Positions 1 to 64,000 of a stretch of 64,000 nucleotides of DNA are shown in pieces. Made by a program: the position numbers and the translations under genes. This stretch comes from Actinostola sp. cb2023 (Eukaryota; Cnidaria; Anthozoa; Actiniaria; Actinostolidae): contig JAUJYZ010000103.1 of assembly GCA_033675265.1 (NCBI GenBank), positions 62,001-126,000 of the forward strand, in the 5' to 3' direction. The notes under the pieces were generated by a model. The model ran no database searches and was not told the DNA's origin. It saw only the letters and a list, made by a program, of their open reading frames with translations. How positions within the stretch are numbered: position 1 is the first letter of the stretch; every line of letters begins with the position of its first letter.

Positions 1-2660
1 GACTGATAGAAGGTATAGGCAATGATAACGTATACTGGATATTATGGGAGGAGATTCATAAGAACACGGTGAAGACTGTTAGAAGGTAGGAACAATTATA
101 ACGTAAACTGGATGTTATCTTAGGAGAATGAACATTATGTGAGGAGAATTCCAAGAATATGGTGAAGACTGTTAGAAGGTAGGGGCACTGATAACGTATA
201 CTGGATATTATGGGAGGAGAATATAAATTACACGAATATGGTGAAGACTGTTAGAAGGTAGGAGCAATGATAACGTAAACTGGATGTTATCTTAGGAGAA
301 TGAACATTATGTGAGGAGAAATTCAAAAATATGGTGAAGACTGTTAGAAGGTAGGGGGCACTGATAACGTATACTGAATATTATGGGAGGAGAAATACAA
401 GAACATGGTGAAGACTGTTAGAAGGTAGGGGCACTGATAACGTATACTGGATATTATGGGAGAAGAATTATAAGAACATGGTGAAGACTGATAGAAGGTA
501 TGGGCAATGATAACGTATACTGGATATTATGGGAGGAGCATCATAAGAACACGGTGAAGACTGTTAGAAGGTATGGGCAATGATAACGTATACTGGATAT
601 TATGGGAGGAGAATCATAAGAACACGGTGAAGACTGTTAGAAGGTAGGAGCAATGATAACGTATACTGGATGTTATGTTAGGAGAATGGACATTATGTAA
701 GGAGAATTCCAAGAATATGGTGAAGGCTGTTAGAAGGTAGAGGTACTGATAACGTATACTGGATATTATGGGAGGAGAATGGATATTATGGGAGGAGAAT
801 TACACGAACATGGTGAAGACTGTTAGAAGATAGGCGCACTGATAACGTATACTGGATATTATGGGAGGAGCATCATAAGAACACGGTGAAGACTGTTATA
901 AGGTATGGGCAATGATAACGTATACGTATATGGGAGGAGAATCATAAGAACACGGTGAAGACTGGAAGGTAGGAGCAATGATAACGTATACTGGATGTTA
1001 TGTTAGGAGAACACGGTGAAGACTGTTATAAGGTATGGGTAATGATAACGTATACTGGATATTATGGGAGAATGGATATTATGGGAGGAGAATTACAAGA
1101 ACATGGTGAAGACTGTTTAGAGGTAGGCGCACTGATAACGTATACTGGATATTATGGGAGGAGAAATACAAGAACATGGTGAAGACTATTAGATGTAGGG
1201 ACAGATAACGTATACTGTGGGGGGCACTGATAACGTTAGGTACTGGATACGTATACTGGGATGGAGGAAATACAAGAACATGGTGAAGACTGTTAGAAGG
1301 TAGGGGCACTGATAACGTATACTGAATATTATGGGAGGAGAAATACAAGAACATGGTGAAGACTGTTAGAAGGTAGGGGCACTGATAACGTATACTGGAT
1401 ATTATGGGAGGAGAATTATAAGAACATGGTGAAAACTGTTAGAAGGTAGGGGCACTGATAACGTATACTGGATATTATGGGAGGAGAATTAGAATTACAT
1501 GGTGAAAACTGTTAGGTGAAGACTGATAACGTATACTGGAAGAATAGGTGCACTGACTGTTAGAAGGTAGGCGCACTGATAACGTATACTGGATATTAGG
1601 GGGGAGATATAAGAACATGGTGAAAACTGTTAGATGGTAGGGGCATTGATAACGTAAACTGGATATTATGGGAGGAGAAATACAAGAAAATGGTGAAGAC
1701 TGTTAGATGGTAGGGACACTGATAACGTATACTGGATATTATGGGGGGAGAATTATAAGAACATGGTGAAAACTGTTAGATGGTAGGGACATTGATAAGT
1801 ATACTGGATATTATGGGAGGAGAAATACAAGAAAATGGTGAAGACTGTTAGATGGTAGGGACATTGATAACGTATACTGGATATTATGGGAGGAGAAATA
1901 CAAGAAAATGGTGAAGACTGTTAGAAGGTAGGGGCACTGATAACGTATACTGGATATTATGGGAGAAGAATTACACGAACATAATAATAATAATAATAAT
2001 AATAATAAACATAGTGAAGACTGTTAGAAGGTAGGAGCACTGATAACGTATACTGGATATTATGGGAGCAGAATTACAAGAACATAGTGAAGACTGTTAG
2101 ATGGTAGAGACACTGATAACGTATAGTAGATATTATGGGAGGAGAATTTGAAGAACATGGTGAAGACTGTTAGAAGGTAGGAGCTCTAATAACGTATACT
2201 GGATATTATGGGGGAGAATTCTAAGAACATGGTGAAGACTGTTAGAAAGTAGGCGCACTGATAACGTATACTGGATATTATGGGAGGAGAATTACAAGAA
2301 CGTGGTGATCAAGACTGTTAGAAGGTAGGAGTACTGATAACGAGATAACGTATACTGGATATTATGGAATGAGAATTACAAGAACATGGTGTAGACGGTA
2401 AGAAGGTAGGGGCACTGATAACGTATACTGGATATTATGGGGGGAGAATTATAAGAACATGGTGAATACTGTTAGAAGGTAGGGGCACTGATAACGTATA
2501 CTGGATATTATGGAAGGTGAATTACAAGAACATGGTGAAGATTGTTATAAGGTTGTGTCACTGATAACGTATACCGGATATTTTGGGAGGAGAATTACAA
2601 GAACATGTGAAGACTGTTAGATGGTAGGGACACTGATAATGTATACTGGATATTACTTCG
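1..2660 (+). repeat. 73-bp minisatellite made from an exon-intron junction (ABCC copy A)
   Basis: About 36 tandem units of roughly 73 bp, truncated by the left edge. A unit begins ATGGGAGGAGAATTAC, runs through GTGAAGACTGTTAGAAG, then GTAGGGGCACTGATAACG and TATACTGGATATT. The first 42 bases match the 3' end of an ABCC exon (Trp-Glu-Glu-Asn-Tyr-Lys and onward to Val-Arg-Arg), as seen unrepeated at the start of the array in copy B. The next bases are the 5' splice donor AG|GTAGGG and early intron. Variants include units with an extra GGATGTTAT block and an (AAT)n patch at 1981-2007. The array ends at about 2660, and the intron acceptor follows at 2731-2734. The true upstream exon of copy A lies outside the window. 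Confidence 0.93.
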
Positions 2661-2734
2661 TGTCCGTACGTCCAACATCGATCCCATATGCAGTTACATC
2701 ATTTGAATGTCTTAAATAATATTTCTTTTTTCAG

Positions 2735-3984
2735 AGAAGAGGCAAGATTTGTATTTCTCAAAAGCCTATTTTACGCCATCAATACCACACTCACGATGTC
2801 TGCAGATGCTATAACTACCTTAATAGCAATTACGACCATGATTTATTCTGGCGTCCAATTGTTTTCGAGTCAAATTTTCACACTCACTACAATATTTGCA
2901 GACCTTAACTTAGTTATGAACTACAACGTGGATTACGGGTTTAGAATCGTTCAGGAAGCAATGATATCGCTTGAACGGATCGAGCAATTTCTTTATGGAA
3001 GGGAATTATGGCATTTGACAGATGATGATACACAAACTACTGAGATAATATCTGACAACAATTCCCAGGAACAAAATACCCATAACACAGACAAATACGT
3101 CATCCTTGTGAATTTATCAGCAGCATGGAATAACGATGAACCAAATATACTTCACAATATCAGTATTCAAGCAACACATAACGAGTTAACAATCATCACG
3201 GGACCTGTTGGGAGTGCAAAGACGTCGTTGTTGATGGCAATTCAGGGAGAGATTCCTCTCTCTACAGGAACATTGTCTGTTCAAGGTAAAAAAGCTTACG
3301 TTTCTCAAATTCCCTGGATATTCTCTGGATCCATTCGTGATAACATCGTCTTCGGCAAGACGTACGATGAAGTAAGATACCAAAGGATTCTAGATGTATG
3401 CGAACTTCAAGAAGACATCAAACGATTTCCCAAAGGAGATCTAAGTATGATTGGACAACGAGGTATCATGTTGAGTGGTGGTCAGCGTGCACGTGTTAGC
3501 CTAGCACGAGCAGTGTACTCAGATGCTGACATCTTTTTATTGGATGACCCACTAAGTGCAGTCGATGCAAAGGTTGGACAACGCATCTTTGACAAGTGTA
3601 TTTGTGGAGAACTGTCTGGTCGACTTCGAGTTCTGGTCACACATCAACTGCAGTACCTTCATGGTGCTAACTGTATTGTTGTAATGAAAGACGGCTATGT
3701 TGACTTTCAAGGATCGTACAAAGAACTGAAAGATAGTGATACGATGCAGCTGGACGTTTCTACCGAAGAAGTTATCAAAGGCAAAGATGCTATCGACGAT
3801 GATGAGGTTGTTGAACCAAATGAACAGCAAAACGTATGCAATGAAGAAGCAAATGATTTTACAGAAGTAGAAGAGGATAGAACAGTTGGGCATGTGTCTT
3901 GGCAAGTGTATTGGTCGTTCTTCAGAGCTAGCTCTCATTCCATTGCTTTGTTGTTGTTTATCATATTCTACTTGTTTGTTCAAG
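2735..3984 (+). CDS. Copy A exon: end of TMD1, linker, NBD1, start of TMD2
   Basis: The acceptor is TTCTTTTTTCAG at 2723-2734. The first base completes an Arg codon begun by the AG that ends the upstream exon (phase 2), giving VRR-EEARFVFLKS across the junction, as in ABCC TMD1. NBD1 motifs: Walker A at 3201-3227, LSGGQ at 3471-3485, Walker B at 3531-3551, H-loop at 3636-3650. An acidic linker (NDFTEVEEDRTVGHVSW) leads to the first helix of TMD2. The donor is CAAG|GTAAGC with GT at 3985. Open throughout, unlike the copy B exon. Confidence 0.92.
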
Positions 3985-6900
3985 GTAAGCCATTTGATTA
4001 CATCGCCTTGTTATAATGGATGAGGCTCCACCCTTTCTTTAACTCCCGTCAGCCTTCACCGTTCGATTTTCTATTGCACTTTAAAGGTCAAATAAATTGC
4101 AATTGAATATCGTACCAAGCGTTATCATCCTACAAAATAATTTCATAATTTTAATTATATTAATTATTGTTTCCCTAGCCTTTCTATACTCTCCAAACTT
4201 GCTGCAGTCGCGATTAGCACACATGTCACACAATCAACAAGCCAGTCCCATAACCATTGGTACTTACGTTGGTTTGGTCATGGGAGCAATGGTTCTGTGT
4301 GGAATTCGAGATTTTCTTGCTTATTATTTGACAATCAGATCGTCAATAAATCTTCATACAAGAATGACTGAGTCGGTGATAAAATCACCGGTGCTTTTCT
4401 TTGATACGAATCCACTTGGTCGAATCATGAACCGTTTTTCAAGTGACACAGGAAACCTAGATGACAATCTTCCCCGACGAATTGACTGTGCTTTAGCTTT
4501 CAGCATGAAAGCATTTGGAGCAGCATTTGTAGCATTATTTGTAAATCTCTGGTTCATCGTGGTGCTTATTCCTTTATCATTGGTGTTTCTGTACTACTGT
4601 CGTTATCTGCTGAGAAACTCTCGTGAGATATGTCGGCTGGAATCCATTCGTCGAAGCCCAGTTTATGCGCATATTTCAGAAACAGAGAGAGGACTGGAAG
4701 TGATTCGTTCTTTGCAGATGGAGCAGAAATTCACAACAAAAATGCACAGGTATCAAGTCATTCTACATGTATGTATTCAATTTCTGAAAAAACAAGCACT
4801 GTGTAATTGTTAGTGGTATGGTTTGATGATAATTAGCAATTATTCGCCGAAGACGAAGTCATTTTCGGATAATGTTCACCAAGACGAAGTCGAGGTGAAT
4901 ATGTAAGGGTTAGAGACTGATGCGAGTGCTTCACTCGACTAATAACATACATGAAAAAAATACTCAATTCTGTTTGGCTTAGAGCAGTGCAGTTAGTGCA
5001 AATTATATTAATTACTTTTTTTTCATGAATATTATTAATTGGTAATCATACGATTTCTCGTTCCATTTGGAATCATTTGCACTCGTTTACCACCACCATA
5101 AATGGCTCGAAAATCGCTCATATGAATTTTTTGGAAATCGCAAAATTGATGTTACTTCGTTGTTCTCGTAATAACTTACCTAAAATCGAAAACCGTTTTG
5201 AAATTGGACGAAGGTAACCAGAGTTATGAATATTTTTAACTTGATATTTTTTCCCGGGAAAATGTGGCGGGAAATAATTCATACAAAACCATCGGTAAAA
5301 TACATCGCTTGGGAAAACTTTTTTGTTTGAAAACATTTTAGCCCCATACTTAGCGTATTGGAAGAACTATGACCTGCGGACATTTTGTTGGTTTTAGAAT
5401 TTTGATTTTTTGAGTGTAAGTAGTTCAAATAATATTTTAAAAACAATTAAAAAAGTTAACACGTCATTATGACGTCACATATATTTTAAAATATCTCTAA
5501 GAGAGTTAATGAACATAAAAATCCGCCACTTTGTAGAATTAAGATACTTCTATAACAATAATCAATGTAAATAAAGTCATTTTACGGATTTCTCTCCCTT
5601 CAAACTGTTTTTTTATTTTACCGATGACGTCATAAATAATGACGTCATCAAAATACTAAATCCCTTATAACTCAGGTTCTAATAATCGGAACATTATAAA
5701 AAGTTCACCGAAGTGCACAAGATGTTACTATCTTTCAAAATATGCACTTTATTTTATCATTGTGTTTAAACTAAATTTTCACAGCAATTGTAACTTTTTA
5801 TTATGACGTCATCATTGCGTCAGATTTTACCAACGAATAGTTTAAAATACCACACTACCTTTAATAAAGAAACTCTGAAAGTTGTATTTCATTTCATGGA
5901 AGACTTTTGAAAATATTAATGATTTTGGAAAAAGAGGACGTTTTCAGTGAGCGATTTTAGGGTCATTTATGCCCACCGTCTCCCTCTCCCTCTCCCTCTC
6001 CCTCTCCTCTCCCTCTCCCTCTCCCTCTCCCTCTCCCTCTCCCTCTCCCTCTCCCTCTCCCCCTCTCCCTCTCCCTCTCCCTCTCCCTCTCCCTCTCCCT
6101 CCCCCTCTCCCTCTCCCTCTCCCTCTCCGACGGACTGAGAGCTGAGTAGAGATGGTTGGCGGGCCAAAAGAGACTTAACTGAAAATAACTCGCATGAAGA
6201 TATACGCGAAGTCACTGACAACATCAACACGACGAAACGGCAGATAAGTTATAACTATAAACACTGATTTGTGCTGGTTTTTAACATGTCAGACAAAAAG
6301 TTTAGAAGTAAACTAATTTTCTTTGAATGGTCTTGTAATAATAATAATAACAATTTATTCATTTATGTTGCGCAAATATCAATCGTAAAAATTTTCAAAT
6401 GCGCATTACAATGGTATACAATAATGTTGTGTATTTTCAATGTCAATTCATGTAAAGTCATCACAGTTTTCGCTCAACGCTTTCCATCGTCGATAGTTAT
6501 AGAGCAATGGATTAATATAGCGAGAACATCAAATACTTTTTCGTTAAGTTGAGTTTTAAAATCTCAGTAGTATATAATAAACACAATACAGCATGGAAAA
6601 TGCTTTGAACAGTTTTTATTCACTCGTGATAAGTATCTCGCTCGTTCGTTTTCTGATACTTATCCGCACTCGTGAATAAAAACCGTACGCTCGCATTTCC
6701 CATGAAGTATTCTCTATATATGAAGTTTTTCTAATATGTGTATATATTATGATTTGTAATTGCAGACTTCTAGACGATTATACCAAGGCGTTATTCCTTC
6801 GTTTTTCTATGAACCAATGGCTTGCTCTTCGTCTTGACTTTGTGTGTAGTATGTTTGCTATTGTGGTTGCTATCCTCGGGGTCGTAGCCATCACCGATGA

Positions 6901-9900
6901 AGGTAAAATATCCTAAATATCTGTATATTGTCATGTTCTGCCATCCCAACCTTATTGCTTTCAGCTCTGATCTTAGTTTTTACAAATTTAATTTTGGAAC
7001 GGTCATAGGGCCCGGCGCACACTATGAGATCAGTATAAACACCTGGTATCAGAAGCATATCAAAATCCAAATAAAATGTGTGAAGATCTAGAGGGTGGAT
7101 AATTTCCCTTCACGAATCACTGAAAAGACTAAAACAGAATCGAAAGCGAAAATAAAAATAACAAAAGAACATAGGATATCGAGATGGTGTAACACAATCA
7201 AAGTTACTGGAAAAAGATATATCAATCAAAGTAACAAAAGAACATAGGATATCGAGATGGTGTAACACAATCAAAGTTACTAGAAAAAGATCTATCAATC
7301 AAAGTAACAAAAGAACATAGGATATCGAGATGGTGTAACACAATCAAAGTTACTAGAAAAAGATATATCAATCAAAGTAACAAAAGAACATAGGATATCG
7401 AGATGGTGTAACACAATCAAAGTTACTAGAAAAAGATATATCAATCAAAGTAACAAAAGAACATAGGATATCGAGATGGTGTAACACAATCAAAGTTACT
7501 AGAAAAAGATATATCAATCAAAGTAACAAAAGAACATAGGATATCGAGATGGTGTAACACAATCAAAGTTACTAGAAAAACATCTATCAATCAAAGTAAC
7601 AAAAGAACATAGGATATCGAGATGGTGTAACACAATCAAAGTTACTAGAAAAAGATCTATCAATCAAAGTAACAAAAGAACATAGGATATCGAGATGGTG
7701 TAACACAATCAAAGTTACTAGAAAAAGATCTATCAATCAAAGTAACAAAAGAACATAGGATATCGAGATGGTGTAACACAATCAAAGTTACTAGAAAAAG
7801 ATATATCAATCAAAGTAACAAAAGAACATAGGATATCGAGATGGTGTAACACAATCAAAGTTACTAGAAAAAGATATATCAATCAAAGTAACAAAAGAAC
7901 GTAGGATATCGAGATGGTGTAACACAATCAAAGTTACTAGAAAAAGATATATCAATCAAAGTAACAAAAGAACATAGGATATCGAGATGGTGTAACACAA
8001 TCAAAGTTACTAGAAAAAGATATATCAATCAAAGTAACAAAAGAACATAGGATATCGAGATGGTGTAACACAATCAAAGTTACTAGAAAAAGATATATCA
8101 ATCAAAGTAACAAAAGAACATAGGATATCGAGATGGTGTAACACAATCAAAGTTACTAGAAAAACATCTATCAATCAAAGTAACAAAAGAACATAGGATA
8201 TCGAGATGGTGTAACACAATCAAAGTTACTAGAAAAAGATATATCAATCAAAGTAACAAAAGAACATAGGATATCGAGATGGTGTAACACAATCAAAGTT
8301 ACTAGAAAAACATCTATCAATCAAAGTAACAAAAGAACATAGGATATCGAGATGGTGTAACACAATCAAAGTTACTAGAAAAAGATCAATCAATCAAAGT
8401 AACAAAAGAACATAGGATATCGAGATGGTGTAACACAATCAAAGTTACTAGAAAAAGATATATCAATCAAAGTAACAAAAGAACGTAGGATATCGAGATG
8501 GTGTAACACAATCAAAGTTACTAGAAAAAGATATATCAATCAAAGTAACAAAAGAACATAGGATATCGAGATGGTGTAACACAATCAAAGTTACTAGAAA
8601 AAGATATATCAATCAAAGTAACAAAAGAACATAGGATATCGAGATGGTGTAACACAATCAAAGTTACTAGAAAAACATCTATCAATCAAAGTAACAAAAG
8701 AACATAGGATATCGAGATGGTGTAACACAATCAAAGTTACTAGAAAAAGATATATCAATCAAAGTAACAAAAGAACATAGGATATCGAGATGGTGTAACA
8801 CAATCAAAGTTACTAGAAAAACATCTATCAATCAAAGTAACAAAAGAACATAGGATATCGAGATGGTGTAACACAATCAAAGTTACTAGAAAAAGATCAA
8901 TCAATCAAAGTAACAAAAGAACATAGGATATCGAGATGGTGTAACACAATCAAAGTTACTAGAAAAAGATATATCAATCGAAGTAACAAAAGAACGTAGG
9001 ATATCGAGATGGTGTAACACAATCAAAGTTACTAGAAAAAGATCAATCAATCAAAGTAACAAAAGAACATAGGATATCGAGATGGTGTAACACAATCAAA
9101 GTTACTAGAAAAAGATCTATCAATCAAAGTAACAAAAGAACATAGGATATCGAGATGGTGTAACACAATCAAAGTTACTAGAAAAAGGTATATCAATCAA
9201 AGTAACAAAAGAACATAGGATATCGAGATGGTGTAACACAATCAAAGTTACTAGAAAAAGATATATCAATCAAAGTAACAAAAGAACGTAGGATATCGAG
9301 ATGGTGTAACACAATCAAAGTTACTAGAAAAAGATATATCAATCAAAGTAACAAAAGAACATAGGATATCGAGATGGTGTAACACATTCAAAGTTACTAG
9401 AAAAAGATATATCAATCAAAGTAACAAAAGAACATAGGATATCGAGATGGTGTAACACAATCAAAGTTACTAGAAAAAGATATATCAATCAAAGTTACAA
9501 AAGAACGTAGGATATCGAGATGGTGTAACACAATCAAAGTTACTAGAAAAAGATATATCAATCAAAGTAACAAAAGAACATAGGATATCGAGATGGTGTA
9601 ACACATTCAAAGTTACTAGAAAAAGATATATCAATCAAAGTAACAAAAGAACATAGGGATATACAGATACTGAGTACAATGTATAATAATCATAATTATC
9701 TTACTTAACATTTTTGATTTCTTTTTCAAAATACTAATTATCTTCTCTCATAATAATACCTTTCAGCTTTAACTGGAATGTTGTTAACCGTTATCATTGG
9801 TGTTATTGGCTTGATTAATTATGGTATTCGTATGGCATGTGAAGTAGAAAACTATATGACTTCAGCAGAGCGTATCTTGGCGTATAGTTGTCTTCCTCCA

Positions 9901-10677
9901 GAGCCGGGTTACAGCAGACAATCCCTACCACCAGACACTTGGCCTGACCATGGCATGATTAGTTTACAGAATGTATCACTACAATACATTGAGAATGGTG
10001 TGACGGTACTACAAAATCTCAACTTTGAAGTCAGACCCAAGGAAAAAGTGGGGATCATCGGTCGTACTGGAGCAGGCAAGTCATCGTTGTTTGCCGCCAT
10101 TTTACGTATGCCAGAACCTCAAGGCAAGGTTATCATTGACGGTGTAGACCTGGGTACTATTAATATCCAGGCCGCTCGGAAGTCCATGGCCGTGATATCC
10201 CAGGATCCTGTTCTTTTTGCTGGAACTCTCAAGAGGAATCTCGATCCATGTCATCGTTTTGCAGAGGAAGAAATCTGGACAGCACTAGCACAAGTTCAGC
10301 TAGGAGACAAAATAGCCATGCTACCAGACCAACTAGAATATAGGGTGGGAGAGTCTGGGACTGGGTTCAGCGTAGGTGAGAGACAACTTTTGTGTTTGGC
10401 TCGAGCGTTGCTTCAAAGATGTCGTATACTGCTGATGGATGAAGCAACAGCCAATGTGGACTTCAAGACGGACCAATTCATTCAACATACTATAAGAAAC
10501 AAGTTTACCAACTGCACCGTATTGACCATAGCACATCGACTAAACACTATTATGGACTATGATAAGGTAGTGGTGATGGACCAAGGTCACGTGGTTGAAC
10601 AAGGTGCGCCCGCGGTACTTGCTTGTAAGGAAGGTGGATACTTAAACGAACTGATACAAAGTAAAAGACCGAAGTGA
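2735..10677 (+). CDS. ABCC (MRP4-like) transporter, copy A, 3' four exons
   Basis: A multidrug-resistance-associated ABC exporter of the ABCC4-like group. By family, it would be a membrane protein that exports organic anions using ATP. Visible exons are 2735-3984, 4179-4749, 6766-6902 and 9767-10677, about 955 codons; the N-terminal third lies left of the window. All junctions are GT..AG and the phases match (2, 1, 2, 1). Order: end of TMD1, NBD1, TMD2, NBD2. NBD1 has Walker A GPVGSAKTS, signature LSGGQ, Walker B IFLLDDP and H-loop THQ. NBD2 has GRTGAGKSS, FSVGER, ILLMDEATANVD and IAHRLNT. There is no in-frame stop until TGA at 10675. The Asp after Walker B in NBD1 is the usual ABCC asymmetry. 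The alanine replacing the last glycine of the NBD1 Walker A is unusual. The tandem paralogue is at 19723-31084. Family assignment is very secure; orthology to ABCC4 specifically is likely but not proven. Confidence 0.93.
4179..4749 (+). CDS. Copy A exon: TMD2
   Basis: The acceptor TTTCCCTAG ends at 4178, after a 194-bp intron. Phase 1 joins G|CC to make Ala. It encodes hydrophobic TMD2 helices and the conserved ABCC coupling region: SPVLFFDTNPLGRIMNRFSS, LDDNLP, RSPVYAHISET and GLEVIRSLQ. The donor is CACAG|GTATCA with GT at 4750. The intron length and position are identical in copy B. Confidence 0.92.
5461..5820. other. Cluster of TGACGTCA palindromes in intron
   Basis: The CRE-type octamer TGACGTCA or its core occurs near 5469, 5626, 5640 and 5803, two of them in a ATAAATAA-spaced pair. 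They sit in AT-rich intron DNA with no gene start nearby. The same octamer occurs near 51927, 61459, 61711 and 62807, always in transposon-like DNA, so it may be part of repeats rather than a host enhancer. Confidence 0.4.
5980..6128. repeat. (CCCTCT)n microsatellite
   Basis: Almost pure CCCTCT/CTCCCT hexamer for about 150 bp, with a few CCCC or CTCCT slips. It is polypyrimidine on the + strand and polypurine on the other. The Pro-Ser, Leu-Ser and Gly-Glu open frames across it are repeat artefacts. Confidence 0.97.
6612..6683. repeat. Inverted repeat (hairpin)
   Basis: Arms of about 25 bp: TTTTTATTCACTCGTGATAA and its near-perfect complement ending CGTGAATAAAAA, around a 17-base loop. Probably a small foldback MITE inside the intron. 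Confidence 0.7.
6766..6902 (+). CDS. Copy A exon: short TMD2 exon
   Basis: A 137-bp exon between TGATTTGTAATTGCAG and donor GAAG|GTAAAA. It reads LLDDYTKALFLRFSMNQWLA then LRLDFVCSMFAIVVAILG, matching the ABCC segment containing W-F-A-x-R-L-D. Phase is 2 in and 1 out. The copy B counterpart (29969-30105) has the same length. Confidence 0.9.
7150..9658. repeat. 73-bp minisatellite in the last intron of copy A
   Basis: About 34 head-to-tail units of exactly 73 bp (checked at 7174, 7247, 7320) with core GAACATAGGATATCGAGATG and GTGTAACACAATCAAAGTTA. Units differ mainly at a short site (AGATATATC, ACATCTATC, AGATCTATC, AGATCAATC) and at GAACATAGG/GAACGTAGG. The variant pattern repeats every 7 units (511 bp). 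The sequence is unrelated to the junction minisatellite at 1-2660. It is absent from the 68-bp equivalent intron of copy B. Confidence 0.97.
9767..10677 (+). CDS. Copy A last exon: end of TMD2 and complete NBD2
   Basis: The acceptor is ATACCTTTCAG, ending at 9766; phase 1 gives Ala. It encodes the last TMD2 helix, the ABCC motif EVENYMTSAER, and the whole NBD2 in one exon. Walker A is at 10060-10086, the signature FSVGER at 10366-10383, Walker B LLMDEATANVD near 10427-10446, and H-loop AHRLNT near 10528. The Q-loop reads ISQDPVLFAGT. It ends YLNELIQSKRPK then TGA. There is no obvious C-terminal PDZ-binding tail. Confidence 0.93.
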
Positions 10678-10817
10678 TACGTTGTCATAGATCCGTGCAT
10701 GAGAAGCATGTTTGTTGTATTGAAAGCATTTTATCCAATCATTCAATCAATTTGTATATTTATATTTTGTAACAATTATTTTTTTATAAGGTAATTTGTC
10801 ACTTGGTAATAGTTAGG

Positions 10818-10819
<2 letters not shown>

Positions 10820-10851
<32 letters not shown>

Positions 10852-11003
10852 GGCGCGTTTTGATTGGCTCCTGTAACGAGGAATATCCTTGGCTATTCAC
10901 TGTTTTGGGACGAAATTCAAAATGGCGTCTCGTTTCGCTACAGTCTCCGAAATTATTTGTTTAATAAAGTGCCATTTTTATCGAACTGATTTGGTAAATA
11001 CTA
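10820..11003. mobile_element. MITE with 18-bp terminal inverted repeats
   Basis: The ends TAGTATTTACCAAATCAG and CTGATTTGGTAAATACTA are perfect inverted copies, 184 bp end to end. There is no coding capacity. It lies in the 3' flank of copy A. Confidence 0.75.
10963..10968 (+). promoter_or_regulatory. Candidate poly(A) signal, copy A
   Basis: AATAAA about 290 bases after the stop. The context TTAATAAAGTG resembles CAATAAAGTG at 34172 downstream of copy B. However, this one lies inside a MITE-like inverted repeat (10820-11003), so use of it is unproven. Confidence 0.35.
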
Positions 11004-11856
11004 AAACAATTATCCCTCTCAGTGTCGGTGAGTAGTGCTGAATATTTACCTTGCTGCTCGAGGCGGACCGTCCGACCGGACCGTCCGACCGAGCCGCGAG
11101 TCGCGGCTCGGTTAATATCGACCACTACTCACATCCACTTCGGTGAATAATTGTTTCAATGAAGTTCGTATGGTTTCATCAAGCGAAAAAAGACTTTGCT
11201 TCACTTCTCTTTGATAGGGGAAGGGGAGGGGTATCTAAATTCGCTAAAAAACGCTTAAAATCGTAAGAAATCAAGACAAGACAGTAAGTACAATTACTGT
11301 ATATCATTTCAAGCTTTATTGACAATATTTTTCTGAATAATGTTTCGGGATGCATTCTTCATATACATTCTCTTCACAAGTATACAGACTGGGTTACCTG
11401 TGGTGGGGCTAGAGATCCCGGAGTTCCAGCTGATCATCCCACACGACGAGTAAACGCTCAATGAGCGTCTAGTTTCATTTTGAACTGCATACATGCACAA
11501 ATATATATTAAACTTGTGAATAGTAGTACAGTAGTACATTGTATTGGGTACCACATTGACTGATTGATATGTACATGTATCAAGTAAATAGTAATATCCC
11601 AAAACAAACACAGGAAGCCATCAATACGTATAGTAACATTCAAATAATGTAACTATCCACAATTAAACTCCTTGCAAATAAAGAATACTTCTGACTTCTA
11701 CATTAACAAAGACTAGAATTTACTCCCTTAAGCTTCTACTCGCAGCATTTCACTTGCATATAGCAACGACTAGTTATTAGACTATTATGTACATAATTAA
11801 CAGTAGTTGTCAGAAGAGAACAATAAGCACTTTTAAGTGGGGCCAGTCATTTCCAA

Positions 11857-11953
11857 GGGAAATAGTGACGGTTTTGTTTCCCAGAGACCGTCAATGTTCC
11901 CCGAGGCTTAGCCGAGCATTAACGGTCGAAGGGAAACAAAACTCACTGTTCCC
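11857..11953. repeat. Foldback element
   Basis: The left arm has GTGACGGTTTTGTTTCCC and the right arm has GGGAAACAAAACTCACTG. The loop is CCCCGAGGCTTAGCCGAG. A GTGGGGCCAGTCAT tract flanks both sides in the same orientation. A related half-copy is at 12164-12210. Confidence 0.7.
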
Positions 11954-12163
11954 GTGGGGCCAGTCATTAAGTGTTTTGTTATACCTCCCAACTCAAATAA
12001 AGAACTCTGGCTGTATACGTTTGTCATGGTATGAGTTTAGTGTAAAATGCTACAAATAAATCATTCACAACTGCAAAATGACCAAAATTATATCACAAAT
12101 CTCAAGTATAAATGCTACGAACTCAGTTCAGTTAAATATCAGCAATATAATAAACTTTTAATT

Positions 12164-12210
12164 GACGGTCTCGGGGAAACAAAACTCATTGGTTCCCTTG
12201 TGGCCAGTCA
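12164..12210. repeat. Half-copy of the 11857 foldback family
   Basis: GGGGAAACAAAACTCATTGG followed by TTCCCTTGTGGCCAGTCAT matches the right arm and flank of the element at 11857-11953. Confidence 0.6.
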
Positions 12211-12455
12211 TACTGCTTATTGTTCTGGTTTACAAATTATAGTAAAAGATCACGTAGTCAACATATACCACACCATTGCTTCCAGTACGTTGCTTCTGCG
12301 AATATGCATGTGTATTAACGTGGATTGAGTGAAGCGAGTTGAATTATTCCCTTTAAAACAAGGTGAGTCGCGTGCTAATCGTTGGCTTAGATTGATTCTG
12401 AAGCAGTCGATAGACCCGTGTGTAGTTCCTCAGTGAGCTTTTGAAGTACACTAGA

Positions 12456-12722
12456 CTTAGGCCGAGGGCAAACGTCGAACTAATATAAGCTTTAATTCAG
12501 TCGAACCTATTTTTTTAAATAGGTCAAAATTAGAATTAAAATGTTGAAATTGGCTCATGGTTAGAACGACGTTTTGTGTTTGAAAAGGCGTCTGTGCGTT
12601 GTGGCAAAGTCGCTACAGAGTCGTAATTTCCGACTTGGCTTGAACTAATCAGTTCAAAATTAATAGGTTCGACTAAATTAAGTTCATGGCATGGTTAGTT
12701 CTACGTTTGCCCTAGGCCTAAG
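12456..12722. mobile_element. MITE with about 26-bp inverted ends
   Basis: The left end CTTAGGCCGAGGGCAAACGT pairs with the right end ACGTTTGCCCTAGGCCTAAG with one or two differences. 267 bp, noncoding. Confidence 0.75.
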
Positions 12723-13875
12723 GTTGGGTTGGGAATCGCCATCGTTGGGATTAAAGTGAAGGGGATATTATGTAAACAGAGGTCCTGTTTTTATATAAAG
12801 GTTCAAACCATATGGCGAGGGTTTTCATTGAAATTCAAGACCGAGGACCGCAGATATCAATTTAATATCAATAATGCCTACATACTAGTCATACAATGCA
12901 AAATACAAAACAATGCTTTTGAGTGGCATACCATGGAATATCCCACTTGTATGTTCTAAGTATTGACTGTGTACACAAAGAAATATTACATCTACAGTTC
13001 AAGCCAGGATATGGTCACTTGCAATTTCACATATGCAGTGTCATGCATCTCTTCCACTTACAGTAAGAAGTCTTGCAGGAAGTCGTGTTCTGCTATTGTT
13101 AGAATTTCGACCAATCAGAGCGAACCATTTAGTTTTCTCAAAGTGAGGTATGCAAAGAATTCGCACCTAAATGACAGACGATTAACACGCTAGGTTTTTA
13201 TGAGCCCGATCAGTTTCGAGTAGCTCAAAGAAGAAAAGCGAAGAAATCAGGTTATATTATTTCAAATTAAATATGTTGCACGTACAGATATATATTCTTA
13301 TGGAGCCGAAGGAGCTCGGGGCCGGATTCTTAGTGAAAGGAACTGCGAATGCATTCGAGTGTCTCAACGGGTCAACAAATCGAAGCGTGTATTAACTATG
13401 CTAGCTTTCACGGGAAGTGTTGTTAACGTCTTTGACATATCAGTATCACTTGAAAAGAAATAACGCTCAGTCACAAATAAAACAGCAGGTAAGATGGCAA
13501 AATTATACCTTTTTAGGAGTGGAATTAAACAACACAAACGATACTAAATACATAAACCATATGTGTAGAGGAAACTCCGTAGTGTTCATCTTGTTTCACG
13601 GTTCATTTCTTACGAGTGATTTCATTGGCTCCTGAAGAAACAGAGGATCGTGATGTCAAGAAAGGGAAACCAGACGGGGATTGTGGAGGAAGCGAGAGCG
13701 TATGACACATGAGCCATCTGAAAATCAGGCTAAGATCGAAGTTGCAGTCTAAAAGCGCATGTTCAGAATACTCCGAAACAAAACAAGGTACTATCATATA
13801 TCATCTGTTCCAAGTCATTTTTGAAAACATTAAGAAAGGATGATATATATTGATAGTTGGAATATACACTCGATT
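12723..13875. other. No gene recognised
   Basis: AT-rich intergenic DNA. Open frames are under 80 codons and show no family motif I recognise. Confidence 0.5.
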
Positions 13876-14155
13876 GCAGAAACGTTGTAGTATACATTTA
13901 TACAAAAATTCAGATATCAAATGAGATGCAAAATGTTAAACATATATACTAAAATATAACTGTTTAAGCACAAAATATTGCTGAAAATTATTGTTTTAGA
14001 CTTGCTGGATGCGATACTAATCTAAAATTGAGTGAATGATTTTCGCATATATTAGAAGAAAATAAGTGAATGATGTTTCATGATCACACTTTGCATCTCA
14101 TTAGATATCTTAACGTATCTCATTATTGTATAAATGTATACTACAACGTTTCTGC
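13876..14155. mobile_element. Foldback MITE
   Basis: The left end GCAGAAACGTTGTAGTATAC and the right end GTATACTACAACGTTTCTGC are perfect inverses. A second inverted block pairs ATGAGATGCAAAATGT with ACTTTGCATCTCATTAG. The interior (13956-14023), with CTGGATGCGATACTAATC, recurs at about 19515-19585 just upstream of copy B exon 1. Confidence 0.8.
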
Positions 14156-14368
14156 AAATGACTGTATATATAGTTGATTCAATTTTCCCAAATATTCCTT
14201 CCTCAGCTCCTTTCACAGTACAACGTTGGTTAGCGTTTTCTCAACTCCTTGATTGTATCTGCTACAGCTGAATCGAAGATACAAGTGACTGATCAAGCTT
14301 GAACTTGGTAAGTTCGATCCATTAATACTGAACACCTTCGCAGATACGACAAAATGCGAAATATGAAT

Positions 14369-14378
14369 AATAATAATA

Positions 14379-14455
<77 letters not shown>
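14369..14455. repeat. (AAT)n microsatellite
   Basis: About 28 AAT units with one slip. It adjoins a SINE-like tail. The poly-Ile and poly-Tyr frames here are artefacts. Confidence 0.97.
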
Positions 14456-14458
<3 letters not shown>

Positions 14459-14522
14459 TATTTCGATTCTATAGCGCACACTCCAGAATTGTCCAAATGC
14501 GCTTTACATATATACACTATCT
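14456..14522. mobile_element. SINE/retroelement tail fragment
   Basis: TTTATTTCGATTCTATAGCG then AAATGCGCTTTACATATATA, next to (AAT)n. The same block occurs at 19300-19365 and a degenerate form near 6345-6415. Tails of this kind next to AAT runs are typical of invertebrate SINE or LINE-like repeats; the exact family was not determined. Confidence 0.55.
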
Positions 14523-14934
14523 TTTTCAAGTTATAATAATCTTGGACGTCACGAGTCTTTTGTTGTCATAGCGACGGACATGAGAGATCAACTAATTCTC
14601 GCTTAGTTTCGCTTTATCAGATAACTAATATGCAAAACCTATCATTTGAGAGCTGATAGAAAGTGTAAGTTCAGTTGTTTTAGCAACTTAAAAGTAAGTT
14701 TTTGACGATTTTATAGTGTATGCGATGAAAAACTACGAAGTAATGGCAATGAGGGTTTATCATGTAATTTCAAAACTCATAGGACAAAAAATAGGAAAAA
14801 TTAATCCGCTCGCTGATTGGCTATTCATGAGATCGTCATAGAAACCACCAACGGTCTATTTTGATTGGCTCTCACATACAAACCGTCAAAAACCGGTTTC
14901 AAACCTTCAGAGTATTGAGCGGAAACAACGTAAC

Positions 14935-15114
14935 ATGTCGAGTGATAGTGAACATTTCGTTCGTGTAGGCTTTGATAGCGCCGTTCAGTTCGAGTTAGCC
15001 TCCAAGTTTCCTAATCTCAGTAAGCTGAAGTCGGTTCACGAAGTCTCACTTTATCAGTTCATCAAGCGACGATATGTTTTGTCTTCGCAGAACGCCGCCA
15101 GCAATCACAGCTGA
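14935..15114 (+). pseudogene. Possible RecQ-like helicase N-terminal fragment
   Basis: 59 codons from ATG to TGA: it starts MSSDSEHFVRVGFDS and contains LYQFIKRRYVLSSQN. The pattern 'phenylalanine-lysine-arginine-arginine-x-V' resembles the sequence just before the ATPase motif I in multicopy RecQ-like helicases of invertebrates. The frame leaves the family before motif I. Upstream DNA has two GATTGGCT boxes. Short and tentative; it could be an unrelated short frame. Confidence 0.3.
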
Positions 15115-16402
15115 AATAATACAATAATCGTTTTTCCCCCAATAAACAGAACACGATCTCTGGCGTTTCGAACGAGTGTCCCCTATGTTTATTTTGATCC
15201 ATTCGCTGCACCACGTGAAACGTGACACATGCAAATTAGTCCTGGCAATAAAACCGGTTTGACAGGAAGTGAACTCTAAAGCGAGGCTGCCCGTTGGAGA
15301 TGTCTCGAGTGGCCAGAGGTTTGTGGAGTGAACTTTCTCAGCAATATACATTTAGCACGAAAAATTACTCTCTAAATCGTGAAACTTCTCAAAACCTCTG
15401 GCACCCAGGGTAGGTCGGGACCCGTTCAACATCGTAATGACATCAGGACTAGAACAAAGAAATATAACAAAAGGCTTCCTTTCCCTATACTAACTATGGT
15501 CACTATGGTTTGAATGACTCTTAGCGGCCGACGTGAGTTCAACTAATTTTCGCTAAATCAGATAACTAATACGCAAAAACCTCTCAAAATGCAGCAAAAA
15601 GCATATTATAAAGGCATGACGTTCATATATATGTTGGTTTCTAGAAGAGCCGTTGATCCATTGATCGACAGCGTTTCAGTTTCGCGTCATTTCATGCATA
15701 TTAATGACGCCTTTGCAAATCGTTCGACTGTAAGTACATGTCCCAAAACACAATAGAATTCTGTGCGATGTGAATTGTACTCCATTCTCATTATTAGAAT
15801 GCCCACTCATTGTCTCGGCTGGGTTAATTAAGCTATGGGAGGCGCGACTGTGCATCTGGCCTTTGACTGATATATTGTCAGGGGCAAACTACACACAAAA
15901 GAAGTGCTGAGGCGAATCAGAATTGTTAACCTGATTTATTGGTTACTTCTCTCCAAAACTCAAAAAAATCCTGAACCCCTTGATCCCCCAAATTCCCTCC
16001 GTTATGAAGCCATAAATATCTTGCTTCGTGACTTGACGAAGGGGAACCAAGCGTGTGTTCCCAGACCGGCACAAAATTGTGGATGTTCCCAGCGGGCGAT
16101 GTCCATACATGCCTGCCCCATATAGATCATTTCCATGGACGTGGACGGTAATAGCCCAGCCCAGCTAGTGGGATTTCCCTCCCAATCACACCAACGTTCC
16201 CTATTGGGATGTGCCAAGCAATTAACCAATGCAAAATGGAAGTCTTCGGCAGGGTGGCCTAAAACCCTGCCAACACGAACTGTTAATAGTACACGGGAGA
16301 GAAATGTCCACTAGCATAACATATAAAGTTAAAGCTATTGTAACACTAGTTCAATAAACTCAAGGGAGTTGATTGTCCTTGTTGGTTCAACGTTGGACTA
16401 AG
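15115..16402. other. No gene recognised
   Basis: Intergenic. A minus-strand frame at 15046-15351 (101 codons) and a plus-strand frame at 15904-16125 have no motif I can name. The right part may be the untranslated end of the neighbouring minus-strand Penelope-like element. Confidence 0.45.
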
Positions 16403-16981
16403 TTATTTTATGAATAGCGCCTCAGATATTTTTCTCTTCCGGTTTTGTGTAAAGTTTTGCCCTAAGATACTAAAGTGATCTCTGCATGCCGGGGTGTGGT
16501 CTAACTTCTTCGAATGTTTTAGGATGGATGAATTTTTGTCTCTTCCACTGTGGTCTTTTACCCGCTCGTCCAATCTCCTGGCCGTTTCTCCTACGTAGAA
16601 CTCCATGCAATTCTCATTTGGGCATGCTACCTTGTAAACTACATCATGTTTATGTTCCAACAGCGTTTTATCTTTAACGGGAAAACGGGATGAACGTTTT
16701 CGTGCTTGGTAGATGATTGATGTTTTGACATTGGGAGGGATGCTACTCTCAACTAGACGTTTGAGCTTTCTAACCATTTGCGTACCTTTTTCTCCCATGT
16801 AGGGGAGAATGAGGGAGATCTTATTCTGGTCCGTTGTTGTTGTGTTCACTTGATGTTGTGCTTGAGGGTTGATTGTTGTCTGGTATCGTTTTGCTCTTAC
16901 CTCATCAATGATGTTGTTGATAAACCGATATATATCCATTGATATCATGAAACGTTTTTCTGAGGTGGTTGAGCTCGGCAT
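16403..16981 (-). pseudogene. GIY-YIG endonuclease of the Penelope-like element
   Basis: 192 codons. The catalytic-type core reads DVVYKVACPNENCMEFYVGE then TARRLDERVKDH, the GIY-YIG pattern with its downstream Arg and the usual E-H. It overlaps the RT frame by about 77 bases in a different frame, so a frameshift separates them. Confidence 0.82.
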
Positions 16982-17404
16982 CTAGAGCTTGCTCGTTGGA
17001 GGAAACCACAAAGGCACGTTTAATCAAACCTCTGAGGGTACCTCGCTTCCATGCCATTGGTGCTTCAGTTTCCCAATGAATGTAAAGGTCTGTATGCGTC
17101 TTCTTTCTATAGACGGAAGTCTCAAATTTGTTGTCTCTCCAGGTTATTTTGATATCCAAGAACGGCATAGTATTGTCTTCCGATAGTTCGTATGTAAACT
17201 GAATTTTGTTATCAAATCCATTGAGTTCTTGTAGTACACGGTCAATGTCATTGTGCTTTATATACGCAAGTGTGTCATCAACGTATCTCTTCCATCCCCA
17301 GAGCATAGGATCTAGTTTTGGAATAATTTGCTGTTCCAACTCAACCATGTATATGTTGGCGAGAACAGGTCCAAGCGGATATCCCATCGCTATACCATCT
17401 GTAA
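16905..17404 (-). pseudogene. Reverse transcriptase palm/thumb of the Penelope-like element
   Basis: Contains MGYPLGPVLANIYM (RT motif 4) and WKRYVDDTLAYI with the YVDD catalytic box, then FLDIKITWRDNKFETSVYRK. It is cut at its N-terminal side by the inserted element at 17405. Confidence 0.85.
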
Positions 17405-18113
17405 AGGGGCAGCGTCAAGCGCCTCACGCATGCGCATTAAAATCAAAACTATAACATTCGGTTGAGAAGCCTACCTTGCCCGGTAGCGAGTTACAAAACC
17501 CCCCTAAAACCGTTCTAATCGTTAAATAAATGACCTACAGGACTCATGTAGATACTAATCTATATTTAGAAAGCAATTTCAGAACTTCAAAATATCAAAA
17601 GGACTGAATTCAAGAAGTGAATTCACGGCGATATCATTTTCCAACGGCCGATCAAATAAGACACAGGAAGCCCAACACATAAGTAGATGGTGGGAAGCTC
17701 ACCGGGTTTACAAGTAGTTCTACGTGAGTTTTTCTCTTCAAAATTCATGAACAGTACTGCACCTACGATTGATGATCAAGATTCCTTCGCAATCGACCAG
17801 AATTGCCGGTTTACAATTCGGTTTTCTTCACTCGAGGATGATGGCGGCCTGCCTCTCTACGGCTGTTCGACACTTTTTTCAACGGCTTCAAGGTCAGTTC
17901 TAAGATGAAATAATCCCCACTAGGAATTGTTGAAAATGAAGAACATGCTTTGAATTATTACTAGTGATCCATTAGACGCTTGAACAAACATGATTAAGGT
18001 CGATGGAAACGGATTGAAAACATCGATAATAATAAAAGTCCACGGTGGACTTTTATTATTTCTCGCTTCTTCGTAGCCAGGCTTACGCGGTCATATTGGT
18101 TGACACTGCCCCT
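17405..18113. mobile_element. DNA transposon (nonautonomous) inside the Penelope-like element
   Basis: The ends AGGGGCAGCGTCAA and TTGACACTGCCCCT are inverted copies. The flanks read GTAA on the left and TTAA on the right, which is compatible with a TTAA or TAA target duplication with one change. Excising it in thought restores the RT reading frame between HFMF and TDGIAMG. The interior (17503-17702) is shared with 39690-39893. A plus-strand 73-codon frame inside is not recognised. Confidence 0.78.
17503..17702 (+). repeat. Dispersed repeat copy 1 (partner 39690-39893)
   Basis: Shared landmarks with 39690-39893: CCGTTCTAATCG, TAAATAAAT, ACAGGACTCA, TATCAAAAGGAC, ATCAAATAAGACACAGGAAG. Several mismatches and small indels separate the two. 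Confidence 0.75.
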
Positions 18114-19291
18114 TTAAACATGAAGTGGACGTTCCTATTGCTTAAAATAAACAACTTTTTTAGCTCTTCCCGAGATAGCAGGGTGTTAATCTCCTTCTTC
18201 TCATAGATTATGCGTATATTTATATCGATGGTTTTGTTGAGGGGAACGTTTGTAAATAAAGCTGTGACGTCAAAGCTAATCATTTCAAAGCCATCAGGTA
18301 GTTTCTCTGCATGAAGTCTTTGATGAGGTCTTCCGTGCTGCTAATGGTAAATACAGACTTTGCCAATGGAGATAATAACTTTGTTAGATATTTGGCTACT
18401 TGGTAAGTTGCAGTACCAATGTTGGAAATTATTGGACGCAATGTCAGCTTTTCTATTCCTTCGCCTTGTTTCAATTTGTGAACTTTCGCCGGCCATTCCG
18501 TAAAAGACACCTGGTTTGGAATCTGTTGGGTAAAGCATTCGATATTCTGCATCGTCAAACTTAGATTTAATTTTACTCAGAAACCATTGTACCATTCCTT
18601 CCGTTTTGTTGGTTGGATCATGATCTAAGCGTTGGAATTGTTCTTTGTCTAATATATCATTACATTTCCTCAGATATTCTGGTCGGTCCATCAGTACTAC
18701 TCCTCTTCGGATCACTTTTTCATATTTGTATGGGACCCTGATATTAGAGTAGTTTTGACAGATGCTTCTGATTTTCGTTTTTAGGTTTGTCTGTTGTAGT
18801 TCGTCTGTTAGATGCTTGGTATATTTGACTAAATAATATAATATATACTAAGTCTTGATAGAATGTTTCAAATTCTGTTTGGATCTTATTACGGTTGCTC
18901 GGGCTAGATATATGTTGGTCTAAGCTGAACGAGAGAGCCATTTTCTCCTCCAACGATAATGTCTGTGGACCCATTGTTTCCTCTTACCGTTAATGGTTTT
19001 CCTCAGTGCTCGATTTATAACAGTATGGATGAAGAAACCAACATGATCCAGTAGTTCTTTTGATACCGTCTTAATTGATTGTTTCAAGGTACGTTTCTGG
19101 CTGTGTTTACGACGGGTTTCAATGTCCAACAATAATCTACAGATCTTGGTGCGTACCTTTCGAGGAACAGGGATACTGAGTTTAGGTCGTGTGAACTTCG
19201 GTAGTAGCTTCTCTCTTTTGCAGGTAACAAGAAATTCAATGTCACACTCAACTTTTGCTACTTTAGTACGTTGTCTTTCAAGAAAACGCAC
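18114..19291 (-). pseudogene. N-terminal and RT-finger part of the Penelope-like element
   Basis: Four overlapping minus-strand frames (18083-18283, 18280-18558, 18341-18715, 18920-19291) with frameshifts between them. Recognisable family blocks are KVHKLKQGEGIEKLTLRPII, SFDVTALFTNVPL and, further upstream, CKREKLLPKFTRPKL. Confidence 0.8.
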
Positions 19292-19299
19292 TTTAGCAC

Positions 19300-19365
19300 T
19301 TTATTTCAATTCTATAGCGCACTCTCCAGAATTGCCTAAATGCGCTTTACATATATATACAATTC
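19300..19365. mobile_element. SINE/retroelement tail fragment
   Basis: CTTTATTTCAATTCTATAGC and AAATGCGCTTTACATATATA, the same block as 14456-14522, directly beyond the 5' end of the Penelope-like element. Confidence 0.55.
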
Positions 19366-19722
19366 AATAAGTCTGCGTGTATACGTAGTATTTAGATATC
19401 CAGATTTAGTAACTATTTGCTTAGAACCTTGTATGGTACTGATTGATGTGAAAGTTGTCTGACGTACTACACATTTAATTCTACCAATTTTGATGGCGGC
19501 CAGAATTTTATATAATACAACTGTTTAAGCGGCACAAAATAGTGCTGAAAAATATTGTTTTAGCCTTGCTGGATGCGATACTAATTTCTGACAAGTCCCT
19601 AATGTGGACACATTTAAGTATGAGTGTTGTGAATGGTGCAAAATGTTGCCCAGAATTAGTATTTGCCCTGGTTTTCAAAATCATTTATTCTTTTACATAT
19701 TTTTCAGATCGCTCACATTGCG

Positions 19723-20249
19723 ATGGCAAAATCGAGTTTTCTTGAACCGTTTTATCAAAACCCAAAGGAAGAAGCAGGATTCTTCTCTCTCTTGTCCATG
19801 TCATGGATGAACAGGCTTCTGAAGACTGGTTATCAGCGTCCATTAAACGATGATGATTTGTACGATCTGTCGAGCGACAATAAAGCAGAACACATTGCAG
19901 ATCAGACGAACGATGCCTGGGAAGAAGAAGTCATAGCAGCAAAGAAGCAGAAACGAAGACCTCGACTTTGGAAAGCTCTGTTAAACGTTTTTCCTTGTCA
20001 ACACTATGTTGTCATTCTGTTACTGAGATTTTCAGCAGATTCGCTGACTATTTTCAAGGCAGTTTTACTATGGCTCTACCTGAAGATGCTTGGTGAAGGC
20101 TTCCACCAAACTTACTACACAATATTAGTTGTGACAAGTTTTTCTGTGGTACTTTTATTGTCTCTTCTATCATCAACCACCATAAATATCAGTCACTCGT
20201 AGTTGAGATGCGTTTGAAGGTCGCGCTGATTGGATGCATTCATCAAAAG
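19723..20249 (+). pseudogene. Copy B exon 1: N-terminus and first TMD1 helices
   Basis: ATG at 19723, 15 bases after an acceptor-like TACATATTTTTCAG, so a noncoding leader exon upstream is likely. It reads MAKSSFLEPFYQNPKEEAGF onwards, then WMNRLLKTGYQRPLNDDDLY, the ABCC N-terminal signature. From about 20185 the family similarity (HHKYQSLVVEMRLKVALIG) continues in another frame up to donor AAAAG|GTAAGT (GT at 20250), so one base is missing or two are extra. Confidence 0.82.
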
Positions 20250-21183
20250 GTAAGTGTAGAGGAATATTAAACAATTATTGAGTTTTGATGATATCCGCAA
20301 TTATCAATGTAGAGGTAACATTTGCCGAGACATTGATAATTCCGGATATCATCAAAACCGAATTCAATAATTGTTTTATTATACATTGTCTATGTGGATT
20401 GACTCATAATACAAATATATGAGCTATCCAACAACAACAACAAATGAATGAAAATGACAGCTCTGTAGTAACCTACAAATAACAACCAATCCAACTGCCT
20501 ACAAATAATATAACCACCAGACCGCTTAAATATCGCTGGCGCGCACTGATAGTTAGAATTATCTGTAGGCTCTCGACCAATGAGAATACAGATACTGAGT
20601 ACAGTCTATAATAACACTTGATATTTGCGAGTGAAAAAATAAAAGTTGTCGATCTCGCAAAGATGGTTGGCTCTGGCATGGAAAGTCATAAATTCTAGTC
20701 TTTATGAATAAATTAGTCATATTTTTCCCCCATCATAGTGTCTGAATAGTGACTGAATACTTACCGAAAGCTACATTTTACAGCAAGCAGTATGTATACG
20801 TCTTTATTTATTTATTTATTTAACGTCGGTAACTCGTTATGTACATATGGTGGCCGAATACGGACCGCGACATCGAGCATTAAGTTATTATTATTGAGGA
20901 GTGTACGATCTGCCAGGAAACAGCAAAGACACTACCAAATACGCGTCAAACATCTTGGTCGTATGATGGCATGGTATAGGAAGTTTAAAATATCAGCATT
21001 TGATATCAGTGGTTTAAATATTAGTTTAAACAACATGCATTTAATCGGACTTCTATTCAACCTTTATCTGTTTCAATAGGTATTTAAAAATACGTGAACT
21101 AATCTAAAAAGCACCCATATTTCTACCTTCATTCGATCTCTCTTATCTGAAATAATGCATACAGAGCATTTTGCTTCTTATAG
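20250..21183 (+). other. Copy B first intron
   Basis: 934 bp, from GTAAGT to CTTCTTATAG. It holds a foldback (20269-20376) and otherwise AT-rich DNA with no recognised gene. Confidence 0.75.
20269..20376. mobile_element. Foldback MITE in copy B intron 1
   Basis: The left arm AAACAATTATTGAGTTTTGA through GATATCCGCAATTATCAATG pairs with the right arm CATTGATAATTCCGGATATC through CAATAATTGTTT. Arms are about 42-47 bp with a loop of under 20. Confidence 0.82.
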
Positions 21184-21563
21184 ATTCTGAGAACAAGGCG
21201 CTACATTCTCTCGCAAGTGAAACTTGGCCACATTCAAAATCTAGTTTCTAATGATGTAGAAAAAATAGAAGAGCTGGTTATGATGTCTACATTCCTAATA
21301 TCATCACCATTCGTCATTGTGGCTTCAATTATTTCTTTGTGGATGTTAGTTGGATGGCAGTCACTTTCTGGCACTTTCTTCATGTTAGTTCCCTTGGCAT
21401 TTACCGCGGTTATGGCCAAACATTTCACCAAATTACGAAGAGCACAAGCACTGTAAACAGACAAGCGTCTCAATATTGTACACGAGATTATCTCTGGTAT
21501 ACGAGCTGTGAAGGCGTTTGCATGGGAGGAGAATTACAAGAACATGGTGAAGACTGTTAGAAG
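21184..21563 (+). pseudogene. Copy B exon 2: TMD1
   Basis: It begins ILRTRRYILSQVKLGHIQNL then VSNDVEKIEEL (the ABCC 'N-x-x-S-N-D-V' block) and ends EIISGIRAVKAFAWEENYKN through KTVRR, split phase 2 at AG|GTAGGG (GT at 21564). TAA at 21454-21456 interrupts the frame. The last 42 bases are the seed of the 73-bp junction minisatellite that follows. Confidence 0.86.
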
Positions 21564-24085
21564 GTAGGGGCAATGACAACTTATACTGGATATTATGGGA
21601 GGAGAATTATTAGAACATGGTGAAGACTGTTAGAAGGTATAGGGGCACTGATAACGTATACTGGATATTATGGGAGAAGAATTACAAGAACATGGTGAAG
21701 ACTGTTAGGAGGTATAGGGGCACTGATAACGTATACTGGATATTATCGGAGAAGAATTACAAGAACATGGTGAAGACTGTTAGAAGGTAAGGGCACTGAT
21801 AAAAGTATACTGGATATTATGGGAGGAGAATTATAAGAACATGGTGAAGTCTGTTAGAAGGTAGGGGCACTGATAACGTATATTGGATATTATGGGAGGA
21901 GAATTACACGAACATGGTGAAGACTGTTAGAAGGTAGGGGCACTGATAAAAGTATACTGGATATTATGGGAGGAGAATTACACGAACATGGTGAAGAATG
22001 TTAGAAGGTAGGGGCACTAATAATGTATACTGGATATTATGGGAGGAGAATTATAAGAACATATGGTGAAGACTGTTAGAAGGTAGAGGCAATGATAATA
22101 TATACTGGATATTATGGGAGAAGAATTACAAGAACATGGTGAAGTCTGTTAGGAGGTTGGGGCACTGATAACGTATACTGGATATTATGGGAGGAGAATT
22201 ACACGAACATGGTGAAGACTGTTAGAAGGTAGGGGCACTGATAAAAGTATACTGGATATTATGGGAGGAGAATTACACGAGCATGGTGAAGACTGTTAGA
22301 AGGTAAGGGCACTAATAACGTATACTGGATATTATGGGAGGAGAATAACACGAACATGGTGAAGACTGTTAGAAGGTAGGGGCACTGATAACGTATACTG
22401 GATATTATGGGAGGTGAATTATACCAACATGGTGAAGACTGTTAGAAGGTAGGGGCACTGATAACGTGTACTGGATATTATGGGAGGAGAATTACACGAA
22501 GATGGAGAAGACTGTTAGAAGGTAGGGGAACTGATAACGTATTCTGGATATTATGGGAGGAGAATTACACGAACATGGTGAAGATTGTTAGAAGGTAGGG
22601 GCACTGATAACGTATACTGAATATTATGTGAGGTATATTATAAGAACATGGTGATGACAGTTAGAAGGTAGGGGCACTAATAATGTATACTGGATATTAT
22701 GGGAGGAGAGTTATAAGAACATGGTGAAGACTGTTAGAAGGTATAGGGGCACTGATAACGTATACTGAATATTATGGGAGGTGAATTATAAGAACATGGT
22801 GATGACAGTTAGAAGGTAGGGGCACTAATAATGTATACTGGATATTATGGTAGGAGAGTTATAAGAACATGGTGAAGACTGTTAGAAGATAGGGGCACTG
22901 ATAACGTATACTGAATAATATGGGAGGTGAATTATAAGAACATGGTGATGACAGTTAGAAGGTAGGGGCACAAATAATGTATACTGGATATTATGGTAGG
23001 AGAATTATAAGAACATCGTGAAGTCTGTTAGAAGGTAGGGGCACTGATAACGTATAGTAGATATTATGGGAGGGGAATTATAAGAACATGGTGGAGACTG
23101 TTAGAAGGTAGGGGCACTGATAACGTATACTGGATATTATGGGAGGAGAATAACACGAACATGGTGAAGACTGTTAGAAGGTAGGGGCACTGATAACGTA
23201 TACTGGATATTATGGGAGGTGAATTATACCAACATGGTGAAGACTGTTAGAAGGTAGGGGCACTGATAACGTATACTGGATATTATGCGAGGTGAATTAT
23301 ACGAACATGGTGAAGACTGTTAGAAGGTAGGGCCACTGATAACGTATACTGGATATTATGGGAGGAGAATTACAAGAACATGGTGAAGACTGTTAGAAGG
23401 TAGGGGCACTGATAACGTATACTGAATATTATGGGAGGTGAATTATAAGAACATGGTGATGACAGTTAGAAGGTAGGGGCACTAATAATGTATACTGGAT
23501 ATTATGGGAGGAGAATTATAAGAACATGGTGAAGACTGTTAGAAGGTAGGGATACTGATAACGTATACTGGATATTACGGGAGGAGAATTACAAGAACAT
23601 GGTGGAGACTGTTAGAAGGTAGGGGCACTGATAACGTATAGTAGATATTATGGGAGGAGAATTATAAGAACATGGTGGAGACTGTTAGAAGGTAGGGGCA
23701 CTGATAACGTATACTGGATATCATGGGAGGAGAATTATAAGAAGATGGTGAAGACTGTTAGAAGGTAGGGGCACTGATAACGTATACTGGATATTATGGG
23801 AGGAGAATTATAAGAACATCGTGGAGTCTGTTAGAAGGTAGGGGCACTGATAACGTATACTGGATATTATGGGAGGAGAATTATAAGAACATCGTGAAGT
23901 CTGTTAGAAGGTAGGGGCACTGATAACGTATACTGGATATTATGGGAGGAGAATTACACGAACACGGTGAAGACTGTTAGAAGGTAGGGGCACTGATAAC
24001 GTATACTGGATATTGTGCGAGGAGAATTATAAGAACATGGTGAAGATTGTTAGATGGTAGGGACACTGATAATATATACTGGATA
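21522..24085 (+). repeat. 73-bp junction minisatellite, copy B
   Basis: About 35 units, 73 bp apart (some 75 where TATAGGGG replaces TAGGGG). The first unit is the genuine exon 2 end plus donor. Every later unit repeats that exon end, the AG|GTAGGG donor and 31 intron bases. The array stops before CTTCGTGTCCGTACGTCCAA, exactly as in copy A. Read straight through, the donor gives AGA AGG TAG, a stop immediately after the exon. Confidence 0.95.
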
Positions 24086-24167
24086 TTACTTCGTGTCCGT
24101 ACGTCCAACATCGATCCCATACGCAGTTAGATCATTTGAATGTCTTAAATAATATTTCTTTTTTCAG

Positions 24168-25424
24168 AGAAGAGGCAAGATTTGTATTTGTCAAAAGCAT
24201 ATTTTACTCCATCAATACTACACTCCTTATGTCTGCAGATATGCTATAACTACGTTAATAGCAATTACGACCACGATTTATTCTGGCGTCCAATTGTTTT
24301 CGAGTGAAATTTTCACACTCACTACAATATTTGCAGACCTTAACTTAGCTATGATCTACAACGTGAATTACGGGTATAGAATCGTTCAGGAAGCCATGAT
24401 ATCACTTGAGCGGATCGAGCAATTTCTTTATGGACGAGAATTATGACATTTGACAGATGATGATACACAAACTACTGAGATAATATTAGACAACAATTGC
24501 CAGGAACAAAATACCCATAACACAGACAAATACATCAGCCTTGTGAATTTATCAGCAGCATGGAATAACGATGAACCAAATATACTTCACAATATCAGTA
24601 TTCAAGCAACACATAACGAGTTGACAATCATCACAGGACCTGTTGGGAGTGCAAAGACGTCGTTGTTGATGGCAATTCAGGGAGAGATTCCTCTCTCGAC
24701 AGGAACATTATCTGTTCAAGGTACAAAAGCTTACGTTTCTCAAATTCCCTGGATATTCTCTGGATCCATTCGTGAAAACATCGTCTTCGGCAAGACGTAC
24801 GATGAAGTGAGATACCAAAGGATTCTAGATGTATGCGAACTTCAAGAAGACATGAGGCGATTTCCCAAAGGAGATCTAAGTATCTAAGTATGATTGGACA
24901 ACGAGGTATCATGTTGAGTGGTGGTCAGCGTGCACGTGTTAGCTTAGCACGAGCAGTGTACTCAGATGCTGACATCTTTTTAATGGATGACCCACTAAGT
25001 GCAGTCGATGCAAAGGTTGGGCAACGCATCTTTGACAAGTGTATTTGTAGAGAATTGTCTGGTCGTCTTCGAGTTCTGGTCACACACCAACTGCAGTACC
25101 TTCATAGTGCTAACTGTATTGTTGTAATGAAAGACGGTTATGTTGACTTTCAAGGATCGTACAAAGAACTAACAGATAGTGATAAGATGCAGCTGGACGT
25201 TTCTACCGAAGAAGTTACCAAAGGCAAAGATATCGACGATAATGTGGTTGTTGAACTAAATGAACAGAAAAACGTATGCAATGAAGAAGCAAATGACTTT
25301 GCAGAAGTAGAAGAGGATAGAACAGTTGGGCATGTGTCTTGGCAAGTGTATTGGTCGTTCTTCAGAGCTAGCTCACATTCCATTGCTTTGTTTTCGTTTA
25401 TCATATTCTACTTCTTTGTTCAAG
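24168..25424 (+). pseudogene. Copy B exon 3: NBD1 exon with three lesions
   Basis: The acceptor TTCTTTTTTCAG ends at 24167. Relative to copy A: AT inserted near 24240 (GCAGATATGCT vs GCAGATGCT); TGA at 24444 replacing TGG; CTAAGTAT duplicated near 24880. NBD1 motifs persist in pieces: GPVGSAKTS at 24636, and LSGGQ and DDPLSAVD after the duplication. Confidence 0.88.
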
Positions 25425-25618
25425 GTAAGCCATTTGATTACATCGCCTTGTTATAATGGATGAGGCTCCACCCATTCTTCAACTCCCGTCAGCCTTCACC
25501 GTTCGATTTTGAATTGCACTTTAAAGGTCAAATAAATTGCAATTGAATATCGTACCAAGCGTTATCATCCTACAGAATAATTTCATAATTTTAATTATAT
25601 TAATTATTGTTTCCCTAG

Positions 25619-26189
25619 CCTTTCTCTACTCTCCAAACTTGTTGCAGTCGCGATTAGCCCACATGTCACACAATCAACAAGCCAGTCCTACAACTATTGG
25701 TACTTACGTTGGTTTGGTCATGGGAGCAATGGTTCTATGTGGAATTCGAGATTTTCTTGCTTATTATTTGACAGTCAGATCGTCAAGAAATCTTCATACA
25801 AGAATGACTGAGTCGGTGATAAAATCACCGGTGCTTTTCTTTGATACGAATCCACTTGGTCGAATCATGAACCGTTTTTCAAGTGACACAGGAAACCTAG
25901 ATGACAATCTTCCCCGACGAATTGACTGTGCTTTAGCTTTCACCATGAAAGCATTTGGAGTTGCATTTGTAGCACTGTTTGTACATCTCTGGTTTATCGT
26001 GATGCTTATTCCTTTAGCATTGGTGTTTCTGTACTACTGTCGTTATCTGCTGAGAAACTCTCGTGAGATATGTCGGCTGGAATCCATTCGTCGAAGCCCA
26101 GTTTATGCGCATATTTCAGAAACAGAGAGAGGACTGGAAGTGATTCGTTCTTTGCAGATGGAGGAGAAATTCACCGAAAAAATGCACAG
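25619..26189 (+). pseudogene. Copy B exon 4: TMD2
   Basis: The same length (571 bp), phases and motifs as copy A exon 4179-4749, and still open. The donor is CACAG|GTATAG. Confidence 0.88.
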
Positions 26190-26275
26190 GTATAGATATC
26201 AAGCATTTTTATTTTCATCAGGCACTTTCTGTTGTTGCTGCGTGACTTATAGTCGAACGTGAGTGCCTGGTAGTT

Positions 26276-26487
26276 TAAGCTTTACAAAATCTACGACGGC
26301 GACGTTAACCGGAAGCCTAAATAACTTCTGTTCGGGGTTTCCTACATTAGAAATTTAGTGCAAGCGTAAGCCTGTGAGGTTACTTCATCCACAGGGAATT
26401 AATACCAACTATGAAGTTATGAAACTCCCAACAGAAGTTATTTACACTTCCGTTTGACGTCGTCGTCGTAGATTTTGCAAAGCTTAG
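26276..26487. mobile_element. Foldback MITE in copy B intron
   Basis: TAAGCTTTACAAAATCTACG and CGTAGATTTTGCAAAGCTTA are inverted ends. Arms are about 58 bp and include AATAACTTCTGTT / AACAGAAGTTATT. 212 bp in all. Confidence 0.8.
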
Positions 26488-26585
26488 GCCCAGCCACACT
26501 ACTCCGTTTTCCATTGTTTTCTATTCCCTTGAGGACGGAGAACAATACAAAAACGAAACGAATACGCATTAGTGTGGACGGGGCC
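26487..26585. mobile_element. MITE of the GGCCCCGTCCACACTA family
   Basis: Ends GGCCCAGCCACACTACTCCG and ATTAGTGTGGACGGGGCC. Related copies are at 36717-37117 and 63749-63889. Confidence 0.65.
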
Positions 26586-26805
26586 GGAAACTCACTAATG
26601 AGAAGGTGTTTCATCCCGGTATATACTTATTTCAAATATGTTAGTCGTCCTTGACTCACAAAGGTGCGACCCCAGAGAATCATGGAAGTAATATTTTTTA
26701 CCAAGTTTTGAATTTGCTTCACAGCAATGTTGTTGTTTAGTACAAAACGTTAATGAAAAATGGCTTCAAATAGAAATTCCCATGATCCTTCAGGATCGCA
26801 CATTC

Positions 26806-27102
26806 ATCTCTACCTGTCTAGGTCTGTCTGTCCATCTCCCCTCTACCTGTCTAGGTCTGTCTGTCCATCTCCCTTCTACCTGTCTAGGTCTGTCTGTCCA
26901 TCTCCCCTCTACCTGTCTAGGTCTGTCTGTCCATCTCCCCTCTACCTGTCTAGGTCTGTCTGTCCATCTCCCTTCTACCTGTCTAGGTCTGTCTGTCCAT
27001 CTCCCTTCTACCTGTCTAGGTCTGTCTGTCCATCTCCCTTCTACCTGTCTAGGTCTGTCTGTCCATCTCCCTTCTACCTGTCTAGGTCTGTCTGTCCATT
27101 TC
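26806..27102. repeat. 33-bp minisatellite, left half
   Basis: About 9 units of 33 bp (CTACCTGTCTAGGTCTGTCT then GTCCATCTCCCCT). It is interrupted at 27103 by an LTR element and resumes at 29395. Open frames across it are artefacts of the multiple-of-three period. Confidence 0.95.
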
Positions 27103-27281
27103 TGTTATGATCCCAAACAGAAAGAGTCAATGGAGTTTACACTTGTGATCTTTAATGTTGTGCTTGTCCATCTCTTACATGTGCAAACTAATATATTCAA
27201 AACTACAACGTCATGCCCACAAGGCATTGTGGGAACAGTCTAGGGTGGTATATCTTAGTGAATACTAGTATACTCATAACA
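27103..27281 (-). repeat. 3' LTR (minus-strand element)
   Basis: 179 bp, TGTT...AACA ends, nearly identical to 29216-29394. It follows CATTTC of the 33-bp minisatellite. Confidence 0.88.
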
Positions 27282-27358
27282 TCCCTCTCCATAGCTCATT
27301 GCTAGTGATATATATCTAAATATGAACGGTGTTATCTATTACGATAGATATAGTCAAT

Positions 27359-27781
27359 TCAATACAAATCTTTATGCCATTGGGGTACGGATCGAACTCT
27401 GTATGATCTACGTGGCCCTATGCTAGTGTTGGCAGAATTCAACTCTGGTATGACCGACTGTGGTATGGGATCATATAGCGGTTCCGTGTTTATCTCAACC
27501 TTAGGTTCCTTGGAGACATGCAACTGTTGTCTGTTTCTCCTATACTGTCTACCTGTTTCGTCTGTGACTAGGTATGACCTCGGTTGTTCAACTATTTTAC
27601 TGACGTTTGCCGGTGTATAGTGGTTTGTGTATGGCTTCCTGAACCTTATGCTCTCCCCTGTGACAAGTGGTCTAAGAGGTTTCGATCTTCGGGACTTTGA
27701 AATCATTTCAAAGTCCTTGGACTTTGAAATGCATTTCAAAGTACTCTTGAGCGGACTTTCCGGGGTTTCCAGGTCCATCAT
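27359..27781 (-). pseudogene. Retrotransposon integrase C-terminal part
   Basis: 140 codons. GESIRFRKPYTNHYTPANVS then RSYLVTDETGRQYRRNRQQL has the form of the gypsy integrase C-terminal barrel ('W/R-x-P-A-x-V ... Y-x-V ... G ... RNR-x-x-L'). The frame upstream jumps directly to RT-like sequence, showing a large internal deletion. Confidence 0.75.
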
Positions 27782-27842
27782 GTGACCGGATTTGATGCAC
27801 CGGATTGGCTGGTTACCTCATGAATAATTAATGAGTTTGAGA
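27753..27842. repeat. 90-bp block shared with 56677-56767
   Basis: GGACTTTCCGGGG through CCAGGTCCATCATGTGACCG and ACCTCATGAATAATTAATGA is found at both places with a few changes. Here it sits on the RT/integrase deletion junction. At 56677 it stands alone. Confidence 0.8.
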
Positions 27843-27844
27843 AT

Positions 27845-28400
27845 GTTTGTTCAACTTTAGCTATAACACCCTGTCCTTCGAGATTATCTAGAGTTGTTTT
27901 TAGTCTATCTACTAAACGTAACGGAACATTTATCTGATGTTGGATAACGGGACACGCGTCACTTTTAAGTTGGATTTCATACGTGCCTTCGACACATCCG
28001 AGCCCGCTAAAAACATCTCGGCACTCATCAAGTAAATCTTCGGGTCGCTGAACCGTGTCAACACTAGCGTAGTTCTGATTAACCTGATTGTTGATAACTA
28101 CTAAACCTAATCTTAAGCACGATTCTAGTCCTAGCAGTGGCTTAACTCTGTTCCTTATGACATAAAATTCTAATGGAATCGATTCTTCTGAGTTAGATAA
28201 TTTACAATTAACTTGGCATTTACCTACAGTATCGAGAGAGTACCCCCCCCCCCAATGACTTAAGCTGCATACTGGTAGGTTGGATATGACAATTGCTAAG
28301 CTTATCTACAACATGCTTAGGTAAAATATTACATTCGGCTCCAGTGTCTAACTTACAGTCAATAGATATGTCTTCTACCATCAACTTTGTTTGAATGGTC
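27845..28400 (-). pseudogene. Retrotransposon protease and RT start
   Basis: The minus strand reads MVEDISIDCKLDTGAECNIL (aspartic protease active site D-T-G-A) near 28330-28385. Further on, VPLRLVDRLKTTLDNLEGQG then VIAKVEQ near 27850-27930 is the usual beginning of a gypsy RT. A run of nine C at 28246-28254 probably breaks the frame. Confidence 0.72.
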
Positions 28401-28401
28401 T

Positions 28402-28635
28402 TTAATCCTCTCTTCTGTTACATACTTTTTGGAAGTGGTTTCTTCCACTGCAACTGTAACATGCTGCTCCCCATGCTGGGCATTTCCCCCTATCGTGCGA
28501 TAGGGCGCAGAATTTACAGTTCATGATTTTTGAACTTCTCGCCTCGTTGGCATTCGGTGGAGTGTACGTGGTTGGTTGGTTTCGATTACGCATCGTGTTG
28601 ACGCTTGCTTTCTTGATACTATGCACTGTGCTCAT
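28402..28635 (-). pseudogene. Retrotransposon gag zinc knuckle
   Basis: 77 codons. CKFCALSHDRGKCPAWGAAC followed by CYSCSGRNHFQKVC gives a CCHC knuckle (C-x2-C-x4-H-x4-C) preceded by a second Cys/His motif. Typical nucleocapsid region of invertebrate gypsy elements. Confidence 0.8.
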
Positions 28636-28968
28636 AGATGAATTTGCTAAGACTTTGGATTGTTCTTTAGATCTCTCAGATGCTCGACATGAGTTTATAG
28701 TTTTTTCAAGTGTCAGATCAGCTTCGCGTAGCCGGAAGCCGTTCTCTTAACGCGGCGTTGTTCGTGCCAATGACTATCTGGTCGCGAATTAGAGAGTCTT
28801 TCAAGACACCAAATTCTTCGTAACTCGGTTAGATATATGTCGAACGGACGTTCTTCTTGGACCGCCATTCGAAAAACATATCTCTCATAGGTTACATTAT
28901 TTCGTGGAATGCAGTAACCTTCGAGAGCTGTGAGTATTCCGTCTTCAGATCTGTCTGTTATGTTATCT

Positions 28969-29187
28969 TTAAGTACCTGGTAGTGTCTTCAGGACACGTC
29001 TTGAGCGAATTCCTAGAACGCTTTGTAATGTTGCGACTTTAATTTCGTCTTCTTTCTCAGAGAGTCCACTGGATATCTTGTATAGTTGCCATGATTCTTT
29101 CCATTCTTTCCAACTGTCTGCTAGATGAGGACTCTCAATGTCGAGTTCTGGAGGAGGCTTTATTCTTTCCATTGTGATTAGATCCAA
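28969..29187 (-). pseudogene. Retrotransposon gag N-terminus
   Basis: 72 codons starting MDLITMERIKPPPELDIESP and continuing SWKEWKESWQLY, the common start of gypsy-type gag proteins. It lies just downstream of the 5' LTR and primer-site-like tract. The frame breaks before the zinc knuckle. Confidence 0.7.
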
Positions 29188-29215
29188 GTTGTTATCGGTT
29201 ACACTCTTGGTACCA

Positions 29216-29394
29216 TGTTATGATCCCAAAGACAAAGAGTCAATGGAGTTTACACTTGTGATCTTTAATGTTGTGCTTGTCCATCTCTTACATGTGCAAA
29301 CTAATATATTCAAAACTACAACGTCATGCCCACAAGGCATTGTGGGAACAGTCTAGGGTGGTATATCTTAGTGAATACTAGTATACTCATAACA
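29216..29394 (-). repeat. 5' LTR (minus-strand element)
   Basis: 179 bp, near-identical to 27103-27281. It ends AACA and is followed by ATCTC, where the 33-bp minisatellite resumes. Confidence 0.88.
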
Positions 29395-29880
29395 ATCTCC
29401 CTTCTACCTGTCTAGGTCTGTCTGTCCATCTATATACATAAACTTTATTAACGTGTCAGACTTCTAGCATACCACAAGTGGTACACTAATCGGGGTCTAG
29501 GTCTGTCTGTCCATCTCCCTTCTACCAGTCTAGGTCTGTCTGTCCATCTCCCTTCTACCTGTCTAGGTCTGTCTGTCCATCTCCCTTCTACCTGTCTAGG
29601 TCTGTCTGTCCATCTCCCCTCTATACCTGTCGACTAGATCTGTCTGTCCATCTCCCTTCTACCTGTCTAGGTCATCTCCCTTCTACCTGTCTAGGTCTGT
29701 CTGTCCATCTCCCCTCTATACCTGTCTAGGTCTGTCTGTCCATCTCCCTTCTACCTGTCTAGGTCTGTCTGTTCATCTCCCTTTTACCTGTCTAGGTCTG
29801 TCTGCCCATCTCCCTTCTACCTATCTAGGTCTGTCTGCCCATCTCCCTTCTACCTGACTAGTTCTGTCTGTCCATCTTCC
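29395..29880. repeat. 33-bp minisatellite, right half
   Basis: It continues CTTCTACCTGTCTAGGTCTG units after the LTR element, more degenerate, with an unrelated 60-bp interruption (29432-29496) and some 36-bp units containing CTATACCTG. Confidence 0.92.
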
Positions 29881-29968
29881 CTGAATCGATTAGTCATATG
29901 AAACCATGTGTTCTTTTTTAAATTAGAGGAATTTTAATATCTGTATATATTATGATTTGTATTTACAG

Positions 29969-30105
29969 ACTTCTAAACGATTACACCAAGCCGTCATTCC
30001 TTCGTTTGTCTATGACACAATGGTTTGCTCTTCGTCTTGACTTTGCCTTTGCTTTGTTTATTATTGTCGTCGCTATTTTCGGGGTCGTAGCCATCAACGA
30101 TGAAG
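29969..30105 (+). pseudogene. Copy B exon 5: short TMD2 exon
   Basis: 137 bp, open, the same length and phases as 6766-6902. The acceptor is GATTTGTATTTACAG and the donor GAAG|GTAAAT. Confidence 0.88.
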
Positions 30106-30173
30106 GTAAATTAAAATATGCTTGTTCGACAACCATGCAAATCGAAAGAGTAATATTTCATACTGTTTTGCAG

Positions 30174-31084
30174 CTTTAACTGGAATGTTGTTAACCGTTA
30201 CCATTGGTGTTATTGGCTTGATTAATTTTGGCGTTAGCATGGCATGTGGAGTAGAAAACTATATGACTTCAGCAGAGCGTATCTTGGCGTATAGTTGTCT
30301 TCCTCCAGAGCCGGGTTACAGCAGACAATCCCTACCACCAGACACTTGGCCTGACCATGGCATGATTAGTTTACAGAATGTATCACTACAATACATTGAG
30401 AATGGTGTTACGGTACTACAAAATCTCAACTTGGAAGTCAGACCCAATGAAAAAGTGGGGATCGTCGGTCGTACTGGAGCAGGCAAGTCATCGTTGTTTG
30501 CCGCCATTTTACGTATGCCAGAGCCTAAAGGCAAGGTTATCATTGACGGTGTAGACCTGGGTACTATTAATATCCAGGCCGCTCGGAGGTCCATGGCCGT
30601 GATATCCCAGGATCCTGTTCTTTTTGCTGGAACTCTCAAGAGGAATTTCGATCCATGTCATCGTTTTGCAGACGACGAAATCTGGACAGCACTAGCACAA
30701 GTTCAGCTAGGAGACAAAATAGCCATGCTACCAGACCAACTAGAATACAGGGTGGGAGAGTCTGGGACTGGCTTCAGCGTAGGTGAGAGACAACTTTTGT
30801 GTTTGGCTCGAGCGTTGCTTCAAAGATGTCGTATACTGCTGATGGATGAAGCAACAGCCAATGTGGACTTTAAGACGGACCAATTCATTCAACATACTAT
30901 AAGAAACAAGTTTACCAACTGCACCGTATTGACCATAGCACATCGACTAAACACTATTATGGACTATGATAAGATAGTGGTGATGGACCAAGGTCACGTG
31001 GTTGAACAAGGTGCGCCCGCAGTACTTGCTTGTAAGGAAGGTGGATACTTAAACGAACTGATACAAAATAAAAGACCGAAGTGA
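30174..31084 (+). pseudogene. Copy B exon 6: NBD2
   Basis: 911 bp, the same length as in copy A, open to TGA at 31082. All NBD2 motifs are intact (GRTGAGKSS, ISQDPVLFAGT, FSVGER, LLMDEATANVD, AHRLNT). The preceding intron is only 68 bp (30106-30173). Confidence 0.9.
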
Positions 31085-31224
31085 TACATTGTCATAGATC
31101 CGTACATGAGAAGCATGTTTGTTGTATTGAAGCATTATCCAATCAGTGGAATGGAAAATTGTACATATGAATGAACCTGGGACTCAGATGTTTCTGTAGT
31201 GGTTGATGTGTGTTTTCACGTGGG

Positions 31225-33982
31225 GCAGGAGCCCATTAGTAGGAGCCTTCCTCTAGTAATAGATACATGTGACATCAAATGCACAAATTGGGCTATTTTT
31301 AGATATGCAAATTTTCGAAGAATTTCAAATTGAAAAATAAAATGGCTTCTAAACGGAAGACGCGAGGACTTGATCCAAAATATTGATATTCTTAATCCAT
31401 GGAAGTCCAAGTCCATTTTATCCTTGCACAAGAACGAGACAACTGTGTACAATGAATGAATCACATGTATCAATAAACTGACATACTGCCAGAGCGCTTA
31501 GTGCCTATTAAGTGGAGACTTTTAGTTTGGCGACTCACGTTGTCGCGAAATTCTTCTACGTTCTTATACCTATCGCTTCATAAGTTTATTCTTGTTTTAT
31601 CAACTTTCTTTTGTTGATTTTTGATTCATGATTTAGTCTTCGTAAGAATGAAGCGTTCTCCAATGATTTCGACTCTGATGAAGCAAAAGTTGGATAGCGG
31701 CGCCAACATAACAATTAAACCACAGGCAAACCACAGTGATAAAGTGACATTTGCACTAAAAAATACCGAATAAAACGTGTTTTAATACATTTTAGCCCGA
31801 GTAAATGCACCATTGTTCCCCACCCTCCCTCACTGAGTCGGAATAGGTTAACCGGAGGACGTATATTATTACAAGGTAGGCAACTTTCAGGATTCCTGTG
31901 GTGAATCTCAAAACAAATCTGCTAAAATATATATCAAATCTTGTGAAAACTCATCCCTAAATCCGTCCAGTTACAAAAATACCTTCAATCTATCATGTCA
32001 GCTCAATTGTTTGGTTGTATTTTGAAGAAAATGCTGGTTTTGGGTCCAAGGACGCAAAAAAAACAGCTTTCGTACTGTGCCGACAGTTAGGCTTCGACCA
32101 GCGCAGTCCTGGGGACGAAAATGTGGAGCAAAAATAACCCGCGTACCCCTTCCCTTGTATTCTTACTCGCCTGATCAAATGGACAAACGCAACCCTACAT
32201 AGGCAAACATTCGACTTCCGCTTTCGTAACATTTAAATATTCATCGCGTGTGAATTCTTTGACGCATGCAAGTTTTGCAAGACGGAATAATACAATACAC
32301 TGCACAATAATTACAAGCAAAAATTAAACTACAACATATAGATGAATGACAGTAACATTTTTGAATGTTATTCTTAACTTTCACTTCTCAGTTGAATTTC
32401 GTCCCAGATTGTTATCTACAATGCACATGTTGCAGAGCTTGCTATTTATATTACTGTTATTCTAATGTTAAATAAGTCCGCAAATAAGCGTTATTCATTT
32501 CGAATAATCAGTGGGAAGGCAAACGAAATATTTGCATTGAATTATACAAATTACAAAACACCTTGTACTTTCTTCATAATTTCAGTTGACTATAAGACCT
32601 ATAACGAACGAAACCCAAGCTTTCTTGTAATTATTGTACAGTGTATTGTATTATTACGTCTTACAAAACTTGCATGCGTCAAGAATTCACACGCGATGAA
32701 TATTTAAATGTTACGAAAGCGGAAGTCGAATGTTTGCCTATGTAGGGTTGCGTTTGTCCATTTGATCAGGTGAGTAAAGGAATACAAGGGAAGCAAGGGA
32801 AGGGGTGCGCGGGTTATTTTTGCTCCACATTTTCGTCCCCAGGACTGCGCTGGTCGAAGCCTAACTGTCGGCACAGTACGAAAGCTGTTTTTTTTGCGTC
32901 CTTGGACCCAAAACCAGCATTTTCTTCAAAATACAACCAAACAATTGAGCTGACATGATAGATTGAAGGTATTTTAGTAACTGGACGGATTTAGGGATGA
33001 GTTTTCACAAGATTTGATATATATTTTAGCAGATTTGTTTTGAGATTCACCACAGGAATCCTGAAAGTTGCCTACCTTGTAATAATATACGTCCTCCGGT
33101 TGACCTATTCCGACTCAGTGAGGGAGGGTGGGGAACAATGGTGCATTTACTCGGGCTAAAATGTATTAAAACACGTTTTATTCGGTATTTTTTAGTGCAA
33201 ATGTCACTTTATCACTGTGGTTTGTCTGTGATCAGCCGATGAATAAAAATGCGATAAAATCTTCATCCAGGCCACAGAAAAAGAAGCTCCTCTGTACCTC
33301 ACTTCGCTGTTTTAGAAGGAACTTTGTGACAATGTCGAGAATTTTCGACAAAATCCTACTTCAATTAGCTTCAAAGTTCGTGATTCATTTTGCTGCGTTT
33401 CAGATAACAATTGCTAATTAGCAAAACACACCGGTGGTTTGGAATATTCATTAGCTTGGTTCTCACTGCTAGTCCTGCACAAGTTTAATTATGTTCTTCG
33501 TAAGAGATTATCCATGATACCAGATCGTTGAATTCCTTCTCAGAAAGAGCAGAAGATGTTCGTTTTTTGGCCGGGTTTTGAACTGGCCTTTTTAACTAGT
33601 AGCTTTGTTTTTAGAAGTTCTCGCACTTGAAGTTTAGACTGATAAATAATAATACCTGGACTGAGTTGCTTTTGTGTTTTGTTTTTAATGTTTTCAATCA
33701 TTGTTCTTCCTCGCTTGACAGTCGGCAAACGACGAAACTGATCTGACATTTCACTAGATTCTGATTCTTTTATTAGAATCACTGGAACTACACGGTACGC
33801 TTTCGGACGACATTGAAAGCAAAGCTAGCAGTGTTGAATCAGATTCCTATTGTGTAAGACGCGACATGATTGGTTAATCGCGTGGAATTTTTAATGAGTG
33901 TTCTATTTTTAGCCCAATTTGTGCATTTGATGTCACACAAACCTATTATAGGAGAGGAAAGCTCCTAGTAATGGGCTCCTGC
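31225..33982. mobile_element. 2.76-kb palindromic DNA transposon in the 3' flank of copy B
   Basis: Outer ends GCAGGAGCCCATTAGTAGGA and CCTAGTAATGGGCTCCTGC are inverted copies, flanked by GTGGG on both sides (5-bp target duplication). The outer arms continue inward through ATCAAATGCACAAATTGGGC. A second, longer palindrome (arms 31714-32322 and 32622-33228) lies inside. A minus-strand 80-codon frame at 33540-33782 is not recognised. Sequence homologous to the copy A 3' flank (TATATTTATATTTTGTAACA) resumes at about 34056, so this element split the gene's 3' flank. Confidence 0.75.
31714..33228. repeat. Long palindrome with about 608-bp arms
   Basis: Left arm 31714-32322 and right arm 32622-33228 are inverted copies with few differences, including CAGTGATAAAGTGACATTTG and TCGCGTGTGAATTC. 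A spacer of about 300 bp separates them. The same short peptide frame appears on opposite strands in the two arms, confirming the inversion. Confidence 0.9.
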
Positions 33983-34171
33983 GTGGGGTTATTGCTTCTT
34001 ATTATCCAATCATTGTTGAAAATTGCTAGATTATCATTTATCAATTGGTAATGTCTGTATATTTATATTTTGTAACAATTATTTTTTTGTGTGGGAAATT
34101 CTTATTATACGGGGCTGACCTCAGAATTTCCTTTTGTAAGATACTGTTATATCTTTTGTACTAGGATCTTC

Positions 34172-34177
34172 AATAAA
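34172..34177 (+). promoter_or_regulatory. Candidate poly(A) signal, copy B
   Basis: AATAAA in CAATAAAGTG, in the part of the 3' flank that resumes homology to copy A beyond the palindromic insertion. Whether transcripts ever reach it is unknown. Confidence 0.35.
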
Positions 34178-34239
34178 GTGTTATTATTAGATTAGATAAA
34201 ATGGATTGTCGTTTTTTAAAATATTGCGACTGTGTCGTA

Positions 34240-34493
34240 CAGCTACAATCTTGGACAAAACTTGTGAGACACTTCCAAGCTTGTTGGTACAATTCGGCTT
34301 CCAAAATTAAAGGGGATTAGCCTCTTTCCCCTTCCCCCCAAAACAATGTTGTTCGTTGTCCAAATTCATGTGTCTAGTTTCCGAAACATCAACATATAAA
34401 GAAGTGCTTTTGCGATCCTATAAATTATCAGCTCTAATCAAAGTGTCTACAAAATTCATAGTGTCTCAACGAGTTTTGTCCAAGATTGTAGCC
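34240..34493. mobile_element. MITE with about 32-bp inverted ends
   Basis: AGCTACAATCTTGGACAAAA and TTTTGTCCAAGATTGTAGC are inverses, extending to GAGACAC/GTGTCTC. 254 bp, noncoding. Confidence 0.75.
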
Positions 34494-34496
34494 ATA

Positions 34497-34745
34497 CAAG
34501 AAAACTGGGAAACGTACTAAAGAACACCTAACCAGGAACACTTCGACGATATTCCAACATATTAAAGAAACTGGACACATATACGATCAAAACTCAGTTT
34601 ATCAAGAGGCGATCGCCGTCAGGACCTATACCATGCAACCGACTCTGAGCCGAGGTGAGGGTGTCGACGAACTCCCTGCCCGGGTATACAACTACCTTCT
34701 GATGTCACGTGACGACTTTTCACGTAACACTGCACACATCACTAG
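34497..34745 (+). pseudogene. Penelope-type endonuclease C-terminal fragment
   Basis: The plus strand reads KKTGKRTKEHLTRNTSTIFQ then HIKETGHIYDQNSVYQEA and ELPARVYNYLLMSRDDF, resembling the part of Penelope-like GIY-YIG proteins after the 'GET-R' motif. It is followed by CTGAAGAAGGCTGTGCGACA...GTCGAAATATT, a tail motif often next to such elements. The fragment is short and the core GIY-YIG residues are missing, so this is probable, not certain. Confidence 0.5.
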
Positions 34746-36359
34746 CTGAAGAAGGCTGTGCGACACATGCAGTCGAAATATTATAGAAATGTCACTCATT
34801 TTTGTGGCTACTGTCTCTAATGGAGACGTAGCCACTATGCCATCGAGTGTTAAGAGGCCGTCTCCCTAAAAACCACCCACTCAAATTCGCGCCTAAAATA
34901 ATTTTTCCTGAAACTCTAGTGACTGAAAGACTTTATCAAGGTTAGTACTAAAACAGGTTTGGTTTGGTTCAAAATATTTTTCTGGTGGCGTTAGAAACCG
35001 TCAAACATTTTGACCAGCCAGGGCCCAGTAGCGACGTCTCAAAACTTGAAATTAGGCATTATTCGTGGCGCTGTAGAAACTTCAATTCGCATCATCAGGC
35101 AATGAATTTCATGTCAAATTGCTCATATATCTTTCTAGTTTTCCTAGTAACTGAGATTTATTTCCTCAATTTAACCGTTGAAGCAAAAACAAGCATATTG
35201 TGACCCCTACTAATCACCACGGATTGAGGGCTCGAAATAACCTCGATTGAGACGCTGATTTCGCAAAAGTGGCACTTATCTGGCAACTCTAGCCTATGCA
35301 ACCAAAAAGTACAGTCCTTTATTGATACAAATATGTAAAAACCTGTGTACGTTTTCAATATTTCAGAAGTTATGGCCATTTTTATAAGCACACGTGCAAC
35401 ATTTTGTGGTTTTCTGCTAGGTGCAAAATCGGCCTCTCTCAAGCAGAGTTAATTGAAAATAGGGCTTACCTTGCTTCCCAGCTCAAGGATATTTCCTTAT
35501 TCATCCATACTTGAATCCTTCAGATACTTAAATTCACAAGTAGATCCTGTTAGAAGGTAGGCATTCCCTTCGTAACTTGAAGACGGCCATTGTTGAATCG
35601 CCTGTCAGCGAGCCAGAACTCGAAATCATGACTTCTTTTCGCGCTGAATAATCTCTTGCGAGATCAATTAAGTGCTGAATTATTTTGAGAATTAAAAAAT
35701 GAACAGTCAAAGGCTTAATTTTGAGGAGAAAGTCAACATTTTAGGGCTCTACATCGAAGAAAACTAGCCATCTAGACCCTCGATGTGTTGTTGCTTCCAC
35801 AGAGGTCCGCTTAAATGAGTGAAACCGCTGGTGGAATGTATCGACACAACAGCGCGCACACAAACTTGGGCCTATGATCGTCATCTATCAGCGAAAAGAT
35901 TAAATCCTACTTCTTTTTATGCGAAAATATTTGTCGCTCAACAATATAATTTCAGAATTTATAGGTTTTTTTCACAAATTTAGGCTGGGACTACAGTATG
36001 TTTTGGTACGTATTGCGATATATATGCCGGTAGGCTATACGTTCTTGAAATCAATTATTACTGTCGCTGATTTCTGAATGCGAGTGTGCTTCCCCTTCTT
36101 AGAGCCATTTAAAAGTAATAGCTCAGTGAATTCCAGTGGTTACCTTGTCCTCCCCCACGGGCATTTGACATTTATTTCCAGAGCGTTGCTTTTTCGTTAT
36201 CAACGAAATGTACTAATCTGCTAATATTGATAATAATTGATCATCACTAATGAACGGTTACGTCGCTAGCAGCGGAAATCAAGATGCCACCGGGTAAATA
36301 TGTCAATATTCTCATTTGATACTAACATGTAATCGTAACTTACTGAAAACTTTGTACTA

Positions 36360-36527
36360 CAGTAGACCTTCCCGTAAGCGACCACCCAAAATGTCAAGCT
36401 TTGTGGTCGCTTACGAGAGGTTCAGCAACTATAGTGATTTGACTTGGAAACTTTTGGTATTTTGGAAAACTGGTCGCTCAGGAAAGGTGGTCGCTTACGA
36501 GAGTGGTTGCAACGGGAGGTTCAACTG
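36360..36527. mobile_element. pogo/Tigger-like MITE
   Basis: TA-flanked. It starts CAGTAGACCTTCCCGTAAGC and ends GAGGTTCAACTG. Internal GGTCGCTTACGAGAG is repeated in both orientations. Confidence 0.78.
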
Positions 36528-36716
36528 TATTTAGATTTCAAACATAATATCTTCAGAATCTGTAACATATGAGAAGTCAATATAAAACAAAGATCAGTTG
36601 AAGCCAATGGCAGCCGCCGCATAGCGAAACAGTTGCTAATGCACCATGGTGGGGTCACCTCATAATTCAGTACAAAATCCCCACATGCAGTGGGGCTCCG
36701 GTAAAAGTTTATTAAT

Positions 36717-37117
36717 GCCCCGTCCATCCTAATCCGTTTGAAAAAAAGGATAAAACGCTCTGCGTTCACACTAGCGTTTTCACATCGTTTTCGACTGTCC
36801 ACACTAAGGGATGAAAACGATGATCCAAAGATGCGTTTTCGCCACCAGGCTCTGCTCCGACGTTTCTTCTGTTCAAATACGCATTCTCCAGTAGCGCCAG
36901 CGATACTATCGGCTATTCCCGCGGGAAACTGGGGCTGGGTTCTGAAAAGCTCCGTTTTTTCCGTCCACACTAAAACGATAGACCTGCGTTTTCAAAAGTC
37001 TCCGCTTTCATAGATAAACATCTCCGTTTTAATTCGATCGTTTTAGTGTGGATGCTCGGTAAAAACGCATAAAAAGTATTCATTTTCAAACGAAAACGGA
37101 GTAGTGTGGACGGGGCC
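36717..37117. mobile_element. MITE of the GGCCCCGTCCACACTA family
   Basis: Ends GCCCCGTCCATCCTAATCCG and GGAGTAGTGTGGACGGGGCC. The internal CGTTTTC/GAAAACG is repeated many times. The 149-codon minus-strand frame here is an artefact of the repeat. Confidence 0.7.
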
Positions 37118-39121
37118 TAAGAGTGCAAATACCCCACCCTGGGAACTAATAGAAATCACATGCATATTCTCCCAAGCCAGTTTTTGTAACCAATTCAGTG
37201 ATATCAAAAGCGCTATCGGTACCGCAGAAATCTTGCAGCTTACTGAGTGACAGAGTCGTCCATATTTGATTATTGCACAACTCATAAAATCGCACGTTGA
37301 AACGAAAATACAAATATGTGGCGGTGAGGCGCTACCTGACGTTTCGAATTATTATTTTGCAATATTAAATACTTTTAAGAGCACCTGATAATTTTTAAGA
37401 ACTAGTACAACATTCCTACTTTTGAGTAAATGACAAATGCCCTACCCCGGGGCAGCCTTTCTCCACAAAATGCCCCATAGTTGGGATTGAGAATTTTCAG
37501 ACAATGCCCGACAAATGCCTGGGGGTACGGTAGAAGGGGAGATGGCAACCGCTGGAATTGACTGAGCCATAGCTACAGTAACATATAATTGCTTTCAATT
37601 GCGCATGCTGACCCCATTGTGGGACATTAGCAACGCTCTATATAGCTGGACATAAATGTCAAATGCCCGACATATGTATGTATGTATGCCTGAGGGAGGA
37701 CGAAATGGTACTGGAATTCAGAAATCAGCTAAAGTAATATGAATTACTTTCAAGAACGTATAGCCTATATATCTCCATGCTCGAGAGTCCACCGTTGCTC
37801 TTCGGCGCGTGCTCGGGGCGACGTTTCATCCGAGCCCGCGGCGAAGGGCATCGCTAGCTTTGCCTATGATTAGTTGTGGTTGAGATAACACTGATAACAG
37901 ATACTGAACACTCATCATGACAATAGACGGCTGTCATGTAATGATATGTATTAAATCATATTGGATTTCAAAAAATATCGCTATACATGTCAGTGATATT
38001 TTGATAAAAACTATAAAGTCTGAAATTATATTGTTGAGCGACAAATATTTTCGCATAAAAGGATATAATAGGATTTTAAATATTTTCGCTGATACATAGG
38101 CCCAAGTTTGTGCGCGCGCTGTTGTATCGATACATTCCACCAGCGGTTTCACTCATTTAAGCGGACCTATGTGGAAGCAACAACACATCGAGGGTCTAGA
38201 TGGCTAGTTTTCTTCGATGTAGAGCCCTAAAATGTTGACTTTCTCCTCAAAATTAAGCCTTTGACTGTTCATTTTTTAATTCTCAAAATAATTCAGCACT
38301 TAATTGATCTCGCAAGAGATTATTCAGCGCGAAAAGAAGTCATGATTTCGAGTTCTGGCTCGCTGACAGGCGATTCAACAATGGCCGTCTTCAAGTTACG
38401 AAGGGAATGCCTACCTTCTAACAGGATCTACTTGTGAATTTAAGTATCTGAAGGATTCAAGTATGGATGAATAAGGAAATATCCTTGAGCTGGGAAGCAA
38501 GGTAAGCCCTATTTTCAATTAACTCTGCTTGAGAGAGGCCGATTTTGCGCCTAGCAGAAAACCACAAAATGTTGCACGTGTGCTTATAAAAATGGCCATA
38601 ACTTCTGAAATATTGAAAACGTACACAGGTTTTTACATATTTGTATCAATAAAGGACTGTACTTTTTGGTTGCATAGGCTAGAGTTGCCAGATAAGTGCC
38701 ACTTTTGCGAAATCAGCGTCTCAATCGAGGTTATTTCGAGCCCTCAATCCGTGGTGATTAGTAGGGGTCACAATATGCTTGTTTTTGCTTCAACGGTTAA
38801 ATTGAGGAAATAAATCTCAGTTACTAGGAAAACTAGAAAGATATGTGAGCAATTTGACATGAAATTCATTGCCTGATGATGCGAATTGAAGTTTCTACAG
38901 CGCCACGAATAATGCCTAATTTCAAGTTTTGAGACGTCGCTACTGGGCCCTGGCTGGTCAAAATGTTTGACGGTTTCTAACGCCGCCAGAAAAATATTTT
39001 GAACCAAACCAAACCTGTTTTAGTACTAACCTTGATAAAGTCTTTCAGTCACTAGAGTTTCAGGAAAAATTATTTTAGGCGCGAATTTGAGTGGGTGGTT
39101 TTTAGGGAGACGGCCTCTTAA

Positions 39122-39689
39122 GTCCGTAAGTAAGTAAATATGTGAGTAATCCGGATAGCGTTCGGAACTAGTCAGGTGATCGAAAATCAGCCACGATGTC
39201 GCGACGATGTGTCCGATGGTTACCCGATGGCTTATTCGTCTGATTGTCGGCATTTTATCGACTACGAAAACATAGAAAATACGTCGTTCCATGTCGGCAT
39301 GTGCTTTTCGCTTCACGCTTTGTTTAGAAGGTATGTTTACACTCTACTCTACTCTACTCTACTATTCTATGCTATTTTGCACTAGAAACAAGACACATCT
39401 CTCGTGAAAAGTGTCAAGTGTTTGTTCATAAAGATGTTTTCAAGTTTTTCAGTGACGATTTGTTGAGATTTAATATTTTCCAGCCCGGAATATCGATTGT
39501 GTTTGTTTGTCCTTTTATAATAGCTCCATCAGTCCATGACGATCGACTAGTTTGTGTAGTCGAGCACCTCCAATGGCTCCATGTAAACTGCCTGATGTTA
39601 AAGGTTCAAGTAATTCACTTCGAGGAACAAATATTTAAGCTTATATGAGACACAAACAAACACGGCTCTCGTTACTCTTTGTCCCAAAA
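39122..39689. other. No gene recognised
   Basis: Unique-looking DNA with a short (CTCTA)n patch at about 39340-39362. Two plus-strand frames of about 70-76 codons carry no motif. Confidence 0.5.
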
Positions 39690-39893
39690 TACGCTAAAAG
39701 CCGTTCTAATCGCTAAATAAATCACATACAGGACTCAAGTAGATATTCATCTTTATTTTGAAAGTAGTTTTAGAAATTCTAGATATCAAAAGGACAGGAT
39801 TCTAAAGTGAATTTACGGCCATTTTTGTATCCTGTATCGATCAAATAAGACACAGGAAGCCCAATACACAAACAGAGGGTGGTGAGCCTGTGA
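39690..39893 (+). repeat. Dispersed repeat copy 2 (partner 17503-17702)
   Basis: Shares CCGTTCTAATCGCTAAATAA, TATCAAAAGGAC and AAATAAGACACAGGAAGCCC with the interior of the transposon at 17405-18113. Confidence 0.75.
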
Positions 39894-40105
39894 AATATCT
39901 TTACACACAAGAGATGTGTCTGGTTTCTGGTGCAAAATAGCATAAATTCATAGTATATTAGAGTGTAAACTTATCTTCAAATTAGAGATACTATTTATTA
40001 ATATACTCAAAGTTTTCATATATTTAGGACATTTAGGCGAAGTCAAATAAATAAATAAACACCACTAGTTCAAAGTTGAGTTCAACGATCTTACATGTAT
40101 ATATA

Positions 40106-40390
40106 CAGCCCTTTGCAAAAATTCGGTAAATCAAGTATATCAGTATATCCATATATCGGGTGCATTATGGGTAATTGAAAAAGTCCCCTAGATGATGTTT
40201 CACGCAAGCATCGAGCAAGCAACATTGGTGAAACTCTAGAATGTTATGTGTTTTAATCTCTAGTTTGTTGTTTGTAAGTCAGTCGCTGCTGCATATTTTG
40301 TGGAAAAACTCGAAAATAGTATTACCCATAATGCACCCGATATATGGATATACTGATATGCTTGATTTACAGAATTTTTGCAATCGGCTG
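40106..40390. mobile_element. TA-flanked foldback MITE
   Basis: Starts CAGCCCTTTGCAAAAATTC and ends GAATTTTTGCAATCGGCTG. Arms of about 75 bp include ATATATCGGGTGCATTATGG. The same end sequences occur in the larger element 55036-56325. Confidence 0.82.
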
Positions 40391-40795
40391 TATACAGAAC
40401 ATTGTTAAATTAATGTTAGTGATCAATGCTATCGATATTGATTGAATTATTAAAAACTGTTAAACTTAGCATTATATATGGAACCAAGAACAATTTCCAG
40501 CAGATAGTTCAAACATACTAGTCAACATACAACATGATACTAATCAATCCAACTACACATTGCTTTTACATTTCAAGACTGCAGTACCTACATGTAGTTT
40601 ATATAGACTACCTTTTTTGTTTATTTACAGTAGCCACATGCAGTCCTTGACTGCCCATTTTTGCTCTGTGTGGCCACTATGAACGGAATTGAAAATCACA
40701 GGCAATACAAACAATTATTTGGTTTTTAGAGTATCTCTCGATCCATTCTTTGAAATGAATTGGACGACCTCGCAGTAATAGTCAGCAGTTGTATT

Positions 40796-40969
40796 ATTAT
40801 AAGTAATAGCATGACATGAGGGTGATTAGTGATTAAATGTCCTCGAAAGCCGAGGGAGGTTGAGTTGAAGTCCCGAGGCCGTAGGTCGAGGGACTTTTAC
40901 TAAACCTCCCGAGGCTTGAGGGGACATTCAATCACTAATCACCCTCATGTCATGCTGTTACTTTGTAAT
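40796..40969. mobile_element. Foldback MITE
   Basis: Arms of about 65 bp: TAGCATGACATGAGGGTGAT and ATCACCCTCATGTCATGCTG. The loop is rich in CGAGG: GTCCCGAGGCCGTAGGTCGA. Confidence 0.83.
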
Positions 40970-41112
40970 ATCATGATTACCGAGGAATAAAACTACTCTT
41001 TGGAAATATATGTTAGTTTTAGTACGATGCATAAATTATAGAGTATTACAAAGATGCTGATTTGCGGCATACTATAGGGAATTTACCTTTGCTAAATGAC
41101 ACAGTGTAATTG

Positions 41113-41216
41113 AATAAATAAATAAATCAATAAATAAATAAATAAATAATCAATCAATCAATAAATAAATAAATAAATAAATACATAAATAAATAAATAA
41201 ATACATAAATAAATAA
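41113..41216. repeat. (AAAT)n microsatellite
   Basis: Tetranucleotide AAAT/AATC runs with slips to AATC and ACAT. Confidence 0.93.
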
Positions 41217-41591
41217 TGTCAATAATAAGACATTCATGATAAATGAGCGAGTATTTACTGTGCTTTCTTCTTCACAGCACATGCGCAAAGAATAACTAGA
41301 GTCTTGATCAATGCCTAGTATTGGCTCATTGCCATATAGATTCAATTCTTTGTGCAAGAAATAGTCCGGAAAATAAAGAATTACAGTCCTTGCATATGCT
41401 CTGCTCATGCGCATAGGACATTGCATCGAGGACATTGCATCCCACATGTTTTGAAACCTTAAATAGTATGGAGTAGAGCCTGCTTTCAGATTAAAGCGCA
41501 TTCGGACATAGTGGTATTGCCTCTACTCTGTCCAAGGTCCCGATGATTAGTTCTAATCGTCTCTCATTAATTAATATTTTATGAGGGAACT

Positions 41592-43078
41592 GGTACCTAA
41601 AATTTCCAAATAAAAATAATGTCGTAGGAAAGCTTCACGTGCACTTTTGTTCTTTTAGTTGAGAAAGTGTCAGGCTTTATCTCGCAATGCAGCATTTTTG
41701 GGAAATAAAACTATAAGGACACAGAATGTCCAAATTAGCTTTAATTTCGACCTATCGGCGACATTTTTCTCGTTGAAACTCAAAACTTAATGCCAAAACA
41801 CGACTATCTTGCACTTTTAGTTGATCTCTGATGATGGAAAATTATCTTTCAGTGCACAGGAATAAGTTTCATCCATATTTGAGATAAGTGAGTCGTCGAT
41901 ATATTTAAAACTCCGCCAATGTAAAAATTAGCATAGGTCGTCAAGAAAGAGTGAGATGGATTTTTATTTTATATTTTATAATTACGTACAACTATTATTT
42001 CATGCCGCAAAATGTAAATATTCCAAGGACTTATATGTTTGCAGTGTCAGCAAAGTGGTAATCGAGCCGTAGTATCCAAATTATTACTCATGCCCAGGCC
42101 TAAGGCCGGGCACGAGTCTAAGAATGGAGACCGTATTTTTTTTAGTGGTCACCGTACGCGTCGCGATATGGAAGAAGGAGACAAGAAGTCTGACCACAAG
42201 AGAGATTACAAATCACAAACCAATCAGGAGGCACCGGAGGTCAAGGGGCAAGTTCAGCCGTCAAATTACGCTTATCTCACATACAAATGCACACGCCGTT
42301 AGCGGTAGACCTACTCTAAAAGATGTCAAGCGTTTTCGGACCAGGTCGTTCCGCGGACTCAAAATCATATCTGAAAAATCTGAAAAAAATCATATCAAAA
42401 TCTTATGGAATATCAAATGCAAGTGAAAAAACTGTGAACACAAATTACGACCAAATTGACAAAACAATGACTATTGACAGTTCGTTCCTGATCTCTTCGT
42501 TCTTCACAGCTCAGTCCCTCACCGAATGGAAGGCCCATATGCTACAATGCATCCCAGTGCTCAATCGCACCAGGTCACGAGTGAACGCTTATTAAAGCGT
42601 CTAGTTCCTGAATAAGCGTCATTTTAAAGTAAAACGTTAACTCTGCTAATTTACTTCTAAATCTATATGAAGTAAGTTCTGAGCATTTCAGAGTGAAGAA
42701 CAACAATTTTTGGAAACGGGCAGGCAATGGTGTGTATTTCATCAACGAATTATGCTAATTTTCACCATTGCAGGCGTTTATAATGTGGCTGAAATTGCTC
42801 AAATATGGTTGAAATTATTCCTGTGCACTGAAATATAATAATCCATCATCAGAGATGACGTCGACCTTAAGGTTTGAGTTTCAACGAGAAAAAAACATTT
42901 AAACCTTTAAACCTTTAAAAATGAAATTAATGCTAATTTGGACATTCCGTGACCTTATAGTTTTATTTCTCAAAAATGCTGCATTGCGAGTTAAAGGCTG
43001 ACACATTCTCAACTAAAAGCACAAAAGCTTTACTACGGCATTATTTTTATTTGGAAACTTTAGGTACCAGATCAGATA
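41592..43078. mobile_element. Foldback element with about 300-bp arms
   Basis: Outer ends GGTACCTAAAATTTCC and GGAAACTTTAGGTACC. The arms pair through CAATGCAGCATTTTTGGGAA, ATTAGCTTTAATTT and TTATTCCTGTGCACTG in inverse. The spacer has plus-strand frames of 87-100 codons with no recognised motif. Confidence 0.75.
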
Positions 43079-43507
43079 CCGTTTTTGTACCTCAAGCATT
43101 GCCTATATTTCAACATTCTGTACATGGTGTACCTGTTTTAAACCAAATTTAAATAATAACTCCCGAAGTTACAGAAAAATAAACACCATAGTTGGAAAGA
43201 CCATAAACGTTTATTATACGTGAGCTTACCATCATTGTTGTAGAGCAAACGGTAAACACACACTGACTCTTCAAATTTGCCTTATAATTTGGCTGAAAAA
43301 TGGTACTTGTCAAACTGGTTTTTAAAAACTGCAAATTTCTCCTAAAATAATATTATCTGGAACTTTTTAGTATTTTCCCTAAAATAGATCATTGAATTGA
43401 AAGGAATGATGAGCTATATGCAGCAGTTCTGCTAGTGGGGACACGACTCTCACACTCACTTCTTACTACATTCTATATTCTGTACACCCAACACTCCGCA
43501 TCTCACT

Positions 43508-43680
43508 AGTTCGTTTTTATTGAGGGAGGAAAACCGAAGTACCCCGAGAAAAACCCTCGAAAACGAACTGACAAAATCAACTCACATGAAGCGTCCGACC
43601 ACGGGGTCCGTGAATTGAACCAGGCTCCACAGCGGTAATAATAATAATAACCAACTTTATTTACTGAGCTAGGGAAAACA
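43508..43680. mobile_element. SINE-like repeat fragment
   Basis: TTGAGGGAGGAAAACCGAAG then TACCCCGAGAAAAACCCTCG, followed by an AAT run and CAACTTTATTTA. The 'GGAGGAAAACCGGAGTACCC' type of block is widespread in invertebrate SINEs. Partial copy. Confidence 0.6.
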
Positions 43681-43687
43681 CGTAACA

Positions 43688-44500
43688 CAGGGGCGTAGCG
43701 TGCATATACGCACGTACGCACCTGCGTATAATTTAAAATCCTTAAAATATAAATATAATAAGAAACATAAAAATATGTTAAAAAAATGAAATCTAAGACA
43801 AAATGTTAACAGCTGACTCAGTATAAACTTACTGGAAACTACTCTCAGAAGGCAGGAAATGCTATTTCAGAGACCCTATATTTCATTTTTTTTCGGGGAG
43901 CATGCCCCCGCACCCCCTACGAGACCTACGAGCTCTCGCGTTCGAGGCTCGTCAAATTGTGCCACCAGATAACTTCCCCCTTGCAGTCAGTGTACATGTA
44001 TAATTAGCAATTATTGGACGAAGTTGAACAAAATATCATGATTTGTCAGTGGCGAGCAGATTAATTATTTGCAGATGCCGAAAGCACTGACAAAATCACG
44101 ATATTAGGAAGTTATCTGCAGTGACGTAGTCGTCTCTTGACCAATGAAAATCCCGGAGAAAATAATGTGAATGATGTTAGTACAAGTATAGCAGCCCCAG
44201 TAAACAATCTCTGATCAAACAAAATAAATACCAAAAAAATCTGGCTTCGCCTCGGGTTGTTATATCGCTAATAGACCTCGGTAGCAGTATATAAGCTTTA
44301 CATAAATCCTTTACATAAATCCCCAAAAAATGAGTGATAGATGCATTTTACTATGTATTTATGTAGCGAGAAAGTCCGCTGGAAAACGAAGAAAATGGTA
44401 TTTCCAATTAAAGCTCTAGATTTCTAAATTTCTAGGGGGGCATGCCCCTCACCCCCTAGAAGCTCACGCCTTCGGCGCTCGTTGCCCTACTACGCCCTTG
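43688..44500. mobile_element. Nonautonomous DNA transposon, hAT-like ends
   Basis: CAGGGGCGTAGCG at the left and CTACTACGCCCTTG at the right. Two internal GGGGGCATGCCCC/GGGGGGCATGCCCC blocks at about 43910 and 44434. The flanks share only TAACA, so the target duplication is unclear. Confidence 0.6.
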
Positions 44501-47204
44501 TAACAGTCATGGACTGACGAACTTGTGGCCCTCCTACAATAATTAAATAATCTACACTCACAATGGTGAGAGGCTAGTTGTTACCACTCGGCCACCCTTG
44601 CTCCTGATGGATGTTTACCATGGGAATTCCGTGCATTAAACTGCGTAAGCCAGGTGTACAAAGCCACCTGTGGATGTGATTAATCACTGACATAGTCATG
44701 CATGTGTAGCTAAAAACACATGATCCCGCGCGCTGATTCAGGTTTGAAATCCCCTTCAAAGACCAAAAGTCGGCTGATGCAGTACGAAATCAGCTACGCA
44801 ACCATTCCGAAGTTAATGATCGCATTGGATTGTGGGACTGTTTTGAGGGACACCATTTATCTTCAAATTGTAGCAAAATGCTTTTAAACGTCTACTCTTG
44901 ATCCAATTTTCAGTAAATCACTTTATTCTTGCGCATTTTGGTACTGAGACTGCGTTTTCAGGTGCAATTACGAAAAGTGTGTCCCCAAAACAGCCCCATG
45001 ATTCAATGCGATTCTGCAATTTCGGAATGGCTATATATGCGTCGTATATAACTTCAAGTGTGACTTGTGCGACACAAGTTATGTTGGTTATGCCTGCCGG
45101 CATCTATATAGATCAGCGCATTGAGGAGCTTAGCCAACACATTGCCGTGCAACAAGCCCGCTGAGAATATCACTCAGCTCTTTACCACCTTACGTCGATG
45201 CAAAGACAGATTCGAGTGTCTGATCTTTGAGATGCTGCTTTTTATTCAAGAACTTCATCCAAATCTCAACAAACAATGGGACTCAATTAGAGCGAAATTG
45301 TTCAGTACAGTGCTTCGCAGTGACTGCTCTTCAACTAATTATTATTCATAATTAATGCGCTCTATTAAAACTCTGTACAGTGACTCAACACTTATCCTTG
45401 AAAATGGCGTTAGCAACGTCGAAACCTAGGAACTTTGTAATCTTAAATTTTATCGTATAATGTTATCCAAAGAGATTTCTTGTACCAGAAAGTTTGTCTG
45501 AGAAAATCGAAGTTCAAGTTTATGCAAATGAGGACGATTTTTTATTATCGGGATTACAAGCTCTGACACGGTTATGATTTCTATTGTGTTTTCCTTATGA
45601 ATTATTAATAAATATGATAAGTAAACATGTGCAACTTTAAGCGTTGAAATGTTCTGTTCTTCGTGTTTCCCTCTGACTTAAAGAACAAAGGTTTTTTAGA
45701 GTTTAATTTAATACTTGTTGCAAAATGAGCGTTGGTATTTGGCCAATACGATTGTGAGTATGTTATTAGATTTGACATTATAATTCAAAATTGATGTTCC
45801 AATTTTATGCAATGAAAGGCAGTTTGCTGCCATATGTATTCAATAGTTATATTAGAAATGCTATAAGGAAAGTGAGTGGGCGAAGGGGATTTGCCTGTCC
45901 AAACCGAATGTTATTCTATGTAAACAATATCCTAAAACTTACTCGGGAACAAAACAGATCTGTTCTAAACAATAACAAAATATCATATGACTTTCCGTTA
46001 ATATGAGTCAATGAAACCTTCATGCTCATCCGTTCAAATAATCTGAGCTTGAAAGCATTCTCTGTTTGTTTATGTTTTCATTGGAGTTTAAGCTGTTGTT
46101 CCACTTTCCAAACAATGGAAATTCTGTAGCAAAAAGTTTATTTTTATTTGTATTCATTTTTTCTTTTCCTTCTTTCATTTCCGATGTGTTGCTTCTCGCT
46201 GTGAGGGACTGTAGCACCCTAGTGATATGTGTCGTCAATTGTGAACAACAGAAATTTAACCAATTATAAAAGATATTAACGTCAGCGAGAAAGGGTTTGT
46301 TTTGGGCAAACACAAACAGCTTCCTTTTCATGAATGTATATCATCCACGCTATCATGCACTCGGCCGTTTTAAGTATGTGGAGTTGTGTCTTTGTACTCT
46401 ATATATGTATTTGGCAAAAGGTAATTCAATCAATCGAATTAGGGTTAAAAACCACCATTTTGAGATTGTAAATTCTTCTTATCTTCAAGATAATGTCTAA
46501 ACGTAACTGACCGCCTCCTCAAGAGAGTTGGGTTTCGAGAGTAATGCCTTTCGTTGGTAAGTGTAAAACTTTAATCCTTTCCTCGTACTGATAATCGTAG
46601 TTATAAACACAAACATACTCCAACTAAACATAGCGCGTACAGATGAAAAGCAAGGCTCACTGATGGAGGTATGTCCAAGACAAAGATTAGTGTCGCCGTT
46701 AAACTTGCCAGTTCCTTATACAGCTAGTAACCAAATTATCGTATAAATTTCATTGATGAGAAAACTTGTACTGCTATGTTCTATTAATATGAACATTTTG
46801 TTCAACGGCTGTTATTGGGTTTAATTTACTCCTTACTCTATCTTAGAGTCGTTTTCGTATGAGTGCAGGAGACCTACGGCATGGAGTTACGGTCATGGTA
46901 CGGAATCGAAGACATTCTATTCAACCAATCACAGCGCGCAAAATCATTGCTCAACCAATCAGACATAATTTGCGGTACTCCCAGAAAAGTAGTTATTTTA
47001 TAAAAGAAATATAAACCGGTTTTCCGTGTTTAAAAAATACTTAAACACGCGGGATTGATGTTGGCAGAACACTCAAGCACTCAAGCATCGCCTACGGCTC
47101 GCGGTTTCCTACGCTTCTCTCGTGTTCTCCCAACTTCGATTCACGCGTGTTTAGATGGGAGTATACAGCTATTTCAGAAAAGCCGGGTTGGTTAAGGTTT
47201 TGTT
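44501..47204. other. No gene recognised
   Basis: Frames are at most about 101 codons (for example 46026-46331 minus and 44898-45164 plus) with no family motif and no consistent splice structure that I can see. Confidence 0.5.
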
Positions 47205-47333
47205 GCATCTTGCATCTTGCATCTTGCATCTTGCATCTTGCATCTTGCATCTTGCATCTTGCATCTTGCATCTTGCATCTTGCATCTTGCATCTTGCATC
47301 TTGCATCTTGCATCTTGCATCTTGCATCTTGCA
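47205..47333. repeat. (GCATCTT)n heptanucleotide repeat
   Basis: About 18 uninterrupted heptamers. AAGATGCAACA, the reverse complement form, appears again twice at 47516-47540, about 180 bp away. Cys-Ile-Leu-His frames here are artefacts. Confidence 0.97.
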
Positions 47334-47572
47334 TACCAAGCCCGAAATGTATTGTGGATTATATGTAAATAATGTCAGCATGCACATACAGAAGAAAATA
47401 TGCCGGCTCCATATTGCGAAGACAAAGTTTAGGAAAATTCCCAGAGTCCACATTGTTGTGACCTTTCAATGATTCCATTCACATCGCCCATACTGCATTT
47501 CGGGTTTGGTATGCAAGATGCAACAAGCAAGATGCAACAAAACCTTCACCAACCTTTTTTGAAATAGCTGTA

Positions 47573-48622
47573 CAGTATGTTGTTCTAATTATGAACAGTT
47601 CTAATTGTGAACACTTTTCAGTAAAAGTGCCGTTTTTATACCGTAAAGTTAAGATCGACAAAAAATATTTTACCCGATCAAATATTGATTTATTTTCAAC
47701 CATTCAATGCTATTTTGGGCTTCCTGACATTTATTCCGCGCAAAATTTCAACTTTGACGGCAAGGTAAGCAGACGACTGTTGTCTACAAATTCGAATTTA
47801 AAGCGCGCCTTTAAGATTCTCAGTGGCAAAGTTCGCATATTTTCTTTCTAAAAACGCAGAGTTTTGAGTTTGTTTCTATATGAGCTAAAAGGTAAATAAT
47901 AACACTTTTCTTTACAAAACAATATTTAGAAAAGTGTTGAAAATGAACGAGCAGCATCGGAATGAAAAATTGTGCGTGTTTTTGCGATGTGCATCTAATT
48001 GTAAACACGCATATGCTCACGCACAACTTGGCACTTCATAACATATGTAGTTCTTAAGATATAGAGTAAAATTGCCGCTAATGTACCTGCACTGGTACAA
48101 TAGCAAATATTGAGAAGGAAATATGTATAAGAAGTCCGCGTTTGTGATACAAATTTGTGCCATTGCGTTGTTAGCAATTACACGAACGTGATGAACGGCA
48201 TGCATCAATGAACATTCGAACACGTCAGCAATTTAGCGTTGCCGTCTGACTTCACTTCGTTTTAACATTTTTCTAGCATTCGTATCGAAATAACACGGAT
48301 ATAAATATTGTTTTAAGACAACTTGGAACTTGTACATCGAATTGCAAGGCTAGAAATCGAGAATAATACACAGTATTAAGCCATTAAAAAGCAAGCCAAA
48401 AGTGTTCACAATTACAAACACCTGTTCACCATTAGAACCACCAACAGACATGATATAATAAAATATATTTAGAAAAGTCCAATACTAAATACAACGAAAC
48501 TTAATCACATGTTAGCTGAAGTGTAGAGCTAATTTATAGCAAAGGTCCAGGACAATCGTACCATATGTTGACGAGAAATATCATCAAGTGCAAAAAGTGT
48601 TCACAATTAGAACCACATACTG
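47573..48622. mobile_element. pogo-like element, about 1.05 kb, TA-flanked
   Basis: Starts CAGTATGTTGTTCTAATTAT and ends AATTAGAACCACATACTG. TTCTAATTGTGAACAC and its inverse occur near both ends and internally. Its right 440 bp recurs inverted at 55349-55790. No transposase frame. Confidence 0.83.
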
Positions 48623-49427
48623 TATAAAATGGTTATTCAGCAAGTCGTTCACCAGAATTCACTGATTTTTCACCAAATCAGCCTAAGTTACTTCGAATAT
48701 TATTTGAATTACGGCAATGGTCTTGTTTAGTACAAGACGTTCATGAAGAAATAGAATATAGAAAATAGAAACCCCATGATCTTTCAGGGTCGCACCTTTC
48801 AACACTTTTCAGGCGACTGATTTTATTGAATCGAGTATAATTATTTAACAAACTATACGCTCGTGGTCCACTTGAGTTTTGAACATTTTGTGACGTCAAA
48901 TCCATTGTCAATAAGAGTACAGACAATGGAAAACCGCTTGCGATTTCTTTTTTACGATAACAAAGTCAAAAAAAACATCCAAAAGCAAGGACAAAGTTTG
49001 AAAGAAAAACGTTTCAAGCGCGCTCTGGATCCGTGCGCGAGCGATTCGTCATTCTATGTGTCTGTACTCTTATTGGCAATGGCTGAGAGCCAATCAGATT
49101 GCGAGTTTACGCTCTGTTATTGTAAAAACCTACAATTGCAGAAACGCTATCGGGTTGAAAGTCATGAAAGTTATGACCAATAATAATAATAATAATAATA
49201 ATAAAGAACAGTTATTATATGCCATGCCTGGTAATATATGAATTGAGGGTATTTAACTTCGTCAGGTAAAGGAAATAGACGACAAACGCGTATTCAGACG
49301 TTTCGCCGGTGAAGGCTTCATCAGTGGTATATTTAAACTGAAAATAACTATCTTAAATGGTAATAGGTTGATCAAACAATGAGTTTATAATTACAATACT
49401 GTAAATAGATGTGGTGTCCTGGGAATA

Positions 49428-49948
49428 CAGTCAACTCTCCGCTAACGGACACTCTCGTAAGCGGACAGCTCTACTTACGGACACCTTTTCAAATCCCCGT
49501 TTTACCTCCCAGTCAAACTCTGTATTTACACATTCCCGTAAGCGGACACTCTCTCGTAAGCGGACGCGGACACTTTTGAAAATGAAAATTGGATTTTTCT
49601 TTTGTTTACGCTCTCTCGTAAGCGGACACACCATATAATAATGGACTTTCGGCAATGGAATTTGTCTTTAATTTGCAATAAATCAACAAAAATATGACCT
49701 TTTACAGAGCAACAGAACAGTGGGGATCGGTTTTGTCAAATCTCCATTTGTTCGTGGGGAAGCAAGGTGTACGGTTCAGTTGCTATTTTTCTCTACCGAT
49801 TAAAACGTAATTAACTCTCCCGTAAGCGGACATCCACCCTATTTTTCTTTGGTGTCCGCTTACGGGAATAGTTCTCATAAGCGGACAGCTCTACTAACGG
49901 ACACTTTTTTCAATTCCCGAGGGTGTCCGCTTACGAGAGAGTTGACTG
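49428..49948. mobile_element. pogo/Tigger-like MITE nested in the Penelope-like remnant
   Basis: TA-flanked. It starts CAGTCAACTCTCCGCTAACG and ends CGAGAGAGTTGACTG. Many internal GTAAGCGGACA and TGTCCGCTTACG blocks in both orientations. Confidence 0.83.
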
Positions 49949-50049
49949 TAGTAATAACAATGTTGTTATATGCAGAGAAACCTGCCTACACAGCCATTCA
50001 TAATATGTTAGTTGAATGTTTTCTTATTTCAAGTGCTTCGATTACTTTA

Positions 50050-50290
50050 CGCTCTTTAGGGAATTTGATGTTTGGGTGAAGTATTTTCCATATAATTGGA
50101 GATTCTTTCAGGAAGTTGGCAGAGTGAGATGCCAAATGTGTATACACGGTCTGGCCTCGGAGGTGTTCTTTGATCCGTGAACCAATGGTGCGTCCCGTTT
50201 CTCCAATGTAGACTGCTTGACGGTAGGAACACTTAATATGGTAGATGGTATTCTTTGTCGGGCATCTATTTTCCCTTTCGGCCCTAATAA
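50050..50290 (-). pseudogene. GIY-YIG endonuclease fragment (Penelope-like)
   Basis: The minus strand reads NTIYHIKCSYRQAVYIGETG then RTIGSRIKEHLRGQTVYTHL, a clear GIY-YIG core with Arg and E-H residues. No start codon or RT is nearby. Confidence 0.83.
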
Positions 50291-50395
50291 GATAGTTATG
50301 TTCAGTTTAAATATACCACTGACGAAGCCTTCACCGGCGAAACGTCTGAATACGCGTTTTTCGTCTATTTCCTTTGCCTGAAAATACCCTCAATT

Positions 50396-50510
<115 letters not shown>

Positions 50511-52497
50511 TATTATAATAATTATAATGTTAATAATAATCATTGCCCATAAATTTGAACATTTGCTCTAGTCAGCGTCCAGTATCTCGCACAGTCGTAG
50601 ATAAAGCCGGCAATCGAATAAATTAAACTTCACTGTGTTGGTCACAGCGATCGCTTCGACAAGTAGAGAGCAACGGTACGTGTATTGCTCGAAGAATCTC
50701 CATTTTTAAGCCATCTTCTCCAAATGCCTCCACCAACACACAAAAGACCATCAACAATAACAGGAAAGACCTATATTTAGTCTTTTGAAGTTTGCCCCAT
50801 TGAAATTAATCGTAATATACGTGAATCTTATACCAAAATAACGGAAATTTATCGCTGAATTCGATTTTCACGGTAAAAATGTGTTTGGAGCATACGTATT
50901 AGAGTTTAAACACAGTTATCCCATCTGACCGTGACAACAAGGTCACACTTGCTTGTGAAAATCGCTGCAACCGAGCTCTTCAAATCTATTTTGCCCCATT
51001 AAATTTTAAAGCTGTCATTTTCAAAACTATCTTATAGTACAGCTAAGATAATATATATTGTGAATTCACAGGTAAAAATGTTGTCATTTACGAACATTTC
51101 GATTAAAGTCGAAATTTTGCCGCCATTTTGTGCTATTTTTAGTAACAAAATGGCGGATTTTCAAATTTCAAAAAATCATATATTTGGATTGAATAACGAT
51201 ATCTGAGATATTGTTTCAGTCATATCTCTAATTTAAGATGTTCTTTCGAATGTAGTGATCAAATTAGTGTATATCTGAATTCAGACGTTATTAGTACGAA
51301 TGCTGAAACGTCTATCAGAAAGCTGAAAGCTTTCGTCTATGATCGTATTCGTAAAAACACACCAGTCATATCAACGAATATGGAAATCATGGTGAGAAAT
51401 ATGTCTTACGTAAATCGAAGAAAGAACGGGTTTGTAAACAAAGAAAGAATATTGCTAAGCTTATTTATTTATGTCATTTTGGAATACAATAAATTACAGA
51501 CACAAGCCTAGTAAATATATTTATCATTGTATACTTGTAATTTACCACTGTCTGTTTACAAGACGACTACATATAAGACTCAGAACCATAATGTAACTCA
51601 CGGTTCTTCTATGTCAGTTTACAACATTTTACGGTAACTTGTTTCAGCCCATCGAGTGCGCGCTATGTGGAGCGTCTAGTTACTTATGTATTATTTATTT
51701 TATGTATTATTTAGTGTCCCCGATTAGTGGAGCACTTGTGCTCTGCTATAAACCCCGGCACTCAAATAAATTTATTATCGTTATTATTCTTTAACATGTA
51801 CAATATGGCGATGTTTGATTGGCTGTGTATGTTGTATTTTTTTTATGAAATATACGAACAATAGCCCACTGAAATCAATGTTTCGAATACAATTTTAAGT
51901 AATAGATGCAATTCTTGGTTTTTACATGACGTCATCAAAAAGCTAAAATCCAAACTATTCACATCACAAAACTGTTTGTTGGATATGTTGTTTATATCGT
52001 TATAAGAAAATTCTTACTAAAATAATTTTGTAATTTAGATGTTTGGTTTTCGTTTTATTGCGAGTCAAATTCTGTCACGCAATACAGTCACGCATTTTCA
52101 AAAGCCATAGAAATAGGAAAATTCGTTTGAAATAATACGATTTTAACTTAGTAGATGATGGGTAACTTTATTTTGATGAATACAGCTATTGAAAACTTGA
52201 AGTATTTGCAATTAAACATGATTTTCAGTCTTCGTGATTTGGCCGCCATGTGTTAGATGCGACACCAACATGGCGGACCCATACATTTTAGCTAAATTAT
52301 GAGCATAAGCGATCGCTTATGCTCGAAATATCGCTCATATCTTCGTATCTAAAACTTCTTTTAACTAAAACTTCGACTGAGATATATGGTTTTGGCTGCT
52401 CTTTCGGCCTATGTAGGTTTTGTTCTATATAAGTCCTGGGAAAATTTTCGATGACGTAGTTGAAAGCCAAGAATTACGGTATAGTTACCTATGCATG
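50511..52497. other. No gene recognised
   Basis: AT-rich, with AAAATGGCGG/CCGCCATTTT and CATGGCGG blocks and one TGACGTCA. Probably old repeats; no boundaries found. Confidence 0.45.
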
Positions 52498-52506
52498 GTT
52501 TGTAGT

Positions 52507-53085
52507 AGCCTCCTAAAGCAGACCCGTGTCCAGGCTTCAGTTTTACTTCGCTGGCCACTGGGTCTGCTCAGATGAGCCATACATTCCTTTCCAGTGGATT
52601 AGCCAATCAGAACGGACCTCTTAAATCTGTGGTGGTGCGGACTTTGACCTCTATGGACTTCCACGAACAAACATCACGTGAACTGACAGTTCAGCGATGT
52701 GATGTTTTCAAAATTCAACAGTTGAATATCCACCAGCAAAAGTCAATCGATCCGAGCGATTTATTTTGAACAAAAGGATTTGTTCGTCAACTTCCGACTG
52801 GTCATGGAAAGTCATTACTGATATATCAAACAACTGATCTATGACAACGGTACACACGATTCTGGTCATTTATTCACTTTAGCAAAGCAACTTCTGCAGA
52901 CAGACAAAGAGTAATACCGTATTCAAAATATTCTTGTATGTTGATATCCAAAGTACGGGACAAGAGTGCCAGTAAATTAACTTTCGTTCGTCAGAATATT
53001 TCCGGGTTTTCCTCTCCTTTGACCAGACCCAGTGGCCAGCGAAGTAAAACTGAAGCCTGGACACGGGTCTGCTTTAGGAGGCTAG
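52507..53085. mobile_element. MULE-like element carrying a helicase fragment
   Basis: Inverted ends of about 60 bp (AGCCTCCTAAAGCAGACCCG / CGGGTCTGCTTTAGGAGGCT) flanked on both sides by the 9-bp direct repeat GTTTGTAGT (52498-52506, 53086-53094). A 9-bp duplication plus long TIRs fits Mutator-like elements. The interior encodes a RecQ-like ATPase motif, listed separately. Confidence 0.78.
52572..52850 (+). pseudogene. RecQ-like helicase motif I fragment inside the MULE-like element
   Basis: One frame, crossing a TGA at about 52767, reads VFKIQQLNIHQQKSIDPSDL then KGFVRQLPTGHGKSLLIYQ and stops. LPTGxGKSLxYQ is the Walker A (motif I) of RecQ-type helicases, preceded by the expected region. Short, with stops: a captured and decayed gene piece. 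Confidence 0.65.
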
Positions 53086-53092
53086 GTTTGTA

Positions 53093-53217
53093 GTGATATT
53101 TGGGATAAATACCACGAGTGATATTTCAAAATTGTTAACAAAATTTCACGAACCGTAGGCGAGTGAAATTTGTGACAATTTTGAAATATCACGAGTGGTA
53201 TTTATCCCAAATATCAC
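53093..53217. mobile_element. Foldback MITE
   Basis: GTGATATTTGGGATAAATAC and GTATTTATCCCAAATATCAC, arms of about 50 bp. Loop CGAACCGTAGGCGAGTG. It directly abuts the MULE-like element. Confidence 0.85.
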
Positions 53218-53780
53218 GTACAAAACATGCTATTAAATGTTTATAACATGACCAAAGAAAATACTGCAATTTCGATCAGTTTGTCTGTAGTTTTACCATG
53301 AACTAATGGAAAATGCTCTCAAGTAAATTATTTTCATAGAAAAACGTTCATAAATTAGATAACAAATGAGGAAAACAGAAACAAGAGGTTTCTAAAGCTT
53401 TATTTTTACCTTTTTCAGCAAAAATTCGATTCTTTCACTTCTCAATCTAAAGCATGAAAACCTTTAGCACGATCAACAGTCGATCGTTTCTCAGCCAAAG
53501 AAAACCTTCCTGATTTTTCGACAATATATCCATGTTGATGTACTTTTTCAATTTGTTGTTCTTGAGATTTGTTTCTAGGTATATTTCAGCTTTTTTAGCG
53601 AGAAAAACTCTGTCGGGTTTATCCGCCATCTTGGATTTGAATGTCATGCTTGGTGCTCAAACAATGGTTACCATGGTGATTTTGAAATACCACTCCTGAG
53701 AGCTTGAAATACCACTATTACGCTGAAATACTACTCTTCTCAGCCAATCGAATTGCAGGATTTTCTTAGGTCATGTTATA

Positions 53781-53937
53781 AGCCTGCGAATACAGCCGCT
53801 TTTTGTATTCGCAGGCTATAGATACAATATGAGCGGCCGACGGATCTGTATGGGACCGTATGGAATTTACAAACTCGAGCCGTAGGCGAGAGTTTGTAAA
53901 TCCCATACAGATCAAACGCGAATATTGTATCTTACTT
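53781..53937. repeat. Two adjacent hairpins
   Basis: First, AGCCTGCGAATACA / TGTATTCGCAGGCT (53781-53818). Second, GATACAATAT...TTTACAAACTCGAG and CTCGCCTACGGC-type loop, AGTTTGTAAATCCCATACAG...ATATTGTATC (53821-53937). Confidence 0.7.
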
Positions 53938-54132
53938 ATCGAATCCAACGATGTATAAGTGGATGTTTTACTATAATTTGGATGATAGGAAGCAGTTTGG
54001 CCGAAAAAAATCCAAGTTAAAGCTGAATGCAAATGAGGACGATTCTGTATCCGATTTACAGATGTCTGCTACGCTTATGATTTCTATTGTATTTCCCTCA
54101 TTAATTATTCATGAATTCGATAAAAACAGGTA

Positions 54133-54275
54133 CAGTGGAACCTCGATATAACGATGTGCCAAGGAACTGACCAAATTAGATCGTTATATCGGGAGATCGT
54201 TATAACGAATTCCCGATCAGATAACGATTTTTCGGGAAAAGAGCCAAAAATATCGTTATATCAGCTGAGGGTATT
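54133..54275. mobile_element. pogo-like element, left end only
   Basis: TA then CAGTGGAACCTCGATATAAC, followed by several TCGTTATATCG repeats. No matching right end was found, so it is truncated. Confidence 0.65.
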
Positions 54276-55035
54276 GTTAATATAAACTAGAAAAGCAAGG
54301 AACCGCGAACGAAAATGCCGTAGGTATACGTAGGATCTTTAAATATCTAATCAGCTAAATACATGGCAAATATGAAATGAAAGAAAGACTGATACTAATA
54401 ATTGATTTTTCATGTAGTGTCCGTTGTACCTTATAGCAGGGTAGCAGGGGGGAGGTTGTGTTCACGCTTCACGTGCCACGTATTCGTAAATTCACGACTC
54501 AAAAGAATTTTTTTTGGGCCAATTCACGCACGTCTTTCTTTCCAAGTTCACGGATCACGGTTTTATTTTTTGTTTATGAAGTGTTTTTCACGATTCACGC
54601 GCCATTTTTTTGGCCAAATCACGTTTTTCTCTTTGGCTACATTATATATAAAAGCAATATAGGCTGTACAACTATCCTGATCCCACAGGCACTGACATAC
54701 ACTCCCTCTACCGTAATCGAATTGGGCAGTTCGTCCATATCGTTTAAAATAAAGAAATCGTGCTTGATTGAAATTTTTGGCGGGAAAAACAAGCATTTTT
54801 ACGAAAATATTTTTTTGTTCTCTTTTGAGAATTACAAACAATCTATACGTCGATAAGAGATAACAAGGTATTTAAATGACTCAATATTTTAATTCTTACA
54901 CATGAGAAATTTAGTTTATCAGAACCAGCACATGATTTGATATCATGTAAATAAATATCCAATACTGGCAAGCGTTCGTACATGCTGCCAAGAAGAATTC
55001 TGCTCGATGCCGGCATTGACATATTATATATATTA

Positions 55036-56325
55036 CAGTCATTTGCAAAAATTCTGGCCGCCCGGTATATCAAACAACAAACGTAAGACTAAAATAACCA
55101 TTATACTAAATATATCTACCAACTTTGCTGGCGTTAGCGTCTTTAAACACGAGGGCGCACTATAAAAGGGCATCGCTCCGCCACAATTTTTTGAATAATA
55201 ATGAGTTTGAATATGGCGGACAATGGTTGAACATGGTTGAACAACGGGGTAAAATAATTTTCTCAATAAAGTCACATTTCAACAGCAAAGTCAATGAAGA
55301 AATTGTAAATTTACGTCTAAAACAGTTATAAAAGACAGACGCCATGTACAGTATGTGGTTCTAATTGTGAACACTTTTTGCACTTGATGATATTTCTCGT
55401 CAACATATGGTACGATTATCCTGAACATTTGCTATGAATTAGCTCTACACTTCAGCTAACATGTGATTAAGTTTCGTTTTATTTATTATTGAACTTTTCT
55501 AAATATATTTTATTATATCATGTCCGTTGGTGGTTCTAATGGTGAACAGGTGTTTGTAATTGTGAACACTTTTGGCTTGCTTTTTAATGGCTTAATACTG
55601 TGTTTTATTATCGATTTCAAGCCTTGCAATTCGATGTACAAGTTCCAAGTTGTCTTAAAACAATATTTATGTTCGTGTTATTTCGATATGAATGCTAGAA
55701 AAATGTTAAAACGAAGTGAAGTCAGACGGCAACGCTAAATTGCTGACGTGTTCGCATGTTCATTGATGCATGCCGTTCATCACGTTCGAAGGCGTCTTGT
55801 TACGAGGTAAATGTGTCGAGCATTTGTACATCTCTGTACTTTTATGGTAAAGGCCGATAAGGTTTCGAAACCTATGCTGTGAGTATATTTAATTCGCAAG
55901 TGGTATTTCCATGTCTTGGCGGGTAAATTTTAGGATAACCTACCAAAGAAACGATAAGCAGAATACTAGAGCCGTGCGACTTCAAAACGGCTAACGGTTC
56001 CAGTTCAAAGTACCATAATTTTACTTACCAAAGTGAAAAGTGATAGTGCCTGTACAACAAAAATTATCCATGTGCGTTTTAGTATTTATTTCCACAGTTT
56101 CTTGTCCATTTGATTGATTTATAGAGCTTGCAGTTCTTGAGATCCTCTCTCTGTGACGTCTCGGTAGATTTGATTGACAGATCCAACGAACTTACCCTAG
56201 GTACCTCTCCTTTTATAGTGCGCCCTCGTGTTTAAGTGGAATTTTCTATTATTTAATTACCCATAATGCACCTGATATTTGATATACTGACACTTCGTAG
56301 CGGCCAGAATTTTTGCAATTGACTG
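55036..56325. mobile_element. TA-flanked element containing a nested pogo-like copy
   Basis: Starts CAGTCATTTGCAAAAATTCT and ends AGAATTTTTGCAATTGACTG, with GGCCGC/GCGGCC next inward. Related to 40106-40390. The interior contains a partial inverted copy of the 47573 element (55349-55790). Confidence 0.78.
55349..55790. mobile_element. Partial inverted copy of the 47573-48622 element
   Basis: Starts CAGTATGTGGTTCTAATTGT and follows the reverse complement of 48622 down to about 48185 (GATGCATGCCGTTCATCACG), then diverges. About 440 bp, high identity. Confidence 0.88.
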
Positions 56326-56409
56326 TATCAGAGCAAATAGACTGTTAAAGTGCCCCTAATACTTAACACAATATTTTGTGAATCAGTTCTTCCTGATATG
56401 TGTATATAA

Positions 56410-56640
56410 TACGATGGCTTAATATTTCTAAATATGGACTGCGCGTCGACCGTATTCACCGAATACGTGTGGACGGGAGGCCAATCCGCATCGAAAAAGT
56501 TGCGGATTCAAAAATAACCGGGTACGTGTGGACGGGCTAATACGATTCGAATACGCTACGTGTGGACGCGAATTTGTTTTAATCCGCATCGAAAAAGTAA
56601 CGTATTCGAATTAGACGGGGTTTCCAGTCCGAGGCGAAGC
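56410..56640. repeat. Degenerate inverted block repeats
   Basis: CGTGTGGACG occurs four times with CCGCATCGAAAAAG twice. It resembles a decayed MITE of the 'fusion of GTGTGGACGG ends' type. Confidence 0.45.
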
Positions 56641-56676
56641 CGAGGACTGGAAACCCCGTCTAGTCCGAATACGCCG

Positions 56677-56767
56677 GGACTTTCCGGGATATCCAGGTCC
56701 ATCATGTGACCGGATTTGATGCACCGGAATGGCTGGTTACCTCATGAATAATTAATGAGTATGAGAA
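56677..56767. repeat. 90-bp block shared with the LTR element at 27753
   Basis: The same tract as 27753-27842 (CCAGGTCCATCATGTGACCG onward). Here it is not next to LTRs or coding remnants, so it is either a fragment of the same retroelement family or an independent small repeat. Confidence 0.78.
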
Positions 56768-57576
56768 GATCTATTCCACTTGGGTCAATACTAGAGTAAA
56801 GCAATAGAAACAGAACAATAGAACGAGTAGACAATAGTAGATAATGAATTCTATTGTTTGTATTATCCAATCACAACAGCTCTTCTGAGCAGCTGCGTGT
56901 CACCTCACAAACTCATCTGACAGTCCGTTAGATAATTAGCATCAGATAGAAAACTCATGAGGGTGTAGTCGGCCAGTTTAGTAATAATTAACTGTGATTT
57001 CTCGGTGCCTGGGAAAAACATCAGTTCGAAAGATCTTAAAGTAGGACAATATGTTGTCTTAATACCGCCATGCATACTTAACAAATATTCCACGAAATCG
57101 AGTCGTACATGAGCTGATAGCCAATTAAAGAGGCGCATTGTTTAATTATATATACAACCACTGGATTGTGAGAAATATAACACTTGCATGTTTTCATTTT
57201 TAGTTCGGCAAAACCGGTCTGCCATTCAGTTGAAAATCTCCAACTTTCTCTACTCGTGGTATATGAGCTGAGCCTACTAGTAGCTCATAGAGTAGCCAAT
57301 CAGAGCGCGCGCGCGCTTGCTCGTATCCAGTGGTTGTCTATATAATAAGTTTGGATATTCTAACTGAATAGCGAGACCAAGAGACGTAGCAAAAATTGTT
57401 GTGATAATTAAAGCTGAAACTAACATTTCGCTATGGTAGGTGATTTGCTTTTGCCTTCCAATGTTTTTCTATTTATTTTCACTTCTTATTTTGTCTCTCA
57501 AATGTCTGTAAAATGTCTCTGAAATGTCTCTAAAATGTCTCTTAAAATGCCTGCATATCATCTTTCAAATGTCAAG
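56768..57576. other. No gene recognised
   Basis: Contains a (GC)n patch at about 57307 and AAATGTCTCT repeats at about 57495-57545 beside the SINE. The minus-strand 77-codon frame at 56905 has no motif. Confidence 0.45.
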
Positions 57577-57806
57577 ATGTCCGGTTGGCTCAGTTGGTTG
57601 AGTACCGGTCTATTGTGCGAGAGATTCATGGTTCAAGTCCCGGCCGGACCATTACTCAGGGTCTTAAAATAATTGAGGAGAAGGTGCTGCCTTTGTAATT
57701 ACATCTACAAATGGTTAGATCTTCACGTCTTCTCGGATATGGACGTTAAACAGTAGGTCCTGTCTCTCGACCCTAAAATAGTAACCTATATACATGGGGA
57801 CATTAA

Positions 57807-58255
57807 GTAATGGTCCACGTAAGAACTAGGCAACTGAACGGCAATGCACGATGGAATGCTTAAATTTTCTATTGTTAAAACTAGTGATCCCATTGGCTTA
57901 AACATGAAAATTGGCAAAAAGGTTAGGTGTAAGATATACATACTCCGATTTGTTTAGATGTCAAGTTTGTCTGTTATCCATTGGCATCACATGCCAATTT
58001 TAAAACAAATTGTATGTGGGAAACCTTGTAAAATAAGCAATATTCTTTGCTATTGTCTTGGGCTGTTCTGATTGGTTAGATATGAAACATTTCCAATAAA
58101 TTACCCGAAATCATTGATTACCTTTATTTTTACATTGAAATATTATTATGTGTCATCCTCTCTTTCTGTATCCTTGAAATTAGAAATATTCTATGTGGAC
58201 AGAGCTATTGCCGTAGAACAATGAAAGCTTGCCTAGTTCTTGCATGGATGATTAC
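57807..58255. mobile_element. MITE with TTAA target duplication, nested in the SINE
   Basis: TTAA at 57803-57806 and 58256-58259. Ends GTAATGGTCCACGTAAGAAC TAGGCAA and TTGCCTA GTTCTTGCATGGATGATTAC are inverse with four mismatches. No coding. Confidence 0.8.
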
Positions 58256-58466
58256 TTAAAGAACCTGTTGAACTCTTCGTAAGAGTAGGGGATTGTTACC
58301 TGGTTCAACAGCCTACTATACTTCAAATTGGAAGCATAACACACTAACACACTAACATACTAACATATTAACTCCTAGGAGCTGCAGTAGGCGCCTTCAT
58401 ATGCAGCCCGAAAAAAGTCCTCCATCGATTGTAAAGCGCATCGAGTCAATGTGAAAGAAGCGACTT

Positions 58467-58507
<41 letters not shown>

Positions 58508-58524
58508 ATTATTATTATTATTAT
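58467..58524. repeat. (ATT)n SINE tail
   Basis: TTATTATTATT run with one AGT and one slip, ending the SINE. Confidence 0.93.
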
Positions 58525-58525
58525 T

Positions 58526-60950
58526 TAAAATGTCTCTAAAATGTTGTTCATATAACTAATTGCAACTCGTTTTGTCAGTAGCCAATTTGATGCATATTAA
58601 CATCAGAATAATGAACGGATACTGAGTCTGTGAGGGAAAAAGCAAAAAGTTCATTTGATAATATCACATGATCTATTAGAGGACAACTGAGACCAAATCC
58701 GATTTTCCTAATTATGCTTTTAAGCATAAAAGTACTATTAATTTTACTTTGCAATGGCCTAATAATTACATAACACAAAGAACATATAGAACAGTAAGTT
58801 TAATCGCTTGATGGCATCTCAGCCAAAGCCGATAAAGACTTGTGAAGTGTCAAATTTCCTGACATTTATTTCCCATTTACGTATTAATTGTAAATTCTCG
58901 AGCTCATGTTTGAGTGTTCAAAGAGCCTTCCAGATGCAATTCAACATGGTATTATTATTTCGGAAGCTTTTCATGTCGGCTGATGTTCATACATCGCAGA
59001 GGCTCCAGGGTAAAAGAGGCAAGACTAAAGCAAGCTTAAATTGATTGTTTATGAAGCCCAAATATATAAAGTGAAGGTTTCACTTCCCAAGCATTCTATT
59101 TCGTGACGTTTTTCAGTCATTAATTTGTCATAATATATTAGAGCTCAAACATCACGAATAGCAATTGACAATACTGAGTTCAGTTAGCGACCTTCAAAAC
59201 AGTGGCCTTCGTCGTGAGAATAGAATGTACTACGCATTTGAAAATGGCACATGAATTCATGGAGCGTTAATAAGTAAGTACTTAAGCCGTACGTAGTTTA
59301 TTTAAACGCGTATTGTTCAGGAGCAAAAGCTCGTTCAAAATACGAACGTGCAAAAATCACAACAACTCTAGCTACAATAAGCTAGTGGTATATGAGTAAG
59401 TATTTGTGTTTCCTTGAATATCTAACTAGTCTAACTAAGTTAGTTTCTGAACAGAGCAGGTGACTATTTCTATATCTAATCATGTTTACTAAAATGCTCG
59501 GCTCGATTGGATCGAGAAAGTTGAAGTGGTTTCCTGTTCGCTGTGTTTGCACTTAATTCAACACTTTTAACTTTGAATGAAAACTTTTAATTCATTTGAA
59601 AGCAAAGGACAACACCATTCCACATTCAATTACAGTTAATTTACACTCGCCATGGCGGCGGCAATCGAATCGAATTTTTCACGTTTTTCATGCTTCATAC
59701 TGAATGTAAAATCCGGGTTATAAGTTGATTTTTGGAGTCATTTTTTTCATATTTATTTATTTCAATTGAAAGTGCGAGTTTTGCAGTTTTTTTCATAACA
59801 CAATCTGGTTGTTCAGTTATATTAAGCCGGTAAAGACACATACCCAATAGACATAAGAAATACCTCACAGTAAATAGAGAAACCTTTGGAGGGGAAAGTT
59901 TGAATCAATTCAAAGCAATCAGTGCGCTGTTTCTCTCATCTCAATCGATATGCAGCTATCGCGCAAGCAAATGTATCATCACATCAAAAAGTGACTGTTC
60001 CATTCTGATGATTTTCACACGGTACACGGGAACGCTTTATTGTATTTGAGAGTATTATTTTACACTTGTACAAACATATCTTCTATACTTTATTCGTGAC
60101 AATACGTACTGCACTAGGTTTTCCTTCTTTGTTCAACGGAATACTGTTGGCGATTATAAAGAAGTCGCTGCATGTGTTATCGTTGAATGAGACTGAACCT
60201 AGGTACAAAGAGAGAGGGCGGAGAGCCAAAATTAAATCATGGTTTGATAGAGTGCAATCGCAGTTCATACGATGCCCAGATGATATCTGGAAGGGCGATT
60301 TAACGCGTTTCCGTCCTATATATTTCTGCGGAAAAACCGATATAAAGACACGAATAGTGCGATGACAAGTGATAAATCAAGTCGTTGAAGAGCACATGAC
60401 ATGAACAATTGTATTGGCCCCAATCCTGTACATTATTTGTAGTGTCAAAGAAAACATAACCAATTCTCTGTGAAATGACTGCTTTGACAGATATGTTCGT
60501 AAAACACATTGGTCAATATGACTTCACTTTGTTTGAAGAACTGCTTCAAATTCATTAAAATATTAATACATTTGTCCGACCATAAAACGAAAACAGAAAC
60601 AGAGAAATATTCTCTGTATGTACTTTTAATCTATTTCAATTTGTTTGTTGTTCTCTTCGTTTTCAATCACTAAAAGTGATCGATATTTGCAATGGTTTCA
60701 AACCAGGATGATTGCAAACCAAGTGACGTCACACCTCGCAGCATGTTTTTCACAAAGATCTCTAAAAGCAACCATTCAATAATCAAACCCTCTTCATGAT
60801 ATTATTATTTATATCAATAGTCTATGTTATAAAATGCTATCAAAAAATGATGTCATGCAAGATCCTTGGAACGTTTATTCAACTGTGCATCCAAAGATGA
60901 ATCATAGAGATAGTGACTCGATTGATCTCTAACCATTTAGTCGTATAGTA
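58526..60950. other. No gene recognised
   Basis: The longest frame is 99 codons at 60066-60365 (plus), beginning MYKHIFYTLFVTIRTALGFP. It has a hydrophobic N-terminal half and a basic C-terminal half, with no family I can name and no splice or promoter support. Confidence 0.45.
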
Positions 60951-61108
60951 CAGTAGAACCCCGTTATCTCGAACTCCCATGGGAATCGATAAATTGTTCG
61001 AGATAGCGGGGGTTCGAGTTAACCGATAGCAATTGACTGAAAAAAACGACCCAAGGGAAATGGGTTTGTGTTGGAGATAACCGAGTTCGAGATACAAGGG
61101 TTCTACTG
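60951..61108. mobile_element. pogo/Tigger-like MITE
   Basis: TA-flanked. CAGTAGAACCCCGTTATCTC at the left and GAGATACAAGGGTTCTACTG at the right. 158 bp. Confidence 0.88.
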
Positions 61109-61309
61109 TAGTCGTATTGACGATAAATCATGTGAGTTCATATACATGGCATGGCTCTCTGTCATGCAGTGTGAACACAACTTCATATTCCTTTATTATT
61201 CATACGTACGCATCCCGCATTGTATCGTGGTCTATGAATCAAACTAGAACACCCCAGGTAGTAATTGGCTTCTAGGCGAGTGGCTGTGTCATTAATTAAT
61301 TAAGCTTAA

Positions 61310-61868
61310 AGGGGGACTAGTACGTAAATCGTTCAAAGTTTGATTTAGCTGAAACTTCACTGAAATATTCTCAAAGACCAATACAATCACTGGTTCATTT
61401 TTTTCTCAAAAATTCTAATGGAAAGTAATACATTTTTATGAATCTTTAGAGGTGCCAGTGACGTCACTGACTCAACCCAACCAATCATCACGGCTTCGCT
61501 CCATACATTTCTTCATGTTTAATGTCTTGAACTATTTTATTTCTATGAAGCTAAACGTTTGTGCGAAGGAGTTTTCTTACCTTGTATGTGCTTAGGATTG
61601 ATTGTTTGACTAGTTTTCTTCAGTGCAGAGCTGTTATCTGAACAAACCGTTCAGATATTTTGATCACAAAATACAAAGAAATGTATGGAGCTGAGTTTGG
61701 GTTGAGTCAGTGACGTCACTGGCACCTCTAAAGATCCATAAAATTGTATTACTTCCCATTGGAATTTTTGAGGAAAAAAACCCCCAGTGATTGTATGGGT
61801 CTTTTGAGATTATTTAAGAGAAGTTTCAGCTAAATCAAATTTTGAACGATTTACGTACTAGTCCCCCT
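61310..61868. mobile_element. TTAA foldback element, long arms
   Basis: TTAA at 61306-61309 and 61869-61872. AGGGGGACTAGTACGTAAAT and ATTTACGTACTAGTCCCCCT. Arms of about 215 bp include AGAGGTGCCAGTGACGTCAC. AGGG ends plus TTAA fit the Kolobok pattern. Confidence 0.87.
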
Positions 61869-61887
61869 TTAAAATATGAATGAATTA

Positions 61888-62101
61888 CAGTATGGACACT
61901 CGAACCGTGAACACTTAGTTTTTTTTCTAACACAAATATATAAATTATCGATTGAGCAAATTGATCAGTAAAATGATTTATTTTGATCACTAAGTGTATT
62001 TAAACTCAATGCTCCATTTGAGAGGCTATGAGGCAATAGAAAGTTCGAAAAAAAAAGTTCGAAAAAAACTTGAAGTGTTCACGGTTCGAGTGTCCACACT
62101 G
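61888..62101. mobile_element. pogo-like MITE
   Basis: TA-flanked. CAGTATGGACACTCGAACCG and CGGTTCGAGTGTCCACACTG. 214 bp. It begins 16 bases after the TTAA of the preceding element. Confidence 0.87.
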
Positions 62102-62286
62102 TAACGTTCCAAGGATCTTGATGTTTCAAAGTGCACATAATATAATTTTTGATAGTATTTTATAACATAGATATATTTTAATATAATTTTAATATACTTT
62201 AAAAAGTAATAATATCATGTTTGATTATTAATGTTGTTTTTAGAGATGGTTGAGTGTTGGGAGTGTTCGCTAAATTATCACACATT

Positions 62287-62440
62287 CAAGCTACCCTTAT
62301 ATCTCAGTAGCAATTAACCAATCATGCAATCAAGGGTGACCCTCAGTGTAAGACCCTTTATCACACAAGCTACCCTTATACCTCAGTAGCAACCAATCAT
62401 GCAATCAAGGGTGACCCTCAGTGTAAGACCCTTTATAATA
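62287..62440. repeat. Tandem duplication, 79-bp unit
   Basis: Two copies of CAAGCTACCCTTATA...CAATCATGCAATCAAGGGTG...GTGTAAGACCCTTTAT, 79 bp apart. The second lacks AATT of the first. Confidence 0.9.
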
Positions 62441-62617
62441 AATCTATAGGAATTCTTCTAGTTGGGTTTGAAATCAGAATTGTTCTCTTGTTGCAACATA
62501 TTTCTCAATACATTGACGTGATCGTACTAAGCTCTGACTGGTGGCCGCTTCGTTTCTTGAAGACATTTAGAGAAGTTTATATATTCAGTCAACCTTCAGT
62601 TTATTGTCGATCTTTAA

Positions 62618-63042
62618 AGTGCCTATGAAACGAAAAAACAGACCCCGTTTTTATTTGCTACTACGAAAGTTTACTATTTGCTTGTTTACATGGCGTTAAT
62701 AAAAAGTGAATTGAGCTATGGGAACATTTTTTATTCCGCGCACGAAGTTGGCCATTTTGGGTTTCAAAGTGCGACAATTCCCGCTCGGTCAAACTATAGA
62801 AATGTGACGTCATAAGTTGTGCAAACAAAGGCATACACAACTTATGACATCACCGAGCCATTGTCAAGGGCCCAGTCTCTTGTCGCACATTTTGGTTGAA
62901 AATGATAATTTTCGAACCGCAAAAAGAAAATGTTCGCACGCTCAAAGTTGATGTTTAAATACAGCAAATGTTCAGAGAAAGACCAAACAACAATAATGTA
63001 CAATAAAACAACAAGGATCGACATTTTCGTTTCATAGGCACT
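62618..63042. mobile_element. TTAA MITE
   Basis: TTAA at 62614-62617 and 63043-63046. AGTGCCTATGAAACGAAAA and TTTTCGTTTCATAGGCACT. The interior has an ACTTATGACATCAC / GTGACGTCATAAGT hairpin. Confidence 0.85.
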
Positions 63043-63748
63043 TTAAGTGAATGTTTTCATTCCAATATGACAGCGGTATACTGCCGTTGACATTAAGGAA
63101 ATAATACAAGCATAGTTTTTTTTCTTTGCAATTTGTAAAAATATACATGAAATAATTGCAGTTCTGTGGTTGGCTGACAGCAATCCATTTTTTTTAAATT
63201 CGTGAAATGGGGAGTTTGCAGGTCTTGCGTGACATTTTAAATTTTCATTCAACAAAAACAAAAATATAATATTTGAAAAGAGCACACCAAAGTTAGCAAA
63301 AATTGACATTTTGAAGTAATTTCGATGAATAAAGCGAAAGTTATGGGCGACCGAAGTTGGCTTTTTTCTTAATTAGGAAACGTATGGTGGTGGGCAACAG
63401 CTCTGACAAAATCCTTGAAGGCTTTATTGCGTAATGCTATTATTCCTCCCCAACATATTCACCTCTCCATTAAGCCATTAGTTCACATCCCCATGTTAAT
63501 GATTAGTTCAATTCTGTGTTCCAAATATTTCTAAAAGCTGAACGATTGTTAGTTAGGCATAAGTATTTCCTTTTGCTCGTTTTATTGTCAAAGCGCTCTT
63601 GCATGATCAGTTCGTCCTGTAAATAGCGATCAATAAATTATTAAATTAATATGATTCTAGACTGCAACTCGTGGAAATGCATGAACTTAATATAGAGTGT
63701 ATTTCTGTATATTAGAGTGATTGCATTAAACCCGTGAAATAAAAATTA

Positions 63749-63889
63749 GACCCCGTCCACACTAAAACGCTAACCTGCGTTTTCCTATTGTTTCTGGTAA
63801 TGAGCTGATTGTTTTTGATTCTCTTGAGGTATAGAACAATATAGAAACGATGCGTTTTCAAACGAAACCGGAGTAGTGTGGACGGGGCC
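63749..63889. mobile_element. MITE of the GGCCCCGTCCACACTA family
   Basis: GACCCCGTCCACACTAAAAC and GGAGTAGTGTGGACGGGGCC, with an internal GCGTTTTC. Confidence 0.7.
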
Positions 63890-64000
63890 TTAGATATCAG
63901 TGTGTAACTAGTCAAATACTCACAAAAGAAAACAATGGAAATAAAATCTACTAGCTAGTGTCTGTATTAGTCTACTAACTATTTCACGGGTTTATTGAAA

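Follow-up and report, generated by a model that had tools for sequence, protein, structure and literature searches.

A minisatellite that repeats the exon-2 donor in three tandem ABCC4-like genes of the sea anemone Actinostola sp. is probably a passively kept intron repeat

Introduction

Minisatellites with a splice donor in the unit have been described at exon boundaries of the human genes ABCA7, CBS and IFI6, so that an array of competing donors, which an earlier note on the DNA studied here had called unusual, deserves that word only in part. The downstream donors of the CBS array are used. This array is reportedly tied to reduced activity (title of Lievers 2001). The unit of IFI6 measures 12 nt and keeps the reading frame; Turri 1995 is said to be the original work on that minisatellite.

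The closest match to the present locus is a 25-bp VNTR of about 12–427 units in intron 18 of human ABCA7, in which the first GT is the exon-18 donor (PMC5954066). Use of the donor in the next unit retains one unit and leads to a premature stop; this retention amounts to about 2% (by the order of the figures in the paper) and is unaffected by the size of the VNTR, and greater length is accompanied by more skipping of exon 19 and by lower expression (PMC5954066). In CBS, the name of the 31-bp VNTR, c.1444_1467+7(16_21), implies 24 exon and 7 intron nucleotides per unit (PMC2630376). The IFI6 (6-16) minisatellite contains multiple splice donors, and two downstream units are used (cited in PMC3618361 and PMC4526556). 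A model of intron gain (PMC4974935) holds that tandem duplication of AGGT-containing segments multiplies splice sites, with several 24-bp units in fission yeast.

Here we describe an array in Actinostola sp. cb2023 that, judged from its sequence, appears alike in anatomy to those of ABCA7, CBS and IFI6 and differs from them in the size of the unit and its long exon part, in its presence in three tandem paralogues and, in one of these, in a pseudogene host. With ABCA7 it shares an array that starts at the native donor, a premature stop upon use of the next unit and a host gene for an ABC transporter; the ABCA7 unit, in contrast, runs from the GT without an exon part, lies in an ABCA rather than an ABCC gene and is polymorphic in a working gene. 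The CBS unit likewise spans the boundary, holds the donor and has a length that is not a multiple of three, but it is shorter, present in 16–21 copies and polymorphic in a working gene. IFI6 resembles the anemone array in having minisatellite units that serve as donors and differs in that three mRNA species encode isoforms. The AGGT model has in common the tandem duplication around AGGT by which potential splice sites are multiplied, whereas the anemone segment spans an existing boundary and brings no new pyrimidine-rich acceptor. The array thus adds a cnidarian case to the donor-carrying minisatellites, the three compared examples being human, and natural paralogues that carry 11, 63 and 35 units at the same exon boundary lend themselves to testing how the spliceosome selects one of many near-identical donors.

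Results and Discussion

Anatomy of the array in copy B

The window, that is the whole stretch of 64,000 nucleotides that was analysed, corresponds to positions 62001–126000 of contig JAUJYZ010000103.1 (C1396) in an assembly of 424,152,321 bases and 1594 contigs. Coordinates without a contig name refer to the window, and the features of the two genes within it, copy A (g2) and copy B (g3), lie on the forward strand. A minisatellite with a period of 73 bp, 35.0 copies and 90% matches was found by Tandem Repeats Finder (TRF) at 21522–24088, and wrap-around alignment resolved it (21523–24088) into 35 units, each with a donor position. The 73-bp unit consists of the 41 nt at the end of exon 2, ending in AAG, and 32 intron nucleotides starting with GTAGGG. 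Unit 1 is the genuine exon-2 end and donor of copy B (GTAGGG at 21564–21569, with the GT at 21564–21565). Behind the array lies a unique tail of intron 2 (24089–24167) with a single pyrimidine-rich acceptor, TTCTTTTTTCAG, the AG of which ends at 24167. Donor and acceptor are consistent with the frame and with the alignment to ABCC4: the tblastn alignment with the MRP4-like protein of Actinia tenebrosa stops at 21563 and resumes at 24168 in matching phase.

These data confirm the earlier reading of about 35 copies of a 5′ splice site in front of one acceptor. The array ends at 24088 and not at 24085, and the units, previously taken as exact repeats, are about 90% alike. The same AG|GTAGGG donor had been ascribed to each unit; the GT is present in 34 of 35 units, AGGT in 33 and the exact sequence AAGGTAGGG in 26. 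Loss of the GT from most downstream units, which the earlier note had named as one of two marks of an inert repeat, did not occur, 33 of the 34 downstream units having retained it. With at most two mismatches the motif GTTAGAAGGTAGGG has 65 matches in the window compared to 0.22 expected from shuffles; 34 of these are in the array of copy B, 29 in a sister array at the left edge and 2 in an inverted repeat.

Three tandem genes carry the array

A search of the assembly with a 73-mer yielded 108 matches among the best candidates, which alone were scored, all of them on C1396 and in three clusters. The clusters coincide with the exon-2 boundary of three tandem ABCC4-like genes, g1, copy A and copy B, and comprise 11, 63 and 35 units, respectively. 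In all three genes unit 1 is the exon-2 end with the native donor, as expected of an exon-boundary VNTR of the ABCA7, CBS and IFI6 kind, and the right flank of the array starts with TTCGTG. The array of g1 is broken by a stretch of some 340 bp that does not belong to it and contains a palindrome (C1396:41866-42205). A tblastn search with the Actinia tenebrosa MRP4-like protein revealed no further ABCC gene on C1396 past 94 kb.

ABCC4-like genes are numerous in this genome: the exon-2 protein has 38 matches, 3 of them on C1396, and several contigs have at least two (C625 has six). Twenty of the 35 matches outside C1396 were sampled, each with 600 nt downstream. None of the 20 paralogues showed a second copy of the exon end within these 600 nt at an E-value of 1e-3; g1, copy A and copy B give 8–9 hits each in the same search. 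Exon 2 ends in AAG|GTA in 18 paralogues and in CAG|GTA in one (L063), matching the codon register. In the twentieth (L052) the match is one residue shorter, and ACA|GTAAG stands at the corresponding place. A search of a phage collection gave no match, which is uninformative for an animal gene.

State of the host genes

The first eight sequences in a PDB search with exon 3 of copy A were ABCC4/MRP4, the Actinia MRP4-like protein matches at 54% over 100% of the joined exons 3–6, and exon 6 aligns with residues 950–1250 of that protein. The best matches to ABCC4 together with two nucleotide-binding domains identify the genes as ABCC4 (MRP4)-like.

Exon 1 of copy B (19723–20249, from tblastn and an alignment of the three genes) contains a 1-bp deletion near 20174; in tblastn with the Actinia tenebrosa protein the frame changes between 20172 and 20175. 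Exon 2 (21184–21563), the last 41 nt of which are the exon part of unit 1, has an in-frame TAA at 21454–21456. Exon 3 (24168–25424) starts directly after the acceptor and differs from that of copy A by a 2-bp insertion at 24239, a TGA at 24444–24446, an 8-bp insertion at 24874 and also one in-frame 3-bp deletion. The frame is open in exon 4 (25619–26189), exon 5 (29969–30105) and exon 6 (30174–31084), the last of which encodes the second nucleotide-binding domain. Exons 1–6 do not form one open frame, and with five lesions (exon 1 frameshift, TAA, +2, TGA and +8) copy B is a pseudogene. The description of the array as part of a coding gene is thereby unsupported for this copy, and the finding as originally given loses value, since the host of that array is a pseudogene.

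The array of copy A is longer than that of copy B and extends beyond the left edge of the window. Its right part (1–2656) is homologous to the array of copy B, and the whole array (C1396:59915-64656) has 63 units with donor columns. It is followed by an open, ABCC4-like exon 3 (2735–3984) and by exons 4 (4179–4749), 5 (6766–6902) and 6 (9767–10677). Exons 2–6 of copy A are open, and a 2-bp deletion is present in exon 1, outside the window. The third array-bearing gene is g1 (C1396:37435-49621), in which exon 3 is interrupted by an insertion of 577 bp (C1396:43203-43779) that begins TGTTACAC and is possibly a mobile element. In the assembly, each of the three array-bearing genes thus has at least one lesion. 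The genome was assembled with DBG2OLC from PacBio reads corrected with short reads, and polished (PMC10803348); the main text of that paper mentions neither RNA nor a transcriptome. Small indels, as in copies A and B, may be assembly errors; the two substitution stops of copy B and the 577-bp insertion of g1 are harder to explain in this way.

Donor strength and conservation

Donor strength was taken as the pairing energy with the 5′ end of U1 in RNAduplex; this is not a trained splice score, and it uses unmodified bases and an assumed U1 end. Donor 1 of copy B pairs with −9.7 kcal/mol and the 33 downstream GT donors with a mean of −9.15 kcal/mol. The scoring of every unit that the earlier note had proposed showed that 27 of these 33 equal or exceed donor 1 in pairing; in g1 and copy A this applies to 4 of 8 and 22 of 60 downstream GT donors, respectively. 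For comparison, 12 further authentic donors from these three genes range from −6.8 to −12.5 kcal/mol, and the exon-2 donors of the 19 in-register paralogues (the out-of-register L052 being excluded) from −5.6 to −8.5 kcal/mol.

The GT is kept in 9 of 11 units in g1, 61 of 63 in copy A and 34 of 35 in copy B. It is thus retained in most downstream units (101 of 106; 104 of 109 when the first units are counted), as expected of an exon-boundary VNTR with a donor in the unit. The alignment comprises 113 unit rows, four of which lack the donor columns, and conservation and identity were computed on the 104 rows with at most 8 gaps. Over these 104 pooled units the donor 9-mer ranks 52 of 73 circular windows in conservation and is thus not special. 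In copy B it is less variable (0.026, against 0.063 for the exon part and 0.044 for the intron part), and in g1 and copy A it is more variable (0.078 and 0.082) than other parts of the unit. The pooled variation of the GT itself, 0.024, is below the average (0.045–0.062). Selection for donors is therefore unsupported over the pooled units, copy B alone having a less variable donor; weak retention of donors by selection may still act in the array.

Products of the downstream donors

In all three genes the frame that leaves exon 2 reads R R stop. As noted earlier, reading through a donor gives AGG TAG, and we find this stop in g1, copy A and copy B alike. All 101 downstream GT donors (8 in g1, 60 in copy A and 33 in copy B) meet the identical in-frame TAG, 1 nt past the exon end. 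It had been proposed that each additional 73-bp unit shifts the frame; any mRNA from a downstream donor reaches the common TAG first, and the single stop shared just after donor 1 rules out frame diversity from the 73-bp units. Since all 101 donors keep the TAG, their products would be one truncated protein and no set of frames, and we infer that the transcripts would be subject to nonsense-mediated decay (NMD). Splicing from donor 1 leaves the frame open through exon 3 in copy A only, among the three genes.

Age of the array and selection on the exons

Units are about as similar between genes (identity 0.899–0.913) as within a gene (0.898–0.921). The nearest neighbour of a unit lies in its own gene for 78.9 of 104 units; the mean over 500 shuffles was 44.8 and the highest value 62.2. 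The last unit of copy B has its best match in the last unit of copy A (0.931). The pairing is non-reciprocal: the last unit of copy A is matched best by two other units of copy A (0.944), with the last unit of copy B tied behind (0.931). Because between-gene identity is close to within-gene identity and the last unit of copy B is closest to the last unit of copy A, a multi-unit array probably predates the split of the genes, with local growth afterwards. Gene conversion could mimic such shared ancestry and is the main alternative.

The dN/dS of the exons is 0.33 for g1 and copy A (Fisher p 1.5e-7), 0.39 for copy A and copy B and 0.46 for g1 and copy B, and the gene-specific changes lean to synonymous sites in each of the three genes (binomial p 0.001, 4e-5 and 0.003). 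The array thus seems compatible with a working gene. Given an array likely older than the split, the dN/dS of 0.33 and the synonymous lean, the genes were probably functional for a time while carrying it, and enough mRNA would therefore have come from donor 1. That the exons were under selection while the array probably already existed suggests a transcript able to tolerate dozens of decoy donors.

Interpretation

We consider it likely that the array is a passively kept intron repeat, which arose from an ancestral duplication of the boundary and left productive splicing to donor 1. A 73-bp segment across the boundary of exon 2 and intron 2 in an ancestral ABCC4-like gene would have been duplicated in tandem and grown into a minisatellite. 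Duplication of the gene would then have spread the array to three neighbouring genes, where separate growth and shrinkage could have led to 11, 63 and 35 units. Each unit would add an exon-like end and a mostly good donor; we infer that readable mRNA comes from donor 1 only and that later donors give one truncated, probably NMD-sensitive transcript. The array would be retained passively, and not because of what its donors do. No more than a minor part of splicing would go astray in a working copy, comparable to the one-unit retention in ABCA7, and in copy B, sitting in a pseudogene, the array would have no coding consequence. The reading is tempered by the lesions in all three genes, which leave it doubtful that any array-bearing gene works at present. 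Strong competing donors of equal strength can, moreover, favour the one nearest to the acceptor, and the array would then be harmful.

The array may instead have been damaging and have driven the decay of the cluster, mis-splicing having relaxed selection and lesions having followed. All three array-bearing genes have lesions, a comparison limited to these three. However, the dN/dS of 0.33 between g1 and copy A after the split and the synonymous lean in each gene indicate that selection persisted with the array, and small indels such as that of copy A may be assembly errors, which makes such decay unlikely. A regulatory role is conceivable as well. Downstream donors could have competed with donor 1 in working ancestors or in copy A, which we think improbable, and with the same low likelihood the share of truncated, NMD-bound mRNA would rise with the number of units and tune the dose of transporter. 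Support comes from the 53 of 101 downstream GT donors whose U1 pairing equals or exceeds that of donor 1, from the first donors of the three genes (−9.7 kcal/mol), which out-pair those of the 19 in-register paralogues (−5.6 to −8.5), from the variation in unit number among paralogues (11, 35 and 63) and from the reduced activity to which the title of Lievers 2001 reportedly ties the CBS array. In ABCA7, expression falls and exon-19 skipping rises as the array lengthens, but one-unit retention stays near 2% independent of length, and the authors do not ascribe the lower expression to retention (PMC5954066). By analogy, this would speak against a free choice among all donors, and the pooled units lack donor-specific conservation. 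We also doubt, to much the same degree, a mechanism inherited by the tandem family, in which near-equal donors lead to one poison transcript and the number of units (11, 35, 63) sets the productive fraction, joined to the addition that the genes remained under selection while bearing the array.

It is very unlikely that the AG|GT of each unit allows 73-nt introns to leave unit by unit, a recursive or multi-intron splicing that would be silent in the mRNA. The tetranucleotide AGGT occurs in 92 of 109 units, and the AGGT model of Rogers, with its multi-copy cases in fission yeast, offers a precedent (PMC4974935). The AGs of the array, however, follow purine-rich sequence: at 89 sites the pyrimidine fraction has a mean of 0.36 and a maximum of 0.47, while 15 authentic acceptors have a mean of 0.66 and a minimum of 0.53. 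By this test of composition (0.36 versus 0.66), AGGT duplication seems to have yielded no usable acceptor. That the array is an assembly artefact or a chance repeat we regard as extremely improbable. Units may be miscounted with long reads corrected and assembled in DBG2OLC (PMC10803348), but three separate arrays differ in unit variants and lengths, and 65 GTTAGAAGGTAGGG matches against 0.22 expected speak against chance.

Other repeats and elements nearby

A second minisatellite with a 73-bp period lies at 7151–9662 in intron 5 of copy A (34.4 copies, 97%, TRF). Its counterpart in g1 has 27.4 copies (C1396:46602-48606), and none is listed by TRF in copy B. It shares the period with the donor array and is located away from exon boundaries. 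Kinship of the minisatellite at 7151–9662 with the donor array was rejected (local score 16, equalled or bettered in 160 of 500 shuffles).

In intron 4 of copy B, two arrays of 33 bp (26809–27099 and 29495–29882) have units that resemble 3′ splice sites, with a pyrimidine tract followed by TAG|GT. Nine TAGGT sites are present in 26800–27110 and 11 in 29380–29890, 10 of the latter inside the array, and the mean pyrimidine fractions are 0.87 and 0.83, respectively. A gap of 86 nt separates the second array from the acceptor of exon 5. Between the two arrays, on the minus strand (27359–28988), are long open frames, one with a zinc-knuckle-like stretch, which we take to be possibly a retroelement. 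Open frames on the minus strand at 16403–18847 resemble a reverse transcriptase ending in a GIY-YIG-like stretch, perhaps a Penelope-like element. An inverted repeat of 1,027 bp (34850–35876 and 38095–39121) is 99% complementary, and each arm carries a copy of the donor motif with one mismatch, at 35549 and 38409.
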